Source: Azospirillum brasilense (GTDB lineage Bacteria > Pseudomonadota > Alphaproteobacteria > Azospirillales > Azospirillaceae). From it: a stretch of DNA of 64,000 nucleotides. Below the pieces are notes generated by a model that was given only the letters and a program-made list of their open reading frames with translations, had not been told where the DNA came from and made no database searches. A program made the position numbers and the translations under genes. Below, one piece after another: positions 1-64,000 of the stretch (positions are counted from its first letter, which is position 1; each line of letters opens with the position of its first letter). The stretch lies in contig NZ_CP059451.1 of assembly GCF_022023855.1 (NCBI RefSeq), positions 558,001 through 622,000 of the forward strand, in the 5' to 3' direction.

Positions 1-1
1 G

Positions 2-610
2 AAGACCCTGTGCGCGCACGCGCGCTCCTCCAAATCGGTCAAGCTCTGCGTCGAGTTCGGCATCGATGGCATCTTCCACGCCTCCTACGCGGACGAGGAA
101 GCCCTGGACATGCTGGAGGCGGTGAAGGACCGGCACTTCGTGGCGCCCGGCCTGGCGTGGCTGCTCACCACGGCGCGGGAAGCGGGCGCGTATGGCATCG
201 CCCCCGGGTCGCCGCTGTCGCAGCAGTACGAACGCGAGTTGGAGATCGCCGTCGACAGCATGAGGAAGATGCACAAGCGCGGCATCCGGGTCCTCCCCGG
301 CGGCGACTACGGGTTCGCGTGGCAGCCGCATGGCACGAACGCCCGCGACCTTGAGATCTTCGTGAATATGCTCGGCTTCACGCCGATGGAGGCGCTGGTT
401 GCGGCGACCCGGTATGCCGGGCAGATCATGGGCATGGGCGACGAGTTGGGCATGGTCCGGGAAGGCTGTCTGGCCGACCTGCTGCTGGTCGATGGCGATC
501 CTCTCGCGGACGTCACCATCCTGCAGGACCGGAAGCGTCTTCTGGCGATCATGAAGGACGGCGTCTTCCACAAGGCGCCGGAAGCCCTCGCCCCGCGCGA
601 TCGCGTCTGA
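2..610 (+). CDS. Amidohydrolase family protein, C-terminal part (partial)
   Basis: The gene enters from outside the window; the frame is open from base 2 to the TGA at 608-610, about 202 residues. The fragment reads as the C-terminal part of an imidazolonepropionase/prolidase-like metal-dependent amidohydrolase. A GGDYGF segment carries the Asp expected at the end of the barrel, where it binds metal and activates water. It is followed by a TPMEALVAATRYAG helix and the closing beta-sandwich (GCLADLLLVDGDPL), the usual end of this superfamily. The substrate cannot be read from this fragment. A strong rho-independent terminator lies about 40 bases downstream, so this gene ends its own transcript. 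The family call is good; the specific reaction is unknown. Confidence 0.85.
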   Translation, partial: KTLCAHARSSKSVKLCVEFGIDGIFHASYADEEALDMLEAVKDRHFVAPGLAWLLTTAREAGAYGIAPGSPLSQQYERELEIAVDSMRKMHKRGIRVLPGGDYGFAWQPHGTNARDLEIFVNMLGFTPMEALVAATRYAGQIMGMGDELGMVREGCLADLLLVDGDPLADVTILQDRKRLLAIMKDGVFHKAPEALAPRDRV

Positions 611-650
611 AACCAAACCCGACCCGGCCGTTCCCAGCTCATCGCCTCCC

Positions 651-671
651 GGCGGAGGCTCCGCCTTTTTT
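651..671 (+). terminator. Rho-independent terminator after the amidohydrolase
   Basis: A 6-bp perfect stem (GGCGGA / TCCGCC) with a 3-base loop is followed directly by six T residues. It lies 40 bases after the amidohydrolase stop codon and separates it from the next gene. Confidence 0.8.
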
Positions 672-738
672 CCGGAAGCATGGACGCCCGCAGCGGCCGG
701 GTCGCCGCACAGGCCAAGCAAAGGAGGGGGGACGCGCG

Positions 739-1620
739 ATGGACGATCTCGGCTGGCGTAGCGTGCTGTTTGTCCCGGCATCGCGGCCCGACCGCTTCGA
801 CAAGGCGCTCGCCGCCGGCGCCGACGCGGTCTGCGTGGATCTGGAGGACGCCGTGGCGCCGGCTCACAAGCAGGATGCCCGTGCCGCGGCCATGCGCTTC
901 CTGGCGGAAGGCGGCGGTGGTCGCGGTCCCGACCGCGTGATACGCATCAACACGCCGCGCAGCGTGGCGGGGATGCGCGACGCGCTCGCCCTCATCGAGG
1001 CGCACCCCTCGGGTGGCGCCGTGGTCGTTCCCAAGATCGACTCGCCCGAGGAGGTCTGCTGGATCGATCAGTTGCTGACCGAGGCCGGGCTCGATCTTCG
1101 CCTGGTGGCCCAGATCGAGACGTTGCGCGGGATCGATCAGGCCGCCGCCATCACGGCCGCGTCCCGCCGGGTAAGCGCCGTCATGTTCGGAGGCTTGGAT
1201 CTGGCGGCGGAACTCGGCGTCCCGGCGTCCTGGGATGGGCTTCTGTACGGTCGATCGCGGGTCGTCCATGCCGCCGCGCAGGCCGGCATCCCGGCCATCG
1301 ACATGCCCTTCGTCGATGTGCGCGACGCCAAGGGCTGCCGCACCGAGGCGCAACGCGCCCTGTCTCTGGGCTTCACCGCGAAGATGGCCATCCATCCGGC
1401 CCAGGTTCCGACCATCAACGAAGCCTACACACCGACACCGGACGAGGTCGCCGACGCCGAGCGGATCGTCGCGGCCTGGAAGGACGCTCCGGACGGCGTC
1501 ATTCAAGTCGACGGGAAAATGGTCGAGCGTCCGATCGTGCTCGCGATGCGGCGCACGCTGGCCCGCGCGCGGGCTCCCGGACGCGCATCCACATCGACGC
1601 GGCATGGTGATGTCGCCTGA
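739..1620 (+). CDS. HpcH/HpaI aldolase/citrate lyase (CitE-like) CoA ester lyase
   Basis: A 293-residue protein of the CitE-like branch of the HpcH/HpaI family. These are Mg2+-dependent TIM-barrel lyases that cleave or form malyl-, citramalyl- or related CoA thioesters. The N-terminus (RSVLFVPASRPDRFDKA) and the VDLEDAVAP motif, whose acidic residues bind Mg2+, are family hallmarks. KIDSPEEV, a QIET strand carrying the second metal-binding Glu, and the MAIHPAQVPTINEAY motif near residue 220 also fit. Length matches the family (about 280-320). A strong AGGAGGGGGG ribosome binding site lies just upstream of the ATG. It sits between the terminated amidohydrolase and the sulfatase pair. The exact CoA substrate is not resolvable. 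Confidence 0.88.
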   Translation: MDDLGWRSVLFVPASRPDRFDKALAAGADAVCVDLEDAVAPAHKQDARAAAMRFLAEGGGGRGPDRVIRINTPRSVAGMRDALALIEAHPSGGAVVVPKIDSPEEVCWIDQLLTEAGLDLRLVAQIETLRGIDQAAAITAASRRVSAVMFGGLDLAAELGVPASWDGLLYGRSRVVHAAAQAGIPAIDMPFVDVRDAKGCRTEAQRALSLGFTAKMAIHPAQVPTINEAYTPTPDEVADAERIVAAWKDAPDGVIQVDGKMVERPIVLAMRRTLARARAPGRASTSTRHGDVA

Positions 1621-1690
1621 CGGCCTTGCGGTTGGCGTGGGCCGGCCTGCAAGGGCGGACTTTGAAATCAGAAAGAGGGGGGAAGAGGCA

Positions 1691-3460
1691 ATGCGCAGAT
1701 CCGCATCATTCCGGGCATCATTCCGGGCGAGGCTGGCGCTGGGAGCCATCGTGGCGGCGACCGCCAGCGCCGTTCTGGCGTGCCCATCCATGGCGGCGGA
1801 CGTCCGGACGGGTGCCGGCCCGTCGGGGGGCGACAAGCGTCCCAACATCCTGCTGATCCTTGCCGACGATCTGGGCTATTCGGACATCGGTGCGTTCGGC
1901 GGCGAGATCCAGACGCCCAATCTCGACGCCCTGGCGCGCTCCGGTCTCCAACTGACCAACTTCCATGTGTCGCCGGCCTGCTCGCCGACGCGGGCCATGC
2001 TGATGGCCGGCACCGACAATCATGTGGCCGGGCTGGGGACGATGGCGGAACTGCCGACGCCCGAGCAGAAAGGAAAGGCGGGCTACGAGGGCACCCTCGG
2101 CACCAACGTTGTCCCGTTCCCGGAACTGCTGCGCGACGCGGGCTACCACACCTACATGGCCGGGAAATGGCACCTGGGCATGACGGAAGAACTCAGCCCT
2201 CCGGCGCGCGGCTTCGATCAGTCCTACGCCATGCTCCAGGGCGGGGCGGGGTTCTTCGACCAGACCGGCAACGCGCCGCCGCCCGACGGCAAGGGCACGA
2301 CGAAGGCGCGCTACCGCGAGAACGGCAAGCCGGTTGAACTGCCGAAGATCGACTACACGACGAATTTCTACACGGACAAGGTCATCGAATACATCGGCAG
2401 CAACAAGGCCGATGGAAAGCCCTTCTTTGCCTATGCGGCGTACACGGCGCCGCACTTCCCCCTGCAGGCGCCCGACCACCTCATCGAGAAGTACAAGGAC
2501 ACGTACAAGGCGGGATACGAGGTCATTCGGAACGAGCGCTTCAAGCGCATGCAGGCAGCAGGGCTGATTCCGGCAACCATGACGTCGTCCGAGCCGCCCG
2601 CGCCCTGGCCGAAATGGGACCAGCTTTCCCAGCAGCAGAAGGATGTCGAAGCGCGCCGGATGGCGGTATACGCGGCCATGGTCGATTCCCTGGACCAGAA
2701 TATCGGCAGGCTGGTGTCCTACCTGAAGGAGATCGGCGAGTTCGACAACACCGTCATCGTCTTCCTGTCCGACAATGGCGCCGAGGGGAACGACATTCTG
2801 GACCTCGTCCCCGCCGCGTGGGTCGAGGAAACCTTCGACAACAGCCTGGAGAACATCGGGCGTCCGGGCTCCTACGTCGGCTATGGGCCGGGGTGGGGCC
2901 ATGTGAGCGCCGCCCCCTTCCGCCTTTTCAAGGCGTTCCCGACCGAGGGCGGCGTGCGTTCGCCGACCATCATTTCGTACCCCAAGCTGGCGCATCGCGG
3001 AAAGATCGACGGCCAGATCGCCTCGGTGATGGATCTGGCGCCGACCTTTCTTGAGGCCGCCGGGGTCAAGCACCCTGGAAACAGCTACAAGGGGCGCACC
3101 GTCCATCCCATGCAGGGAACTTCCCTCTGGCCCTATCTGAACGGCCGGTCCGATCGCGCCCATCCGAAGGACTACGCGTTGGGAATGGAGTTGTTCGGGC
3201 GTGCCTCCGTCAAGAAGGGCGACTGGAAGCTGGTTTGGGTGAATCAGCCCTGGGGAACCGGCGGGTGGGAACTGTTCAATCTTGCCGATGATCCCGGCGA
3301 GACCCGCAACCTCGTCGATGCCCGACCGGAAAAGGCCAAGGAAATGATGGCCTCCTGGGATGAGTACCGGGAGAAGAACGGTGTGATCTTCGATGAGAAG
3401 ATCGCCGGCCAGCTTCAGTACAGCAATGGCACGCGCTACTACCAGGAACTTGAGTGGTAA
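1691..3460 (+). CDS. Exported arylsulfatase (Cys-type, type I sulfatase)
   Basis: A 589-residue sulfatase. The N-terminus (two Arg, a hydrophobic stretch, then PSMAA-DV) is a cleavable Sec signal, so it acts in the periplasm. The metal-site start (PNILLILADDLGYSD, near residue 55) and the signature C-S-P-T-R at 97-101 place it in the type I sulfatases; Cys97 would be converted to formylglycine. GKWHLG (near 156) and the late DNGAEG motif (near 360) complete the active site, and the length is normal for arylsulfatase A-type enzymes. The frame is open upstream, but the ATG at 1691 is preferred: it gives the signal peptide and follows a GGGGGAAGAGG ribosome binding site. The modifying enzyme is encoded immediately downstream. 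The natural sulfate ester is unknown. Confidence 0.92.
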   Translation: MRRSASFRASFRARLALGAIVAATASAVLACPSMAADVRTGAGPSGGDKRPNILLILADDLGYSDIGAFGGEIQTPNLDALARSGLQLTNFHVSPACSPTRAMLMAGTDNHVAGLGTMAELPTPEQKGKAGYEGTLGTNVVPFPELLRDAGYHTYMAGKWHLGMTEELSPPARGFDQSYAMLQGGAGFFDQTGNAPPPDGKGTTKARYRENGKPVELPKIDYTTNFYTDKVIEYIGSNKADGKPFFAYAAYTAPHFPLQAPDHLIEKYKDTYKAGYEVIRNERFKRMQAAGLIPATMTSSEPPAPWPKWDQLSQQQKDVEARRMAVYAAMVDSLDQNIGRLVSYLKEIGEFDNTVIVFLSDNGAEGNDILDLVPAAWVEETFDNSLENIGRPGSYVGYGPGWGHVSAAPFRLFKAFPTEGGVRSPTIISYPKLAHRGKIDGQIASVMDLAPTFLEAAGVKHPGNSYKGRTVHPMQGTSLWPYLNGRSDRAHPKDYALGMELFGRASVKKGDWKLVWVNQPWGTGGWELFNLADDPGETRNLVDARPEKAKEMMASWDEYREKNGVIFDEKIAGQLQYSNGTRYYQELEW

Positions 3461-3541
3461 GCGATGCGACAGCGGCGGCCGGGCGTGGCACGGCCGCCGG
3501 CCACGACCGGGATGCGGCCGATCGCAAGGAAAGACAGACTC

Positions 3542-4591
3542 ATGGTCAACAAAAGCGCAGTCTTCATCACGGCACTTGTGACGGCTGGATTTGGTGTTGC
3601 CACGGGACTGGTGATGTTCGCCTGGCCTGCTCCGGCCCCCGCCATGCCAAACGTCGCGCAGGACATGCTGTGCGACGGTTCCGCCGCGACCCCCGGCATG
3701 AAAAAGGCGCCTCCCGGCATGGTGTGGATTCCGGGAGGGGAAACCCGGATTGGTTCCGACGAGCACTACCGCGAGGAGGGACCGGTGACGCGGGTGAGCG
3801 TCGATGGATTCTGGATGGACCGGACCGAAGTCACGAACGCCCAGTTCCGCCGGTTTGTCGAAGCGACGGGGTATGCCACCGAGGCGGAACGTGTCGTGGC
3901 TGGAACTGGCGCTGGTTCGCGGCGGCCGGCCGGCTCCGTGGTCTTCGTCGATCCGGTTTCCCAGGCTGGGAGGAGCGACACGTGGTGGCACCTGGTTCCC
4001 GAAGCGAACTGGCGCCATCCGGAGGGCCCCGGCAGCGACATCAGGGGGCGGGAGAACCACCCCGTGGTGCATGTCACGTACAACGATGCCGTCGCGTATG
4101 CGCGATGGCTCGGCCGGGAACTCCCCACCGAGGCGCAGTGGGAACACGCGGCCCGGGGCGGGCTGGATGGGGCGCCATACGCCTGGGGCGGCGAGTTCAC
4201 GCCTCAGGGCGTGGCGATGGCCAACACGTGGCAGGGGTTTTTCCCGATCCAGAACACGCGGGGCGATGGCTATCTGGCGACCGCCCCCGTGGGCTGCTTC
4301 ACGGCGAATGGTTACGGGTTGCGGGATATGATCGGCAATGTCTGGGAATGGACGTCGGATTGGTATCGGCCGCGGCATGACGGTCTGGGCGACGTCAACC
4401 CGACCGGTCCCCGGCAGGAGGACAGTTACGATCCCCGACAGCCGGGGGTCTCCAGCCGGGTGATCAAAGGAGGCTCCTTCCTCTGCGCGCAGAACTTCTG
4501 CCAGCGGTACCGGCCGGCGTCACGCCATCCGCAGGACGTCGGCCTCGGAGCAAGCCATCTGGGGTTCAGGACGGTGCTGAATACGAGGTAG
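3542..4591 (+). CDS. Formylglycine-generating enzyme (FGE/SUMF1 family)
   Basis: A 349-residue FGE-sulfatase domain protein that oxidises the sulfatase cysteine to formylglycine. The N-terminus (KSAVFITALVTAGFGVATG) is a hydrophobic anchor or signal, suggesting membrane-attached or exported action. The fold starts at PPGMVWIPGGE and continues through DRTEVTNAQFRRFVE, HPVVHVTYNDAVAYARWLG and GNVWEWTSDW to a C-terminal GFRTV. The paired cysteines Cys315 and Cys320 in GGSFLCAQNFCQRYRP match the redox/copper pair of true FGEs, which supports an active enzyme rather than a non-catalytic relative. The start at 3542 follows AAGGAAAG at good spacing; a longer reading frame upstream lacks such a site. 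It lies 81 bases after the arylsulfatase and is probably co-transcribed. Confidence 0.92.
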   Translation: MVNKSAVFITALVTAGFGVATGLVMFAWPAPAPAMPNVAQDMLCDGSAATPGMKKAPPGMVWIPGGETRIGSDEHYREEGPVTRVSVDGFWMDRTEVTNAQFRRFVEATGYATEAERVVAGTGAGSRRPAGSVVFVDPVSQAGRSDTWWHLVPEANWRHPEGPGSDIRGRENHPVVHVTYNDAVAYARWLGRELPTEAQWEHAARGGLDGAPYAWGGEFTPQGVAMANTWQGFFPIQNTRGDGYLATAPVGCFTANGYGLRDMIGNVWEWTSDWYRPRHDGLGDVNPTGPRQEDSYDPRQPGVSSRVIKGGSFLCAQNFCQRYRPASRHPQDVGLGASHLGFRTVLNTR

Positions 4592-5051
4592 GGCCGGCGC
4601 CGAGACGGAAGTTGATGGAGACATCGCGGCGACCGGGTTGGGCCGTTTCGAGGTCGCGTCCCCGAGAGTGATGTAGGAGCTGTGGGGAACCGTCCCGCCT
4701 GTTCCGAGAGGCGCCAAGTGCGATACCCGCGAAAGGGGGAGAGCGACGGGACCCAAGCCTTGCATCCTTGGCCTTCCCTTTGCGCTCCGACTGCGCCGAT
4801 CAACCACAGGCAAGGGCTGGAGCTGTGTCCGTTCCGGGCTGCCTACCTGGGCATGTGAAATTTTGTTGCATCGTGACAACATATTGCAATTTTCGACATC
4901 ACGCTCCGTCGAATGAACACGCAATATGCATTCTGATGGATAGAGATTAATAGGAAATCTTTCTATTAAGAAAACAATCTTAGAGAGAACTCGATAGGCG
5001 GCCGCCCCCAAGCGTTGCCCCCAAGCGATGGAAATAAGCAAGGGCGCAAAC
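4592..5051. other. Intergenic stretch with AT-rich promoter-like segment
   Basis: No convincing gene was found. The first 250 bases are GC-rich without recognisable content. From about 4855 to 4995 the sequence becomes markedly AT-rich, unlike its surroundings, and most likely held the promoter of the now broken DUF4347 gene that follows. No operator repeat or clear -35/-10 pair was identified. Confidence 0.4.
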
Positions 5052-5237
5052 ATGGACACGACCAACCTCATCGCTCCCGCAGCCGGGTCGATTCCGCGTC
5101 CGGCCGATCCCGTCGCCGACGGCGGGCGCAAGGAGGTCGTGTTCATCGATACCTGCCTTGCCGACTGGCAGACTCTCGTGGCGAGCGTGGCGGCCGGGAT
5201 CGAAGTCGTGCTCCTGGACGGCGCGGCGGACGGGCTG
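5052..5237 (+). pseudogene. DUF4347 protein, N-terminal remnant
   Basis: About 62 residues survive of a DUF4347-type N-terminus: KEVVFIDTCLADWQTLVAS, then GIEVVLLDGAADGLA. This domain normally opens very large secreted repeat or adhesin-like proteins. The homology stops at about 5237, where sequence from a minus-strand IS5-family transposase begins, so the rest of the gene has been lost. An in-frame ATG at 5028 is possible, but neither start has a strong ribosome binding site. No C-terminal part of the protein is found beyond the IS remnant, implying insertion followed by deletion. Confidence 0.7.
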
Positions 5238-5742
5238 GCGCTGTCGGCGTCCTGGATGTTGGCGGCATGGACGAGGACACCGAGCAGGAAACCCGAGGTG
5301 TCGACGGCGATGTGACGCTTGCGGCCCTTGACCTTCTTGGCCGCGTCGAAGCCGCGCGCGCCCCCTTTTCCGTGGTCTTGACGCTCTGGGTGTCGAGGAT
5401 GGCAGGCGAGGGCGTCGGATCGCGGCCCTCCTGCTCGCGCAGCATCACCACCAGATGGTGGCGCAAGTTCTCCCACACGCCGGCTTCCAGGAAGGCGCGG
5501 AAGTAGCGGTAGACCGTAGGCCAGGGCGGGAAGGCCGGCGGGGGCGGCAGGTGGCGCCATTGGCCGCCGGTCCGCACCACGTGGAACAGCGCATCCAGCA
5601 ATCAGCGCATGTCCGTGCTGCGGGGACGACCGCCGGGCTTCGCCGGTGGGAGCAGCGGCTCGATCTGGCGGTACTGGTCATCGCTGAGAGCTTGGCCGGC
5701 ACCGTAATCGCCAACCAATCGGCGGTCCGCGGGCGTCCACAT
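5238..5742 (-). pseudogene. IS5-family transposase remnant
   Basis: Read on the minus strand from an ATG at 5742, the frame gives MWTPADRRLVGDYGAGQALS followed by RPRSTDMR, then an in-frame TGA. It continues with LLDALFHVVRTGGQWRHLPP, PTVYRYFRAFLEAGVW and a catalytic-region segment ILDTQSVKTTEKG. After a frameshift near 5365 the sequence continues as KKVKGRKRHIAVDTSGFLLG and VHAANIQDAD. These are typical IS5 (IS1031/IS427-like) transposase segments. One nonsense codon, one frameshift and loss of the C-terminal third make it inactive. It truncates the DUF4347 gene. Confidence 0.85.
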
Positions 5743-5829
5743 CGGCGGCCTCCGGCAGTGAGTTTCCCTGCCAACAGCTGCCGCCTCAGAGCCTCACCCC
5801 GTCAGCGCAACTTTCGAAGCGGGCTGTAA

Positions 5830-6047
5830 GTCGTTGCGCAGAACCGGGTCGCCTCGCGCCAAGCGCCAAGCAGTGAGGAACGGAAAGAGCAGCCCTAGCA
5901 ACAAAAGCATTGCCACGGTCGTCAGGCCGGCAGGGCCGATTCCGTCCCGATGGCTCAGCCACCCCATGCCGTCCATGAGCCCAACGTGGCGAGGGTGTAG
6001 AAAGTCCAAGGGCGGTCGTAGCATTGAATGATCTGATCTTCGGTCAT
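5830..6047 (-). pseudogene. Truncated, frameshifted small membrane protein (CPBP-protease-like start)
   Basis: The start codon overlaps the TetR stop codon (ATGA, 6044-6047), so it was translationally coupled to the regulator. The first frame reads MTEDQIIQCYDRPWTFYTLA and then LGSWTAWGG before a stop. Another frame continues with WLSHRDGIGPAGLTTVAMLL and a hydrophobic helix ending in FPFLTAWRLARG. The RPWxFYxLAT...W...WLSH pattern resembles the N-terminus of CPBP-family intramembrane metalloproteases, which often sit beside TetR regulators. The gene breaks off near 5830, close to the IS5 remnant. The frameshift is clear; the family call is tentative. Confidence 0.45.
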
Positions 6048-6715
6048 GATTGCACCCTCCCCGCTTCGGCGGCACTCGGTGCCGCTCCGGCCAGAACGGC
6101 CAGAAATGCCGAGACGAGACTGCCTGGAGGGGCGCCGAGCGCGCGTTCGGTCAGATGCAGCGTCGCCATCAGCCGCATGCCATGCTCGTCCTGCGACCAG
6201 CCGAAGCGCGGGTTCCCGAGCAGAAAGGCCTGTCCAGCGAGAATGAACTGAATGGTCGACAGCGGGTCCTCGACGGCGAAATCCCCGGTTTTACAGCCGT
6301 GATCGATTACACTGGCGATCAGGGGGCCGACCTTGAGGACCAACGCGATGTTGGCCCGCTCCTGCAGTTCGATATTGTCCGGGTGATCGAGTGCCTGCAT
6401 CAGCGGTGCATTATCCGCTTCCACCGCTTTCAGCGCTGTCAATGCGAGGACCAGCGTTTCGTGCGGCGAGCTTTCGGACATTGCAATGGCCCGCTCCACG
6501 TTCTCTGCCATGGCAGTCACCGTCGCCTCTGCCATGCGCACCAGCAGGTCTCGCATGGACTGGAAGTGAAGATAGAAGGTGCCCTTTGCGATACCGGCCT
6601 CACGAGCGATCTGGTCGATCGACACCGCGCCGACGCCATGCTGGCGGAACAGTTTGGCGGCTGCGTTCAGGATTTCGGCCGATCGAACATCGGCAGGCTT
6701 GCTCGTGCGTGGCAT
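6044..6715 (-). CDS. TetR/AcrR family transcriptional regulator
   Basis: A 223-residue TetR-type repressor. Residues about 10-57 form the HTH: ILNAAAKLFRQHGVGAVSID, QIAREAGIAKGTFYLHF (recognition helix around GTFYLHF). The remaining helical part is the ligand/dimerisation domain with no ligand-specific signature. The stop codon overlaps the start of a broken membrane-protein gene (ATGA), which was presumably its target. A perfect 19-nt palindrome 17 bases upstream of the start codon is a strong candidate for an autoregulatory operator. The inducer is unknown. Confidence 0.9.
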   Translation of the reverse strand: MPRTSKPADVRSAEILNAAAKLFRQHGVGAVSIDQIAREAGIAKGTFYLHFQSMRDLLVRMAEATVTAMAENVERAIAMSESSPHETLVLALTALKAVEADNAPLMQALDHPDNIELQERANIALVLKVGPLIASVIDHGCKTGDFAVEDPLSTIQFILAGQAFLLGNPRFGWSQDEHGMRLMATLHLTERALGAPPGSLVSAFLAVLAGAAPSAAEAGRVQS

Positions 6716-6731
6716 GACATGCGCCCTGAAT

Positions 6732-6750
6732 ATGACTGACTGTCAGTCAT
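6732..6750. promoter_or_regulatory. TetR operator palindrome
   Basis: ATGACTGACTGTCAGTCAT is a perfect inverted repeat: nine bases on each side of one central base. It lies 17 bases upstream of the tetR start codon on the minus strand. TGACTGAC/GTCAGTCA half-sites are typical of TetR operators, so autorepression is the likely role (inference). Confidence 0.8.
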
Positions 6751-7064
6751 TATTGCGCCTGCATTCAAACTGGCAAGCTGTTGTTGAGAGTTGACGGTGC
6801 TTACGCGACAGCGCCAGGGCGGGCGAGTGAGGTGATGTGGTGGACGGCCCTTTCACCAAATGCCGGTGAGCAGCTTTGACCGTCGAAGAAACCACCTCCG
6901 TCTGCTCGGCGTCGCAAGTCGGTCGATGCCCAGGCGGTGTGCGCTCTTGCGGCTTGGCGCGAGTTGAGAGCAACCCTGGGTTTCCCAAAGGGCGGTGGCG
7001 TTGAGTAACGTCAGAAACAGCGATAATATGGCTGTCATCAGTCGACATCCTGCGGAGAATCTTA
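6751..7064. other. Intergenic region between tetR and the hybrid kinase
   Basis: This 314-base divergent region must hold the kinase promoter on the plus strand; the tetR promoter overlaps the palindrome. Short open frames exist on both strands, but none has a ribosome binding site or recognisable product. No clear promoter hexamers were found. Confidence 0.4.
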
Positions 7065-9035
7065 GTGGAGAGTGAGTTGCCGACCGGCGTTGGCGGTGAG
7101 CCGCTGTCGGGCGAGCGGCGATTCGAACTGCTCGTCAACAGCGTCCACGATTACGCCATCTACATGCTCGATCCACACGGAATCGTGACCAGCTGGAATC
7201 CGGGTGTCCAGCGGTTCAAGGGATACACGGCCGCGGAAATCATCGGCCAGCATTTCTCGCGCTTCTACACCGATGACGATCAGCGTGCCGGAGTGCCGCA
7301 GCGGGCGCTCTCCATCGCCTCGATCGAAGGAAAATTCGAGGCGGAAGGTTGGCGGGTTCGCAAGGACGGCACGCGCTTTTGGGCGCACGTCATCATCGAT
7401 CCCATCCGTGACGACGCCGGGAAGCTGATTGGGTTTGCCAAGATCACGCGCGACGTCACCGAGCGCAAGCAGGCGCAGGAGGCTCTGCAACAGAGCGAGG
7501 CACGCTTTCGCCTGCTGGTCCAGGGAGTGATCGACTACGCGATCTTCATGCTCGATACAACCGGGCATATCACGAACTGGAATTCCGGTGCCCAGCGAAT
7601 GAAGGGCTACGCTGCCGAGGAGATCATCGGAGAGCATTTCTCCCGCTTCTACACCGCCGAGGATCGCGCCACCGGCGTCCCGATGCAGGGGTTGCGCACC
7701 GCTGAGCAAACCGGAAAATTCGAAACCGAAGGCTGGCGGCTCCGTAAGGATGGCACCCGCTTCTGGGCCAGCGTTGTCATTGACGCGATTCGGGATGACA
7801 ACGGGCGCCTCGTCGGTTTTGCCAAAGTCACCCGCGACATCACCGAACGCAAGTTGGCGCAAGAAGCATTGGAAGAAACCCGTGCAGCACTCTTCCAGGC
7901 GCAGAAGATGGAAGCGGTGGGCCAACTGACCGGCGGCATCGCGCACGACTTCAACAATTTGCTTCAGGCCATTGGCGGCAGTCTGGAGATTATCCAACGG
8001 CGGCTCGTGACGGGGCAAGGCGACATCGAGGCGTATGTGACCGCCGCCAAAACCTCGGTTGACCGGGCGAAGACTCTGACGCAGAGGCTGCTCGCCTTTT
8101 CCCGCCGGCAACCGCTTCAACCCGAGCGCACCGACCTCAAGACGCTCGTGGATGGACTGCGGGACCTGATCGAACGTTCGGTCGGCGAAGCGATCCAGGT
8201 CGAGACAGTGCTGGCTCCCGAACTGTGGCCGATCTGGGCGGACGCCAATCAGGTCGAGGCTGCGCTGCTGAACTTGGCCATCAACGCCCGCGATGCAATG
8301 CCCCGTGGCGGGCAACTCACCATTCGGGGCGTCAACATCCATCTGGATGCGACCGCGGCGGCTTCGGAGGCCGGAGTGCAGCCCGGCGACTACACACTGC
8401 TTGAGGTGGCCGACACCGGCACCGGCATGCCGCCGGACGTTCTCGACCGTGCCTTCGAACCATTCTTCACGACGAAGCCGCTTGGTCAAGGAACGGGTCT
8501 GGGGTTGAGCCAGATCTATGGCTTTGCCCGTCAGTCGGGCGGGTATGTCCGAATCGACAGCGAAGTGGGCCATGGAACCTCCGTGAAACTGTACCTGCCT
8601 CGCTCTCACCAAGCGGAAAATCTCGGTTCCGTCCCTGTGAAGGTCCCCGATCAGCCGCAGCAGCCGGTGCCGGGAACCGTGCTGGTGGTGGAGGACGAAC
8701 CGATTGTCCGCATGCTGCTTGTGGAGGCGCTCCGGGAGCAGGGGGCGACGGTCTTGGAGGCCGAGGATGGAAACGAAGCCTTGACCATTCTCAACTCCCC
8801 GGTGGGGATCGACCTTCTGGTAACGGATGTCGGCTTGCCAGGCATCACCGGACAACGGGTCGCGGAAACAGCCCGGTCATTGCGGCCGGACCTGAAAATC
8901 ATGTTTTTGACCGGCTACGCCTGCAATGCCGTCCTGGACAAGGAACTGCTGGCACCACATACACGACTTTTGAGCAAGCCCATTGCCATTGACCAGTTCC
9001 TCGCCCAGGTGAATGCAATGTTGCGCAGCGGTTGA
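7065..9035 (+). CDS. Hybrid sensor histidine kinase (PAS-PAS-HisKA-HATPase-REC)
   Basis: A 656-residue cytoplasmic hybrid kinase without membrane segments. Two closely similar PAS domains (about 22-135 and 146-260), each ending in a GFAKxTRDxTERK linker, sense a soluble signal. The dimerisation/phosphotransfer helix carries His294 in GGIAHDFNNLLQ. The ATPase shows an N box (LLNLAINARDAM), a G1 box (VADTGTGMPPD), an F box (EPFFTTKPLGQG) and a G2 box (GTGLGLS). A C-terminal receiver domain (VLVVEDEP...) has its phospho-acceptor at Asp588 in LLVTDVGLPG. The start is GTG behind GCGGAG. The two PAS copies look like a recent internal duplication. No partner regulator is adjacent; the nearest downstream genes are stress genes with their own promoter. 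Confidence 0.93.
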   Translation: MESELPTGVGGEPLSGERRFELLVNSVHDYAIYMLDPHGIVTSWNPGVQRFKGYTAAEIIGQHFSRFYTDDDQRAGVPQRALSIASIEGKFEAEGWRVRKDGTRFWAHVIIDPIRDDAGKLIGFAKITRDVTERKQAQEALQQSEARFRLLVQGVIDYAIFMLDTTGHITNWNSGAQRMKGYAAEEIIGEHFSRFYTAEDRATGVPMQGLRTAEQTGKFETEGWRLRKDGTRFWASVVIDAIRDDNGRLVGFAKVTRDITERKLAQEALEETRAALFQAQKMEAVGQLTGGIAHDFNNLLQAIGGSLEIIQRRLVTGQGDIEAYVTAAKTSVDRAKTLTQRLLAFSRRQPLQPERTDLKTLVDGLRDLIERSVGEAIQVETVLAPELWPIWADANQVEAALLNLAINARDAMPRGGQLTIRGVNIHLDATAAASEAGVQPGDYTLLEVADTGTGMPPDVLDRAFEPFFTTKPLGQGTGLGLSQIYGFARQSGGYVRIDSEVGHGTSVKLYLPRSHQAENLGSVPVKVPDQPQQPVPGTVLVVEDEPIVRMLLVEALREQGATVLEAEDGNEALTILNSPVGIDLLVTDVGLPGITGQRVAETARSLRPDLKIMFLTGYACNAVLDKELLAPHTRLLSKPIAIDQFLAQVNAMLRSG

Positions 9036-9385
9036 AAATTCTTCGACCTGCCTCATTCCTGCTCAGCTGGAATCCTGCTCCATCAGGCCGCCGTTGACGT
9101 CGGGCTTGGTGGCGTTGGGTGCAGCCGCATAGACGGTGCATCGTGACGTTCACCAGGGGACCGATGCCGTCCGCTTCAGCGCTGTCGGCTCTGTCGCCGC
9201 GTTTTCGCAATGGCGGAGAGCGGGTAGAACCCGACCTCTTTCACCAACGTTGCCGGATGTGCGGTTGGGCCATTTTTTATCTGGTCTTTGCACGTCGTTG
9301 CGCCGTTTGAAGGCCACAACGGCTGGGCTCCCAGCCCATCCAGGCCAAAAGACCACGCCCTGTTTTCATCTCTCCTTTCCTTACT
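9036..9385. other. Intergenic stretch upstream of the stress cassette
   Basis: No gene was recognised in this roughly 350-base stretch. It contains a short GGCTGGG/CCCAGCC inverted repeat near 9322 whose 2-base gap is too tight for a good hairpin. The stress promoter begins at 9386. Confidence 0.4.
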
Positions 9386-9410
9386 GGAACGGTGAAGAGG
9401 AGCTGCTGTT
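9386..9410 (+). promoter_or_regulatory. EcfG-type general stress response promoter
   Basis: GGAAC at 9386-9390 is followed, after exactly 17 bases, by GTT at 9408-9410. This matches the alphaproteobacterial EcfG consensus (GGAAC, 16-17 bases, CGTT/GTT). It lies 32 bases upstream of the first gene of a DUF2382 stress cassette, the expected place and type of target. Confidence 0.7.
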
Positions 9411-9442
9411 AAGACCCCAGTGGCCCAGCCGGAGATGACGTC

Positions 9443-9571
9443 ATGGCGAACGATCGAGGTCCCAAAAAGTTCGGTGTTTATGAAGCTGCAAGCGCAGGTG
9501 GTCTCAATTGGACGTGGATCATCGTTGGGCTGATTGTGCTCGCGATCCTCCTGTACTTTTTCTTGCGCTAG
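9443..9571 (+). CDS. Small single-pass membrane protein (42 aa)
   Basis: A 42-residue protein starting MANDRGPKKFGVYEAAS and ending in one strong transmembrane helix, WTWIIVGLIVLAILLYFFLR. It has a good ribosome binding site (GGAGATGACGTC before ATG) and lies just behind the EcfG-type promoter and 8 bases before the DUF2382 gene. It is probably the first cistron of the stress operon. No named family was recognised. Its size, basic soluble N-terminus and single helix fit a stress-induced membrane peptide or a partner for the DUF2382 proteins (inference). Confidence 0.75.
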   Translation: MANDRGPKKFGVYEAASAGGLNWTWIIVGLIVLAILLYFFLR

Positions 9572-9579
9572 GGTGCATC

Positions 9580-9996
9580 ATGGCCAGCGACCGCGAAGAG
9601 GTCGTTCCGCTTCATGAGGAAACCGCCTCGGTTGGCAAGCGCCAGATCGAGCGCGGTCGTGTGCGGGTGACCACCAAGGTCACCGAGCATGAGGAACTCG
9701 TCCGACAGGCGCTGAAGCGCGAGGATGTCGAGATCGTTCGGGTGCCGGTGAACCGGGCCATCGATGCCCATCCGGACATTCGCCAGGATGGCACCACAAC
9801 CATCATCCCGGTCGTCGAGGAGATGCTGGTGGTCGAACGTCGGCTGGTTTTGCGGGAAGAGATCCATCTGCGCAAGACCACGAGCACTGTCCAAGCCGAG
9901 CAGCCGATCACCCTCCGTTCGGAAGAAGCCATCGTCGAATTCATTGACGAACCTGGGGAGCGTGGTGCCAGGACCGACCAACCCAACGAGGACTAG
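9580..9996 (+). CDS. DUF2382 (YsnF/AvaK) domain stress protein
   Basis: A 138-residue protein made almost entirely of one DUF2382 domain: REEVVPLHEETASVGKRQIE, then RVRVTTKVTEHEELV and a VVEEMLVVERRLVLREEIHL repeat-like strand region. The family is linked to stress adaptation (PRC-barrel-associated YsnF proteins), but the biochemical role is unknown. The ATG at 9580 is chosen because it opens the domain directly and follows the small membrane gene by 8 bases. It is followed after 4 bases by a second, larger DUF2382 gene, so all three form one operon under the EcfG-like promoter. Confidence 0.88.
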   Translation: MASDREEVVPLHEETASVGKRQIERGRVRVTTKVTEHEELVRQALKREDVEIVRVPVNRAIDAHPDIRQDGTTTIIPVVEEMLVVERRLVLREEIHLRKTTSTVQAEQPITLRSEEAIVEFIDEPGERGARTDQPNED

Positions 9997-10000
9997 GCTT

Positions 10001-10930
10001 ATGAACAAGACCATCATTGCCCTTTACGATACGCGCGCCGACGCCGAAGCCGCCCTTCGGGATCTCGAAGCCGAGGGCTTCGACCGCAGCGTCGGTGAGA
10101 TCGTCTCGCACAGCGACGCCGGTGGCGGCGGTGGCTTCCTGTCCCGCCTGAGCAATTGGAACGTCCCGGACACCGATGCTCACGTCTATGCCGAGGGGAT
10201 GCGGCGTGGCGGCACGCTTCTGAAGCTGCGGTTGGACGATGAGGACGTGGACCGGGCCATCGCGGTTCTGGAGCGCGGCACCGTTGTCGATATTGAACAC
10301 CGGGGCGAGGCGTACCGCTCGGCCGGATGGACGGGTTACGATGAGACCGCCGCACCATATGACGAAGCCTCGGCTGCCGAGGAGCGGGCACGCTATGCGG
10401 TTGGCGGGGCGGGAAGCAATGCCCAGCTCGGCAACGCGGCCGAAGCATTCCGCAGCGTGAACACGACCGACACCACGGCGGATGCTGCGATGAACACCGG
10501 GGTTGGCAGCGGTCGCGAAGAGGTGGTTCCGGTCACCGAAGAGGAATTGTCCATCGGCAAGCGCGCCGTGGAGCGCGGGGTCGTGCGCGTGCGCACCTAT
10601 GTGATCGAAACACCGGTCGAGGAGCAGGTTCGTCTGCGCGACGAGACGGTTTCCGTCGAGCGCCGTCCCATCATGCGCGAGGTTGGAGACGTTCCGGCCG
10701 ATGCGTTCCGTGAACGCACCATCGAAGTGAGCGAAACCGACGAGGAGGCGGTGGTCCAGAAGCGCGCGGTGGTCAAGGAAGAGGTGGTCATCCGCAAGGA
10801 TGTCGAGGAACGCGCCCAGACCGTGTCGGATACGGTCCGCCGTACCGAGGTTGAGGTCGAGGACAACCGAACCGGAACGTCGCGCAGTGGGGTGGAGAAC
10901 ACCGGACGCCGGGACGACATCGAGCGGTAA
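10001..10930 (+). CDS. Stress protein: YflT/17M-like N-terminus plus DUF2382 domain
   Basis: A 309-residue two-domain protein. Residues 1-105 (TIIALYDTRADAEAALRDLE, then a Gly-rich loop) resemble the general stress protein 17M/YflT fold. A low-complexity acidic/Ala linker follows. Residues about 168-285 form a DUF2382 domain (REEVVPVTEEELSIGKRAVE, RVRTYVIETPVEEQVRLRDE), closely similar to the preceding gene's product, which points to a duplicated domain within one operon. Highly charged coiled-coil-like segments end the protein. The ATG at 10001 follows GAGGACTAGG and lies 4 bases after the previous stop. A GC-rich hairpin terminator follows. Confidence 0.88.
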   Translation: MNKTIIALYDTRADAEAALRDLEAEGFDRSVGEIVSHSDAGGGGGFLSRLSNWNVPDTDAHVYAEGMRRGGTLLKLRLDDEDVDRAIAVLERGTVVDIEHRGEAYRSAGWTGYDETAAPYDEASAAEERARYAVGGAGSNAQLGNAAEAFRSVNTTDTTADAAMNTGVGSGREEVVPVTEEELSIGKRAVERGVVRVRTYVIETPVEEQVRLRDETVSVERRPIMREVGDVPADAFRERTIEVSETDEEAVVQKRAVVKEEVVIRKDVEERAQTVSDTVRRTEVEVEDNRTGTSRSGVENTGRRDDIER

Positions 10931-10957
10931 CGCTCACAGTGGTGCCTCACAAAGATA

Positions 10958-10981
10958 AAGGGGCGGCCGTCGCCGCCCCTT
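10958..10981 (+). terminator. Terminator of the stress operon
   Basis: A perfect 10-bp stem (AAGGGGCGGC / GCCGCCCCTT) with a 4-base loop lies 27 bases after the last DUF2382 gene. The T-tract is weak (TTGTTC), but the stem is very stable. Confidence 0.75.
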
Positions 10982-11054
10982 GTTCAGCACACAGACCGGC
11001 CCCTAGGGCGCAGCGCGTACGGAACGTTCAACGAATCTGCCCACTCCGTTGGGA

Positions 11055-14000
11055 ATGAATGGGCATCCGGCTGTTAAGAGCCAACCATCCCTGTTTCCCC
11101 TGACGCAGTGTGCCATGCCTGACTCTGCATCTTTGATGCAATCCGACCGCGCCGCTTTCCGCTTGGACCGGTCAATCACCTGCGCCGCCCCGGCCGAAGG
11201 CGCCCTGGCAATTGAGCTTGCCAGATGCGCCGCCTGTGAACAGGCGGCGCCATTGGTCGTGACCCGCAGCGACACCCGGGCTGTCCGGCTCGCCAGGGCG
11301 ATCCGGGACGTCGCGCCGGACCTGGACGTCGTGCTTATTCCAGGTTGGGACGTCCCCCTTGGCGAGCGGGGCCAGCCATCGCGGGCCGTGCTTGGGCAAC
11401 GGGCCGCTGCCCTCACCGCCTTGTCCCGACCGGCCAAAGGCGCCAAGCGGCTGGTTCTGGCGACCGCCGAGGCGGCGCTGCAGCGTCTTCCGCCTCCCGA
11501 CGCTTGGCCCGACGTCGCGTTGGTCATCGCGACGGACACACCTTATGAGGAGGAGACTTGGCGGAACCGACTCGTTGCCGGCGGCTACATCCTCGACGAC
11601 CGGATCGACGAACCGGGGGAAGCCGCGTTTCGCGGTTCCGTCGTGGAGATCTTTCCGGGCGACGCCGACCGCCCCGTCCGCTGCGACATCGTCGATGGCC
11701 GGGTCGCACGGATACGGACCTTTGATCCGGCAAGCCAGCGCTCGACGGGCGACTGCGACCGGATCACCGTTCTTCCGGTGACCGAAATCCCGGCGACACC
11801 GGAGATCGTCGCACGGTTGATCCAAGGGCTGGGAAGCCGCAGAGACCCAACGGCTGCGGGGCTCGCGGAGGAACTCGCCGCCGGACGGCGCCCCTACGCT
11901 TTCGAGCGCCTGCTGCCCCTGGCCTACGACCGCCTGCCGAGTTTGCTTGAGCTTCTTGCCGACAGTCCGGTCGTCATTGACGAGGGGGTCGGCGATCGGC
12001 TGGAGGCGCGGTTCGACGAGCTGGAGGAAGTCGACGCATCGGCCATGCACCTCGACCGCAACGCGTGGGAGACGGGGTTGCGTGGGCGCGCGGTTCTGAC
12101 CCTGGAGCCCGACCGGCAAGCCTCGTCCAGCGAGGCACCGGCGGTGTCCGAACGCACCCTCCCCCGCCTCGCCGGAGAGAGGATTGCCGCGGGCGAATCC
12201 GTGATCATTGCCGCCGCGAACGCCACCGACGCGGCCAGGATGGCGGAGCGGGTGGCGGCGGCGACCGGCCGGGCGGTGCCGGTGCTCGACCGCTGGCCGG
12301 TGGACGGGCTTTCCGTGACGCCGGCAGCCCTGGTGCTTCGGGTCGCGGCGGGCTTCACGTTCGACGGCGTGACGGTGCTCGCCCAACGCCCCCGTCCGGA
12401 AGGCGGAGCCGGCCCGGTCGCCCCGCTGGCACCCGTCGACCTGTCGTGCGACGATCTTGCGGTCCATCTCGACTACGGGATCGGTGCGGTGCGCGGGCTC
12501 GAAACGGTCGAGGCCGGAGGCCAGCCGGAAGACGTTTTGGTGATGGAGTATGCCCGCGAGAATCGGCTCCTGGTGCCGGCGGCCGATCTCGACCGCGTGT
12601 GGCGCTACGGCAGCAGCGACGCCCAGGTGGCGCTCGATGGGCTCAAAGGCGGAAATTGGATCACCCGCCGTGCGGAGTTGGAGCGCGAGATCGGCCGAAC
12701 CGCCAAAAGCCTCGTGCGCCAAGCCGAGCGCCGGGCCCGCAAGAAAGCCCCCGTGATCGCGCCGCCGGCCGGACCGATGCGGCGCGTGGCCGCCCGCTTC
12801 CCCTACGAGGAGACCGCAGGGCAGCGGCGCGCCATCACCGCTGTGATGGCCGAACTCGCCAGCGGGCGGCCCATGGACCATCTGGTCTGCGCCGACGTCG
12901 GCTATGGCAAGACCGAAGTGGCGTTGCGCGCCGCGGCGGCGGTCGCTTTCACCGGCCGGCAGGTTGCCGTTCTTGCTCCGACCAGCGTGCTCGCCCGACA
13001 GCACTTGGAGGTGTTCCGACGGCGGCTGGCCGGCTTGGGGCTGCGCATCGAGCCGTTGACCGGCGGCATGGCGGCGTCGGCCGCAAAGGCCGTGCGCGAA
13101 GGCCTCGCCGACGGATCGGTGGCGATCGCGGTCGGCACCCATGCCCTTTTGTCGAAGACGGTGCGCTTCGCCGACTTGGCGTTGGTCGTCGTCGACGAGG
13201 AGCAGCGCTTCGGCACCGTGCAGAAACGGGCGTTGGCTCGGCTTTCGGCCGGCGTCCACTGTCTGGCGCTCAGCGCCACGCCGGTTCCGCGGACGCTGCA
13301 GGGGGCGCTGGCGGGACTGCGGGGAGTCAGCGTCATCGATACCCCCCCGGTGCGGCGGCGCCCGGTGCGCACGCGGGTCACCCCCTATGACCCTTCGGTT
13401 CTGCGGGCCGCCTTGATACGCGAAAAGGCGCGGGGCGGACAGAGCTTCTGCGTGGCACCGCGGATCGCCGACCTGCCGGCGCTGGAGGCCGAGGTGCGCG
13501 CGCTCGCGCCCGATCTGTCGGTCGCCGTCGCGCACGGCCGTCTCCCCATTGCCGAACTTGATCAGGTCATGTTCGATGTGGCGGAAGGAACGGTCGACGT
13601 GCTGGTTTCAACCCCCATCATCGAGACCGGCATCGACATTCCCCGTGCCAACACCATCGTAATCCGCCGCCCCGACCTGTTCGGGCTCGGGCAGCTCCAT
13701 CAGCTCCGCGGCCGGGTCGGGCGCGGAGGAGCGCAGGCCTACGCCTATCTGCTGACCGATCCGGACACTCCGCTCGGCGAGCGAACCGAGCGGCGGCTGG
13801 GCTCGCTTGAGGCGATCGAAAGCCTGGGCGGTGGCTTCGCCCTCAGTTTGCTCGATCTCGACCAGCGCGGGGCGGGCGACCTGCTGGGAACCGATCAGAG
13901 CGGCCATCTGCGCTTGGTCGGAACCGAGCTGTACCAGCATCTGCTGGCCCGCGCGCTGGCCGGCGCCGAGACGGACGATTCCCCCGAACTGCGCCTGGGC

Positions 14001-14420
14001 GTGCCGCAGACCATTCCCGCCGCCTACCTTCCGGAGGAGGAATTGCGCATCGGCCTGCACCGCCGCCTCTCGCGTCTGCGCGACGAAGCGGCGGTCGAAC
14101 CGTTGCGCGAAGAGATCGAGGACCGCTTCGGGCCGTTGCCGGAGGAGGTCGAGCTGTTGCTGGCGGCCGCTGCGCTCCGCGCGCGCTGCCGGCGGCTGGG
14201 CGTCGCCGCCTTGGCCGCCGGGCCCTCGGGTGTATCGCTGACCCTGAACGACACGCCCTGCCGGGCCGTGCGCGAAGCGGCGCTGGAGCGTCTCGGGACT
14301 GGACAGGTGCGCCGGACAGACGACCGCCTCGTCTTTGCGCTGAGCGCCGACGGACCGTCGGAGATCCTGGACAATGCGCGCACCCTGCTCGATCAGCTTC
14401 CGCCTATCGGCACGGCCTGA
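11055..14420 (+). CDS. mfd: Mfd-like transcription-repair coupling factor (DEAD/DEAH helicase)
   Basis: About 1,121 residues with the full Mfd layout. A UvrB-like N-terminal module (LIPGWDVPLGERGQPSRAVL, FRGSVVEIFPG) is followed by the CarD-like RNA-polymerase interaction domain (VHLDYGIGAVRGLET, near 470). The SF2 motor has Walker A ADVGYGKTEVA (Lys619), motif II DEEQRFG, SATPVPRTLQ and motif VI RGRVGRGG. A C-terminal TRCF regulatory domain follows (EEIEDRFGPLPEEVELLL). Mfd removes stalled RNA polymerase and recruits UvrA. The length is close to housekeeping Mfd, but the N-terminal region is divergent and Ala-rich, and the surroundings are accessory, so this may be a second copy (inference). 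The start is uncertain: ATG at 11055 or 11115; neither has a clear ribosome binding site. Confidence 0.85.
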   Translation: MNGHPAVKSQPSLFPLTQCAMPDSASLMQSDRAAFRLDRSITCAAPAEGALAIELARCAACEQAAPLVVTRSDTRAVRLARAIRDVAPDLDVVLIPGWDVPLGERGQPSRAVLGQRAAALTALSRPAKGAKRLVLATAEAALQRLPPPDAWPDVALVIATDTPYEEETWRNRLVAGGYILDDRIDEPGEAAFRGSVVEIFPGDADRPVRCDIVDGRVARIRTFDPASQRSTGDCDRITVLPVTEIPATPEIVARLIQGLGSRRDPTAAGLAEELAAGRRPYAFERLLPLAYDRLPSLLELLADSPVVIDEGVGDRLEARFDELEEVDASAMHLDRNAWETGLRGRAVLTLEPDRQASSSEAPAVSERTLPRLAGERIAAGESVIIAAANATDAARMAERVAAATGRAVPVLDRWPVDGLSVTPAALVLRVAAGFTFDGVTVLAQRPRPEGGAGPVAPLAPVDLSCDDLAVHLDYGIGAVRGLETVEAGGQPEDVLVMEYARENRLLVPAADLDRVWRYGSSDAQVALDGLKGGNWITRRAELEREIGRTAKSLVRQAERRARKKAPVIAPPAGPMRRVAARFPYEETAGQRRAITAVMAELASGRPMDHLVCADVGYGKTEVALRAAAAVAFTGRQVAVLAPTSVLARQHLEVFRRRLAGLGLRIEPLTGGMAASAAKAVREGLADGSVAIAVGTHALLSKTVRFADLALVVVDEEQRFGTVQKRALARLSAGVHCLALSATPVPRTLQGALAGLRGVSVIDTPPVRRRPVRTRVTPYDPSVLRAALIREKARGGQSFCVAPRIADLPALEAEVRALAPDLSVAVAHGRLPIAELDQVMFDVAEGTVDVLVSTPIIETGIDIPRANTIVIRRPDLFGLGQLHQLRGRVGRGGAQAYAYLLTDPDTPLGERTERRLGSLEAIESLGGGFALSLLDLDQRGAGDLLGTDQSGHLRLVGTELYQHLLARALAGAETDDSPELRLGVPQTIPAAYLPEEELRIGLHRRLSRLRDEAAVEPLREEIEDRFGPLPEEVELLLAAAALRARCRRLGVAALAAGPSGVSLTLNDTPCRAVREAALERLGTGQVRRTDDRLVFALSADGPSEILDNARTLLDQLPPIGTA

Positions 14421-14607
14421 GCGGCATGAGGCGATTCACGGGCTCCCGGCATGAGGGCGGTGGCGATCCGGCGTCCACCGCTGTCCCATCACTCACCACG
14501 GTGCCAGTGTACTTCGTGCCATGTCGGCTCTGAAGGCAGCCTTGTGGAGCCATGTGCGGAAATCCCCCGTTATGATGGCCGGGAGTGTCTGATCCGGTGG
14601 ATGGCCC

Positions 14608-15690
14608 ATGCCGAGGCTTGGCGAGCGGAATGGCAACGAAACGTGGCGGATCAAATCTGCGCCCCGGCGAGGCCGGGTCCTTCATGTCCGCTCCGGAATG
14701 TCGGCGGAACAGACGCTCGCCCTTCGTGTCGGGCTCGTTGTCGTCCTGATCGCCCTGGTCATCGCGGTGTTCTGGTTCGACCGCGATGGCCTGAAGGACC
14801 AGATCGACGGCCATGTCAGCTTCCCCGACATCCTCTACTTCGCGATGATCACCGTCACCACCGTCGGTTACGGCGACATCGTTCCGGTCAGCGATACCGC
14901 ACGGCTGATCGACGCCTTCGCGGTCACGCCCATCCGCATCTTCATCTGGTTCATCTTCCTGGGCACCGCCTACGAATTCGTCGTGCAGCGGATCATCGAG
15001 GATTTCCGAATGAGCCGAATTCAGAAGCATCTGCAAGGGCATATCGTGCTGTGCGGCTTTGGACACAGTGGATTCATCGCCGCGCAGGAGACGGTCGCCA
15101 AGGGACATCCGGGCGAACGGATCGTCGTGATCGACCAGTCGAAGGAACGCATACGGCTGGCGGCCGAGGCGGGGTTCATCGGGTTGCTCGGCGACGCCAC
15201 CAGCGAAGAAATGCTGACCCGGGCCTGCGTGGGAAGCGCCAAGGCAGTGATCGTCAGCTCGGGCCGGGACGACACCACCATTCTGGTGATCTTGACCGTC
15301 CGCCATCTGTCCGCCAGCACCAAAATCGTGGGCAACATCAAGCAGGAGGAGAACATCAAGCTGGCCAAGCTGAGCGGCGCCGACCTGGTGGTGTCGCCGC
15401 CCAGGATCGGTGGCTATCTCATGGCCGACGCCGTGGAAACCAGCCATGCAACGCCATTCCTGTGCGACCTGATGTCGGTGGGTGGCCAAATGGTGCTGAC
15501 GGAGCGCCTGGCGGCCCAGGACGAAATCGGCAAGACCATGGCGGAGACAACCGCCGGCGTGGTTGTGCAGATCCACAGCAACGGCCGCGCCATTCCCTTC
15601 ACGGAACGTCACCGCCATATCATCCAGCCCGGAGACCTGCTGCTTGTGATCAGTCCGGCGCACGGTGACGAGAAGGCAGAAGGCCAATGA
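14608..15690 (+). CDS. Two-helix potassium channel with RCK (TrkA-N) domain
   Basis: A 360-residue ion channel. After a polar N-terminus come TM1 (GLVVVLIALVIAVFWF), a pore helix with the selectivity filter TVTTVGYGD, TM2 (PIRIFIWFIFLGTAYEFV) and a cytoplasmic RCK domain starting GHIVLCGFGHSG, a Rossmann nucleotide site. A C-terminal TrkA-C-like segment (HIIQPGDLLLVIS) ends the protein. The architecture is that of MthK/Kch-type K+ channels, gated by nucleotides or ions through the RCK ring. An alternative ATG at 14698 would remove 30 residues without touching TM1. The start at 14608 has GGTGGA nearby. It converges with the minus-strand glycan operon. Confidence 0.9.
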   Translation: MPRLGERNGNETWRIKSAPRRGRVLHVRSGMSAEQTLALRVGLVVVLIALVIAVFWFDRDGLKDQIDGHVSFPDILYFAMITVTTVGYGDIVPVSDTARLIDAFAVTPIRIFIWFIFLGTAYEFVVQRIIEDFRMSRIQKHLQGHIVLCGFGHSGFIAAQETVAKGHPGERIVVIDQSKERIRLAAEAGFIGLLGDATSEEMLTRACVGSAKAVIVSSGRDDTTILVILTVRHLSASTKIVGNIKQEENIKLAKLSGADLVVSPPRIGGYLMADAVETSHATPFLCDLMSVGGQMVLTERLAAQDEIGKTMAETTAGVVVQIHSNGRAIPFTERHRHIIQPGDLLLVISPAHGDEKAEGQ

Positions 15691-15789
15691 CCGCACTTCG
15701 TTTTCGATGACCCTGCCCAGATCGGCTGTGCACGGAGGCCACGATCGCCAGGAACGCTCCAAGCCCGAAAGTAATGCTCGAAGCGGTGG

Positions 15790-17541
15790 TTATGGGGTGA
15801 CGGTGGGAGGTGGGGAGCGCCCGCCACGGCCCGCTTGCCGTTTCCAAGCCTCCTCGTAGAAGCGGCGCATCGACGCCGCTCCCGCATCGGAGGAGGCGAA
15901 TGACCAATAGCCGATCTGGAAGGCGAGATAGCAGGGAAGATGGAAGGCCACCAGCCGCTTTGATGCACCCACTGCGCCGCACAGCCGGTCGGCTTCCGCC
16001 CCCGGAAGGCCGAATTCGACGATGGCCCCCGCCACGTCCCAAGCGATGTCCTGGCATCCGATCAGGTCATGCGCGTCGGCATGATCGAGCGAGTCGGTCT
16101 TCAGCAACCGGCCGTCGGTGGTGCGCAGCCACTCCCAAATGTGAAGGCGGTTGTCGGTGACGACGCGCCGGCCCTCGGCGTTCAACTCCCTCAGTATGTC
16201 CGGCGTCCAGCGATCCAAGAAGACGGTCGCGGCGGTGCCAAGCGCTTCGCCGATGTTCACGCGCGCCATCGCCAGCAGGTCCGGAAGGCTGGCGCCCGTG
16301 TCACGCTCCGCCGGAAAGCGTTGGGCGCGGAACAGGAGATAGTCGGCCAAGCGCTCCAGAGACATGGTGGAGGGCGGTTGCGCGCCGTCCAACCAACGCT
16401 CCGCCAGGAAGCCATGACGGAGTGCCATGGGTTCCGTCGTGAAACCCGCCTGATGCAACGCGCGGGCCCGGTCCAGCTTGGCCTCGCCCAGGCGTCCGAG
16501 GCCGGCGAATTTCAAAAGCCAGGAGCCGGAGATGGTGCGCAACAGGAACTTGCGGCGCTCCTGCTGCGCATGGACCGGCGGCCAGTCCGCCGCATCCGCC
16601 GCAATATCCGCCGACGCCGTCCGCCATGCGCTGCCTGACAGATCGCGCAACGGCGCGACCGCAGGGCCGAGCGTGTCCTCGAACCAGCACTGCAACGGCG
16701 GCACCGGGCCATGCGCAACATGCACCAGTTCATCGAAGACGATCACCGGACGCACCGCCTCGGCCCAGCGGCGGCGGTGCCGGTCGGATGAGCGCGGCCC
16801 CGAATCACCGCCATGGCTTGGAAGGAACACAATCCGCCGGGGCGGCACGCCCGCCTCCTCCAACCAATCGGCGACGGCGCCGAACGAACTGCCGGACAGA
16901 CCCGGCCCTTCATCGACGATCACATAGGACGCGCCCGCGTCGGCCAGCAGGGCGGCCCGCTGGCGGGCCGACACGCGGACGGCGCGTTGGAACGGATGAC
17001 CGATCGGACGCAGAGTGACCGGAGGCGCAGCGTCCAGCGCAACCGCCGCCATCGCCGCCAGCCCGGTTCCGATGCTGCGCAGGCCAATCACGACGACCGG
17101 AGCGGGCAGATCCGGCGGAAGCCGGGCCGCAGCCTCCAGATAGGCTTCCGGATAGAGGCCATAGAAGGCATAGCCTTCGGGCCGGCGTATCCGCACGGTT
17201 TCGGGCAAAGGTTGCGCCGACAACGTCTCCAGTTCAGCCGCCAGCGCGCAAGCGCCCGGCTGCGGCTCGCCGCGCCAGGACCGGGCGACGGCGCGGGCCA
17301 GGTCCATCACGACCGCCATCGCCGCGTCGCGGCAAGGGGTGCAATCGTCCTCCCCCAGCGCGGTGAATTCCGCGTCCGCGAGGCCCTGCGCGAGTTCCGC
17401 CGCCTCGATGAACAGGGACACCAGCAGGGCATGACGGATCAGCCCGCCAGGCTTGGCGGCGGCTGTAGGACAGGCGGCGGCGATCTGCGCCACGACGACG
17501 CGTGGGTCCTCAAGACGATCGCGATCTCCGTAAACCAGCAT
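15790..17541 (-). CDS. Phosphoribosyltransferase-like / kinase-like two-part protein
   Basis: A 583-residue protein of no family I can name with confidence. The N-terminal half has a Rossmann-like phosphoribosyltransferase look: VVVIGLRSIGTGLAAM (150-165), then VIVDEGPGLSGSSFGAVADW (207-226), which resembles a PRPP-binding loop (hydrophobic strand, two acidic residues, then a Gly/Ser turn). The C-terminal half (from about 335) resembles an aminoglycoside-phosphotransferase-type fold: a conserved LLKFAGLGRLGE start, VTDNRLHIWEWLRTTDGRLL and DLIGCQDIAWDVAGAIVEFG, which mimics the APH catalytic/metal segment. It is the last gene of the minus-strand operon, 44 bases after the glycosidase. It may attach or phosphorylate a ribosyl or cyclitol unit of the cluster product (inference). 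Confidence 0.6.
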   Translation of the reverse strand: MLVYGDRDRLEDPRVVVAQIAAACPTAAAKPGGLIRHALLVSLFIEAAELAQGLADAEFTALGEDDCTPCRDAAMAVVMDLARAVARSWRGEPQPGACALAAELETLSAQPLPETVRIRRPEGYAFYGLYPEAYLEAAARLPPDLPAPVVVIGLRSIGTGLAAMAAVALDAAPPVTLRPIGHPFQRAVRVSARQRAALLADAGASYVIVDEGPGLSGSSFGAVADWLEEAGVPPRRIVFLPSHGGDSGPRSSDRHRRRWAEAVRPVIVFDELVHVAHGPVPPLQCWFEDTLGPAVAPLRDLSGSAWRTASADIAADAADWPPVHAQQERRKFLLRTISGSWLLKFAGLGRLGEAKLDRARALHQAGFTTEPMALRHGFLAERWLDGAQPPSTMSLERLADYLLFRAQRFPAERDTGASLPDLLAMARVNIGEALGTAATVFLDRWTPDILRELNAEGRRVVTDNRLHIWEWLRTTDGRLLKTDSLDHADAHDLIGCQDIAWDVAGAIVEFGLPGAEADRLCGAVGASKRLVAFHLPCYLAFQIGYWSFASSDAGAASMRRFYEEAWKRQAGRGGRSPPPTVTP

Positions 17542-17585
17542 GGTTCAACCGCTCAACGTGGCGAGGTGTCTTGGTCTACCGTCTC

Positions 17586-18512
17586 CTATTCCATCGCCAG
17601 CAGGGGGGACGGCGCTACCGGAGCGGTGCTGGCGTAGCGGCGGACCATGGCGGCGCAAAAATCCGCGAACTCCTCGGCGACGTGGGGCGGGCTGGTGTGG
17701 TGTGGTTCGATTCCACGATGCTCGGGCGTGAAGCAAAAGGTGATGGTGACATCGAAATCGGCCAGCGCTTCCATCTGATAGTCGAACCAGGCGAGCGCGT
17801 TCGGCCGGAAGCTGTCGGCCCAGGACAGGCCGGTGCGCAGGTGCCGGACGCCCAGCCGCTTCATCCAGGACACCGCATCGTTCAGCCGGTGATCCTCGAA
17901 GTGAAACCATTGGCAAATTCCCATCTCGGCCGCATAGGGCGCGTAGGCGTCGAGCGCCGGCTTGGGCGTACCGTCCGCCCGCAGCAGCCCCATATGGAAA
18001 TGACGGTAGTAGGAGGAACCCTCCGCCTCCTTGTGGCGCGTCGTCGCCTCCCAAGCGCTGGGCAGGTCATAGAGGCTGTACCAGTGAATGCGCGGAACCC
18101 GGCCGATCAGCAGCTCCGCGGTGCGGGTGACGCCCCAGGCCTGCACCTCCTCGGCGCCGAAGGACGAAACGCCGGCCTCCGTCACCCAGATGGGCTTGCC
18201 GGTGACGGCGCGGATTTCCTCGATTTTCTCCGGCCACTCGTGGATCTGCCAGAGATTCCAGTCGAGCGGAAAGCCATGCACCGCAACCACGTCCACATGG
18301 TCCAGCGCGCCGCGCTCGTCCAGGCGGCGGATGAAGGAGGGATCGATGGGCGAGATGCCACCCAGCACACGCGTGAGCGCACTGTTCTCCGCCCGGATCG
18401 CCTGCCCGGCCAGGATCGTCATGCAGGCGAACCGATCCCATTCCGGATCGAGATCGGGATTCCAGTGGGACTTGTTGTTGGGCTCATTCCAGATCTTGGC
18501 GGCTTCGATCAT
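17586..18512 (-). CDS. Beta-xylosidase-like glycoside hydrolase (clan-A type, apparently circularly permuted)
   Basis: A 308-residue protein of GH39/GH5-like character. It starts almost at once with MIEAAKIWNEPNNKSHW; Glu10 in NEP would be the acid/base. VVAVHGFPLDW follows, then IWVTEAGVSSFG with Glu112 as the probable nucleophile, then RIHWYSLYD. The segments that normally come before NEP in the barrel (LGVRHLRTGLSWAD near 221, VTITFCFTPEHRG near 260, EEFADFCAAMVRRY near 285) come at the C-terminus instead. There is no signal peptide, so it is cytoplasmic. The ATG overlaps the methyltransferase stop (ATGA). It may trim or transglycosylate the cluster's product. The fold call is good; the substrate is unknown. 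Confidence 0.75.
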   Translation of the reverse strand: MIEAAKIWNEPNNKSHWNPDLDPEWDRFACMTILAGQAIRAENSALTRVLGGISPIDPSFIRRLDERGALDHVDVVAVHGFPLDWNLWQIHEWPEKIEEIRAVTGKPIWVTEAGVSSFGAEEVQAWGVTRTAELLIGRVPRIHWYSLYDLPSAWEATTRHKEAEGSSYYRHFHMGLLRADGTPKPALDAYAPYAAEMGICQWFHFEDHRLNDAVSWMKRLGVRHLRTGLSWADSFRPNALAWFDYQMEALADFDVTITFCFTPEHRGIEPHHTSPPHVAEEFADFCAAMVRRYASTAPVAPSPLLAME

Positions 18513-19324
18513 CCCTGGTTTCCCGTCTTGGCGTGGTTTTCCAGTGCCGGTCCGGCGGATGGTGCGGCGGAGGACGGCAGGGCGGGATAGACGGCGCCCG
18601 CCGCCGTCGGCCGTGCTGCGCGGCGGCAGACATAGACCTCCTGCTCCGGATGCTCGACGACCCGAAAGCCGGCGCTGCGCAGCATGGCCTCGGCGCAGGC
18701 GGCGTTCGGGACCCACCAGTTTGTCCAGTCGCCGGAATATTGATGTTCGATGAAATGCAGCTTCGGATAGCCGGGCGCGTTGAAATGGTCCTGCTGGCGG
18801 AAGTCGTAATCGATGCCCACCGGCTCGACCGTCTCGGAGCCGCGCTGCATGGATTGGAAGATCATCAGGTCGCGGGCGGCATGCTCGTGGATCAGGTCGA
18901 GAGCCAGCAACGGGTGGCGCAGATGGTAAAGCACCCCCATGAACAGGACGACGTCGAACCGCTCACCCAGCCGCGCCAGATCGTAAACAGACAGCTTGCG
19001 GAATTCGATGTCCTGGCGGGTCACTTCGGCGGCGAAGCGCGCCTGTGCGAGATAACGGTCGTCGAAGTCGATCCCCACCACCCGCTCGGCGCCGCGCCGC
19101 TTCATCTCGATGGAGTAGAAGCCACCGTTGCAGCCGATGTCGAGCACCGTCAGGCCGCTCAGATCCTGCGGGACCGCATGGGCGAACCGCCGCCACTTCA
19201 CGTTCGGGTAGTCGTGAAGGAAGTGGTCGGGGGCGGTGCTGACGCCGTTCAGATCGATGTTGTGGAACCAGTCCCCCAGCGCGGCGACCCGGGCGCGGAT
19301 CTGGTCGGTCGTCAGATTCGTCAT
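18509..19324 (-). CDS. Class I SAM-dependent methyltransferase
   Basis: A 271-residue Rossmann methyltransferase. Motif I is VLDIGCNGGFYSIEM (about 57-71), motif II GIDFDDRYLAQA, and the post-motif region is FDVVLFMGVLYHLRHP. The second half (HFNAPGYPKLHFIEHQYSGD, WTNWWVPNAACAEAMLRSAG) resembles tRNA-uridine CmoB-like and small-molecule O-methyltransferases. The Pro/Ala-rich tail after about 240 looks disordered. The start at 19324 overlaps the phosphatase stop (ATGA), and its own stop overlaps the glycosidase start in the same way, so it is embedded in a translationally coupled operon. A hydroxyl on a cyclitol or sugar is a plausible target (inference). Confidence 0.85.
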   Translation of the reverse strand: MTNLTTDQIRARVAALGDWFHNIDLNGVSTAPDHFLHDYPNVKWRRFAHAVPQDLSGLTVLDIGCNGGFYSIEMKRRGAERVVGIDFDDRYLAQARFAAEVTRQDIEFRKLSVYDLARLGERFDVVLFMGVLYHLRHPLLALDLIHEHAARDLMIFQSMQRGSETVEPVGIDYDFRQQDHFNAPGYPKLHFIEHQYSGDWTNWWVPNAACAEAMLRSAGFRVVEHPEQEVYVCRRAARPTAAGAVYPALPSSAAPSAGPALENHAKTGNQG

Positions 19325-19929
19325 TCCGCCGCCTCGTTGATGCTGTGGACCTTCAGGCCCCATTCCCCGGCGATCAGCACGCTGCGGGACGCCGGAGCAA
19401 TCTCGAACCGGGCGTGGAAATCCACGGAAAGCCCCAGGGCGTGGGACAGCGCCGCCTTGATGACGTCAGCGTGGCTGACCAGCGCCACGGTCCGGCCGGC
19501 GTACCGGCGGCGCAGCCGCTCGATGCAGCGCGTCATCCGTACCTGAACCTCCGTCATCGTTTCGCCCCCAGGCGGGCGGGCGTGCGACCGCGCGCTGTTC
19601 CACACATTCCAAGCCGGGTCGCCGCGCAGTTTCTCGAAGCGCATGCCGGCCCAGGCGCCGAGATCAAGCTCGTTGAGATCCTCCTCCACCTCCACGGGCA
19701 AGGCCTGTGACTCGGCGATCGCCGCCGCCGTTTCCACGGCACGCTCCAACGGGCTGGACAGCACGGCGGCGAACCGGTGCCGCGCCAATGCAACGGCCAG
19801 CGCGTCGGCCTCGCGCCGGCCGGCCTCGCTGAGCGTCACACCGGGCATGCGTCCGCACAACACGGAGCCCAACCGGTCGTGCGACGCGTGACGCAGCAGG
19901 ACCAGGATCGTTTCCACGCAGCCGCTCAC
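19321..19929 (-). CDS. Histidine phosphatase (phosphoglycerate mutase-like)
   Basis: A 202-residue member of the histidine phosphatase superfamily. The catalytic RHG-type motif is LLRHASHD, with the phospho-accepting His at 14. Supporting residues are [16 protein letters not shown] (the second Arg) and VALVSHADV near 155 (the second catalytic His), with ELDLGAWAG as the acid region. The start is GTG and overlaps the stop of the inositol-phosphate synthase gene (GTGA). Its position directly after that gene suggests dephosphorylation of the inositol phosphate or a derivative. The family also includes CobC and sugar-phosphatases, so the substrate is inferred from context only. Confidence 0.85.
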
Positions 19930-21029
19930 GCGCGAAAGCGCGGGCCGTCCACCGCCTCGCCGGCGATGAAGCGCAGCGTGCGCTCGCGCGCTTCATGGTC
20001 GGTGAACTGCTCGGGGGGCGATTTCATGAAGTAGCTCGACGGTCCGATCAGCGGCCCGGCCATCTTCCGGTCCAGCGCCAGCTTGGCGCAGCGCACCGCG
20101 TCGATCACGATGCCGGCGGAGTTCGGACTGTCCCAGACCTCCAGTTTGAGTTCCACACTCAGGGGCACACCCCCGAAGGCGGTGCCCTCCAGCCGGATGT
20201 GCGCCCATTTCCGATCGGTCAGCCAGGGCACGTGATCGCTGGGGCCAATATGGACGTCGTCCGCGTCGAGCGGCACATCCAGTTGGCTGGTGACGGCGCG
20301 GGTCTTCGAAATTTTTTTCGATTCCAGGCGTTCACGTTCCAGCATGTTCTTGAAGTCGGTGTTGCCGCCGAAGTTCAGCTGATAGGTGTGGTCGAGCCGG
20401 ACGCCGCGCTCGCGGAACAGGTTCGCCAGCGTGCGGTGGATGATGGTGGCGCCCATCTGGCTCTTGATATCATCGCCGATGACCGGCAGACCGCGTTGTT
20501 CGAACCGCTTCGCCCACTCCGGGTCGGAGGCTATGAAAACCGGGATGCAGTTGACGAAGGCGCAGCCGGCCTCCAGCGCCTGCTCGGCATAAAACTCCGT
20601 GGCCCTCTGCGAACCGACCGGCAGATAAGACACCAGGATATCGGTGCCTGAGCGGCGCAGGGAATCGGCGATGGCAACCGGCGCCTCCTCCGACTCCTCG
20701 ATGTCACCGGCCAGATAACGGCCGATGCCGTCCAGTGTCGGACCGCGCTCCACTTGTACCCCCGAAGCACGCGGGGTCGAGAAGCGGCAGGTGTTGTTCG
20801 GAGGGGCAAAGATGGCGTCGGACAAGTCCCGCCCGACCTTCGCGGCGCTTACATCGAAGGCGGCGGACATTTCGATGTCGCTGACCCGATAGCCACCGAG
20901 ATCGAGAGTCATCAGCCCGGGCGGCGGCTCATTAGCTTGAGCATCGGCATAATAGCTTACACCTTGCACGAAGGATGAAGCGCAATTTCCGACACCGGCA
21001 ACCGCCACCCGCAGCTTTTTCCCAGTCAC
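19926..21029 (-). CDS. Inositol-3-phosphate synthase
   Basis: A 367-residue NAD-dependent enzyme that converts glucose 6-phosphate to inositol 3-phosphate (EC 5.5.1.4). The Rossmann start [17 protein letters not shown] is typical of the short bacterial/archaeal form. The signature [19 protein letters not shown] (about 183-201), with catalytic Lys, and [11 protein letters not shown] are strongly conserved in the family. The later segments [14 protein letters not shown] and [18 protein letters not shown] also match. The start is GTG behind GAGGAG, and it is the first gene of a five-gene minus-strand operon. Its presence is the main clue that the cluster builds a cyclitol-containing product. Confidence 0.93.
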
Positions 21030-21341
21030 GGGATTCTCCTCATCCTGAAAATTTCCTTAATGGACCAGAATGATATTTGTATCTTGGAATAATAATTGCT
21101 GGAAGATCGTCCAATCTGACCACGCCTTTTGGGTAAGGTGTCGAAAATCAAACGGCGGTGTTAACATTGACGCGACCATGCTTCTTTTCACGAAGCGAAC
21201 ATGACGATTTCCCACGTATGTAAGTGAGAATTTGCATTACTTTAAAAATAAGAATCATGGGTATTTTTATCAATTTTATACATAACCAACGCAACCGGAA
21301 ATAGCAATCACAAACATCACCATCCATCAGCGGAGGGGCTC
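21030..21341. promoter_or_regulatory. Divergent AT-rich promoter region of the glycan cluster
   Basis: These 312 bases separate the two divergent operons (inositol-phosphate synthase leftward, epimerase rightward). They are markedly AT-rich against GC-rich surroundings, especially 21060-21120 and 21225-21300. No single pair of promoter hexamers stands out and no good palindromic operator was found. Shared regulation of both operons from here is inferred from the divergent layout. Confidence 0.6.
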
Positions 21342-22454
21342 GTGGGAGAATCCGTTCTTGTCACCGGTGGCGCCGGTTTCATCGGCCGCCACGTCGCCAG
21401 GGCACTCCTCGCCCGCGGCGACCGGGTTCGGGTTCTCGACAGTCTGATCGCGCAAGTCCATCCCACTCGGACGCGGCCCGACGAACTGGACCCGGACGTC
21501 GAATTGCTGATTGGGGACATACGCGACGAGGCTATGGTCGGCCGGGCGCTGGAGGGAGTGGATTCGGTGATCCACCTCGCCGCCGAGGTCGGTGTCGGCC
21601 AGAGCATGTACGCGGTGGGCCGCTACACCTCGGTGAACGACCATGGGACGGCCGTGCTCTTCCAGCGGTTGATCGACCGACCGGTCCGCCGGGTGGTGGT
21701 CGCCTCCTCGATGAGCATCTACGGCGAGGGGCTGTACCGGACCGCCGACGGCACGCCGATGGAGGATGTGGTGCGCGGCGCGCGCAATCCCGACGGTTCC
21801 TGGGACCCGCGGGATTCCGACGGACGGCCGCTGATCCCCGTCCCCACGCCGGAGAGCAAGCGCCCAACCCTGAGGTCCGTCTACGCCATCGGCAAATACG
21901 TGCAGGAGCGGCTGACTCTGACGCTCACCGCCCAATACGGGATGGAAGGGGCGGCGTTGCGGCTTTGGAACGTCTACGGCCCCGGGCAGGCGCTGTCGAA
22001 CCCCTACACTGGGGTGCTGGCGATCTTCGCCTCGCGCATCGCCAACGGTCAGCGGCCGATGATCTTCGAGGATGGCCGTCAGCGGCGCGACTTCGTGCAT
22101 GTCGGCGATGTGGCGCGCGCTTTCCTGCTGGCGCTCGACCAGCCAGCCGTCAACGGCGGAGTCTTCAACATCGGGTCCGGCGAGGACCGCACCGTGGAGG
22201 AGGTGGCGTGGCTCCAGGCCGCCTCGATGGGCCGGCCAGACCTGACGCCGGAGATCACCGGCCAAGCCCGCGCCGGCGACATCCGCCACAACGTCCCCGA
22301 CCTGAGCAAGGCGCAAACGGTCCTGAACTACGAACCGCGGCAGGATTTCGCCGATGGGCTGGCCGAACTCGCCGAATGGGTTGCCCGGCAGGAGGCGCAG
22401 GACCATGTCGCCGAGGCCCGGAGCGAACTCGAAGCGCGGGGGCTGGTGGCATGA
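21342..22454 (+). CDS. NAD-dependent sugar-nucleotide epimerase/dehydratase
   Basis: A 370-residue extended short-chain dehydrogenase. The cofactor motif VLVTGGAGFIGRHVA gives GGAGFIG at about 9-15. VIHLAAEVGVGQSMY, VVVASSMSIYGEG and the catalytic SVYAIGKYVQE (Tyr-x-x-x-Lys) follow, then LRLWNVYGPGQ and RDFVHVGDVARAF. These are GalE/RmlB-type features: oxidation at C4 followed by epimerisation or dehydration of an NDP-sugar. The start is GTG after CGGAGGGG. It is the first gene of the rightward operon and probably supplies the activated sugar for the four glycosyltransferases downstream. Confidence 0.9.
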   Translation: MGESVLVTGGAGFIGRHVARALLARGDRVRVLDSLIAQVHPTRTRPDELDPDVELLIGDIRDEAMVGRALEGVDSVIHLAAEVGVGQSMYAVGRYTSVNDHGTAVLFQRLIDRPVRRVVVASSMSIYGEGLYRTADGTPMEDVVRGARNPDGSWDPRDSDGRPLIPVPTPESKRPTLRSVYAIGKYVQERLTLTLTAQYGMEGAALRLWNVYGPGQALSNPYTGVLAIFASRIANGQRPMIFEDGRQRRDFVHVGDVARAFLLALDQPAVNGGVFNIGSGEDRTVEEVAWLQAASMGRPDLTPEITGQARAGDIRHNVPDLSKAQTVLNYEPRQDFADGLAELAEWVARQEAQDHVAEARSELEARGLVA

Positions 22455-22491
22455 ACCGCCGGTCCGGACCGGCCTTGGTGGAGGCGGCGTG

Positions 22492-23820
22492 ATGCGTGTG
22501 GCGTTGGTCAACCCGGCCTGGACCTTCGCGCACAGCATCTATTTCGGCTGCCGCGAGCCGCATCTGCCCCTTGAACTGGGCTACGGCAAGGCGCTGCTGG
22601 AGCAGGCTGGACACGAGGTCCTGCTGCTCGATGGGCCGTTGACGGGATTGTCGAACGGCGAACTGGCGGATCGGGTGGCCGGCTTCGCACCCGGCATGAC
22701 CGTGGTGACGACCGCGCCGACCTACCTGTTCTGGCGTTGTGCCCCGCCGGAGCTGCGCATCCCCCGTGATTTCCTGCTGGCGCTGGATGGACGCGGCGGC
22801 CGGACCGTCGCGGTGGGGCCGCATGGATCGACCACCCCCGGTGCAGCCCTGGACAAGCTGGGCGTGGACGTTGTCGTGCGGGGCGAATGCGAGGAGATCG
22901 TGAGACGGCTTGCCGACCGGCTGGATTCAGGACAGCCAGGGTTGGACGGCGTTCCAGCGCTGGCCTTCCGCCGCGGCGGCGGAACCGTCCTTACCGGCGG
23001 CGGAACCGTCCTTACCGGCGGCCCGCACACCGGCCGCTTCGTCGATCTGCCGGCGCTGTCGTGGCCCGCCGAATGGCTGAACCGCCACCCCCACCATCAC
23101 CACCGCTACGGCACCGAACCGATCGGTGCGGGGGCCGAGGTCGAGGCTTCACGCGGTTGCCCCTACACCTGTTCCTTCTGCGCCAAGATCGACTTCCGCG
23201 ATCAGTACCGCCGCCGCGGCACCGCCATCGTGCTGGAGGAGATCGACCGGCTGACCGCCGCCGGCGTGCGCTACGTCTATTTCATCGACGAGATCTTCCT
23301 GCCCCGCCGCGACCTGTTGGAAGCGCTGGTGGAGCGGCCGGTCGAGTTTGGCATCCAGACCCGCATCGACCTGTGGAAACCCGATCTGCTGGATCTCCTG
23401 GGGGCCGCCGGCTGCGTGTCGATCGAGGCCGGGGTGGAAAGCCTGACCGAGGAGGGTCGCGCGGCGCTCGACAAGAACTGCCGCATGAGCACCGACGCAC
23501 TGGCCGACCGCCTGATCCACGCCCGGCGCAGCGTGCCCTTCGTCCAGGCCAACCTGATCGCCATGGCCGGCGACGACGCCGGGCTCGTCGCGCGATGGCG
23601 GGAGAGGCTGCACGGTGCCGGCGTCTGGGCCAACGATCCGGTGCCGCTCTACCCCTACCCCGCCTCGCCCGATTACCGCCGCCTGTGGGGAGAACCGGAC
23701 GACCGGGCATGGGAAAGGGCGCACGAGCACTATCTGCGCCAATTCGCGCGACTGAGCGACATTCAGGAGGAGCAGCCCCTGCCCTTGCATAAGCTGGAGG
23801 CCGCATGCGGTTGCCGGTGA
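22492..23820 (+). CDS. B12-binding domain radical SAM protein
   Basis: A 442-residue enzyme. Residues 1-150 form a cobalamin-binding-like Rossmann domain (MRVALVNPAW, ELGYGKALLEQAGHEVLLLD, VAVGPHGSTTPGAALDKLGV), without a clear DxHxxG motif. Next comes the radical SAM core with the 4Fe-4S motif C223-x3-C227-x2-C230 (SRGCPYTCSFC) and a FIDEIFLP strand. VSIEAGVESLTEEGRAAL is the usual core ending. From memory, a family of this type is catalogued as part of a conserved neighbourhood called the rhizo-twelve system; this could not be checked here. The start is ATG after GGAGG. A 21-bp tandem duplication lies in the linker. Its stop region overlaps the GT4 gene by 16 bases. The reaction (methylation or rearrangement) is unknown. 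Confidence 0.85.
   Translation: MRVALVNPAWTFAHSIYFGCREPHLPLELGYGKALLEQAGHEVLLLDGPLTGLSNGELADRVAGFAPGMTVVTTAPTYLFWRCAPPELRIPRDFLLALDGRGGRTVAVGPHGSTTPGAALDKLGVDVVVRGECEEIVRRLADRLDSGQPGLDGVPALAFRRGGGTVLTGGGTVLTGGPHTGRFVDLPALSWPAEWLNRHPHHHHRYGTEPIGAGAEVEASRGCPYTCSFCAKIDFRDQYRRRGTAIVLEEIDRLTAAGVRYVYFIDEIFLPRRDLLEALVERPVEFGIQTRIDLWKPDLLDLLGAAGCVSIEAGVESLTEEGRAALDKNCRMSTDALADRLIHARRSVPFVQANLIAMAGDDAGLVARWRERLHGAGVWANDPVPLYPYPASPDYRRLWGEPDDRAWERAHEHYLRQFARLSDIQEEQPLPLHKLEAACGCR
22981..23022 (+). repeat. 21-bp in-frame tandem duplication
   Basis: Two exact copies of a 21-base unit (22981-23001 and 23002-23022) add seven residues (GTVLTGG) between the B12-binding domain and the Fe-S motif. The reading frame is kept. 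Confidence 0.9.
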
Positions 23821-24956
23821 CGCCCCCGGCAGCCCCCGCGCATCCAGCCCCCGCGCATCTGCTGATGACGGCGGACAGCGTGGGCGGAGTGTGGACCTAC
23901 GCGCTCGACCTCGCGCAGGAACTGGCGGCAGGCGGCCTGCGCGTTACGCTGGCGGTGCTTGGGCCGTCACCGCAGGATGACCAGACCGCGGCGGCGCGCG
24001 CCATCCCCGGCCTGGAACTGATCGACACCGGCCTCCCGCTGGACTGGATGGCGGAGGACCCGGCCGCGATCCGGCGCGGCGCCGAAGCGCTGGGAGCGCT
24101 CGCTCGGCGGTTGGAGGTGGATCTCGTCCACCTCAACAGCCCGGCCCTGGCGGCGGACGCCGGATTCACGGTTCCGGTCGTGGGGGTCTGCCATTCCTGT
24201 CTGGCGACGTGGTGGGCCACCCTGCGCGGCGGCCCCCTGCCGGGCGACTTTCTCTGGCGGATCGAGGTTCTGGCGCGGGGCTACCGGGCCTGCGACGCGC
24301 TGGCGGCGCCGAGCGCCGCCTTCGCGCAGGCCACCGCCGCCGCCTACGGTTTGCCGCCACCGGTCGTGGTGCGCAACGGGCGCCGTCCTCCAGGCGGTGA
24401 GCCGTGCGGACGGGAGCGTTTCGTCTTCACCGCCGGACGCTTGTGGGACGATGGAAAGAACATCGCAACGCTGGACGCGGCGGCAGCGCTGCTGAAAGTG
24501 CCGGTGGTCGCCGCCGGCTCGCTGGAAGGTCCGGGCGGGAATCGCCGGACCCTGCGTCACGCCGCGGCGCTCGGACGCCTGGATACGGCATCGGTCGCGG
24601 CGTGGCTGGCGCGGGCACCCGTCTTCGCTTCCGCCGCGCTCTACGAGCCGTTCGGCCTGACGGTGCTTGAAGCCGCGCAGGCCGGCTGTGCGCTGGTGCT
24701 GTCGGACATCGCGACCTTCCGCGAGCTGTGGGACGGCGCCGCACTCTTCGTGGAGCCGAGGGACAGCGCAGCCCTCGCCGCCGCGATCCGCCGCCTGCTG
24801 GACGATCCGCGGAAGGCCGGGCGCCTCGGCGAGGCGGCGCGGCTCAGGGCCGGGCGATACGGCATGGAGTCGATGGCCTCCGGCATGCGCAGTCTCTACC
24901 GCAGCGTCCTGGAGCGTCACACCCCCACCCCCTCCCGCAAGGAGGCCGTTGCGTGA
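23805..24956 (+). CDS. Glycosyltransferase family 4 protein
   Basis: A 383-residue GT-B glycosyltransferase. The N-terminal domain starts at LLMTADSVGGVWTYALDLAQ, with the Gly-Gly-V loop typical of GT4. The C-terminal nucleotide-sugar domain has FVFTAGRLWDDGKNIATLDA and the donor-binding EPFGLTVLEAAQAG (the E-x7-E motif of retaining GT4 enzymes). It overlaps the radical SAM gene by 16 bases and the next gene by GTGA, so it is translationally coupled on both sides. No membrane segment, so it acts in the cytoplasm. Donor and acceptor are unknown. Confidence 0.9.
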   Translation: MRLPVTPPAAPAHPAPAHLLMTADSVGGVWTYALDLAQELAAGGLRVTLAVLGPSPQDDQTAAARAIPGLELIDTGLPLDWMAEDPAAIRRGAEALGALARRLEVDLVHLNSPALAADAGFTVPVVGVCHSCLATWWATLRGGPLPGDFLWRIEVLARGYRACDALAAPSAAFAQATAAAYGLPPPVVVRNGRRPPGGEPCGRERFVFTAGRLWDDGKNIATLDAAAALLKVPVVAAGSLEGPGGNRRTLRHAAALGRLDTASVAAWLARAPVFASAALYEPFGLTVLEAAQAGCALVLSDIATFRELWDGAALFVEPRDSAALAAAIRRLLDDPRKAGRLGEAARLRAGRYGMESMASGMRSLYRSVLERHTPTPSRKEAVA

Positions 24957-26077
24957 AGATCGTCTATTTCACCCATTCTCTGGCGTCCTGCTGGAACCAC
25001 GGCAACGCCCATTTCCTGCGCGGCGTCCTGCGGGAGCTGATCATCCTTGGCCATGAGGTCCGCGTCTATGAACCCGAGGGCGCATGGAGCCTGCGGAACC
25101 TGCTGGCCGATCATGGCGAAGCGGGGCTGCTGCCCTACCGGACCGCCTATCCGGAGCTGACCTCGCTGACCTTCACGGCCGACGCCGACGCGGCGGCGCT
25201 GTGCGACGAGGCCGATCTGGTCATCATGCATGAATGGAACGACCCGGCTCTGGTCGCGGCGGTGGGCCGGGCACGGGCGCAGGGCGGTCGCTTTCTCCTG
25301 CTGTTCCACGACACGCACCATCGCGCGGTCAGTGATCCGAAGGCCATCTCCGCCTTCGATCTCTCCGGCTACGACGGCGTCCTGGCCTTCGGCGAAACTC
25401 TGGCCGCCGTGTACCGGCACTGGGGCTGGAAGGATCGGGTCTTCGTCTGGCACGAAGCCGCCGACATCCGGCTGTTCCACCCGCCGTCCGGAGCGGAGCC
25501 GCGCAGCGGAACGGTGTGGATCGGCAATTGGGGCGATGGCGAGCGGACGAAGGAGCTGGGGAGCTTCCTGTTCGCTCCCGCCCGCGCCGCGGGTCTGCCT
25601 CTGGACGTCTATGGCGTGCGCTACCCCGCGGAAGCCCTGGCGACGCTGAAGCGGCACGGCATCGCCTACAAGGGCTGGCTGCCCAACGTCCGCGCCCCCG
25701 CGACCTTCGCCCGCCATCGGGTCACCGTCCATGTGCCGCGCCGTTTCTACGTCGAATCCCTGCCAGGCATCCCGACCATCCGCGTGTTCGAGGCGCTGGC
25801 CTGCGGCATCCCATTGGTCACCGCGCCGTGGAGCGATTGCGAAGGCCTGTTCCGACCGGGAACGGATTTCCTGGTCGCCCGCGACGGCGCCCATATGACC
25901 GCCCACCTGCGCGCCTTGGACAGCGACGCCGACCTCCGCGCGGCGTTGGTCCGCAACGGCTTGGAAACGATCCGCGCCCGCCACACCTGCGCCCACCGTG
26001 CCAGTGAGCTGCTCGCCATCGCCGCCGCTCTGGCTGGCACGCCCACCCCCTCTTCAATGCTGGAGCCTGTCCGATGA
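24953..26077 (+). CDS. CgeB-like glycosyltransferase (first of three)
   Basis: A 374-residue protein with GTG start overlapping the GT4 stop (GTGA). The beginning, KIVYFTHSLASCWNHGNAHF, and LRGVLRELIILGHEVRVYEP are typical of CgeB/DUF3880-type GT-B enzymes. The C-terminal domain has FYVESLPGIPTIRVFEALAC followed by GIPLVTAPW, the donor-binding loop. It shares its layout with the next two genes, which suggests ancient duplication. CgeB proteins are linked to spore-coat glycosylation in Bacillus, but the bacterial family is broader. Role here: adding a sugar to the cluster product (inference). Confidence 0.85.
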   Translation: MKIVYFTHSLASCWNHGNAHFLRGVLRELIILGHEVRVYEPEGAWSLRNLLADHGEAGLLPYRTAYPELTSLTFTADADAAALCDEADLVIMHEWNDPALVAAVGRARAQGGRFLLLFHDTHHRAVSDPKAISAFDLSGYDGVLAFGETLAAVYRHWGWKDRVFVWHEAADIRLFHPPSGAEPRSGTVWIGNWGDGERTKELGSFLFAPARAAGLPLDVYGVRYPAEALATLKRHGIAYKGWLPNVRAPATFARHRVTVHVPRRFYVESLPGIPTIRVFEALACGIPLVTAPWSDCEGLFRPGTDFLVARDGAHMTAHLRALDSDADLRAALVRNGLETIRARHTCAHRASELLAIAAALAGTPTPSSMLEPVR

Positions 26078-27168
26078 AGATGGCCTTCTACGGTTCGAGC
26101 CTGCTTTCCTCCTACTGGAACGGCGCCGCCACCTACTATCGCGGCATGCTGAGCGAACTCGCCAAGCGGGGTTGGAACGTCACCTTCTACGAACCGGACG
26201 CCTTCGACCGCCAGAAGCACCGAGACATCGAGCCGCCCGGCTGGGCCAGCGTCGTCGTGTACGAGGCCACCGCCGAGGCCTGCCGCACCGTGATCGCCCG
26301 CGCCGCCGAGGCCGACGTGGTGGTGAAGGCGAACGGCGTCGGCGTCTTCGACGACGAGTTGCTCAACGGCGTGATGGATGCCGCCGGTCCCCACGCTCTG
26401 CGTGTCTATTGGGATGTCGACGCCCCCGCCACCCTGGCCGAACTACGGCAGGCGCCGGGCCATCCCCTGCGCCGTCGGCTGCCTCAAATCGACGCCGTGC
26501 TGACCTACGGCGGCGGCCCGCCGGTGGTAGCGGCCTACGAGGCGATGGGCGCCCGCCTGTGCCGCCCCATCTACAACGCTCTGGATCCGGCGACACACCA
26601 CCCGGCACCGCCCCAACCGCGCTTCGCCGCCGATCTCAACTTTCTCGGCAACCGACTGCCCGACCGCGAGGAGCGTGTGGAGCGCTTCTTCCTGGAGCCC
26701 GCCGCGCACAACCCGCAGGGGCGCTACATCATCGGCGGCAGCGGCTGGGAGACGAAGGGGCTGCCGGCCAACGTCACCCACATCGGCCATGTCGGCACCG
26801 CCGACCACAATGCCTTCAACAGCTCGGCGCTGGCGGTTCTGAACATCGCCCGCGACAGCATGGCCGAGGTCGGCTTCTCGCCCGCCACACGGGTGTTCGA
26901 GGCTGCCGGAGCGGCGGCCTGCCTGATCACCGACGCTTGGACGGGGGTCGAACTGTTCCTCACCCCGAACGAGGAGATCCTGGTCGCCCGCGATGGCCAG
27001 GACGTGACCAATCATCTGCGCGCCCTCACCCCGGCCCGCGCCCGCGCCATCGGCGATGCCGCGCGACGTCGCGCCCTTGCGGAACACACCTACGCACGGC
27101 GCGGCGCGGAGGTCGACGTGTTGCTGCGCGACGCCCTGGCGGCCCGGCGGGAAAGGAGCGCGGCGTGA
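26074..27168 (+). CDS. CgeB-like glycosyltransferase (second of three)
   Basis: A 364-residue GT-B protein, coupled to its upstream neighbour by ATGA and to the next by GTGA. It starts KMAFYGSSLLSSYWNGAATY with YRGMLSELAKRGWNVTFYEP, and the C-terminal half has LNFLGNRLPDREERVERFFL, SALAVLNIARDSMAEVGFSP and ATRVFEAAGAAACLITDAW. The segment LRVYWDVDAPATLAEL is shared in type with the third copy (FYDIDTPVTLAKL), so these two are probably the closer pair. Cytoplasmic; donor and acceptor are unknown. Confidence 0.85.
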   Translation: MKMAFYGSSLLSSYWNGAATYYRGMLSELAKRGWNVTFYEPDAFDRQKHRDIEPPGWASVVVYEATAEACRTVIARAAEADVVVKANGVGVFDDELLNGVMDAAGPHALRVYWDVDAPATLAELRQAPGHPLRRRLPQIDAVLTYGGGPPVVAAYEAMGARLCRPIYNALDPATHHPAPPQPRFAADLNFLGNRLPDREERVERFFLEPAAHNPQGRYIIGGSGWETKGLPANVTHIGHVGTADHNAFNSSALAVLNIARDSMAEVGFSPATRVFEAAGAAACLITDAWTGVELFLTPNEEILVARDGQDVTNHLRALTPARARAIGDAARRRALAEHTYARRGAEVDVLLRDALAARRERSAA

Positions 27169-28262
27169 AGCTCGTCGTCCTGGGGCTGAGCCTGTCCTCT
27201 TCCTGGGGCAACGGCCACGCCACCACCTTCCGCGCCCTTCTCAAGGCGTTCGCCGCACGCGGCCACGACATCCTGTTCCTGGAGCGCGACGTTCCCTGGT
27301 ACGCGCAGAATCGCGATCTCGCCGATCCCGGCTATTGCCGGCTGGCCTTCTACGAGGATCTCCCTGGCTTGCGACGGTGGGCCGGAACGGTCGAGGAGGC
27401 CGACGCGGTGCTCGTCGGCTCCTACGTGCCCGATGGTGTCGCCGTCGGCCGCTGGGCGCAGGAAACCGCGCGGGGGATCGTCGCCTTCTACGACATCGAC
27501 ACGCCGGTGACCCTAGCGAAGCTGGAACGCGGCGACGAGGAGTACCTCACCCCTGCCCTCATTCCCGGCTATGATGTGTATTTCTCCTTCACGGGCGGAC
27601 CGACGCTGGAGCGGCTGGAATCCCGCTACGGCTCTCCGGCAGCGCGCGCGCTCCATTGCTCCGTGGATGCCGACGCCTACGCGCCCCTGCCAACGCCCAA
27701 GCGCTGGGATCTGAGCTATCTCGGCACCTACAGCCCCGACCGGCAACCGACGCTGGAGCGGTTGCTGCTGGAGCCGGCCCGGCGTGCGCCGTCGCTGCGC
27801 TTCGTCGTCGCCGGTCCGCAATACCCCGAAGGGATCGCCTGGCCCGGAAATGTCGAACGTCGGCATCATATTCCTCCAACCGAGCATCCCGCCTTCTATG
27901 CGGCCAGCCGTTTCACCTTGAACGTGACGCGCGAGGACATGATCCGCGCCGGCTACAGCCCCAGCATCCGGCTGTTCGAAGCCGCCGCCTGCGCCACTCC
28001 GATCATCTCCGACTGTTGGGACGGCCTCGACGCGCTGCTGGAGCCAAACCGCGAGATCATCCTCGCCCACACCTCCGGCGATGTTCTGCACGCCCTTCAC
28101 CAACTGGACGAAAACACCCGCCAAGCGATGGGTTCACGGGCGCGGCGGCGAATCCTGGAACACCACACCGCCGCGCATCGCGCGGAAACGTTGGAGCGGG
28201 AACTGGAAGGCGCGATGCGAAGGACCGGCCGGAACACCAGTGCGGTACTGCCTTTTCAATAA
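27165..28262 (+). CDS. CgeB-like glycosyltransferase (third of three)
   Basis: A 365-residue GT-B protein with a GTG start overlapping the previous stop. It starts KLVVLGLSLSSSWGNGHATT, with FRALLKAFAARGHDILFLER and VAFYDIDTPVTLAKLERGDE. The donor half has LSYLGTYSPDRQPTLERLLL, FTLNVTREDMIRAGYSPSIR and LFEAAACATPIISDCWDG. It is the last gene of the rightward operon. The gene ends 18 bases from the convergent DUF1003 gene, with no obvious terminator between. Confidence 0.87.
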   Translation: MKLVVLGLSLSSSWGNGHATTFRALLKAFAARGHDILFLERDVPWYAQNRDLADPGYCRLAFYEDLPGLRRWAGTVEEADAVLVGSYVPDGVAVGRWAQETARGIVAFYDIDTPVTLAKLERGDEEYLTPALIPGYDVYFSFTGGPTLERLESRYGSPAARALHCSVDADAYAPLPTPKRWDLSYLGTYSPDRQPTLERLLLEPARRAPSLRFVVAGPQYPEGIAWPGNVERRHHIPPTEHPAFYAASRFTLNVTREDMIRAGYSPSIRLFEAAACATPIISDCWDGLDALLEPNREIILAHTSGDVLHALHQLDENTRQAMGSRARRRILEHHTAAHRAETLERELEGAMRRTGRNTSAVLPFQ

Positions 28263-28280
28263 AGCGGCGCAAACAGTCCA

Positions 28281-28883
28281 TCACGGCTCCCGGTCCGCGG
28301 GCTTCTTCGAAGACTTCTCAGCCTCAATCTGGTCGAGCACCGCTTCGGGGGCGACATCCTGCTTGATGATGTCCAGATCGGAGTCGAAGTCCGTCTTCAC
28401 CCCCATGTGATCGGCCATGGACGACACCAGGGCCGTCAGTTTGGTGATTTCGTGCTCCGCCAACAGGCTGATTTGCAGATCGAGATCAGCCCGCTTGCTG
28501 GCGACCTCGGACATCCGATTCTGGCTGATGAGCACGAAGGTGGACAGAAAGATGGCCTCCACGGACGCAATCATCGCCAGGACGACGAAGGAGGGATCCC
28601 AGCGCGGAACGCCGGGTACCCACCCCAAGTTGGCGATGATCCAGAAACCAAAGAATGCCAAATGCAGATAAACGAACGTCATGCTGCCGGTGAAGCGGGT
28701 GATCGCGTCGGCAATCCGCTCCTCCGCGGTCGCCTCGACCTCCTCCCGTTCCCTGCGCTGGTGCAGCGCCTGGATGTTCCGCTCGAGCACGGCGCTCAAG
28801 CCGGGGGATGGTGGCGGGTAGGTTGGTGGGCTTACGGACGTCTCCGCGCGATCTCCGCCATGCTGGGACGGTTGTGTGTTCAT
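28281..28883 (-). CDS. DUF1003 family membrane protein
   Basis: A 200-residue protein. A Pro-rich N-terminus and a charged helix (ALHQRREREEVEATAEERIA) precede two transmembrane helices: SMTFVYLHLAFFGFWIIANL and a second around FVVLAMIASVEAIFLSTFVL. The family signature follows: ISQNRMSEVASKRADLDLQI, then SLLAEHEITKL. The function of DUF1003 is unknown; it is an inner-membrane protein with a cytoplasmic C-terminal helix. The start at 28883 has AAGG upstream and opens directly onto the family pattern. It converges with the glycan operon. Confidence 0.9.
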   Translation of the reverse strand: MNTQPSQHGGDRAETSVSPPTYPPPSPGLSAVLERNIQALHQRREREEVEATAEERIADAITRFTGSMTFVYLHLAFFGFWIIANLGWVPGVPRWDPSFVVLAMIASVEAIFLSTFVLISQNRMSEVASKRADLDLQISLLAEHEITKLTALVSSMADHMGVKTDFDSDLDIIKQDVAPEAVLDQIEAEKSSKKPADREP

Positions 28884-29722
28884 GGCGTCTGCCTTGCTTA
28901 AGTGAATCGTCTTTGCTTCGTTCCTCTTCCAAGATTGGGATTGCGGTCGACCCACAGGCTGCGCTCAATGGCGCTTTCGATGTCGCCCCCCGGTTGCTGG
29001 AGGTGGTGGAGGTTTTGGCCTGGGCCAGTTTCAGATCCCCCGGGAAAAGGGGTTGTGCAGCGGTAGGTTGCCGGTGACCGGCACCATCGACCGACGGACC
29101 GCGGCCATGGCTTGCAGCCCAGTCGTCCAACCGGCGAATCAGAACTCGCTCACCACAACATTAGGCGGAGACTGCCTCTTTTTCTCACGAGCGACCGCTT
29201 CCACGTCCGAACTTACGCTCCCTTTTCCGGCGTCAACAGCAGGCGGGGCACTTTTCGCCACCCCGGCGGCACGATATTTTGCGCCGCCGAGGTGGCGAAA
29301 AGTGCCCCGCCTAGTTCCTTGGGAGTGCCTTTAGCAAGAACCCGCATGTCCAGCGTTGCTGCGCCCATAGCGGCCTGACGGGCCAACCATTTCCCGGCAA
29401 TCAAACAACCGACAAGGTGGCGGCGCCATTCATGCAACTTTGCAGGTGTGATCACAGCCCGATCATCAATCAAAGATCAGCGTCTCGCGCTTTAAAGTTG
29501 CTTCATTACCGCTCGATGCTTACGGCCCGATGCATTTGATCCAAGCCCGATCCAGCCCAGCTTGCCTCTCAGACGCGCCCGCTGCATTGTCTTCTGCATT
29601 GCCACCGCTCCTCCCCCCGTTTGAAAACTATGACTGGAGGTATCATGCCCTTCGGTCGACTTCCGGGCTCCAACTCGGTGTCGTACTCTGTGGCACCGTT
29701 TCCCTTCCGTTGCGATGGTCAC
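28884..29722. other. Long intergenic region with a large palindrome
   Basis: About 840 bases without a recognised gene. The only outstanding element is the 30-bp-arm palindrome at 29241-29312. A minus-strand frame of 86 codons runs through it (29473-29213), but has no family resemblance I can name. The last 200 bases before the ParD-like gene presumably hold its promoter; no consensus was found. Confidence 0.45.
29241..29312. repeat. Large inverted repeat, 30-bp arms with 12-base loop
   Basis: The left arm 29241-29270 (AGGCGGGGCACTTTTCGCCA...) and right arm 29283-29312 (...GGCGAAAAGTGCCCCGCCT) pair with a single mismatch around an AT-rich 12-base loop (29271-29282). The GCACTTTTCGCC motif resembles motifs I associate with IS21-type element ends, so a deleted insertion sequence or MITE is possible; a bidirectional terminator is the alternative. 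Confidence 0.85.
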
Positions 29723-29920
29723 ATGTCCAGGCGCATCAGCCAGAGCATCTCCCTCACCCCGGAGCTCGACCGCTTCGTCCAGACTCTGGTGGCGTCCGGT
29801 CGCTACCAGACGGCCAGCGAAGTGGTGCGCGACGGCTTGCGCCTGCTTCAGGAGCGTGTTGCGCTGCCGCCGGCGTCGCTTGCCCAGCCTCCTGCCACAA
29901 GCGGCGGCCATGATCCCTGA
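29723..29920 (+). CDS. Solitary ParD-like ribbon-helix-helix protein
   Basis: A 65-residue protein of the ParD/CopG type. MSRRISQSISLTPELDRFVQ gives the DNA-binding ribbon and first helix. TLVASGRYQTASEVVRDGLR with LLQER is the ParD signature (GRYxxASEVVRDGLRLL). No ParE toxin gene is present on either side. Instead, the 3' end overlaps the start of a large histidine kinase by 11 bases. The ATG at 29723 is chosen because it starts the domain; upstream codons give unrelated sequence. It may act as a stand-alone repressor or an orphan antitoxin (inference). Confidence 0.8.
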   Translation: MSRRISQSISLTPELDRFVQTLVASGRYQTASEVVRDGLRLLQERVALPPASLAQPPATSGGHDP

Positions 29921-32675
29921 CGGCATCGGTTCGGAACTGGATTGGCCCAGTGGAGGCGGGGCCATGGGAGCGCTGATCCGGACCCATGATTGGGCTGCAA
30001 CGTCCCTCGGACCGAAGGCGAACTGGCCCCTGTCCTTGCAGGTTGTCGTCGACCTGATTCTTGCCTCCCCGCTTGGCATGATTGTTCTCTGGGGACCAGA
30101 CCTCATCCAGATCTACAACGATTGCTACGCCGAAATCACCGCCGGCAAACATCCCCGCGCCCTCGGCCAACCCACCCGCGAGTGTTGGCCCGAGGTTTGG
30201 GACTTCAACGGACCGATCTACGAGGCCGTGCTCCACGGTGAATCCCGCGGGTTCGACGACCAGAAGCTGATCCTCGAGCGCAACGGCGTCGCGGAGGAAA
30301 CCTGGTTCGACCTCACCTACAGTCCGGTTCGCAACGATGCCGGAACCATCGCGGGCGTCCTTGTGACAGTGCATGAGGTGACCAACCGCAAGCGGACCGA
30401 ACTCGCCTTGCGCGACAGCGAGAGCCGCTTCCGCGCCCTGGTGAAGGCCTCCTCCTACGCCATCTACCGCATGAATATCGACTGGACGGAACTGCGGCAG
30501 CTTGACGGGCACGGCTTCCTCACCGACACGACGGACGGCAACAAGGCGTGGCTCGAGGAGTACATCCATCCGGACGATCAGCCGCAGCTTCTCGACGCCG
30601 TACGGGAAGCCATCCGGACCAAGAGCGCCTTTGATCTGGAGCATCGGGTCCGGCAGGCCGACGGATCACTGGGATGGACGCATTCGCGGGCTGTGCCGAT
30701 CCTGGATGCGGACGGCGAGGTCTGCGAGTGGTTCGGGACCGCCAGCAACATCACCTCCCGCCGGAGCACCGACGAGGCCCTGCGGCGCAGCGAGGCGCGG
30801 CTGTCCGCCCTCTTCGCCCGCGCGGCGGTCGGCCTGTCGGAACTCACGCCGGATGGCCGCTTCCTCCGCGTGAACGACGAACTCTGCCGAATCCTGGGAC
30901 GTCCGCGGGAGGAGGTCGTGGGCTTGTCCGTGGCCGACGTCACCCACCCCGATGATCTTGCGGCGAGCCGCAACGCCATTGAACAGGCCTTGCGGACGGG
31001 TGAGACCGTGGCGCTCGACAAGCGCTACCGGCGGCCCGACGGGACGGACGTCTGGGCGAACAGCGGCATCACGATCGTGCCCGGCAACGACGGGGACGAG
31101 AGCCATTTCCTGGCGGTCACGGCCGATCTGACCGTCCGGCGGGAGACCGAAGCGGCCCTGCGCGAAAGCGAGGCGCGGTTCCGTCTGATGGCGGACGCCG
31201 TGCCGCAGATCGTCTGGATCACCGACGCCGAGGGACGGGTCGAGTTCTTCAACCGCCAATGGACCGACTATACGGGTGTCGCTTACGACGCTCGGACGGC
31301 GCCAACCACGGTATCGGACGTCATCGCCGACTTCATCCATCCGGACGATGCAGCGCTGACGACCGAGCGCTTCCAAGAGGCCCAGCGGGCGGGCAGCCTC
31401 TTCCTTGCCGAGCATCGTCTCCGTTCGAAGACGGGGGAGTACCGTTGGTTCCTGGTCCGCGGCCTGCCCTACCGCGATCCGCACGGTGGCGCGATCCTCC
31501 GCTGGTTCGGCACCTCGACCGACATCCACGACCGCAAGCACGCCGAAGCCTTGCTGCAGCAGGCACGTGACGCGGCCGAGGCCGCGAGCCGGGAGAAGTC
31601 GAACTTCCTCGCTTCGGTCAGCCATGATCTGCGCCAGCCGGTGCAGGCGGCCAACCTGTTTCTCGAGCTTTTGCGGCGGCAGCCGCTCGACCCGAAGGCG
31701 CACGAACTGCTGAAGCCGCTGTCGGACAGCATGACCAGCCTGACGGGCATGCTGAGCGGGCTGCTGGAGGTGGCGCGACTCGACGCCGGCCTGCTCACGG
31801 CGCAGGAGCGGGTCTTCGACCTCGACGAGTTGCTGAGGCGTCTTTACGGCGAGTTCCAGGGCCCGGCGCGCGAGGCGAAGCTGTGGTTGCATATGCCGCC
31901 GGCTGCCAGATCGGTCCGGTCCGACCCGCTGCTGGTGGAATTGGTGCTGCGCAACCTGATTTCCAACGCCATCAAATACACCGAACAGGGCGGCGTCACG
32001 GTGGAGACGCGGGTCGAAGAGAACCAGCTGGCGATCGACGTGACCGACACCGGGCGAGGCATCGCCCCGGAGGAGATGGAGCGCATCTTCGATCCCTATT
32101 ACCAGATCGGAAACGCGACCCGTGAGCATGCACGCGGCTTCGGCATCGGCCTCGCCACCGTGCAGAGGGTCGCCGATCTGCTGGCGACCCGGGTGACGGT
32201 CCGCTCCGAACCCGGTAAAGGGTCCACCTTCAGCCTGACGCTTCCGTTGGCAGAAGACGAAGCGCAGGTGCCAGCCGCTGGACGAGAGGCGCTCTACGGG
32301 ACGTTGCGGGGCCGGACGGCCCTGGTGGTGGACGATGAACCAATGGTGCTGAAAGCGTTGGAGGTCACCCTAGGGAGCTGGGGCGTGTCCGTGCGCACTG
32401 CCCGCACGCTGGCGCAGGCCCGGATCATGCTGAAGGAGTTTGAGGCTCCACCGGACATCCTGATCGCCGATCACTCCCTGGGTGCGGGAGAGACCGGCGT
32501 GGTCATCATCAGCGAAGCCCGCCGACGCGGCACGCCGATCACGGTTCTGGTGACCGGCGACACCTCGGCTGAACGGCTGGCCGAGGCCGGGCGGACCGGC
32601 ATTCGCATGCTGCACAAGCCAATCGATCCCGCCAGACTGGAGGCATTGCTCGAGGAAGGGCTACGGGGGCGATGA
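29910..32675 (+). CDS. Hybrid sensor histidine kinase with four PAS domains
   Basis: A 921-residue cytoplasmic hybrid kinase. Four PAS/PAC units lie at about 15-155, 165-285, 290-415 and 418-550; the first, WAATSLGPKANWPLSLQVVV, is a divergent PAS often seen in such kinases. The HisKA helix has His572 in FLASVSHDLRQPVQAANLFL. The ATPase shows LVLRNLISNAIKYTEQGGV (N box), VTDTGRGIAPEEM and FGIGLATVQRVADLL. The C-terminal receiver (ALVVDDEPMVLKALEVTLGS) has its acceptor at Asp854 in ILIADHSLGAGE. The DLRQP type is typical of NahK/FIST-associated kinases. It overlaps the ParD-like gene by 11 bases; no cognate regulator is adjacent. Confidence 0.92.
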   Translation: MIPDGIGSELDWPSGGGAMGALIRTHDWAATSLGPKANWPLSLQVVVDLILASPLGMIVLWGPDLIQIYNDCYAEITAGKHPRALGQPTRECWPEVWDFNGPIYEAVLHGESRGFDDQKLILERNGVAEETWFDLTYSPVRNDAGTIAGVLVTVHEVTNRKRTELALRDSESRFRALVKASSYAIYRMNIDWTELRQLDGHGFLTDTTDGNKAWLEEYIHPDDQPQLLDAVREAIRTKSAFDLEHRVRQADGSLGWTHSRAVPILDADGEVCEWFGTASNITSRRSTDEALRRSEARLSALFARAAVGLSELTPDGRFLRVNDELCRILGRPREEVVGLSVADVTHPDDLAASRNAIEQALRTGETVALDKRYRRPDGTDVWANSGITIVPGNDGDESHFLAVTADLTVRRETEAALRESEARFRLMADAVPQIVWITDAEGRVEFFNRQWTDYTGVAYDARTAPTTVSDVIADFIHPDDAALTTERFQEAQRAGSLFLAEHRLRSKTGEYRWFLVRGLPYRDPHGGAILRWFGTSTDIHDRKHAEALLQQARDAAEAASREKSNFLASVSHDLRQPVQAANLFLELLRRQPLDPKAHELLKPLSDSMTSLTGMLSGLLEVARLDAGLLTAQERVFDLDELLRRLYGEFQGPAREAKLWLHMPPAARSVRSDPLLVELVLRNLISNAIKYTEQGGVTVETRVEENQLAIDVTDTGRGIAPEEMERIFDPYYQIGNATREHARGFGIGLATVQRVADLLATRVTVRSEPGKGSTFSLTLPLAEDEAQVPAAGREALYGTLRGRTALVVDDEPMVLKALEVTLGSWGVSVRTARTLAQARIMLKEFEAPPDILIADHSLGAGETGVVIISEARRRGTPITVLVTGDTSAERLAEAGRTGIRMLHKPIDPARLEALLEEGLRGR

Positions 32676-32847
32676 GACCGCTTTATGTGATCGGGCCGGT
32701 TCGGTCGAGCCTCTTCCCACCGTGATATCGTCGCACCGCTCATTCTTCTGTCGGTGGCTGGCATGGTACCTCCTCATCATGCAATTGGAGAGGCGTTGTC
32801 ACGGGAACCGAGCCGGGGTGCAGAACTTCCTGAATTCGCAGCTTTAC

Positions 32848-33487
32848 TCACGCTGCGGCGGTTGCGGCCTGCCAGTCGGCCCTGGCCTGCGCCCGGAAGG
32901 TGCGCAGGGTGCGGCGGCCGACCAGGCGGCGCTGAGGGTTGAAGCAGTTGTAGACGGCGGCGTGCAGGGAGACGAAGCGCTGGGCGGACCCCGGCGATTT
33001 GAAGCGCTGGATTTTCCGTTCGCGTCGCCGTAGTGGCTGGTGCGAGACCTCGGCGCGGTTGTTCTGGCGGCGGCCTTGCTCATGGCGCGCCGTCAGGCCA
33101 ATCTCCCGGAACGCCGCCCCATAGGAGCGCAACTGGTCGGTGGTCACCTGGGTGGGCGCGAAGCCGTGCTTCTTGAGGATCGACTGCCCGCCACAGGTAC
33201 ATCAGCCGGCCACCAATCCGGATGATCATCTCACCCAAGTGCCAGCGCGGGCTGGGCTTCGGCCGGAGCCGCCGCAGGTTGCCGGCGATGGCCGGGCCAA
33301 ACTTCACGACCCAGCGCCGCACCGTCTCGTAGGACACGTTCACGCCGCGTTCCGCCAGCAGCTCCTCGACATCCCGGTAGCCCAGGGTGAACCGCAGATA
33401 GAGCCAGATCGCATGCCGGATGACGGCGGGCGGAAATTGATGGCGGGCATACAAGAGTGGCGACATCCGAGCAAGATAATGCCGCGA
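32848..33487 (-). pseudogene. IS6-family transposase with internal deletion
   Basis: The minus strand starts with YARHQFPPAVIRHAIWLYLR, then LGYRDVEELLAERGVNVSYE, TVRRWVVKFGPAIAGNLRRL and RLMYLWRAVD, the N-terminal half of an IS6 transposase. At about 33185 it jumps, with a frame change, to KKHGFAPTQVTTDQLRSYGA, FREIGLTARHEQGRRQNNRA and EVSHQPLRRRERKIQRFKSP, ending QAATAAA. Roughly 25 residues with part of the catalytic region are missing. The element sits inside an older IS5-type transposase gene. Confidence 0.85.
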
Positions 33488-33900
33488 GCCGTCATCAACA
33501 TCGTGGTCGGTCAGGGTCACCGCGAGGATCTGCCCGGTCACGGCAACCAGACCGACACGCAGCTTCTTCCACCCGCGGCGGCGCTGGGGCCCTTGCTTTT
33601 CGACCAACCATTTTCCGGGACCACACAGCTTCACGCCCGTGCTGTCGACCAGCAGCTCCACAGCGCCGCCCGAAGATACTGGCTCCGGTGGGAGGCCCAG
33701 GGTCTGGGCGCGGCGGCTGAAAGTGGAATGGTCCGGAACGGCAAAGTCCACGCCAACCAGCTGGACGATGGAGCCGACCAAGCCTTCGGTTTGGTGCAAC
33801 GGCCGCCGGACCACGGCGCGCAAGGTTCAAGGCCGTCGTGATCGCCAAGTCCGAGTAGAGGCGCTGCCCGCCGGGCGTGGACGCTATCGCGTTTTTCTCT
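33488..33900 (-). pseudogene. IS5-family (IS903-like) transposase fragment
   Basis: Reading leftward on the minus strand, one frame gives GGQRLYSDLAITTALNL. After a frameshift near 33836, another gives RAVVRRPLHQTEGLVGSIVQ, VDFAVPDHSTFSRRAQTLGL, VELLVDSTGVKLCGPGKWLV and VGLVAVTGQILAVTLTDHDV ending at DDGSR. This is the first half of an IS903-group transposase, including the first catalytic Asp (VDSTG). The rest is replaced by the IS6-type element. Confidence 0.8.
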
Positions 33901-34013
33901 CAGAGCGTGCGCTACGTTTTGCATCATGCGTTAACAGCGCTGTTTTCAACATTTTATGACTCTCTTTGCCGTTTCGTGCGCCGCCACACGGTGCTATCGT
34001 TTCGCCGTCAGTT

Positions 34014-34028
34014 GTCCAATTGTTGGAC
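34014..34028. promoter_or_regulatory. Candidate GntR operator
   Basis: GTCCAA-TTG-TTGGAC is a perfect 6-bp inverted repeat around three bases, 20 bases upstream of the gntR start codon. FadR-subfamily regulators bind short palindromes of this kind, so it is the best candidate for autoregulation of the downstream operon. Confidence 0.7.
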
Positions 34029-34048
34029 CAAACTCAGGCGGCGCGATC

Positions 34049-34741
34049 ATGAACGGCGTCTCAACCGTCAAGGCCATCTTCGAAGAGCTTCGCAAGGAGA
34101 TTCCCGAGCGCTACCAGCCCGGCGATCTGCTTCCGAACGAACGCCTGCTGGCTGAACGGTTCGGCGTCAGCCGCAACACGATCCGCGAAGTCATCATCTT
34201 CCTCGAAGCCTATGGCTTGGTGGAGAAGACGCAGCGTGGCCCGCGCGCCAGCAAGCCGGACATCGAGGCGATGTTCCGTATTCTCGATCAATGCTTCGAC
34301 CGCAGCGTCAAAACCTGTCGGGAAGTCTTGCAGTTCCGCAGGATCATCGAGATCGGCGTGCTGCCTGAAGTGGTCCGGCACATCACCGATGCGGAGATCG
34401 ACGGGCTCAACCGTCTGGCCGAAGACATGGAGCACCAGTTGACGGTGCGCGAAGCGGCGGAGGTGGACTTCCGCTTCCACGCCGCCATCGTCGCCGCATC
34501 CCGCAACTCCATGTTGCAGAAGATGTATCAGGCGATGTCGCAGCCGATGATCTATTACATGGAGATCGGCAAGAGCAATGCGGTGATCGGGCCGACCACG
34601 GTCGATTATCATCGCCAGATCATCGCAGCGCTGCGCGAGCGCTCCGTCGAGAAGGCCGTCGAGGCCAGCAACGCACACTTCCAATTCAGCGAAAGCGTGT
34701 TCAACCAGGAGGCGCAGCCTTCAGCTACGCCCATGCCCTGA
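34049..34741 (+). CDS. GntR family regulator, FadR subfamily
   Basis: A 230-residue repressor. The N-terminal winged helix (YQPGDLLPNERLLAERFGVS, RNTIREVIIFLEAYGLVEK) is followed by an all-helical FCD ligand-binding domain. CREVLQFRRIIEIGVLPEVV and DFRFHAAIVAASRNSMLQKM carry the Asp/His positions that bind metal in FCD domains. UxuR/ExuR/LgoR-type regulators of sugar-acid operons have this layout. The ATG at 34049 follows AGGCGG. It is the first gene before the dehydrogenase-TRAP-UxaA-UxaB operon and very likely controls it, with a sugar acid as effector (inference). Confidence 0.9.
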   Translation: MNGVSTVKAIFEELRKEIPERYQPGDLLPNERLLAERFGVSRNTIREVIIFLEAYGLVEKTQRGPRASKPDIEAMFRILDQCFDRSVKTCREVLQFRRIIEIGVLPEVVRHITDAEIDGLNRLAEDMEHQLTVREAAEVDFRFHAAIVAASRNSMLQKMYQAMSQPMIYYMEIGKSNAVIGPTTVDYHRQIIAALRERSVEKAVEASNAHFQFSESVFNQEAQPSATPMP

Positions 34742-34773
34742 ACACGGCCGCTTCCTAAAAAAGGACATCACCT

Positions 34774-35790
34774 GTGAAAGCACTGATGATCGAAGGCGTG
34801 GACGTCTGCGCGATCCACGAGGTGGCGGAGCCGACTCCCGGCCCCGGCGAGGTGCTCCTGGCCATCCGCCACGTCGCCCTGTGCGGCAGCGACCTCAGCA
34901 CCTTCAAGGGGCTGAACCCGCTGGTTTCCCTGCCGCGCATCCCCGGCCACGAGATCGGCGGCGAGATCGCCGCTGTGGGCGAGGGCGTTCCGGCCGAATA
35001 CACCGTGGGCCGGCGCGCCATCGTCATTCCCTATACCGCCTGCGGCACCTGCCCGTCCTGCCGCAAGGGTCGGGTCAACGCCTGCCGCAGCAACCGCACG
35101 CTGGGCGTGCAGCAGAACGGCGGCCTGGCCGAGCGCATCGTCCTGCCCTACGGCAAGCTGATCCTGAACGACACGCTGGCGCCGCGCCATCTGGCGCTGG
35201 TCGAGCCGCTGTCGGTCGGCTTCCACGCAGCGGCGCGCGGCCGCGTCGAGGCGGCCGACACCGTGCTGGTGCTGGGCTGCGGCATGATCGGCATGGGCGC
35301 CATTGCCGGCTCCGTCCATCGCGGCGCCACGGTGATCGCGGTCGACATCGGCGAGGCGAAGACCGGTCTGGCCCGCCGCTACGGCGCCGCCCACACCATC
35401 GACGCCGCCAAGGAGGATGTGGCCACCCGCGTCATGGAGCTGACCAACGGCGACGGCGCCGACGTGGTGATCGAGGCGGTCGGCCTGCCCGCCACCTTCA
35501 CCCAGGCCATCGACCTCGTGTCCTTCGCCGGCCGCGTCGTCTACATCGGCTACGCCAAGGAGCCGGTGTCCTACAAGACGCAGTTCTTCAACCTGAAGGA
35601 GCTGGACATCATGGGGTCGCGCAACGCGACCTCCGAGGATTTCCAGGCCGTCATCCGCTATCTCGAAACGCTCGACCACGCCCCCGACGACCTGATCTCC
35701 AAGGTCTTTCCCTTCGAGGAGGCCGACAAGGCCCTGCCCTACTGGGCCAAGGAGCGCGACACCACGGTCAAGGTGATGATCGAGCGCTGA
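34774..35790 (+). CDS. Zinc-dependent alcohol dehydrogenase, L-galactonate oxidoreductase type
   Basis: A 338-residue medium-chain dehydrogenase. The catalytic zinc site shows Cys37 (HVALCGSD) and His59-Glu60 (PGHEIGGE). A structural zinc is held by Cys90, Cys93, Cys96 and Cys104 (TACGTCPSCRKGRVNAC). The NAD(P)-binding motif is VLVLGCGMIGMGAIAG. It starts with GTG after AAGGA, 32 bases after the regulator. In E. coli LgoD (YjjN) of this family oxidises L-galactonate to D-tagaturonate. The tagaturonate reductase and altronate dehydratase encoded downstream make that reaction the best guess; a related sugar-acid substrate cannot be excluded. Confidence 0.88.
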   Translation: MKALMIEGVDVCAIHEVAEPTPGPGEVLLAIRHVALCGSDLSTFKGLNPLVSLPRIPGHEIGGEIAAVGEGVPAEYTVGRRAIVIPYTACGTCPSCRKGRVNACRSNRTLGVQQNGGLAERIVLPYGKLILNDTLAPRHLALVEPLSVGFHAAARGRVEAADTVLVLGCGMIGMGAIAGSVHRGATVIAVDIGEAKTGLARRYGAAHTIDAAKEDVATRVMELTNGDGADVVIEAVGLPATFTQAIDLVSFAGRVVYIGYAKEPVSYKTQFFNLKELDIMGSRNATSEDFQAVIRYLETLDHAPDDLISKVFPFEEADKALPYWAKERDTTVKVMIER

Positions 35791-35941
35791 CCGTTCCGGC
35801 GGCGCCCGCAAGGCGCTGTCGTCATCAGAACTGCCGCGGCGGGGCGTGCCGGTCCCGTCGCCGGGTTCCGCCCTGTTGGCGGAATCTGCCTATGGGCGCC
35901 GTCCACAGACGGGCCCTCCGGCATCCACTATGGAGGAAATA

Positions 35942-36916
35942 ATGAAGCGCTTTCTGGCGTCCGCCCTTGCCGCGTGCGTGCTGTCCATCGGTGCCGCGTC
36001 CGGCGCCATGGCCAAGACCGAGATCATGGTCGCCTACGAGAACAACCCGGGCGAGCCGCTCGACCGGGTGATGCATCACTGGGCCGACCTTCTGAAGGAG
36101 AAGAGCAAGGGTGAGGTCACCCTGAAGCTGTTCCCCAGCTCCCAGCTGGGCGCCAAGAAGGACGTGATGGAACAGGCGATGATGGGCATGAACGTCATCA
36201 CCCTGTCCGACGTCGGCTTCCTGCAGGATTACGATCCGGACCTCGGCGTTCTGTTCGGCCCGTACCTGACCGACGACCCCCAGAAGCTCTTCAAGATCTA
36301 CGAGAGCGACTGGTTCAAGAAGAAGGACGAGGCGCTGCGCAAGAAGGGCGTGCACATCGTCATGTCCAACTACCTGTACGGCGTGCGCCACATCCTCGCC
36401 AAGAAGCCGATCAACACGCCCGAGGACCTCAAGGGCATGAAGATCCGCGTCCCAAACAACGTGATGCAGATCAAGACGATCGAGGCGATGGGCGCCACCG
36501 CGACGCCGATGCCGCTGGGCGAGGTCTACCCGGCCCTGACCACCGGTCTGATCGACGGCGTGGAGAACCCGATCTCCGTGCTGTACGGCGCCAAGCTGCA
36601 TGAGCAGGCCAAGTATCTCAGCCTCGTCGGCTACCTGACCAACACGTCGGTATGGGTCGGCGGTGAGGCCTTCTTCAGCAAGCTGCCGGCGGACGTCGTG
36701 AAGATGGTCCACGAGACCGGCTACGAGGCCGGCCTCTACAGCCAGAGGCTGGCCGCCGAGCAGGACGCCGAGTTCATCGAGAAGATGAAGGCGTCCGGCG
36801 TCACCGTGATCCAGCCGGATCCGGCGCCGTTCCGCGAGGCCACCAAGGTCGTCTACACCCAGTTCCCCAAGTGGTCGGCCGGCCTGTACGAGCAGATCCA
36901 GAAGGACCTCAAGTAA
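35942..36916 (+). CDS. dctP: TRAP transporter substrate-binding protein DctP
   Basis: A 324-residue periplasmic solute receptor. The signal peptide (KRFLASALAACVLSIGAASG, then AMA-KT) is clear. The mature part has the DctP hallmarks: MGMNVITLSDVGFL, INTPEDLKGMKIRVPNN and MPLGEVYPALTTGLIDGVEN, with the substrate-binding Arg in KIRVPN. The ribosome binding site GGAGG lies directly before the ATG. A stem-loop follows the gene. Together with DctQ and DctM it imports a sugar acid, most likely the substrate of the neighbouring dehydrogenase (inference from the operon). Confidence 0.93.
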   Translation: MKRFLASALAACVLSIGAASGAMAKTEIMVAYENNPGEPLDRVMHHWADLLKEKSKGEVTLKLFPSSQLGAKKDVMEQAMMGMNVITLSDVGFLQDYDPDLGVLFGPYLTDDPQKLFKIYESDWFKKKDEALRKKGVHIVMSNYLYGVRHILAKKPINTPEDLKGMKIRVPNNVMQIKTIEAMGATATPMPLGEVYPALTTGLIDGVENPISVLYGAKLHEQAKYLSLVGYLTNTSVWVGGEAFFSKLPADVVKMVHETGYEAGLYSQRLAAEQDAEFIEKMKASGVTVIQPDPAPFREATKVVYTQFPKWSAGLYEQIQKDLK

Positions 36917-36926
36917 AAATAAGCAA

Positions 36927-36956
36927 ATCCGGGCGGGGTTGCCGCTCCGCCCGGAT
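36927..36956 (+). terminator. Intercistronic stem-loop between dctP and dctQ
   Basis: A perfect 10-bp stem (ATCCGGGCGG / CCGCCCGGAT) with a 10-base loop lies 10 bases after dctP, without a T-tract. Such hairpins behind receptor genes commonly protect or attenuate the mRNA so that the binding protein exceeds the membrane subunits. Confidence 0.75.
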
Positions 36957-36974
36957 CGTTAGGAGGAGTATGCC

Positions 36975-37445
36975 ATGGAGTTGATCCGGCGTCTGCCATC
37001 GGTCGTCGCGGGAGGCGCGCTGGCCGCTCTGGTGGTGATGACCATCGCGGCGGTGTTCGCGCGCTACATCTTCGACGCCCCGCTGCACTGGGGCGAGGAA
37101 ATGTCCGGGCTTCTGATGATCTGGATCATCATGATCGGCGCCATCGTCGCCGAGCGTGACGGCCAGCATCTCGACATCCCGCTGTTCGTGGACCTTCTGC
37201 CCACCCGCATCCGGGCGGCGGTCGATCTGGCCGTTTCGGCCCTGTCGATCGTGGTTCTGACCTACGCCGGCTGGCTCGGCTATCTGCTCGCCCAGAGCGC
37301 CCAGTACAAGCTGACTGAAATTCTTCAGATTTCGTGGTTCTGGATCGACATCGCCGTTCCGGTCGGTGCAGTTGGCCTCGTCGCCTATCTCCTGCGCCGC
37401 TGCTTTATCGACATCATGGTGATCGCGAAGGGGAAGGCGCCATGA
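36975..37445 (+). CDS. dctQ: TRAP transporter small permease DctQ
   Basis: A 156-residue membrane protein with four transmembrane helices: GGALAALVVMTIAAVFARYI, LLMIWIIMIGAIVAERD, VSALSIVVLTYAGWLGYLLA and IDIAVPVGAVGLVAYLL. The motif WGEEMSGLLMIWI is typical of DctQ. It has GGAGGAG upstream, and its stop overlaps the dctM start (ATGA). It pairs with the large permease in the inner membrane. Confidence 0.92.
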   Translation: MELIRRLPSVVAGGALAALVVMTIAAVFARYIFDAPLHWGEEMSGLLMIWIIMIGAIVAERDGQHLDIPLFVDLLPTRIRAAVDLAVSALSIVVLTYAGWLGYLLAQSAQYKLTEILQISWFWIDIAVPVGAVGLVAYLLRRCFIDIMVIAKGKAP

Positions 37446-38716
37446 GCTGGCCCGTCATCATTCTTATCATGCTTTGCCTGTTCGCTTTGAACATGCGGCT
37501 CTACATTGCTATTTTCGCATCCGTTCTTGTATACTTTGTGTTCTTCAGTCCGGTTCCGGACCAGATCGCGGTGCAGCGGCTGATTGGCGCCTCGCAGAAT
37601 CTGTCCCTCCTGGCGATTCCCTTCTTCATCCTGCTCGGCACGCTGATGGACCACACCGGCGTGGCGAAGCGCCTGCTGCGCGTGGCCGACCTGCTGGTCG
37701 GCAAGTTCACCGGCGGCATGGCGCTGACCAACATCATGCTGAGCACGCTGCTGGGCGGCGTCAGCGCCTCCAACCTCGCCGACAGCGCCATGCTGACCCG
37801 CATGCTGGTGCCGGAGATGGAGCGCAAGGGCTACAACCGCGCCTTCGCCGCCGCCGTCACGGCGTCGGGCGCGCTGGTGACGCCGATCATCCCGCCGGGC
37901 ATTGCGCTGATCATCTACGGCCTCGTCGCCGACGTCTCCATCGGCGCCATGTTCATGGCCGGCATCCTGCCCGGCATCGTGATGGCGGCCATGCTGATGG
38001 TTGCCGCCTACATCGTCTCCAAGCGCAACGGCTATCCGCCGTCCCGCGACAGCTGGCCGACCCGGTCGGAGACCACCAGCGCGCTGGTCGGGGCTTGGCC
38101 GGTGCTGGTCCTGCTGGTTGCCATCATCGGCGGCATCCGCGCCAACATCTTCACCCCGACCGAAGCCGGCGCGGTGGCCGTGCTGATCGTCCTGGTGATC
38201 GGCTTCGTGATCTACCGCGAGATGCGCGTCGCTCATGTGGTGGACGCCCTGGTCGGCACCTTCAAGGCGACCTCGTCGGTGATGCTGGTCATCATGGCCT
38301 GCTCGGCGCTGGCCTGGATCCTGTCGCTGGAGCAGGCGGCGCAGCAGTTGGCGACCTACATCACGGCGCTGACCGACAACAAGTACGTCTTCCTGCTCAT
38401 CCTCAACCTGCTCCTGCTGTTCCTCGGCATGCTGATCGAGGGCAACGCGATCCTCATCGTCATGGTCCCGCTGCTGATGCCGACGGTGCACCAGCTCGGC
38501 ATCGACCCGATCCATTTCGGCATCGTGGTGATCGTGAACCTCGCGGTCGGCTGTCTGACGCCTCCGGTGGGCACGGTGATGCTGCTGGTCTGCAACCTCG
38601 CCAAGGTGAAGATCTCGGACTTCATGAAGCAGTCCACCCTGCTCTTCGTGGCGCTGTTCGTAGCTCTGATGATCGTCACCTTCGTGCCGGAACTCTCGCT
38701 GGTCCTGGCCCGCTAA
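37442..38716 (+). CDS. dctM: TRAP transporter large permease DctM
   Basis: A 424-residue membrane protein with about twelve helices, the sodium-driven transport subunit. Family features are LLAIPFFILLGTLMDHTGVA, GGVSASNLADSAMLTRMLVP, ASGALVTPIIPPGIALIIYG and HFGIVVIVNLAVGCLTPPVG, with the repeated Gly/Pro-rich hairpin loops of the DctM transport core. It is translationally coupled to dctQ and followed after 51 bases by the altronate dehydratase gene. Confidence 0.93.
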   Translation: MSWPVIILIMLCLFALNMRLYIAIFASVLVYFVFFSPVPDQIAVQRLIGASQNLSLLAIPFFILLGTLMDHTGVAKRLLRVADLLVGKFTGGMALTNIMLSTLLGGVSASNLADSAMLTRMLVPEMERKGYNRAFAAAVTASGALVTPIIPPGIALIIYGLVADVSIGAMFMAGILPGIVMAAMLMVAAYIVSKRNGYPPSRDSWPTRSETTSALVGAWPVLVLLVAIIGGIRANIFTPTEAGAVAVLIVLVIGFVIYREMRVAHVVDALVGTFKATSSVMLVIMACSALAWILSLEQAAQQLATYITALTDNKYVFLLILNLLLLFLGMLIEGNAILIVMVPLLMPTVHQLGIDPIHFGIVVIVNLAVGCLTPPVGTVMLLVCNLAKVKISDFMKQSTLLFVALFVALMIVTFVPELSLVLAR

Positions 38717-38767
38717 GCCCTCCTGCCGCCCTCCCGCTTCCCTCGCTTCTCCCCCAAGGGGCCTGAC

Positions 38768-40255
38768 ATGTCGAAGTACCTGAAGATCCATTCCAGCGAC
38801 ACCGTCGCCGTCGCCCTGGAGCCGCTGGCCCAGGGCACCGCGATCGACGGTCTGGGCGTCGTCCTGCTCGACGAGGTGCCGCAGGGCCACAAGTTCGCCG
38901 TGACGCCGCACCAGCCGGGCGACCGGGTCATCAAATACGGCAGCGTGATCGGCCTCGCAAAGGAGGCGATCCCGGTGGGGCGGCACATCCACACCCACAA
39001 CATCGGGACCGCGCTGGGCGGCCTGCAGGACTACGCCTACGCCGGACCGGCGAACGACGCGACGCCGGCCAAACGGGAGGCGCCGACCATCCAGGCCTTC
39101 GTCCGCGCCAACGGCGAGATCGGCGTGCGCAACGACCTGTGGATCATCCCGCTGGTCGGCTGCGTCAACGGCCTCGCCAAGAACGCGGCCAAGCGCTTCG
39201 AGAAAATGGGCCTGCTGCCCGAGGGCTCCCGCGTCATGGTGCTGGAGCATCCCTATGGATGCTCGCAGCTCGGCGGCGACCTGGACAACACCCGCAACAT
39301 CCTGCGCGACTTCGCCATCCACCCCAACGCCGGCGGCGTGCTGGTCATGGGGCTGGGCTGCGAAAACAACACCCGCGCCCTGTTCACCCAGGGTTTCGAG
39401 CATCCCGACCCGCGCCGCCTGCGCTATCTGACCACCCAGGAGGTGTCGGACGAGCAGGAGGCGTCGCTGGAGGCGATGACCGAGCTGGCCGCCGTCATGC
39501 GCGAGGATAAGCGCGAGCCGGTCGGCGCCGACCGCCTGCGCATCGGGCTGAAGTGCGGCGGCTCGGATGGCTTCTCCGGCATCACCGCCAACCCGCTGCT
39601 GGGCGCCCTCTCCGACTGGCTATGCGGGATCGGCGGCGCCACCGTGCTGACCGAGGTGCCGGAAATGTTCGGTGCCGAGCATCTGCTGATGGAGCGGGCG
39701 GAAAACCGCGAGGTCTTCGAGGGCGTCGTCACCCTGATCAACGACTTCAAGCAGTATTTCCTCGACCACAACCAGCCGATCTACGAGAACCCGTCGCCCG
39801 GCAACAAGGCGGGCGGCATCAGCACGCTGGAGGAGAAGTCGCTGGGCTGCACTCAGAAGGCCGGCCTCTCCCCGGTGCGCGACGTCATCCGCTACGCCGA
39901 GCGCATCCGCAAGCCCGGCCTGACCCTGCTGGAGGCGCCGGGCAACGACGGCGTGGCGGTCACCGCCCTGGCCGCCGCCGGCTGCCACATCGTACTGTTC
40001 ACCACCGGCCGCGGCACGCCGCTGGGCGGCGTCGTGCCGACCATGAAGATCGCCACCAACACCGCCATGGCCGAGAAGAAGCGGCACTGGATCGATTTCA
40101 ACGCCGGCCCCATCGCCGAGGCCACCGCCACGGTGGACAGCCTGCTGCCGTCCTTCATCGACAGCATCCTCGCCGTCGCCAACGGCAAAGAAGCGCGCAA
40201 CGAGGAGAACGACGTCCACGACCTCGTGATCTTCAAGTCCGGCGTCACGCTCTGA
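38768..40255 (+). CDS. uxaA: Altronate dehydratase (UxaA family)
   Basis: A 495-residue protein, the same length as E. coli UxaA, which converts D-altronate to 2-keto-3-deoxygluconate using iron. An N-terminal SAF domain (about 1-90, with HIHTHNIGTALGGLQDY) precedes the catalytic part. Conserved segments are GVRNDLWIIPLVGCVNGLAK, LEHPYGCSQLGGDLDNTRNI, LGCENNTRALF, LKCGGSDGFSGITANPLLGA and STLEEKSLGCTQKAG; the cysteines are likely metal ligands. It is the second catabolic step after tagaturonate reduction in this operon. The close relative D-galactarate dehydratase is less likely, given the UxaB neighbour. Confidence 0.9.
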   Translation: MSKYLKIHSSDTVAVALEPLAQGTAIDGLGVVLLDEVPQGHKFAVTPHQPGDRVIKYGSVIGLAKEAIPVGRHIHTHNIGTALGGLQDYAYAGPANDATPAKREAPTIQAFVRANGEIGVRNDLWIIPLVGCVNGLAKNAAKRFEKMGLLPEGSRVMVLEHPYGCSQLGGDLDNTRNILRDFAIHPNAGGVLVMGLGCENNTRALFTQGFEHPDPRRLRYLTTQEVSDEQEASLEAMTELAAVMREDKREPVGADRLRIGLKCGGSDGFSGITANPLLGALSDWLCGIGGATVLTEVPEMFGAEHLLMERAENREVFEGVVTLINDFKQYFLDHNQPIYENPSPGNKAGGISTLEEKSLGCTQKAGLSPVRDVIRYAERIRKPGLTLLEAPGNDGVAVTALAAAGCHIVLFTTGRGTPLGGVVPTMKIATNTAMAEKKRHWIDFNAGPIAEATATVDSLLPSFIDSILAVANGKEARNEENDVHDLVIFKSGVTL

Positions 40256-40290
40256 ACCCCACCACCACCCTTCAGACAAGGACGCCGACC

Positions 40291-41760
40291 ATGCAGCGCC
40301 TGAACGCATCCTTTCTCAACGGCCGGCCGCGCCCGACGACGACGCGGATCGTGCAATTCGGCGAAGGCAATTTCCTGCGCGCCTTCTTCGACTGGAAGGT
40401 CGACCGCCTGAACGAGGCCACCGGTGGCGACTGGGGCGTGACCGTCGTCCGCCCGATCGCCGGCGGCTTCCCGCAGACGCTGAACGAGCAGGAGGGCGTC
40501 TACACCGTCCTGTCGCGCGGCGTCGACGAGGCCGGCCAGAAGGTCTCGCAGGCTCGGCTGATCGGCTGCGTGCGCAACGAGATCGCCGCGCACGGCGAAT
40601 GGGCCTCGGTGCTGGAGCTGGCGCGCGACCCGAACGTCACGGTCGTCGTCTCCAACACCACCGACGCCGGCATCGCCTATGTCCCGTCGGTGGCCTACGC
40701 CGACGAGCCGCCGGTCTCCTTCCCCGGCAAGATGACCCGCTTCCTGCACGAGCGCTGGAAGGCCTTCGACGGCGCACCGGAGGCCGGCCTGCAGATGCTG
40801 GCCTGCGAGTTGATCGACCACAACGGCGAGGAGTTGAAGCGCATCGTCCTGCTGCACTCCCGCGACTGGGCGCTGGAGCCGGCCTTCATCGAGTGGATCG
40901 AGACGGCGAACGCCTTTTACAACACGCTGGTCGACCGCATCGTCCCGGGCTTCCCGCGCGCCGAGGCCGACGACCTGCGCCGCGAGCTGGGCTACGACGA
41001 CAGCTTCATGGCGGCGGCGGAGCTATTCCACCTCTTCGTGATCGAGCGCAAGGAGGGAATGCCGGCGCTGCGCCTGCCGCTGGGCGAGCATGACGAGGGC
41101 ACCGTCGTTACGGCGGACGTCACCCCCTACAAGGCGCGCAAGGTCGCCATCCTCAATGGCGCCCACACCGGCCTGTGCGCCCTGGCCCTGCTGGCGGGCG
41201 TGGAAACGGTGGGCGAGGCGGTGAGCGACACCGCCGGGGCGCGCTTCCTCGACCGGCTGCTCAACGAGGAGGTCATCCCCTTCCTCACCCTGCCGAAGCC
41301 GGAACTGGAGGACTTCGCGGTCGCCGTGCTGCGCCGCTTCCGCAATCCCTACATCCGACACCTGTGGTATGACATCAGCCTGAACGGCCTCGTCAAGTAC
41401 CAGACCCGCAACCTGGACCGGCTGCTCGCCTACCGGGAGCGGTTCGGCCGGCCGGCGCCGCTGATGAGCCTGTCGCTGGCCGCTTGGCTGGCCTTCTACC
41501 TCGGCCGCTTCCCCGGCGCCGACACGCTGCCGCCGCGTGACTCCGCCGAGATCGTCGAGCGCGTCCGCGCGATCGGCGCCCTGGACGACGGAACCCCGGC
41601 GGGGCTGGAGGCTATGGTCGCCGCCTATCTCGGCGAGACGGCCTTCTGGGGCCGCAGCATCGACGACCGCTCGCTGCGCGCCCAGGTGATCGAGGACATC
41701 CGCTTCCTGACGGATGAGCCCTTCACCTTCGCCCGCCTCGCGACGCGCCTGGAGGTCTGA
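40291..41760 (+). CDS. uxaB: Tagaturonate reductase (UxaB family)
   Basis: A 489-residue NAD-dependent polyol-dehydrogenase-family enzyme that reduces D-tagaturonate to D-altronate. The cofactor start TRIVQFGEGNFLRAFFDWKV, the segment VVVSNTTDAGIAYVPS, the catalytic Lys region YKARKVAILNGAHTGLCALA and IRHLWYDISLNGLVKYQTRN are all typical of UxaB/mannitol-dehydrogenase-type proteins. Length matches E. coli UxaB (483). It is the last gene of the operon, 35 bases after uxaA, and a hairpin terminator follows. Confidence 0.92.
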   Translation: MQRLNASFLNGRPRPTTTRIVQFGEGNFLRAFFDWKVDRLNEATGGDWGVTVVRPIAGGFPQTLNEQEGVYTVLSRGVDEAGQKVSQARLIGCVRNEIAAHGEWASVLELARDPNVTVVVSNTTDAGIAYVPSVAYADEPPVSFPGKMTRFLHERWKAFDGAPEAGLQMLACELIDHNGEELKRIVLLHSRDWALEPAFIEWIETANAFYNTLVDRIVPGFPRAEADDLRRELGYDDSFMAAAELFHLFVIERKEGMPALRLPLGEHDEGTVVTADVTPYKARKVAILNGAHTGLCALALLAGVETVGEAVSDTAGARFLDRLLNEEVIPFLTLPKPELEDFAVAVLRRFRNPYIRHLWYDISLNGLVKYQTRNLDRLLAYRERFGRPAPLMSLSLAAWLAFYLGRFPGADTLPPRDSAEIVERVRAIGALDDGTPAGLEAMVAAYLGETAFWGRSIDDRSLRAQVIEDIRFLTDEPFTFARLATRLEV

Positions 41761-41767
41761 CAGCAAA

Positions 41768-41798
41768 AGGCCCCGACCGCCAATTACGGAAGGGGCCT
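41768..41798 (+). terminator. Terminator of the sugar-acid operon
   Basis: A 7-bp stem (AGGCCCC / GGGGCCT) with a 17-base loop lies 7 bases after uxaB and is followed by CCTGCTTTC. It fits the end of the operon. Confidence 0.65.
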
Positions 41799-42020
41799 CC
41801 TGCTTTCAACTTCGCGGTCTGCATTATCACGTCTTTATTGGACATCGTTTGGTTTCGTCATATTCTGTCGTGTCGAACGCTATCATGCCCCTGACAGCCT
41901 GTTTGGATGCAAACAAGCAAGCCTCGGGAGTCCCCTGGATTTGTAGTGCCGGCATTTGATGATGCATTGTATGACATGGTCCCTGTTTCCCGGACCTCCC
42001 GCATTTTGCGTGGATCAGGA

Positions 42021-42345
42021 TCAGGCTGCGAGGAGGACGCGACGGCGCAGCAGATCGAAGCTGCCGCGTCCGTATATGTGACGCTTGATCAGCTTCAGCT
42101 TGTTGACCTGCCCCTCCGTCTGCCCGTTGCTCCAGGGCATGCTGAGGCCCGCATTGACGGCTGCCTCGTCCTGCCTCACGCCGTCGGCGAAGGTTTCGAT
42201 AGCCGGAATGCCGCAGGACAGCGCGTCTTTGAGCCAAGGACCCAAAACGGCGGAGCAAGCCGCGACCCTTGGCGACCTCCGGGTCCTGAGAAGTTCGGGC
42301 GATGGCCTCAGTTGCGGCGGTGTCAAGGCTCTGCGGCGCATGCAC
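42021..42345 (-). pseudogene. ISL3-family transposase, C-terminal fragment
   Basis: About 105 residues on the minus strand: GPWLKDALSCGIPAIETFAD, VRQDEAAVNAGLSMPWSNGQ, then TEGQVNKLKLIKRHIYGRGS and FDLLRRRVL. The WSNGQTEGQVNKLKLIKR motif with the final catalytic Glu is characteristic of ISL3 transposases. The N-terminal three quarters are absent. Confidence 0.85.
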
Positions 42346-42725
42346 CCCTCCGCGCCGCCGATTCCTGAGCGCTGCCTGCGTTGAGGCCTGGACTTTCGCG
42401 ACCACCCTCCCCTCCCGACCTTCGATATCCGCTCAGTCCAGTTCTGTCGTTGTACTTTTGCGACCGAGCTGAGCCGCGTTGCTGCGCTGGGCCGTCTGCG
42501 TTAAAGTCGGTCACCTGCAACTGCGCAGTACGCGCTTTACGGCGGACAGTTGGTCTGTCGAGTGGCTGGTCAAGCCGGTTAAGGACCTCCCCTCCTTTGC
42601 CAGTTTGGAGGTCGCTGGACATCGCGCATGGCATAGCGATTTCCGCCGCCACGCTGCGACATCCAGCCTGAAGCTCGAATACGACAATGACCGGCGCCAA
42701 AGCGCCGCCAGGGATAGGAGTGGTG
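42346..42725. other. Intergenic region before the ParA gene
   Basis: About 380 bases between the ISL3 fragment and parA. No gene or repeat set was recognised; in particular no iterons or parS-like palindromes were found. The promoter of the parA pair should be here. Confidence 0.4.
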
Positions 42726-43358
42726 GTGAAGACGATCCTCGTCACGAACTGGAAAGGCGGGACCGGAAAGACCACGGTCGCGACCAACCTGCTGGCTGCA
42801 ATCGCTAACTCCGGTCTGACTGTCGCTGGCTTGGATACCGATGCGCAGCCTCAGCTTGCTGAGTGGTGGGAGGCACGTCCGGAACAGGCCCCCGCCCTCT
42901 CCGTTTACATCCAGCCCTTGGCCGACCTCGAAGAGGCTCCTACCCCCCCGGAGCCTGTCGACGTTCTCGTGATCGACACGCCGCCTGGTGTCGAGGCCTA
43001 TCCCGAATCCTATAGGCGGTTGATCGAAGCCGCCGACCTTATCGTCGTTCCGAGCAGCGGCACCAGCAACGACCGACGCTCCACCTCAAAGGTGCTGGAG
43101 TTCCTGCACACCACAGGTAAGCCCGTTGTGGTCGTGCTCAACCGGCTGAAACCGCGCGCCCTCGACAATGCGGAGACCAAACGGGATCTGGCACGCATCG
43201 GCGCCGACCTCTGCCCGGTCGAACTGCCGGATCTCAACGAGTTCCACAGAGCCTTCGACATTGGCGTCGGCGTGGTTGAGGTGGATGGGGCAAAGGCGTC
43301 CGACGACGTCGACGCGCTTTGGGCATATCTTCGTAAGCGGCTGGGGATTGCATCGTGA
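42726..43358 (+). CDS. ParA family ATPase
   Basis: A 210-residue deviant Walker ATPase of the short ParA type. The P-loop is NWKGGTGKTTVATNLL with the signature Lys, Walker A' is GLDTDAQPQLAEWWEA and Walker B is VLVIDTPPG. It lacks the N-terminal HTH of plasmid ParA type Ia. The start is GTG at 42726, 5 bases after AGGAG; frames from 42687 have no such site. Its stop overlaps the next gene (GTGA). Such ATPases position plasmids, chromosomes or protein cargo on the nucleoid. No rep gene or recognisable ParB lies in the window. Confidence 0.9.
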   Translation: MKTILVTNWKGGTGKTTVATNLLAAIANSGLTVAGLDTDAQPQLAEWWEARPEQAPALSVYIQPLADLEEAPTPPEPVDVLVIDTPPGVEAYPESYRRLIEAADLIVVPSSGTSNDRRSTSKVLEFLHTTGKPVVVVLNRLKPRALDNAETKRDLARIGADLCPVELPDLNEFHRAFDIGVGVVEVDGAKASDDVDALWAYLRKRLGIAS

Positions 43359-43954
43359 AGCTGGTCAGGAAGGGGCAACTGCTCGACCGCCGAGCCGAAA
43401 CCATTGCGGGGCGGCCCACTCAGCCGGCCGGCGCCGCCAAATCTCTAGCCGGCGAGAGTTTTGAGGACTCGATCAATCGGCTGCTCGAAGAGAGCCGGGA
43501 GCGCTTCGTCCTGGTGGGCGACCTGCTTCTGGACTGGAAGGAATCCGTACCGCATGGCCAGTTCATGAAGGTACTGGCCGAACGGATCGATGCCGGTGCC
43601 CTTCGCCACCTGAGCTACCAGAGCGCCAACCGCTACATGACCGTGGCCGCAGCGCTCCGCCAGGGGGCTGTCGCTCCAGACGAACTTCCCAAGGAGTCGG
43701 AAGCCGCATACCTCCTGACGTCGCTCAAGCCCGATGAACTTGAAGCGGCAAAGCAGGAGGGGCTCGTCAGGCCGACGGTGAAAAAGGCCGAGTTGGCGCA
43801 GTTCCGCAAGCGACTAAGGTCCCCTTCCCTCTCTTCCGAGCCAAAGGATCGGAAAACGATCTTGGAAGAACGCCGTGCCGAACTGCGCGAGAAGCTGAAA
43901 TCCATCAAGGCCGAGTTGGCCGGCGTGGAAGCAGAGTTGAAAGCGCTGGATTGA
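43355..43954 (+). CDS. ParA-partner protein, DUF3102-like, with C-terminal coiled coil
   Basis: A 199-residue protein with a GTG start overlapping parA. The middle, RFVLVGDLLLDWKESVPHGQ then FMKVLAERIDAGALRHLSYQ and SANRYMTVAAALR, resembles DUF3102-like DNA-associated proteins, where an AxRYMxxA helix recurs. The C-terminal 45 residues (EERRAELREKLKSIKAELAG, VEAELKAL) are a clear coiled coil. The N-terminus is basic (KLVRKGQLLDRRAETIAGRP), a possible ATPase-stimulating arm as in ParB/ParG partners. It is most likely the centromere- or cargo-binding partner of the ParA (inference). Confidence 0.65.
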   Translation: MKLVRKGQLLDRRAETIAGRPTQPAGAAKSLAGESFEDSINRLLEESRERFVLVGDLLLDWKESVPHGQFMKVLAERIDAGALRHLSYQSANRYMTVAAALRQGAVAPDELPKESEAAYLLTSLKPDELEAAKQEGLVRPTVKKAELAQFRKRLRSPSLSSEPKDRKTILEERRAELREKLKSIKAELAGVEAELKALD

Positions 43955-43985
43955 TCGGCGCCTTCATTCCCCCGCGCAGATCACT

Positions 43986-44178
43986 TCAGCGATAAACAAC
44001 CCGACACACCGCCTCGACCTTATCCAGGTCCAGCCAGTCGTCGAACCGGACCCTGCTTTCCATGTCGAGCCGGTACGGCCCAGTGGCGGCGATCCTCCTC
44101 AGCACCTTGGTCACATTGTCCGGGCCGAACCGGCCGGCATAGCTGACCAGCCGGGCGCCGCCGGGATGCTGTGGCCAC
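43986..44178 (-). pseudogene. Phosphoribosylanthranilate isomerase-like barrel, C-terminal fragment
   Basis: The minus strand reads EWPQHPGGARLVSYAGRFGP, then DNVTKVLRRIAATGPYRLDM, ESRVRFDDWLDLDKVEAVCR and VVYR-stop. The GPDNVxxVL...DMESRVR pattern is the phosphate-binding end of TrpF-like TIM barrels. No upstream part of the gene exists; the reading frame stops making sense near 44178. Confidence 0.6.
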
Positions 44179-44239
44179 TCCTACGACGCCCTCCCCTCCC
44201 CGGTCGAGCGATCGAACAGCCAGTCCACCGCCGTGCTGG

Positions 44240-44438
44240 CTGGAAACTCCAGGTCACGAGTCTGAGCAATGCGCTGTGCGCCGACCTCGGCATTCCACCG
44301 CGCCTGCGGGATGTCGGCATGACCGAGGACCGGCTGGACGAGATGGCGCGGCGCAGCCACACGACCGACCGCAACCGCTGGAGCCCGCGGCACACCAGCG
44401 GCGAGGATTTCCAGGGGCTGTTCCGCGCGGCGATCTGA
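44240..44438 (+). pseudogene. Iron-containing alcohol dehydrogenase, C-terminal fragment
   Basis: About 60 residues: LSNALCADLGIPPRLRDVGM, then TEDRLDEMARRSHTTDRNRW and a GEDFQGLFRAAI end. The LGxPxRLRDVGxTEDxL pattern is typical of the C-terminal helical domain of Fe-ADH/maleylacetate reductase enzymes. The catalytic domain is missing. It ends 13 bases before the PKS stop codon on the other strand. Confidence 0.6.
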
Positions 44439-44451
44439 TCCGAACGCCCGT

Positions 44452-47400
44452 TCACGGACCTGCGCCGGGCGTGGGTGGATCGGCACCGCCCAGCTGCTCC
44501 GCGAGGCTCTTGAGCGGCACGGGGCCGAGGAGGTCGGCGATCCCCAGATCGACCGACCAGTCCGCGGCGATCCGCATCTGGATCTCCACCGCCATCAGCG
44601 AGTCCGCGCCGGACGAGGACAGCACGCTGTCCCCCGTCAGGTCATCCACGGAAACTCCCATGACCCGCGAGGCCAAAGCCCGCAGATAGTCCGTCGCCAG
44701 CGCGCGACGGGCGGCCGGGGAGCCGCCGGTGCGGGCGGCGTCCGCCAGGGTCGCCAGGTCGTGGCGCGGCGCGGCCGCCGCGACCGGCCCCGGCCCCCCG
44801 CCCCGGGACAGCCAATGGCCGGGCGGCCGGTGCATGGCGAGCGCCGGCCAGTCGGCGGCCACCAAGCAGAGCTGCGGGTCCGGCGACGTCCAGACCATGT
44901 CCAGAAGCTGCCGGCCCTCGGCGGGAGCGAGCGGGAAGAACCCACGGGCGCGGAAGCTGGCGGCGAGAGACGCCTCCTCTCCCATGCCGGTGGTCCAAGG
45001 CCCCCATCCCAGCGCGCGTGCGGGCACGCCCTGGCGGCACAGCCAGTCGGCCATGCCGTCGAGATAGCCGTTGGCCGCGGCGTAGACCGCCTGCCCGTAG
45101 GCGGGCAGAAGGCTGGCGATGGACCCGTAGAGCAACAGGAAATCCAGGCTACCGCCGTCGCAGGCGGCGAGAAGGTTGTGGAGGCCCGACACCTTGGGTC
45201 CCAGGACACGGGCGACGTCCGCCGGACCGGTGTCCGTCAGCGCCTTGTCGGCGATCGCCCCCGCCGCATGGACGATTCCGCGCAGCGGCGGCAGGCCTTG
45301 CGCCGCCAGCGCGCCCGCCAAGGCCGGCGCGAACGCCGGCTCGGCGATGTCGGCGGCGATGACGGCGACCCGGATGCCACGCTGCTCCAGGCTTCGGACC
45401 CAGCCGATCCGCCGACGAACATTCTCGGGGTGCCCGTCGTCCCAGGCATCGCGAGGCGGCAGGGGCCGGCGGCCGACCAGCACGACAGCACGCGCACCGT
45501 GATCGGCCAGATAGTCGGTGACCAGCCCGCCGAGGGCGCCGAAGGCGCCGGTGACGAGGTAGCTGGCGTCCCGGCGCAGCACCGGCGGCCGCGCCGCGGG
45601 GCGCGCGCCGGCGGGCTCCACTCCCGGCTCCCACCAGACGCCCGCGCCGTCCAGCCGGAATTGGCCGCCGGGGTCCGCTCCGCTCATCCGGTCATGGAGC
45701 CGCGCGCACCAGTCCGGGGGCAAGGACGCCGGAAGATCCACGAGACCGCCGAACATCTCGATCCGTTCCGCCTCCGCCACCGTGCGCCCGGCACTCCACA
45801 GGGACCGCGCCACCGGCGACCCCGCATCGCCGTCGGCGAACGCGGCGCGCGTCACCAGCCACAGCCGGGACGGCCGCCGCAGGCGCGTGCAGCTGTCCCG
45901 AAGCTGGCCGATCAGTCGGCCGATCCGTTCGCCGTCGTCGCGGCCCGGCGGTCCGGCGAGATCGAGCGGACGGAAATCCACCACCCGATCGCCGCCGGCC
46001 GCGTCCTCGGCGCTGCGGCATACGCGGACCTCCGCGACGCTCCGCGCGGCGAGGTGATCGGCGAACCGCTGGCCGAGGCCGCCCTCGTCGGCCAGGACGC
46101 GCCACGACAGCTTCGGCCGCTCCACGCTTGGCCGCTCCTCGCCGTTATGATCGGCGGCAGAGACCGGAAGCGGCCGCCAGACCGCGGTCAGGACGGCATC
46201 CGCCGGGTCGCGGCCACCGGAGAACGCCGATGGCGGTTCGATCGGCGACAGCGTCACCCCGCGCAGTTCGACGATCACCCGCCCCCGCGCGTCGGTGAGC
46301 ACGGCGTCGCCGACGGTTTCCCGATGGTCGCGCCGCACCAGCCGGGTTGCCGCCGCGAGCGGCAGTTCGGCGGCCGTGATCGGGTGATGCAGGCGGACGT
46401 CGGCGATGCCGCCGAGAACACGGTCCGGCTCGCGCCGGCCGTCGGTCGAGCGCGCCGCCAGTTCCACGAAGAGGAGGCTTTGCAGCAGCCCGTCGAGAAG
46501 CACCGGCGGGAAAGCGAGCCCCGCGACGGCGGCCGCGCTGATCCGGGAGACGCTCCGCGCGGCGTCGAAGCGGATCGTCTCGATGCAGCGGTAGGTCGGC
46601 CCGTAATCGTGCCCGAGCCCGACGAGGGCGTCGTAGTAGCGGTCCCCGGACCACGCGCGGGCCTCCTCCCCGCACCAGCCGTCGAACCGTTGCGCGGCGT
46701 GGCCGGACGCGCAGGGCAGGGCGGTCGTCGCCACCGCGTCGGCAAGGCGCCCGCCGTCGTCCCGGTCGTCAACGCGGAGGTCGCCGCGCTCGGGGTCGAA
46801 GGTGAACCGCAGCCTCGCCTCGCCGGACCGGGCCAGCGCGCCCTTGTGGAACCGCAGGTCGGCGAAGCGAATGGACGCTCCACCCGGCGCCGTCCCCCGC
46901 ACGGCCACCATTGCGGCGGCCATCGCCTCGATGAGCAGGGCGGCCGGCATGCGCGCCCGTCCCAGCACCTTGTGGTCCTTCCAGTCCCAGGCGGCCTCGG
47001 GCGCGATGTCGGCCTCCCAGACCCAGTCCCGCGCCGAGCATCGGGCACCGAGGAACGGATGGTCCCCGCGGCGCAGCCGGAAGGCCCGCATGCCGGCCGC
47101 CTCGCTCCAGTAGGGCTGCTCCCGCCAGGCATAGGGGGGCAGCGTCGCGACGGCGCCGGCTGATGGCGCCGGCAGGAGCGCGGACCAGTCGGGCCGCCCC
47201 CCCAGCGTCGCCCAGCGCGCCAGGCTCTCGACGAAGGCGTCCCGGTCCCGCCGCCCCCGCTGCAGGGTGGCGACGACCGGGGCACCGATCGTCTCCGTCA
47301 CCGTCGCCAGCAGCGTCGGATGCGCGCTGATCTCCTGGCACACCGCCGGCCCCGCGGCGCCGATCCCGGCCACGGCCGGGGCGAAGAGAACGGTGTCGCG

Positions 47401-49863
47401 AAGGTTGCGCCACCAGTAACCGGGGAAATCACCGCCGATCACCGCCTCGTCGACGGGGCGGCCGGTCACCGTCGACCACAGCGCGCGGTCCGGGATCCGG
47501 AAGGAGAAGGGCGCCAGTCCCGCGCGGAACTCCTCCTCAAGGCCGTCCATCGCCGCGCTGTGATAGGCGACGCCCGCCGCCAGGGCGCGGTGGGGGACGC
47601 GCCGCCTCTTCAGCGTGAGGGCCAGGGCCGCCAAGGCCGCGCGCGAGCCGCTGAGCGTCACCGATGACGGACCGTTCACCGCCGCCAGCGCAATGCCGGG
47701 ATGTCCGGCGACGAGGGCTTCCGCCTCGCCCACCGCCGCCCGCAGGGCCAGCATTCCGCCGGTGCCGTCCAGGCGGTTCTGCAGCCGGCTGCGGTGATGG
47801 ACGATGGCGACCGCGGTGGCGAGGTCGATCGCACCGGCGGCGTGGAAGGCGGCGATCTCGCCGACGCTGTGGCCGACCGCCACGTCGGCCCGCACGCCCC
47901 GGGATTCCAGCAGACGGGCCAGGGCGATCTGCAGGAACAGCGTCAGCGGCTGGGCCGGCACGGGCGCCAGCCCGGCTCCGTGCGCGTCCGCCGTCGCGCT
48001 GTCGGCGAGCAGGGAGATTCCCGACAGCGCGGCGTAGCGTTCGTCGCACGCGCGCAGCGTATCGCGGTAGACGGGAAAGGCATCGGCCAGATCCGCCCCC
48101 ATGCCCCGCCATTGCGGGCCCATGCCGGCGAAGATCCAGACCAGCCGGTGGCCGGCGACCTCCTCACCCTGCACCCAGTCCGGCGTTTCGGGAGCAGCGA
48201 GATAGGCCTCGCACTCCGCGCGCAGATCCCTGCGATCCGACGCCATCAGGTGGAGGTGATGGGTGAAGAGCGACCGCCGATGCAGGGTCGCGGCCGCCAG
48301 CGCCGCCACGGCCTCGTCGGCGGCGGGATCGCCGTTCCCGTGATCGTCGTTCCCCGGGTCGGCCTTATCGCCGTCACCCTTTCCGGCTGCGCCCCCGGCC
48401 GTGGTGTCGAGGAAGGTCCGGAGGGCTTCTACCTGCAAGGGCAGGTGAGCGCGCGTCGGTCCCGACAGCCGGACGACCAGCCCGTCCGCAGCGGCGGCGC
48501 TCAGCCGGTTCTTGGGCTGGCTTTTTCGGGACGGCAGGGGAGGGGGGGAGGAGGGGGCCGTCACGATGGCGTGGGCGTTGGTTCCACCGAAGCCGAAGGC
48601 GCTCACCCCGGCGAACGGGGCACGGTCCGGCCAGGGCTCCGGCCGCAGCGGCAGCCGCAGCCCCGACTCCGCGAGGTCGAGCCCGTCCGGGTCCCGCTGC
48701 CAATGCAGGTGGGGCGGGATCCGCCGGTGCGAGAGGCTGAGGACCGTCTTGAACAGGCCGGCCATTCCCGCCGCCGCCTCCGCGTGCCCCATGTTCGCCT
48801 TGACGGACCCGATCCACAACGGGCCGGAGCGCCGGCCACCGAACACGCCCGCCAGGGCGCCGGCCTCGGCCCGGTCGCCCGCGCGCGTGCCGGTGCCGTG
48901 GGCCTCGACGTACCCGACCGCGTCGGGCGACAGCCCGCCCTGCTCCAGCGCGGCCGTCACCAGCCGTATCTGCGCCGCCGGGTCGGGCAGCGTCACCCCC
49001 GTCACCGGCCCGTTGTGGTTGACCGCGGTGCTCACCACCTCCGCCCGCCGCCGCCAGCCGCGCCGCACGGCCATGTCGAGCGGGGACAGGAGAACCATCG
49101 CGACGGACTCCGCCCGGACATAGCCGTCGGCCCGATGGTCGAAGGCGCGGCAGCGTCCGGACGGCGACAGGAGCCCGGCCCTTCCCTCGATCGCGGTGTA
49201 GTGGGGGGCCAGCTGCAGTTGGGCCGCCCCCACCAGGGCAAGCTCGCATTCGCCACGGCGCAGGCTTTCCACCGCCAGATGCAGCGCCACCAGGGACGAC
49301 GAGCAGGCCGTGTCGATGGTCATGCTCGGGCCGGTGAAGTGGAAGCAATGGGAGATCCGGTTGGACAGCAGCGTCTGCATCACGCCGGTCGCGGTGTGCG
49401 GCGAAACCGGCGGGTCCTCGGAGTCGCCCAGCTGAAGGAGCTGGTAGTCCTGGGTGAAGCCGCCGACGAAGACGCCGACCGGCCGCTCCCGCCAGTCGGC
49501 GGCGGCGAGGCCCGCGTCCTCCCAGCACCGCCACGTCGCCTTCAGCAGAAGCCTCTGGGCCGGGTCCATCGCCTCGGCCTCGCGGGGGGCGATGCCGAAG
49601 AAGGCCGCGTCGAACCGGTCGATGCCACGCAGGAAGCCGCCCCACCGGCTGGGATGGACGAAATCGCGGCCCGCCGGCTCCCCGGAGGGAGTCGGCCGGT
49701 GGAAGGAGTTCACCCGCCAACGTTCCGGCGGCACCTCCTCGATCAGGTCGCGACCGCCGAGCAGCGCCTCCCACAGGGTGTCGGGGAAGGCGGCCTCGCC
49801 GGGAAAGAAGCCCGCCATCCCGAGGATGGCGACACGCCCGGCCGTCGTCATCGGCGCGATCAT
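44452..49863 (-). CDS. Type I polyketide synthase, KS-AT-DH-KR-ACP
   Basis: A 1,803-residue single-module PKS. The ketosynthase (about 8-430) has Cys187 in DTACSSSLVALH, the VEAHGTGT His and KANMGHAEAAAG. The acyltransferase has Ser666 in GHSVGEIAAFHAAG, with VAYHSAAMD as specificity loop (not decisive). The dehydratase has the HxxxGxxxxP motif with His964 (DHKVLGRARMP). The ketoreductase has VTGAFGALGG (about 1430) and Tyr1594 (AVYAAANGYLDG). The carrier protein has Ser1755 in GADSLMAVE. There is no enoylreductase or thioesterase, so it would yield an unsaturated or hydroxylated chain, released or passed on elsewhere. The start overlaps the RHS stop (ATGA). Modular or iterative action cannot be told. 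Confidence 0.92.
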   Translation of the reverse strand: MIAPMTTAGRVAILGMAGFFPGEAAFPDTLWEALLGGRDLIEEVPPERWRVNSFHRPTPSGEPAGRDFVHPSRWGGFLRGIDRFDAAFFGIAPREAEAMDPAQRLLLKATWRCWEDAGLAAADWRERPVGVFVGGFTQDYQLLQLGDSEDPPVSPHTATGVMQTLLSNRISHCFHFTGPSMTIDTACSSSLVALHLAVESLRRGECELALVGAAQLQLAPHYTAIEGRAGLLSPSGRCRAFDHRADGYVRAESVAMVLLSPLDMAVRRGWRRRAEVVSTAVNHNGPVTGVTLPDPAAQIRLVTAALEQGGLSPDAVGYVEAHGTGTRAGDRAEAGALAGVFGGRRSGPLWIGSVKANMGHAEAAAGMAGLFKTVLSLSHRRIPPHLHWQRDPDGLDLAESGLRLPLRPEPWPDRAPFAGVSAFGFGGTNAHAIVTAPSSPPPLPSRKSQPKNRLSAAAADGLVVRLSGPTRAHLPLQVEALRTFLDTTAGGAAGKGDGDKADPGNDDHGNGDPAADEAVAALAAATLHRRSLFTHHLHLMASDRRDLRAECEAYLAAPETPDWVQGEEVAGHRLVWIFAGMGPQWRGMGADLADAFPVYRDTLRACDERYAALSGISLLADSATADAHGAGLAPVPAQPLTLFLQIALARLLESRGVRADVAVGHSVGEIAAFHAAGAIDLATAVAIVHHRSRLQNRLDGTGGMLALRAAVGEAEALVAGHPGIALAAVNGPSSVTLSGSRAALAALALTLKRRRVPHRALAAGVAYHSAAMDGLEEEFRAGLAPFSFRIPDRALWSTVTGRPVDEAVIGGDFPGYWWRNLRDTVLFAPAVAGIGAAGPAVCQEISAHPTLLATVTETIGAPVVATLQRGRRDRDAFVESLARWATLGGRPDWSALLPAPSAGAVATLPPYAWREQPYWSEAAGMRAFRLRRGDHPFLGARCSARDWVWEADIAPEAAWDWKDHKVLGRARMPAALLIEAMAAAMVAVRGTAPGGASIRFADLRFHKGALARSGEARLRFTFDPERGDLRVDDRDDGGRLADAVATTALPCASGHAAQRFDGWCGEEARAWSGDRYYDALVGLGHDYGPTYRCIETIRFDAARSVSRISAAAVAGLAFPPVLLDGLLQSLLFVELAARSTDGRREPDRVLGGIADVRLHHPITAAELPLAAATRLVRRDHRETVGDAVLTDARGRVIVELRGVTLSPIEPPSAFSGGRDPADAVLTAVWRPLPVSAADHNGEERPSVERPKLSWRVLADEGGLGQRFADHLAARSVAEVRVCRSAEDAAGGDRVVDFRPLDLAGPPGRDDGERIGRLIGQLRDSCTRLRRPSRLWLVTRAAFADGDAGSPVARSLWSAGRTVAEAERIEMFGGLVDLPASLPPDWCARLHDRMSGADPGGQFRLDGAGVWWEPGVEPAGARPAARPPVLRRDASYLVTGAFGALGGLVTDYLADHGARAVVLVGRRPLPPRDAWDDGHPENVRRRIGWVRSLEQRGIRVAVIAADIAEPAFAPALAGALAAQGLPPLRGIVHAAGAIADKALTDTGPADVARVLGPKVSGLHNLLAACDGGSLDFLLLYGSIASLLPAYGQAVYAAANGYLDGMADWLCRQGVPARALGWGPWTTGMGEEASLAASFRARGFFPLAPAEGRQLLDMVWTSPDPQLCLVAADWPALAMHRPPGHWLSRGGGPGPVAAAAPRHDLATLADAARTGGSPAARRALATDYLRALASRVMGVSVDDLTGDSVLSSSGADSLMAVEIQMRIAADWSVDLGIADLLGPVPLKSLAEQLGGADPPTPGAGP

Positions 49864-52800
49864 CCCTGGCGTCCGTAGTAGAGCTGGCGGCTGAAGGGAC
49901 CGCGGATCTCCTCCGTCTGCTTGCGGAACTCGGTGTTGAACGAGCCGTTCCGGGTGATCGTGTCCTCGTACCGACCGGTGACCGGCTGGTAGGGCTGCGC
50001 CGACGCCGACGATGGCGTGCTCCCGTTGTCCAGCGGCGTTTCGCGCTGGCCGTTGCCGTTGGCGCCGCCGGTGTCCGCGCCGCTGCCGGCCCCGACGATG
50101 TCGACGATGCCGAGCGCCAGCGTCGTCGCGCCCAGGCCGAAATTGGCGAACCCGGTCACCGCCAGGATGGCCGCCTTGTCGTAGCCGAGGAGTTGGCCCA
50201 TTCCGGACAGCGCGCTGCGGCCCAGGAGCTGACCGCCCGACATCGGACCGATCTGAACGACGTCCCCCGCGGTCGAGCTGAACCGCACCAGCGGCGCGTA
50301 GTCGCCGGCGGCCGGCCGGGAGAAGAAACGGGCGCCGCGGGTCAGGTAGGGCGAGAATTTCTGCGAGGTCAGCAGCCCCTTCCAGACTCCCGCCCCCACC
50401 GACATCACCATCGCCGCCGCTCCCAGGATGGTCGAGATGATCCCCAGCGTGCGGATCGTCCCTTCCCGGTGCTGGCCGGTCCTCTCGTCGTCCACGGTCA
50501 TGGCGGCGCTGGCGACGCCGAGGGTGGCGCCGGCGAGGCCGGTGATGGCGCCGGCCGCGTTGAACAGGGCAAAGGCGCCCGCCATGGAGAAGAGGGAGGC
50601 ACCGCCCGTCGGAACGGCCGCCGCCACGGCGACAACGGCGATGACAAGCGCCGCCACCAGCGCGGCGACCGAGATGATGAGATTCCACAGGCTGCTCAAC
50701 AGCCCGGAGGGATCGGCGCGGTTGATAGGGTCGCCCTTGCAGTAGGCGTAGCAGCTGAACCCGCCGCCGGAGAACGGCGCCAGCGGATCGGGGGTCAGGA
50801 ACATCATCAACTCGGGGCTGTAGGCGCGCCGCCCGTGGCCGAGGTGGTAGAGGTTGGCCATCGCGTCGAACCGCTCGCCGTTGAAGGCGATGCGCTGGCG
50901 TTCGATCAGTGGGGTCCCCGGTTCGACGCCCGGCTGGCCCGATTCGCCGTAGGGCGTGTACATCCGGCCAAGGACCTGATCGCCCGCCTCGACGGCGGCG
51001 GCGACGGAGCCGGACGGGTCGACGGCGTACAACTCGCTTTCGGCCGGGCTCCCGCCGGACGTGCGCCGGGTCCGGCCGCGGACCGCCTCCTTGTCGCGCC
51101 GGTACCGCACCGACGCCGTTCCCTGGCTCTCCTCGGCGAGGCTGCCGCTGGCGTAATGCAGGTCGAGCGGCTGCGCGTCGGGAATCGCCTGGCGGATCAG
51201 CCGGCCTTCGGCGTCGTAAACATAGGAGCCCGACCGCGAGCAGTCCGTCAGATGGTTGAAGTCGTCGTAAGCGAAGGTCCGCCCGGCCCCGTCATCGATC
51301 AGGTTGCCGTTGGCGTCGTATTTGAGAACCCGCTGCGCCGCCGGCAGGCTGTCGTCGATCCGCTGCAGCTGGCTCGGGATCGCGGGGTTGTAGACGCGGG
51401 TGCTGGTGTTGACCGTGCCGTCGCGGAAGCGGGTCACCACCGAGGTGATGTTGTCGAGCGCGTCGAGCCGGAAGCTCTGCAGCGCGATCTCCCGGCCCCG
51501 GCTGTCGCTGGGGAAACGGCTGCCGGAGCAGCCATAGACGAGCAGACGGGAATAGGCATCGTAGGCGAAGGTCTCCTGGCTGAGGATCGCGTTGGCGCCG
51601 TCCCGCGTCGTCCGGTTCGCCAGGGTGCCGTTGGGGTGGTAGCCGCGCTGCACGCTCGATAGGACAGCACCGCCCAGACGGAAGGTCCGGGTCTGCTCCC
51701 GGCCGAAATCGTCGTACTCCACCGTCGTGGCGATGGTCGTCCCGTCCTGGGTCACCTGATTGCTGGCCAGCCGGCCGAAGGCGTCGTAGGTCTGCTGGAT
51801 GGTGGCGGAGCCGTTGACGATCTCGCGCACGCGGCCGGCCGAATCGTAGCGGCGGACCTCGATGTCACCGGACGGTGCCTCGGTCCGGAGCAGGCGGCCG
51901 GCCGGCGAGTGGGTGTAGCGGCAGACGGAGGACGCGCCGCCGAGCGTCACCGTTTCCGTCGTCGGGTAACCCTGGCCGTCATAGCCGTAGCTCCGCGTCG
52001 CGGCGGCGTTGTGGGCGCGCAGCGGCTGGCCGCTGACCGGATCATACTGGAAATCGTTGACGGACTGCTGCTGGCGGCTGACCGCGGTCACGGCATCAAT
52101 GGCGGCGTCGTAGCGGTAGGTGAGGGTGACGTTCGCCGGCGTCACCTTGCGGGACGGCCGCGTGGCGCCGCCGTCATACGCGAAGGTCGACACCGCCATC
52201 CCCGCCCGGCTTTCTGACAGCAGGCGCCCCAGCCCGTCGTAGGCGCGGCTGCCCAGCGTGATGCCGTTGACCGCCATCGACGCCACCAGCTCCGCGCTGG
52301 TGTGCGGAGCGTAGGTCACCGCCGTGGTGCGGGCGGCGGTGCCGTCCGCCGGTCGGGCGCGCGTCACGCTGACGCGGTCGAACGCGTCGTAGTCGTATTC
52401 GGTGACATGGCCGTCGACGTCGGTCACCCCGACGCAGCGGCCGAAGCCGTCGTAACGCCGGGTCAGCGTCTGCAGGCGGCTGCCGGAACGCCCGACCTGG
52501 GTGACGGAGGCCACCTGGTTGAAGGCGTTGTAGCTGTTGACGGTGGTGTTGAGCCCCTGGACCCCCGTGGTCAGCGTGTTCCCGACCGGGTCGCGCCGCG
52601 TCAGCGAAACGCTGCCGTCGGGGTTCGTCGTCCGCGCCACCTGGTTCCAGTCGTCGTAGGCGTAGCTGGTGACCAGGGTGAGTTCCGTGCCGTCGACCTG
52701 GTCGAACACTGTGTCCGACGCCTTGCGTTCGAAGCGGTCGTAGACCGTCGCGCGCATCCGGCGCTCCGTGGTTCCGCCGACGAGCTGGGCGGCGGACACC

Positions 52801-54749
52801 TCGCGGCCGAGGCCGTCGAACCGGCTGACGAACCGGTTGCCGCCGGCATCCGTGACCGTCACCCGGGCTTGGACGCCCTGTGCGGCATAGGAATACTCGT
52901 AATGCCGGGCCGCCGCGCTCGCCGTGCCGGGGGCCGCGGTCTCCGCCGTCACGCGGCCCATGACGTCGTAGTCGTAGCGGATCGCTACCCCGTCGGATTT
53001 GCGGACTTCGAGGGTCAGGTCGACCGCCGGGCAATAGCGGTGCACGGCATCGCTGCGGGTTCCGTCATAGCCAACGGTGGTGCAGGTCTCCGTGACGTCC
53101 GCCGAGCCGGCCTGATAGGCGTATTGGCAGGTGGTGGTGCGACCGCCGATCGCCACGTCCTGCGTCTGGATCCGGCCGTGGAGCGTCGGTTTGGACGGAT
53201 CGTCGAGGTAGGTGGCGGTGGTTGTGACGTCGGCGCTGGTCGTGCTGGTCCGCGGCAGGACGAGATAGCCGTTGCCGAGGCGGGGGAACTGCAGATATTG
53301 GAAATCGGTCTGCCGGACCGACCCGCTGCCGGCGGGGACGATGCTCTCCCGCTTGCGGAACCGCACGAACAGCCCCAGCGGGTCCGCCGGGCAGCGGCCG
53401 GACTCGCCACCGACCGGGTAATAGTCCCACTGCGTCATGATCCCCGTCGGTTCCAGCCGGCTCAGGTCGTTCCCGAACTCGTCGGTTTCGATCCTGGTCT
53501 TTTCGCTCCGCGCTCCAGACGACGCGGTGGCGTAGGTCACCGTCGTCTCCCGGACCAGCTGAAGGTTGGCGGGCTGCTCGGAAAACGGCTTTCCCGGAAC
53601 GTCGTTGTAAAGCATAGCCGTCGTGGTCGTCGCCTCCCCCTGCCGGACCACGGTCGAAGTCGTGAGGTGGAACTTGTTGAACGCGGTGCGTGTGCTGGAC
53701 ATCACGGAGTTGCCGGCGTTGGAATCGACGACGCTCTCCTCCGACCAGTACTCGTAGGTGCCGGAGACGCGGTACAGGTTGTCGGTGCCGGCGGTGAAGC
53801 CTCCGGAATAGGGATAGCCGGTGAAGTTGGTGGTGGGACTGTAGGCGTAGCGCCGCACCGAACTCGGCTGCCCGGCCGCCGGAATGCGTTCCCAGCGCGT
53901 CACGAAGGGCAGATAGGTTCCGTTGTAATAGGAGTGTCCCCGCTCCTGGTAGGCGATCGTCTCGCTGCCCCCCATCGGGTTGTCGATGCGGGTAATTCCG
54001 TAATACCCGGCGGCGAAGCGGAGATATTGGTAGACGAACACCGCCTGGGCGCCGGGATTGGCGGTGCCGCCGGTGTTGTCGTAGGGAACGGTCACCCGCT
54101 GGATCAGGTTGTTGACGACCGTGAAGGCGATCTCCGCCACCCGGCCGGCCGAAGCGACGGACCGGGCGCGGGAGGGGCCGCCGCCGCCGTAGGACAGGCT
54201 GAGGAATTCGGTTCCCGTGGTGGCGTTCCGTATCCGCGATAGCCATCCCCCGGACGTGTATTCGAAGACGAACCTCTCGCCGTTGGCGAAGGTCAGCCCC
54301 GTTGTCTTGTAAGGGCCGCCGGCAACCGGACGCGTCAGCATCTCCGTCGTTCCCTCGCTGCTGAGGATAAGGAGGGTATCGGCATCGCTTCGCCTCACCT
54401 CGATGTTTCTCAGCTTCTTGTCCCGGAAATTCAGGAGGTTTCCCGGCGGAGGCAGCGGGTCGCCCTGGAACCGTTCGCCGGTGGCGAGCCGGAGTTGCGA
54501 GGTCTTCAGGTCGAACTCGCTGATTCCAAGGGACCAGCCGATCCCGTAACCGTCATTGCCCGCCTTCATCATGGAGAAGGTCAACGCGACCTCGCGCTTG
54601 GCCTCGCCGCCTTTCCCGTCTCCGCCCCCGCCTTCCGGACGCAACGTCGTCAAATGGATCCGGGCACTGTATTGTCCCGTCCGCAGATCGACCTTTCCGC
54701 TCTGATTGGACTGGAAATTGAACGCGTTCGAATAGACGTCGTTGCTCAT
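49860..54749 (-). CDS. RHS/YD-repeat protein with conserved core and unusual C-terminus
   Basis: A 1,629-residue protein. The N-terminal part (NDVYSNAFNFQSNQSGKVDL, RTGQYSARIHL, GYGIGWSLGIS) is the SpvB/TcC-like opening of RHS proteins. A long series of YD repeats follows (YDAFDRV, YDGFGRC, YDSAGRV, YDANGNL types) from about 560 to 1230, forming the RHS shell. The core RIAFNGERFDAMANLYHLGH, AYSPELMMFLTPDPL and GDPINRADPSG ends near 1376. The variable C-terminus (about 250 residues) starts with hydrophobic helices (LIISVAALVAALVIAVVAVA), an Ala/Gly-rich part and a polar tail, with no known toxin fold. No signal peptide. It has a strong GAGGGGGA ribosome binding site. It is coupled to the PKS gene downstream. 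Confidence 0.88.
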   Translation of the reverse strand: MSNDVYSNAFNFQSNQSGKVDLRTGQYSARIHLTTLRPEGGGGDGKGGEAKREVALTFSMMKAGNDGYGIGWSLGISEFDLKTSQLRLATGERFQGDPLPPPGNLLNFRDKKLRNIEVRRSDADTLLILSSEGTTEMLTRPVAGGPYKTTGLTFANGERFVFEYTSGGWLSRIRNATTGTEFLSLSYGGGGPSRARSVASAGRVAEIAFTVVNNLIQRVTVPYDNTGGTANPGAQAVFVYQYLRFAAGYYGITRIDNPMGGSETIAYQERGHSYYNGTYLPFVTRWERIPAAGQPSSVRRYAYSPTTNFTGYPYSGGFTAGTDNLYRVSGTYEYWSEESVVDSNAGNSVMSSTRTAFNKFHLTTSTVVRQGEATTTTAMLYNDVPGKPFSEQPANLQLVRETTVTYATASSGARSEKTRIETDEFGNDLSRLEPTGIMTQWDYYPVGGESGRCPADPLGLFVRFRKRESIVPAGSGSVRQTDFQYLQFPRLGNGYLVLPRTSTTSADVTTTATYLDDPSKPTLHGRIQTQDVAIGGRTTTCQYAYQAGSADVTETCTTVGYDGTRSDAVHRYCPAVDLTLEVRKSDGVAIRYDYDVMGRVTAETAAPGTASAAARHYEYSYAAQGVQARVTVTDAGGNRFVSRFDGLGREVSAAQLVGGTTERRMRATVYDRFERKASDTVFDQVDGTELTLVTSYAYDDWNQVARTTNPDGSVSLTRRDPVGNTLTTGVQGLNTTVNSYNAFNQVASVTQVGRSGSRLQTLTRRYDGFGRCVGVTDVDGHVTEYDYDAFDRVSVTRARPADGTAARTTAVTYAPHTSAELVASMAVNGITLGSRAYDGLGRLLSESRAGMAVSTFAYDGGATRPSRKVTPANVTLTYRYDAAIDAVTAVSRQQQSVNDFQYDPVSGQPLRAHNAAATRSYGYDGQGYPTTETVTLGGASSVCRYTHSPAGRLLRTEAPSGDIEVRRYDSAGRVREIVNGSATIQQTYDAFGRLASNQVTQDGTTIATTVEYDDFGREQTRTFRLGGAVLSSVQRGYHPNGTLANRTTRDGANAILSQETFAYDAYSRLLVYGCSGSRFPSDSRGREIALQSFRLDALDNITSVVTRFRDGTVNTSTRVYNPAIPSQLQRIDDSLPAAQRVLKYDANGNLIDDGAGRTFAYDDFNHLTDCSRSGSYVYDAEGRLIRQAIPDAQPLDLHYASGSLAEESQGTASVRYRRDKEAVRGRTRRTSGGSPAESELYAVDPSGSVAAAVEAGDQVLGRMYTPYGESGQPGVEPGTPLIERQRIAFNGERFDAMANLYHLGHGRRAYSPELMMFLTPDPLAPFSGGGFSCYAYCKGDPINRADPSGLLSSLWNLIISVAALVAALVIAVVAVAAAVPTGGASLFSMAGAFALFNAAGAITGLAGATLGVASAAMTVDDERTGQHREGTIRTLGIISTILGAAAMVMSVGAGVWKGLLTSQKFSPYLTRGARFFSRPAAGDYAPLVRFSSTAGDVVQIGPMSGGQLLGRSALSGMGQLLGYDKAAILAVTGFANFGLGATTLALGIVDIVGAGSGADTGGANGNGQRETPLDNGSTPSSASAQPYQPVTGRYEDTITRNGSFNTEFRKQTEEIRGPFSRQLYYGRQG

Positions 54750-54897
54750 GTCGTCCCCCTCGCTGATTGGGCGCGGATCGGGAAGGTCGGATGCGGGGAC
54801 GTGGTTGGCGCAGTCCACCAACCACGCCCGGTCGCCGGCGTGTTTCCCTGATGCGGCGGCTGAAGGATCGCCGGGAAAGGCGTCCGCTCAGCCCTTC

Positions 54898-55890
54898 TCA
54901 GGCCTGCTCAAGGAGCAGGGTGTTGCCCGAATCGCTCGGATTGCTTTTGAGCACGAAGCGGCTGACGCAGCCGAGATTGTCGGTGATGCTCCAGTGCAAA
55001 AGATTGTCGTAGAGCCCGCTGGAGGTGTCGGTGCGCAGATAGCGAACCCCCCGCATCATGTTGGCACCGACGCTGATGTTGATGTTGGTTGCCGGATCGA
55101 CGTTGGACGGCAGATGCCCGATGTCGCCCAGCGTCAGCGACGTCACATCGTGGTGCATCGCCATCCCCATGAAGAAATTGCTGTCATTCTTGGCATACGC
55201 CCACACCAGCTTGGGCGTGGCGTAGCCCTGTCCGCTAAAATAGTCGGACATGATTTTGAGATTGTTCGGAAGCGTCCAGTAATAGACGTCCACGTCGACG
55301 TACTTTCCCTTCGCATATTCGTAATTGTAAGGATCGTCGCGGCGCGCGGCCAGTTCGCTGACGCGAATGGCATAAGGACGCTGTGGGCAAATGGTGATCT
55401 TGGACTCGAAGCTCACATTGCCGTCATCGTAGTGCGTCGTATAGGTCTTGCCGTTGTCGAGCGTGATGCGCGCCATGAACTGGTAGTTCTGCAGCGGCGT
55501 GACCGACGTGCCGCAGCGGATGTAGCGCGTGATCGAATCCCAGGTCTGCGTCCGACTGGACGCCTCCCCATCGTTCAGCGAGCGGAGCGAGGCCGAGTAA
55601 CCCTGCCCCCGCAGTCCCGAATCATATTGATTCTTGCTCGTGTCGCACGACCATCCCGAGGGGAGGGGGGCATTGATGTCCGAAGAATACATGCACACGG
55701 TGATGCTGTTCTTCTCGCTCTGCGACAGCGGCACGGTGGTGTAGCTTCCGGTCGAGTCGTCGTAGACCTGTTTCTGCACATTGATTGCCACCGAGCACTG
55801 CTGGTTGCCATTCGCGTAGATCTGGTTCGTGTAGCCCTCGTTGGCCCCGATGACGGTGATGGTGAAATACTTGATCGAATACGTCTTCAT
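54898..55890 (-). CDS. Unrecognised protein upstream of the RHS gene (330 aa)
   Basis: I do not recognise the family. It is a 330-residue, polar, aromatic-rich, beta-type protein without signal peptide or membrane helix: KYFTITVIGANEGYTNQIYA at the start, AINVQKQVYDDSTGSYTTVP, VYYWTLPNNLKIMSDYFSGQ and MAMHHDVTSLTLGDIGHL later on. The few cysteines (CGTS, CPQRP, LGCVSRF) show no metal pattern. It has a good AAGAAGGA ribosome binding site. Base composition is visibly lower in GC than the PKS and NRPS, suggesting separate acquisition. Its place between an unknown gene and the RHS gene suggests a companion of the RHS protein (inference). Confidence 0.7.
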   Translation of the reverse strand: MKTYSIKYFTITVIGANEGYTNQIYANGNQQCSVAINVQKQVYDDSTGSYTTVPLSQSEKNSITVCMYSSDINAPLPSGWSCDTSKNQYDSGLRGQGYSASLRSLNDGEASSRTQTWDSITRYIRCGTSVTPLQNYQFMARITLDNGKTYTTHYDDGNVSFESKITICPQRPYAIRVSELAARRDDPYNYEYAKGKYVDVDVYYWTLPNNLKIMSDYFSGQGYATPKLVWAYAKNDSNFFMGMAMHHDVTSLTLGDIGHLPSNVDPATNINISVGANMMRGVRYLRTDTSSGLYDNLLHWSITDNLGCVSRFVLKSNPSDSGNTLLLEQA

Positions 55891-55907
55891 GAAACGAATC
55901 CTTCTTA

Positions 55908-56450
55908 TCAGAGGGCATCGGACGTGATCGAGAAGCCGTACAGAGGCTCCTTGAGATCGGTGTGGGGTTCGATGCGGAATTTCCCCGACAATCCCTCCGA
56001 AATGCTGGTAACCGTGTTTAGAAGTATTTCTTTCGCCTCATGACTGAACATGAAAAAGAACTGGTTGGCATTCGGGTAGTTTCTGTAATATAAAACCACC
56101 GCATCTTGCAGAGTTTTAATGAATTCGCCGGGATTGGGGATGGACGAAAGATCCTTGACGCTGCACAGATTCTGAGTCAACGCGCCATCGGCACTGATTA
56201 TGTCGATGTAGCGATGCTCCAATTTGGGAATGAACACGCCCCCGTCCCGGGTTTCGAGCAGGATGCTCTCGTAGGGCTCGTGCTGCGTCAGGAAGTACGG
56301 GATGTTGAAGCGTATCAGATAGCGGTCGTTGCCGATCTTGCAGGGAACGCACTCCACATTCCGCTGCAGGCAATGCACTCCACCGATCCACCCCGGTCCC
56401 GCCGCATTCCGGAACAGGGAGTCCACCACTCCCGATCGCAGTATGATCAT
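55908..56450 (-). CDS. Unrecognised protein, first gene of the RHS-PKS operon (180 aa)
   Basis: A 180-residue protein of unknown family: MIILRSGVVDSLFRNAAGPG, CVPCKIGNDRYLIRFNIPYF, LTQHEPYESILLETRDGGVF and FMFSHEAKEILLNTVTSISE. No membrane segment and no signal. The ATG at 56450 follows GGAGAGG; longer frames exist upstream but run into AT-rich promoter sequence. It lies 17 bases before the 330-aa gene, and both share a lower GC content. It might be a chaperone or immunity-like partner for the RHS protein; there is no direct evidence. Confidence 0.65.
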   Translation of the reverse strand: MIILRSGVVDSLFRNAAGPGWIGGVHCLQRNVECVPCKIGNDRYLIRFNIPYFLTQHEPYESILLETRDGGVFIPKLEHRYIDIISADGALTQNLCSVKDLSSIPNPGEFIKTLQDAVVLYYRNYPNANQFFFMFSHEAKEILLNTVTSISEGLSGKFRIEPHTDLKEPLYGFSITSDAL

Positions 56451-56896
56451 CGCGCCTCTCCATCGTGTGATTGTTAGTGTTCTACACAGTATTACAAATG
56501 TGTTCGATGTCTTGACGTTTCCTATAATGAGCATAACTTTGATAATTATCCGTGCAAAGGCGGAATCTTTCCTGCCCGGATTCTTTTTTATTTCTTCAAT
56601 GTCTTTATTGAAACTTCTGAATACAACAGCATTCCCTGCGCACCGGATGCCGCAGTGCACCATTGGACTATCCACACTTGGCGCTTCACTTTTTCGTCCG
56701 GCATGTCACGTCTCGGCCGCCAACCCAGCTTCCTACCGCTCTCCATCCACAGCCGCCTCGACGGCCGGAGAGTCGTGAACCACACCCAATGGGGATCCAG
56801 GGAACATGTCGAGAGCGTCATGAAAGCGCCCGAGACACAGGCGCAGCTCAGGCAACTCGTGGGTTGCGCAAAATCGGCCGCACCGGAACCGTTGCT
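56451..56896. promoter_or_regulatory. AT-rich promoter region of the RHS-PKS operon
   Basis: About 450 bases between the esterase gene and the RHS-PKS operon, both on the minus strand. The part from 56460 to 56640 is strongly AT-rich and is the likely promoter of the operon. No operator palindrome or terminator for the esterase gene was identified, so some read-through from the NRPS operon is possible. Confidence 0.5.
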
Positions 56897-58554
56897 TCAG
56901 CGCCCGAACAATGCCAACAAACCGTCGCCAAGGGCGCCGCGCCATGCGAACCGGTCGTGCCCGGAGGCATAGTCGCGGTAGGCGACCTTGTAGCCTTTGG
57001 CCTCCAGCACATCCCGCAGATGGCGGGAGCTTTCAAGGATGCCGATCTCACCGTCGCTTCCGGTTTCAAACAAGCCGGCACTGAGAAAAAAGCGCACCGG
57101 ACGGCGATCGCGCGATGCCACCAGACCAGCCATATGTTCCGGACGGTCCGCCGACGCGTCGGCCGGATGCCACCAGAAGGAGCCGGACATGGAAAGCGCG
57201 TTTCCGAACCGCTCCGGATGGGCCAGCGCCGCGGACACCGCCGCCAGTCCACCATAGCTGGACCCGGCCAGAACCGTGCGGTCGGGGCGGGATCGGATGC
57301 CCATCCGCTCTCTCAACCAGGGGAGAAGCTCGTCGGCAAGCATCGCGGCGAAAGCGGGATTGGCCGGCAGTTCGCGTTCCCGCGCTTCGGCCGTGGGGTT
57401 GGCGATGAAGACGGCGACGGTCGGCGGCAGGCGGCCATCGCCGATCAACCGGTCGAGCATCATCGGAACCGGCGCGTGCCGGTCGAGATAGTCCGGCCCG
57501 TCGAACAGCAGCAGCAGAACGGTGTCCTTCCCCTTCGGATCGACGCCGGGCGGTGCGTAGACCGCGACGTCGCGCGTGTTCCCGAGGGTGCGGCTGGTGA
57601 ACCGTTCGGCGAGGAGCCGTCCCGCCGGTTCGGCCCAAACGCCTTCCAGTCCGGGCTGGAGCGGGGCGCCAGGCAGTTCCACCAAGGAAACCTGATTGTA
57701 GGGGTCGGGTGCGTCCGCCGGCCAGGGATGACGGTTCAGGGGATCGGCCTGAAGCTGCGCCAGGATCGCCATCCGGCATTCGCGGCAGGTTCCGGGAAAG
57801 TCCGGCACGTCCGCCGCGATCTGGTAGGACAGGCGGGTGGAGGCGGGGACGACGAAGCTCTTGAACCAGACGTCGCTCCGGCCCAGCCGTTCGAGATTTT
57901 CATGGTTCGAGGTCGGCCCTCCGAGCAGGCGCACGTTGTGGCGGGCGCCCCGCGCCAGGAAGGTCATCATGACCCGGTCCGTTCCCGTCGCGCCCATCGT
58001 CGGCTCTACCAAGGGCGTGCCGCGCCGGGCGACGTCCTGCCAGAAGGCCTCGGTTCCGCCGCCGTTTTTCACCGTTTCCGCCAAGGCGGCGATGGTTGGG
58101 CTCAGATGCCCCTGAAGGACGGGGTGCTGGTCGGCCACGGCGATGCGGCGGGTCAGCGCCAGTCGATAGCTTCCGGCCCCGCGCAACGTGACCCGCAGCG
58201 CCGCGGTGCCGGGTCCAGCGACGAAACGGAAGACCTCCCGTCCCGCCGTGCCGTTCAGCAGCAGCCGGACAGGGCGTCCATCCCGGTCGATCAGCCGCAG
58301 CTCCGCCGCATCCGCTCCGGAATCGAGCACGCCTTCCACATAATCGCCGTCGTCGAGGTCCAAGGGAAGGACGGCGCTGCGCTCCGTGCCGGACACAGGA
58401 ACGTCAAGGGTCAGCGGGGAGTCGTCCGGCACCCCCACGCAGGCGTTCAGAGCCGTCATCACCATTCCTATGAACATCAGGCGCCTCCATCGCCCTTCCT
58501 TTCCGCCGATCGCCCCACGCCCCAAGGGCAGAAGGGGAGGGGAGGTCCGCACCG

Positions 58555-58558
<4 letters not shown>
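56897..58558 (-). CDS. Enterochelin-esterase-like lipoprotein hydrolase
   Basis: A 553-residue esterase. The N-terminus has basic residues, a hydrophobic stretch and a lipobox-like ALNAC with Cys40, so it is probably a lipoprotein exported to the periplasm. An N-terminal beta-domain like that of Fes/IroD proteins ([11 protein letters not shown], then the [16 protein letters not shown] linker) precedes an alpha/beta hydrolase. The hydrolase has [12 protein letters not shown], the nucleophile elbow [20 protein letters not shown] and the catalytic His in [14 protein letters not shown]. These enzymes open ester bonds of tri-catechol siderophores. The start overlaps the NRPS stop (ATGA), so it belongs to the NRPS operon and may act on the NRPS product. 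A start at Met28 is also possible. Confidence 0.87.

Positions 58559-64000
<5,442 letters not shown>

Follow-up and report, generated by a model that had tools for sequence, protein, structure and literature searches.

A rhizo-twelve gene cluster of Azospirillum brasilense with a myo-inositol-phosphate synthase and a circularly permuted glycosidase

We analyzed a divergent eleven-gene cluster in a 64,000-nucleotide stretch of DNA (the window) from Azospirillum brasilense, a soil bacterium that lives with plants, and found that it belongs to the rhizo-twelve system, a conserved biosynthetic unit that occurs in two editions. The window carries the edition with a myo-inositol-phosphate synthase (MIPS) and a stand-alone glycosidase. 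A finding new here is that, judging by sequence, this protein is circularly permuted relative to the fused form in the other edition. We give roughly even odds (about 0.5) to the reading that the proteins of this island work together in the cytosol to build a single soluble hetero-oligosaccharide. On the best reading, this product would be O-methylated, radical-SAM-modified and, in the window's edition, inositol-containing.

Gene content and rhizo-twelve identity

All eleven open reading frames of the divergent cluster (15790-28262) were found where the original prediction had placed them, with five running leftward and six rightward. Profile searches supported most of the functions assigned to them; the exceptions were the PRTase/kinase-like protein, which matched no Pfam or NCBIfam model, the glycosidase, which had a sub-cut-off Pfam match alone, and CgeB-like protein 2, which was placed by clustering. 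The features are listed below.

15790..17541, minus strand: PRTase-like/small-molecule-kinase-like fusion, 583 aa (predicted structure, Foldseek, motif)
17586..18512, minus strand: predicted circularly permuted glycosidase, PslG/clan GH-A type, 308 aa (BLASTP halves, barrel model)
17961..18512, minus strand: first half of the permuted glycosidase, predicted canonical strands 4-8, carrying the two catalytic Glu (BLASTP and model)
17628..17927, minus strand: second half of the permuted glycosidase, predicted canonical strands 1-3, now C-terminal (BLASTP and model)
18509..19324, minus strand: SAM methyltransferase, TIGR04290 family (385.5 bits, cut-off 300)
19321..19929, minus strand: histidine-phosphatase-superfamily phosphatase (PF00300, 164.6 bits)
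19926..21029, minus strand: MIPS (PF01658, 123.4 bits; TIGR03450, 529.7 bits)
21030..21341, no strand: divergent intergenic region (short blocks conserved among 10 aligned intergenic regions of Azospirillum relatives)
21342..22454, plus strand: NAD-dependent nucleotide-sugar epimerase/dehydratase (PF01370, 170 bits; best PDB match, 148.4 bits)
22492..23820, plus strand: B12-binding-domain radical SAM enzyme, TIGR04295 family (694.4 bits, cut-off 400)
23805..24956, plus strand: GT4-type glycosyltransferase (PF13439, 69.4 bits; PF13692, 60.2 bits)
24953..26077, plus strand: CgeB-like glycosyltransferase 1 (PF13524, 125.1 bits, within the longer ORF 24728-26077)
26074..27168, plus strand: CgeB-like glycosyltransferase 2 (one family with CgeB-like 3 by clustering)
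27165..28262, plus strand: CgeB-like glycosyltransferase 3 (PF13524, 134.9 bits, within the longer ORF 25998-28262)

The description of nearly every junction as a 4-base overlap applied to six of the nine same-strand junctions, the rest being one 16-base overlap and two gaps of 44 and 37 bases. The PDB matches of the epimerase were epimerase/dehydratase-family proteins, and for CgeB-like 2 no relative turned up in a PDB sequence search at E 0.01. In keeping with a pathway without membrane proteins, profiles and hydropathy recognized no export or membrane gene inside the cluster: no stretch in the 11 proteins exceeded 1.86 over 19 residues (2.97 in a control ion channel), with signal peptides assessed by hydropathy alone.

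A predicted structure was used to place the PRTase/kinase-like protein (AlphaFold pLDDT 86.8, pTM 0.89). Its best Foldseek matches were choline kinases, led by LicA (E 1.3e-8, TM 0.54 on target), and the model thus supports the kinase half. The N-terminal half we take to be a PRTase from its GPGLSGSS motif only, which is present in 23/23 family members of at least 500 aa, the window's included. The gene is an accessory one, occurring at 21 of the 61 loci whose flanks both exceed 8 kb (hereafter full-flank loci).

The link to the rhizo-twelve system, suggested in the original prediction, was borne out, as the radical SAM enzyme and the methyltransferase passed the curated models TIGR04295 and TIGR04290 (scores above) and the database names of homologues agree; several among the 120 homologues listed are annotated as "B12-binding domain/radical SAM domain protein of rhizo-twelve system". 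In an even sample of 240 alphaproteobacterial genomes, the window's own included, the radical SAM gene occurred in 10, the TIGR04290 methyltransferase in 11 and both in 10 (hypergeometric 8e-17, kinship uncorrected), and all seven genomes with glycosidase matches carried the radical SAM gene. This co-occurrence far beyond chance upholds the predicted single biosynthetic unit. The system is distributed across Azospirillum, Methylobacterium, Mesorhizobium, Roseomonas kin, Tistrella, Bradyrhizobium plasmids, and MAGs of Myxococcales and Desulfarculales; ten plasmid records matched, including two remnants, and two of the ten were typed conjugative.

Gene starts in these relatives are approximate because a simple codon-usage gene caller was used; it replaced a stop-to-stop ORF clustering that had yielded antisense families. 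GT4, CgeB1 and two or three CgeB2/3-type genes were present in all 61 full-flank loci, with the same order in the window, whose locus has the conserved neighborhood of epimerase, radical SAM, GT4 and three CgeB genes. The gene set of the relatives exceeds eleven: at least two epimerase genes were found in 55/61 loci, UDP-glucuronate decarboxylase in 44/61, and a fourth CgeB-like glycosyltransferase and a nucleotidyltransferase in the loci of other relatives. Despite its two curated matches, the window's locus differs from the rhizo-twelve loci of relatives in that it has none of these four frequent genes, of which the second epimerase and the decarboxylase are not documented as defining. Since homologues lie only elsewhere in the window's genome (second epimerase, 51%; decarboxylase, 57% and 55%; fourth CgeB-like glycosyltransferase, 55%; nucleotidyltransferase, a weak 28%), its pathway may differ.

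The CxxxCxxC motif was present in 86/86 radical SAM family members of at least 400 aa, the window's included. The only PDB sequence relatives of this enzyme were AprD4, a TsrM-type tryptophan methyltransferase and TokK (32.4, 30.8 and 24.7 bits), scores far under membership, and their reactions are not transferable to it. Within the cluster, the model for CmoB tRNA methyltransferases (TIGR00452) scored 74.5 bits, below its cut-off of 275. We found no paper that uses the rhizo-twelve system names or names its product, and among the literature matches listed (in two cases the best 20 of 60 and the best 12 of 81) no title or opening of an abstract dealt with the cluster; the accessible text of a Ramlibacter paper (PMC3164672) has no mention of Rta_06, inositol, radical SAM or methyltransferase, and that of PMC12583986 concerns hopanoid enzymes.

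Two editions and a permuted glycosidase

The core of the system consists of the epimerase(s), B12-radical SAM enzyme, GT4, three CgeB-type glycosyltransferases and methyltransferase. Edition I, found in the window, adds the MIPS-phosphatase pair and the stand-alone glycosidase; edition II has no MIPS, and its glycosidase is fused to a sugar-nucleotide 2-epimerase. MIPS was present in 4/10 radical SAM genomes of the 240-genome sample and in 0/8 genomes with an intact fused glycosidase, which makes inositol a building unit in one edition and not the defining one; the term "cyclitol-containing" in the original prediction holds for edition I and does not extend to the system in general. The phosphatase, with an RHA motif near the N-terminus in 45/50 family members, was found in 44/61 full-flank loci, all 44 with MIPS.

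A 10-kb view had suggested many clusters without MIPS or glycosidase, but whole-genome searches overturned this, finding the permuted glycosidase in 17 and MIPS in 16 of 20 genomes. In 16/16 of these genomes with both genes, the two shared a contig and were separated by 1.7-4.4 kb. Exceptions were G431 and G532, in which the permuted glycosidase was found and MIPS was not, and G358 (82% complete), in which MIPS was found and the glycosidase was not. In the literature that we searched, mostly at title and abstract level, neither the two editions nor a permuted rhizo-twelve glycosidase was described.

Against the unpermuted fused homologue of locus L080, BLASTP aligned residues 2-184 of the stand-alone protein with 112-292 (E 4.7e-27) and residues 196-295 with 9-110 (E 5.5e-19). 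As both halves align significantly and in swapped order, the stand-alone form is circularly permuted relative to the fused one. Its predicted structure is an eight-stranded barrel (pLDDT 81.8, pTM 0.84) in which strands 4-8 precede 1-3 of the canonical beta1 to beta8 order. The catalytic pair expected of GH39/PslG-like enzymes, Glu10 and Glu112 (NEP and TE motifs), was invariant in 25 aligned proteins, and the sole curated family match was PF11790, at 18.8 bits against a cut-off of 21. The closest solved glycosidase is PslG (PDB 4zn2/5bx9), which we take to be a GH39-type clan GH-A glycosidase; the match is weak (16.8 bits, E 0.027, over query residues 3-188). The cluster protein shares the NEP and TE motifs with PslG but differs in its rotated barrel, predicted to start at canonical strand 4, and in having no hydrophobic stretch at its N-terminus. 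A circularly permuted member of GH39 or clan GH-A was absent from the literature matches listed, 5 in one set and the best 15 of 541 in another.

Both catalytic Glu were present in 17/17 permuted-glycosidase genomes of the 20 searched, also in G336, G431 and G484, and the stops seen in G529 and G532 were located at gene ends. Exactly one catalytically intact glycosidase form was found in 28/30 genomes, with none in one and one not callable. Where fused copies stood alongside permuted ones, three of four were decayed and the fourth was cut by a contig end. This last copy, in G484 (the same genome as locus L077), retains the nucleophile Glu, so G484 may hold two intact forms.

Product, rival readings and possible role

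In the cytosolic oligosaccharide reading, the epimerase(s), together with UDP-glucuronate decarboxylase in relatives, would supply nucleotide sugars, as their families suggest. MIPS would provide inositol phosphate and the phosphatase would dephosphorylate either this compound or a glycosyl-inositol phosphate, a step that we infer from the protein families and the strict phosphatase-MIPS linkage (the genes overlap). GT4 and the three CgeB-like glycosyltransferases could build a short chain, the TIGR04290 enzyme would O-methylate it, and the B12-radical SAM enzyme might introduce C-methylation or another radical change. Finally, the conserved catalytic pair and the N-terminus free of hydrophobic stretches suggest an intracellular role for the permuted glycosidase, in which it would remove a residue or transfer one.

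The logic of a cytosolic O-methylated oligosaccharide resembles, by analogy and not by sequence comparison, that of the mycobacterial methylglucose/methylmannose polysaccharide pathways, which have their own glycosyltransferase, methyltransferase and hydrolase; these are not known to contain a MIPS, radical SAM enzyme or CgeB-like glycosyltransferase. MGLP is intracellular according to the accessible text of PMC4555173.

We consider it unlikely, though a reading to be kept in view, that a surface or exported glycan (a side chain of an exopolysaccharide, a part of LPS or the head group of a glycolipid) is made or decorated by the cluster by way of flippases or transporters encoded elsewhere. 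Four glycosyltransferases, an epimerase and, in relatives, a UDP-xylose-type sugar supply are typical of such systems; another region of the genome resembles polysaccharide genes by eye, and PslG belongs to an exopolysaccharide system. However, neither the 11 proteins nor the N-terminus of the glycosidase offers a membrane-like or hydrophobic stretch, MIPS is unusual in this setting, and no Wzx, Wzy or ABC exporter featured in the 25 Pfam families most often seen in the 132 genes flanking 33 loci, which stand ahead of 114 rarer ones. Against the cytosolic reading, the product could be handled by export machinery from other genomic loci.

An improbable reading is a specialized metabolite, aminoglycoside-like or another bioactive pseudo-oligosaccharide, that leaves the cell and targets other organisms. 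It would fit the patchy distribution (10/240) and plasmid locations, the occurrence of MIPS, B12-radical SAM enzymes and glycosyltransferases in aminoglycoside-type pathways, and the weak similarity to apramycin AprD4, but the AprD4-type diol-dehydratase model (NF033070) reached 35 bits where its cut-off is 500, and no aminotransferase, exporter or self-resistance gene was recognized among the annotated recurrent families. Very improbable is a mycothiol-like low-molecular-weight cofactor built on a glycosyl-inositol. The cluster shares MIPS, a GT4 and a phosphatase with mycothiol biosynthesis, and some relatives have PIG-L deacetylases (2/132 flanking genes); its MIPS lies nearest the mycothiol Ino1 equivalog TIGR03450 and its phosphatase nearest TIGR03848, a mycothiol-associated family. 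All three mycothiol-linked models nevertheless stayed under their curated cut-offs (Ino1, 529.7 vs 638; TIGR03848, 156.9 vs 203.85; MshA, 34.7 vs 462.5), no cysteine ligase was noticed in passing, and edition II has no MIPS.

For the cytosolic oligosaccharide, gene context hints at a role. The 132 flanking genes included topoisomerase IB four times and Ku, DUF4142 and DUF1003 twice each (counts without a background rate), and the window's cluster adjoins a DUF1003 gene, with DUF2382 genes further off. We scanned for GGAAC-N16/17-CGTT, a stricter form of the promoter consensus GAAC-N16,17-C/GGTT in the accessible text of PMC4814048. Exact sites lay upstream of 6/81 core operons and 3/53 MIPS genes versus 6/440 internal gene starts; a looser pattern gave 12/81, 4/53 and, for PRTase/kinase genes, 0/24 versus 8/257 internal starts. 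No site with fewer than two mismatches was found in the window's divergent gap. General stress promoters thus show some, weak enrichment across loci and are absent in the window, which weighs against stress control. The product may perhaps protect against stress or drying. The glycosyltransferase targets in the accessible text of a Sphingomonas melonis EcfG paper (PMC6599016) include none tied to this cluster.

More speculatively, and with doubt outweighing confidence, the rhizo-twelve product may belong to a class of oligosaccharides not described before, cytosolic, O-methylated and modified by a radical SAM enzyme, which would serve survival of general stress or desiccation and be made in two editions, one with inositol. 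An essential intracellular glycosidase step might have been repeatedly taken over by a permutant riding with MIPS and displacing the epimerase-fused canonical domain, with dead relics left behind.

The system is widespread and its genes are inherited together very tightly. Comparing its two editions is a direct genetic route to the genes for the cyclitol part. The two glycosidase forms, in turn, amount to a natural experiment on circular permutation, since a single catalytic domain serves a single pathway as a canonical fused domain in certain lineages and as a rotated free protein in others, and decayed copies occur where the two forms coexist.

Layout and co-inheritance of the cluster

The host genome consists of 8 contigs (7.39 Mb), of which contig 3 (863 kb) carries the window at bases 558001-622000, and the nearest named relatives of the window are Azospirillum brasilense, baldaniorum, and argentinense. 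Open reading frame calls gave the following layout:

15790-28262, both strands, running outward from a 312-base gap: eleven-gene divergent cluster
21030-21341: divergent intergenic gap, 312 bases

Profile searches upheld the genes named in the original prediction, namely myo-inositol-phosphate synthase (MIPS), histidine phosphatase, TIGR04290 methyltransferase, epimerase, TIGR04295 B12-radical SAM protein (rSAM), GT4, and CgeB-type glycosyltransferases (GTs). Its description of nearly all junctions as 4-base overlaps held for 6 of the 9 same-strand junctions; one is a 16-base overlap and two are short gaps. A Pfam scan returned no match for the 583-aa PRTase/kinase-like protein. Its AlphaFold model was good (pLDDT 86.8, pTM 0.89), and the top Foldseek matches were choline kinases (LicA, E 1.3e-8). 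Its first half is a putative PRTase by a GPGLSGSS motif, which is present in 23/23 long family members. In Azospirillum relatives, gap 21030-21341 contained short conserved blocks around ATATTTGTA, GGAAGATCGTC, CTTTTGG, and GTGTTAA, which matched no tested promoter class.

The cluster is one unit. Across 240 evenly sampled alphaproteobacterial genomes, one of them the window's own, rSAM was above cut-off in 10 and the methyltransferase in 11, with 10 genomes common to both (hypergeometric 8e-17, kinship ignored), and the glycosidase matched in 7 at E 1e-20, all of them rSAM genomes. The conserved co-occurrence expected by the original prediction was thus borne out: the genes are co-inherited. 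In G422, the genome with a methyltransferase and no rSAM, the CgeB1-2-3, methyltransferase, and decarboxylase genes begin at a contig end, so rSAM may simply be cut off. MIPS showed only a mild link to rSAM across this sample (4/10 vs 18/230, Fisher 0.008). Among 299 Pseudomonadota genomes, rSAM was above cut-off in 7.

A permuted glycosidase and two editions of the system

The window's glycosidase is circularly permuted. Like all 31 family members from the loci, it starts at the acid/base motif MIEAAKIWNEPNN. Other clusters encode a 2-epimerase with a glycosidase domain, in canonical order, fused to its N-terminus. BLASTP aligned its residues 2-184 with 112-292 of the fused protein of locus L080 (E 4.7e-27) and its residues 196-295 with 9-110 (E 5.5e-19). 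The order was likewise swapped against the fused proteins of L069, L075, and L078, and three further permuted proteins showed the swap too. Seven fused proteins were included; the L064 and L074 copies gave no BLASTP match at E 1e-3 and the L076 copy aligned over one half only, these three being the decayed ones. Phmmer against PslG (first half E 0.027, second half insignificant) hints at this permutation. The AlphaFold model (pLDDT 81.8, pTM 0.84) has eight strands, the NEP strand first, and superposes on TIM barrels across residues 1-298. Inspection by eye of the 68 extra open-frame codons 5' of the start did not reveal the missing strands; between this start and the methyltransferase stop there is a 4-base overlap.

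Alignment of 13 fused proteins showed that both catalytic Glu were kept in 10 (L069, L075, L078, L080, L136, L137, L138, L141, L142, L147), of which L075, L137, and L142 are close Tistrella-type copies. The remaining three have decayed (L064 and L076 lack both Glu, L074 lacks the acid/base), and each of their genomes holds a permuted glycosidase too. We classified 30 genomes, comprising the 10 even-sample rSAM genomes and 20 picked from 80 loci, mostly for apparent absence of MIPS or glycosidase: 21 had the permuted form, 8 lacked it and had an intact fused form, and G358 (82% complete) had neither. Both Glu were kept in the permuted copies of all 17 picked genomes that have one, plus G336, G431, G484, and the window. 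Exactly one intact form was found in 28/30 genomes. G484 (the genome of L077), a permuted-form genome, also carries a fused copy cut by a contig end:

L166 3-1370: 2-epimerase fused to the end of a cut glycosidase domain; permuted glycosidase on another contig

The nucleophile Glu of this copy is visible and the acid/base part is not, so G484 could break the one-intact-form rule. Two fused copies (G327, G382) that the E 1e-20 glycosidase search missed were found by fetching, so that search by itself may leave fused copies undetected.

MIPS was present in 19/21 permuted-form genomes vs 0/8 fused-form genomes (Fisher 1e-5, a test that includes non-independent kin, Tistrella three times and several Mesorhizobium); it was not found in permuted-form genomes G431 and G532. 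The cyclitol-containing product originally predicted therefore fits the permuted edition and not the fused one, which corrects a purely cyclitol reading. In the 16 picked genomes having both, MIPS and permuted glycosidase starts lay 1.7-4.4 kb apart on one contig. On a 47-row rSAM tree, 6 changes are required to explain the intact-fused label, 4 of them forced by well-supported branches, and decayed fused relics sit at 3 separate places; rows labeled as other include L077, with its cut fused copy, and some of unknown state. Most simply, the permuted enzyme, traveling with MIPS, would have taken over one catalytic job repeatedly, a direction that we infer.

Gene content of relatives and a proposed pathway

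Gene content of the 61 of 80 named loci with >8 kb either side of rSAM (full-flank loci); flank effects account in part for counts lower than 61
GT4, CgeB1: 61/61
Two or more epimerases: 55/61
MIPS: 47/61
UDP-glucuronate decarboxylase: 44/61
Phosphatase: 44/61
Methyltransferase: 36/61
Permuted glycosidase: 24/61
PRTase/kinase gene: 21/61
Nucleotidyltransferase: 15/61

The fullest set seen comes from Bradyrhizobium sp. 195, whose plasmid p195_1 was typed as conjugative; its 15 genes follow one another on one strand and read MIPS, phosphatase, GT, nucleotidyltransferase, methyltransferase, glycosidase, and phosphopentomutase, then two epimerases, rSAM, GT4, three GTs, and decarboxylase. Between its glycosidase and epimerase lies:

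L135 10414-11619: phosphopentomutase-annotated metalloenzyme gene

Considered alongside the PRTase/kinase gene present in other clusters, this gene hints at pentose-phosphate chemistry. The closest matches were CDP-tyvelose 2-epimerase for the second epimerase (265 and 252 bits; L033 copy tested) and UDP-glucuronic acid decarboxylase 1 for the relatives' decarboxylase (336-339 bits). A family of ~90-aa proteins, f9, occurs near the cluster in 31 loci, many from Mesorhizobium (e.g., L049 7284-7556).

All 44 full-flank loci with the phosphatase also have MIPS, and 3 loci have MIPS without it; since the phosphatase never occurs without MIPS, it would most likely strip the MIPS-introduced phosphate, from inositol or glycosyl-inositol. 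The GTs would then assemble a short chain, TIGR04290 and rSAM would modify it, and the glycosidase would trim or transfer one residue. The nearest solved relatives of rSAM (AprD4, a tryptophan C2-methyltransferase, and TokK) are all distant, and the sugar, linkage, and radical reaction cannot be read from sequence. A hydropathy check of the eleven proteins for membrane and signal segments found no membrane-like hydrophobic stretch (maximum 19-residue mean 1.86 vs 2.97 in a control channel), and no exporter or polymerase was recognized among partner genes.

Genomic setting and loss of the system

A stress role is a lead only. The 132 flanking genes of 33 relative loci, as uncontrolled raw counts, included topoisomerase IB (4), Ku (2), DUF4142 (2), DUF1003 (2), and alpha-amylase-domain (2) genes; topoisomerase IB and Ku are EcfG-dependent in Sphingomonas melonis (PMC6599016). 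treZ adjoins the Bradyrhizobium cluster, a manganese catalase gene adjoins that of a Geminicoccaceae plasmid, and the window's cluster has a DUF1003 gene at its border and DUF2382 genes ~5 kb off. Exact GGAAC-N16/17-CGTT sites lay upstream of 6/81 core operons and 3/53 MIPS genes vs 6/440 internal gene starts, all 6 of the latter from Roseomonas-kin loci. A looser pattern gave 12/81, 4/53, and 8/257, respectively, and 0/24 for PRTase/kinase genes; the window's gap held no site with fewer than two mismatches. A DDE transposase gene (33080-33814), ~5 kb from the cluster, is consistent with mobility. Elsewhere in the window lies an NRPS/PKS cluster (44452-63999), whose EntF-like NRPS (1274 bits, below cut-off), type I PKS, and enterochelin-esterase-like protein suggest a siderophore-type product.

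Four genes of relatives are missing from the window's locus: those for the 2-epimerase, the decarboxylase, the fourth CgeB-like GT, and the nucleotidyltransferase. Homologs of the 2-epimerase (51%) and decarboxylase (57%) lie on contig 4, in a region that by eye resembles polysaccharide genes, and contig 6 has another decarboxylase match (55%) with two stops reported within it. The fourth-GT homolog (55%) adjoins another GT gene on contig 1 (L132 7521-10117 for the pair), the two being perhaps displaced parts of the cluster's system; the nucleotidyltransferase gave only a weak 28% match. Plasmid ABSP7_p1 of A. brasilense Sp7 carries an rSAM remnant (query residues 40-279; L134 8965-9606), and the other ten cluster proteins had no match in the 18.6-kb stretch covered. 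Since only the remnant is retained there, the rhizo-twelve system, cataloged by its TIGR04295 and TIGR04290 proteins, can be lost. The window's cluster is a member of this cataloged, uncharacterized system, to which the present analysis adds the structural twist of the glycosidase and the logic of two editions.
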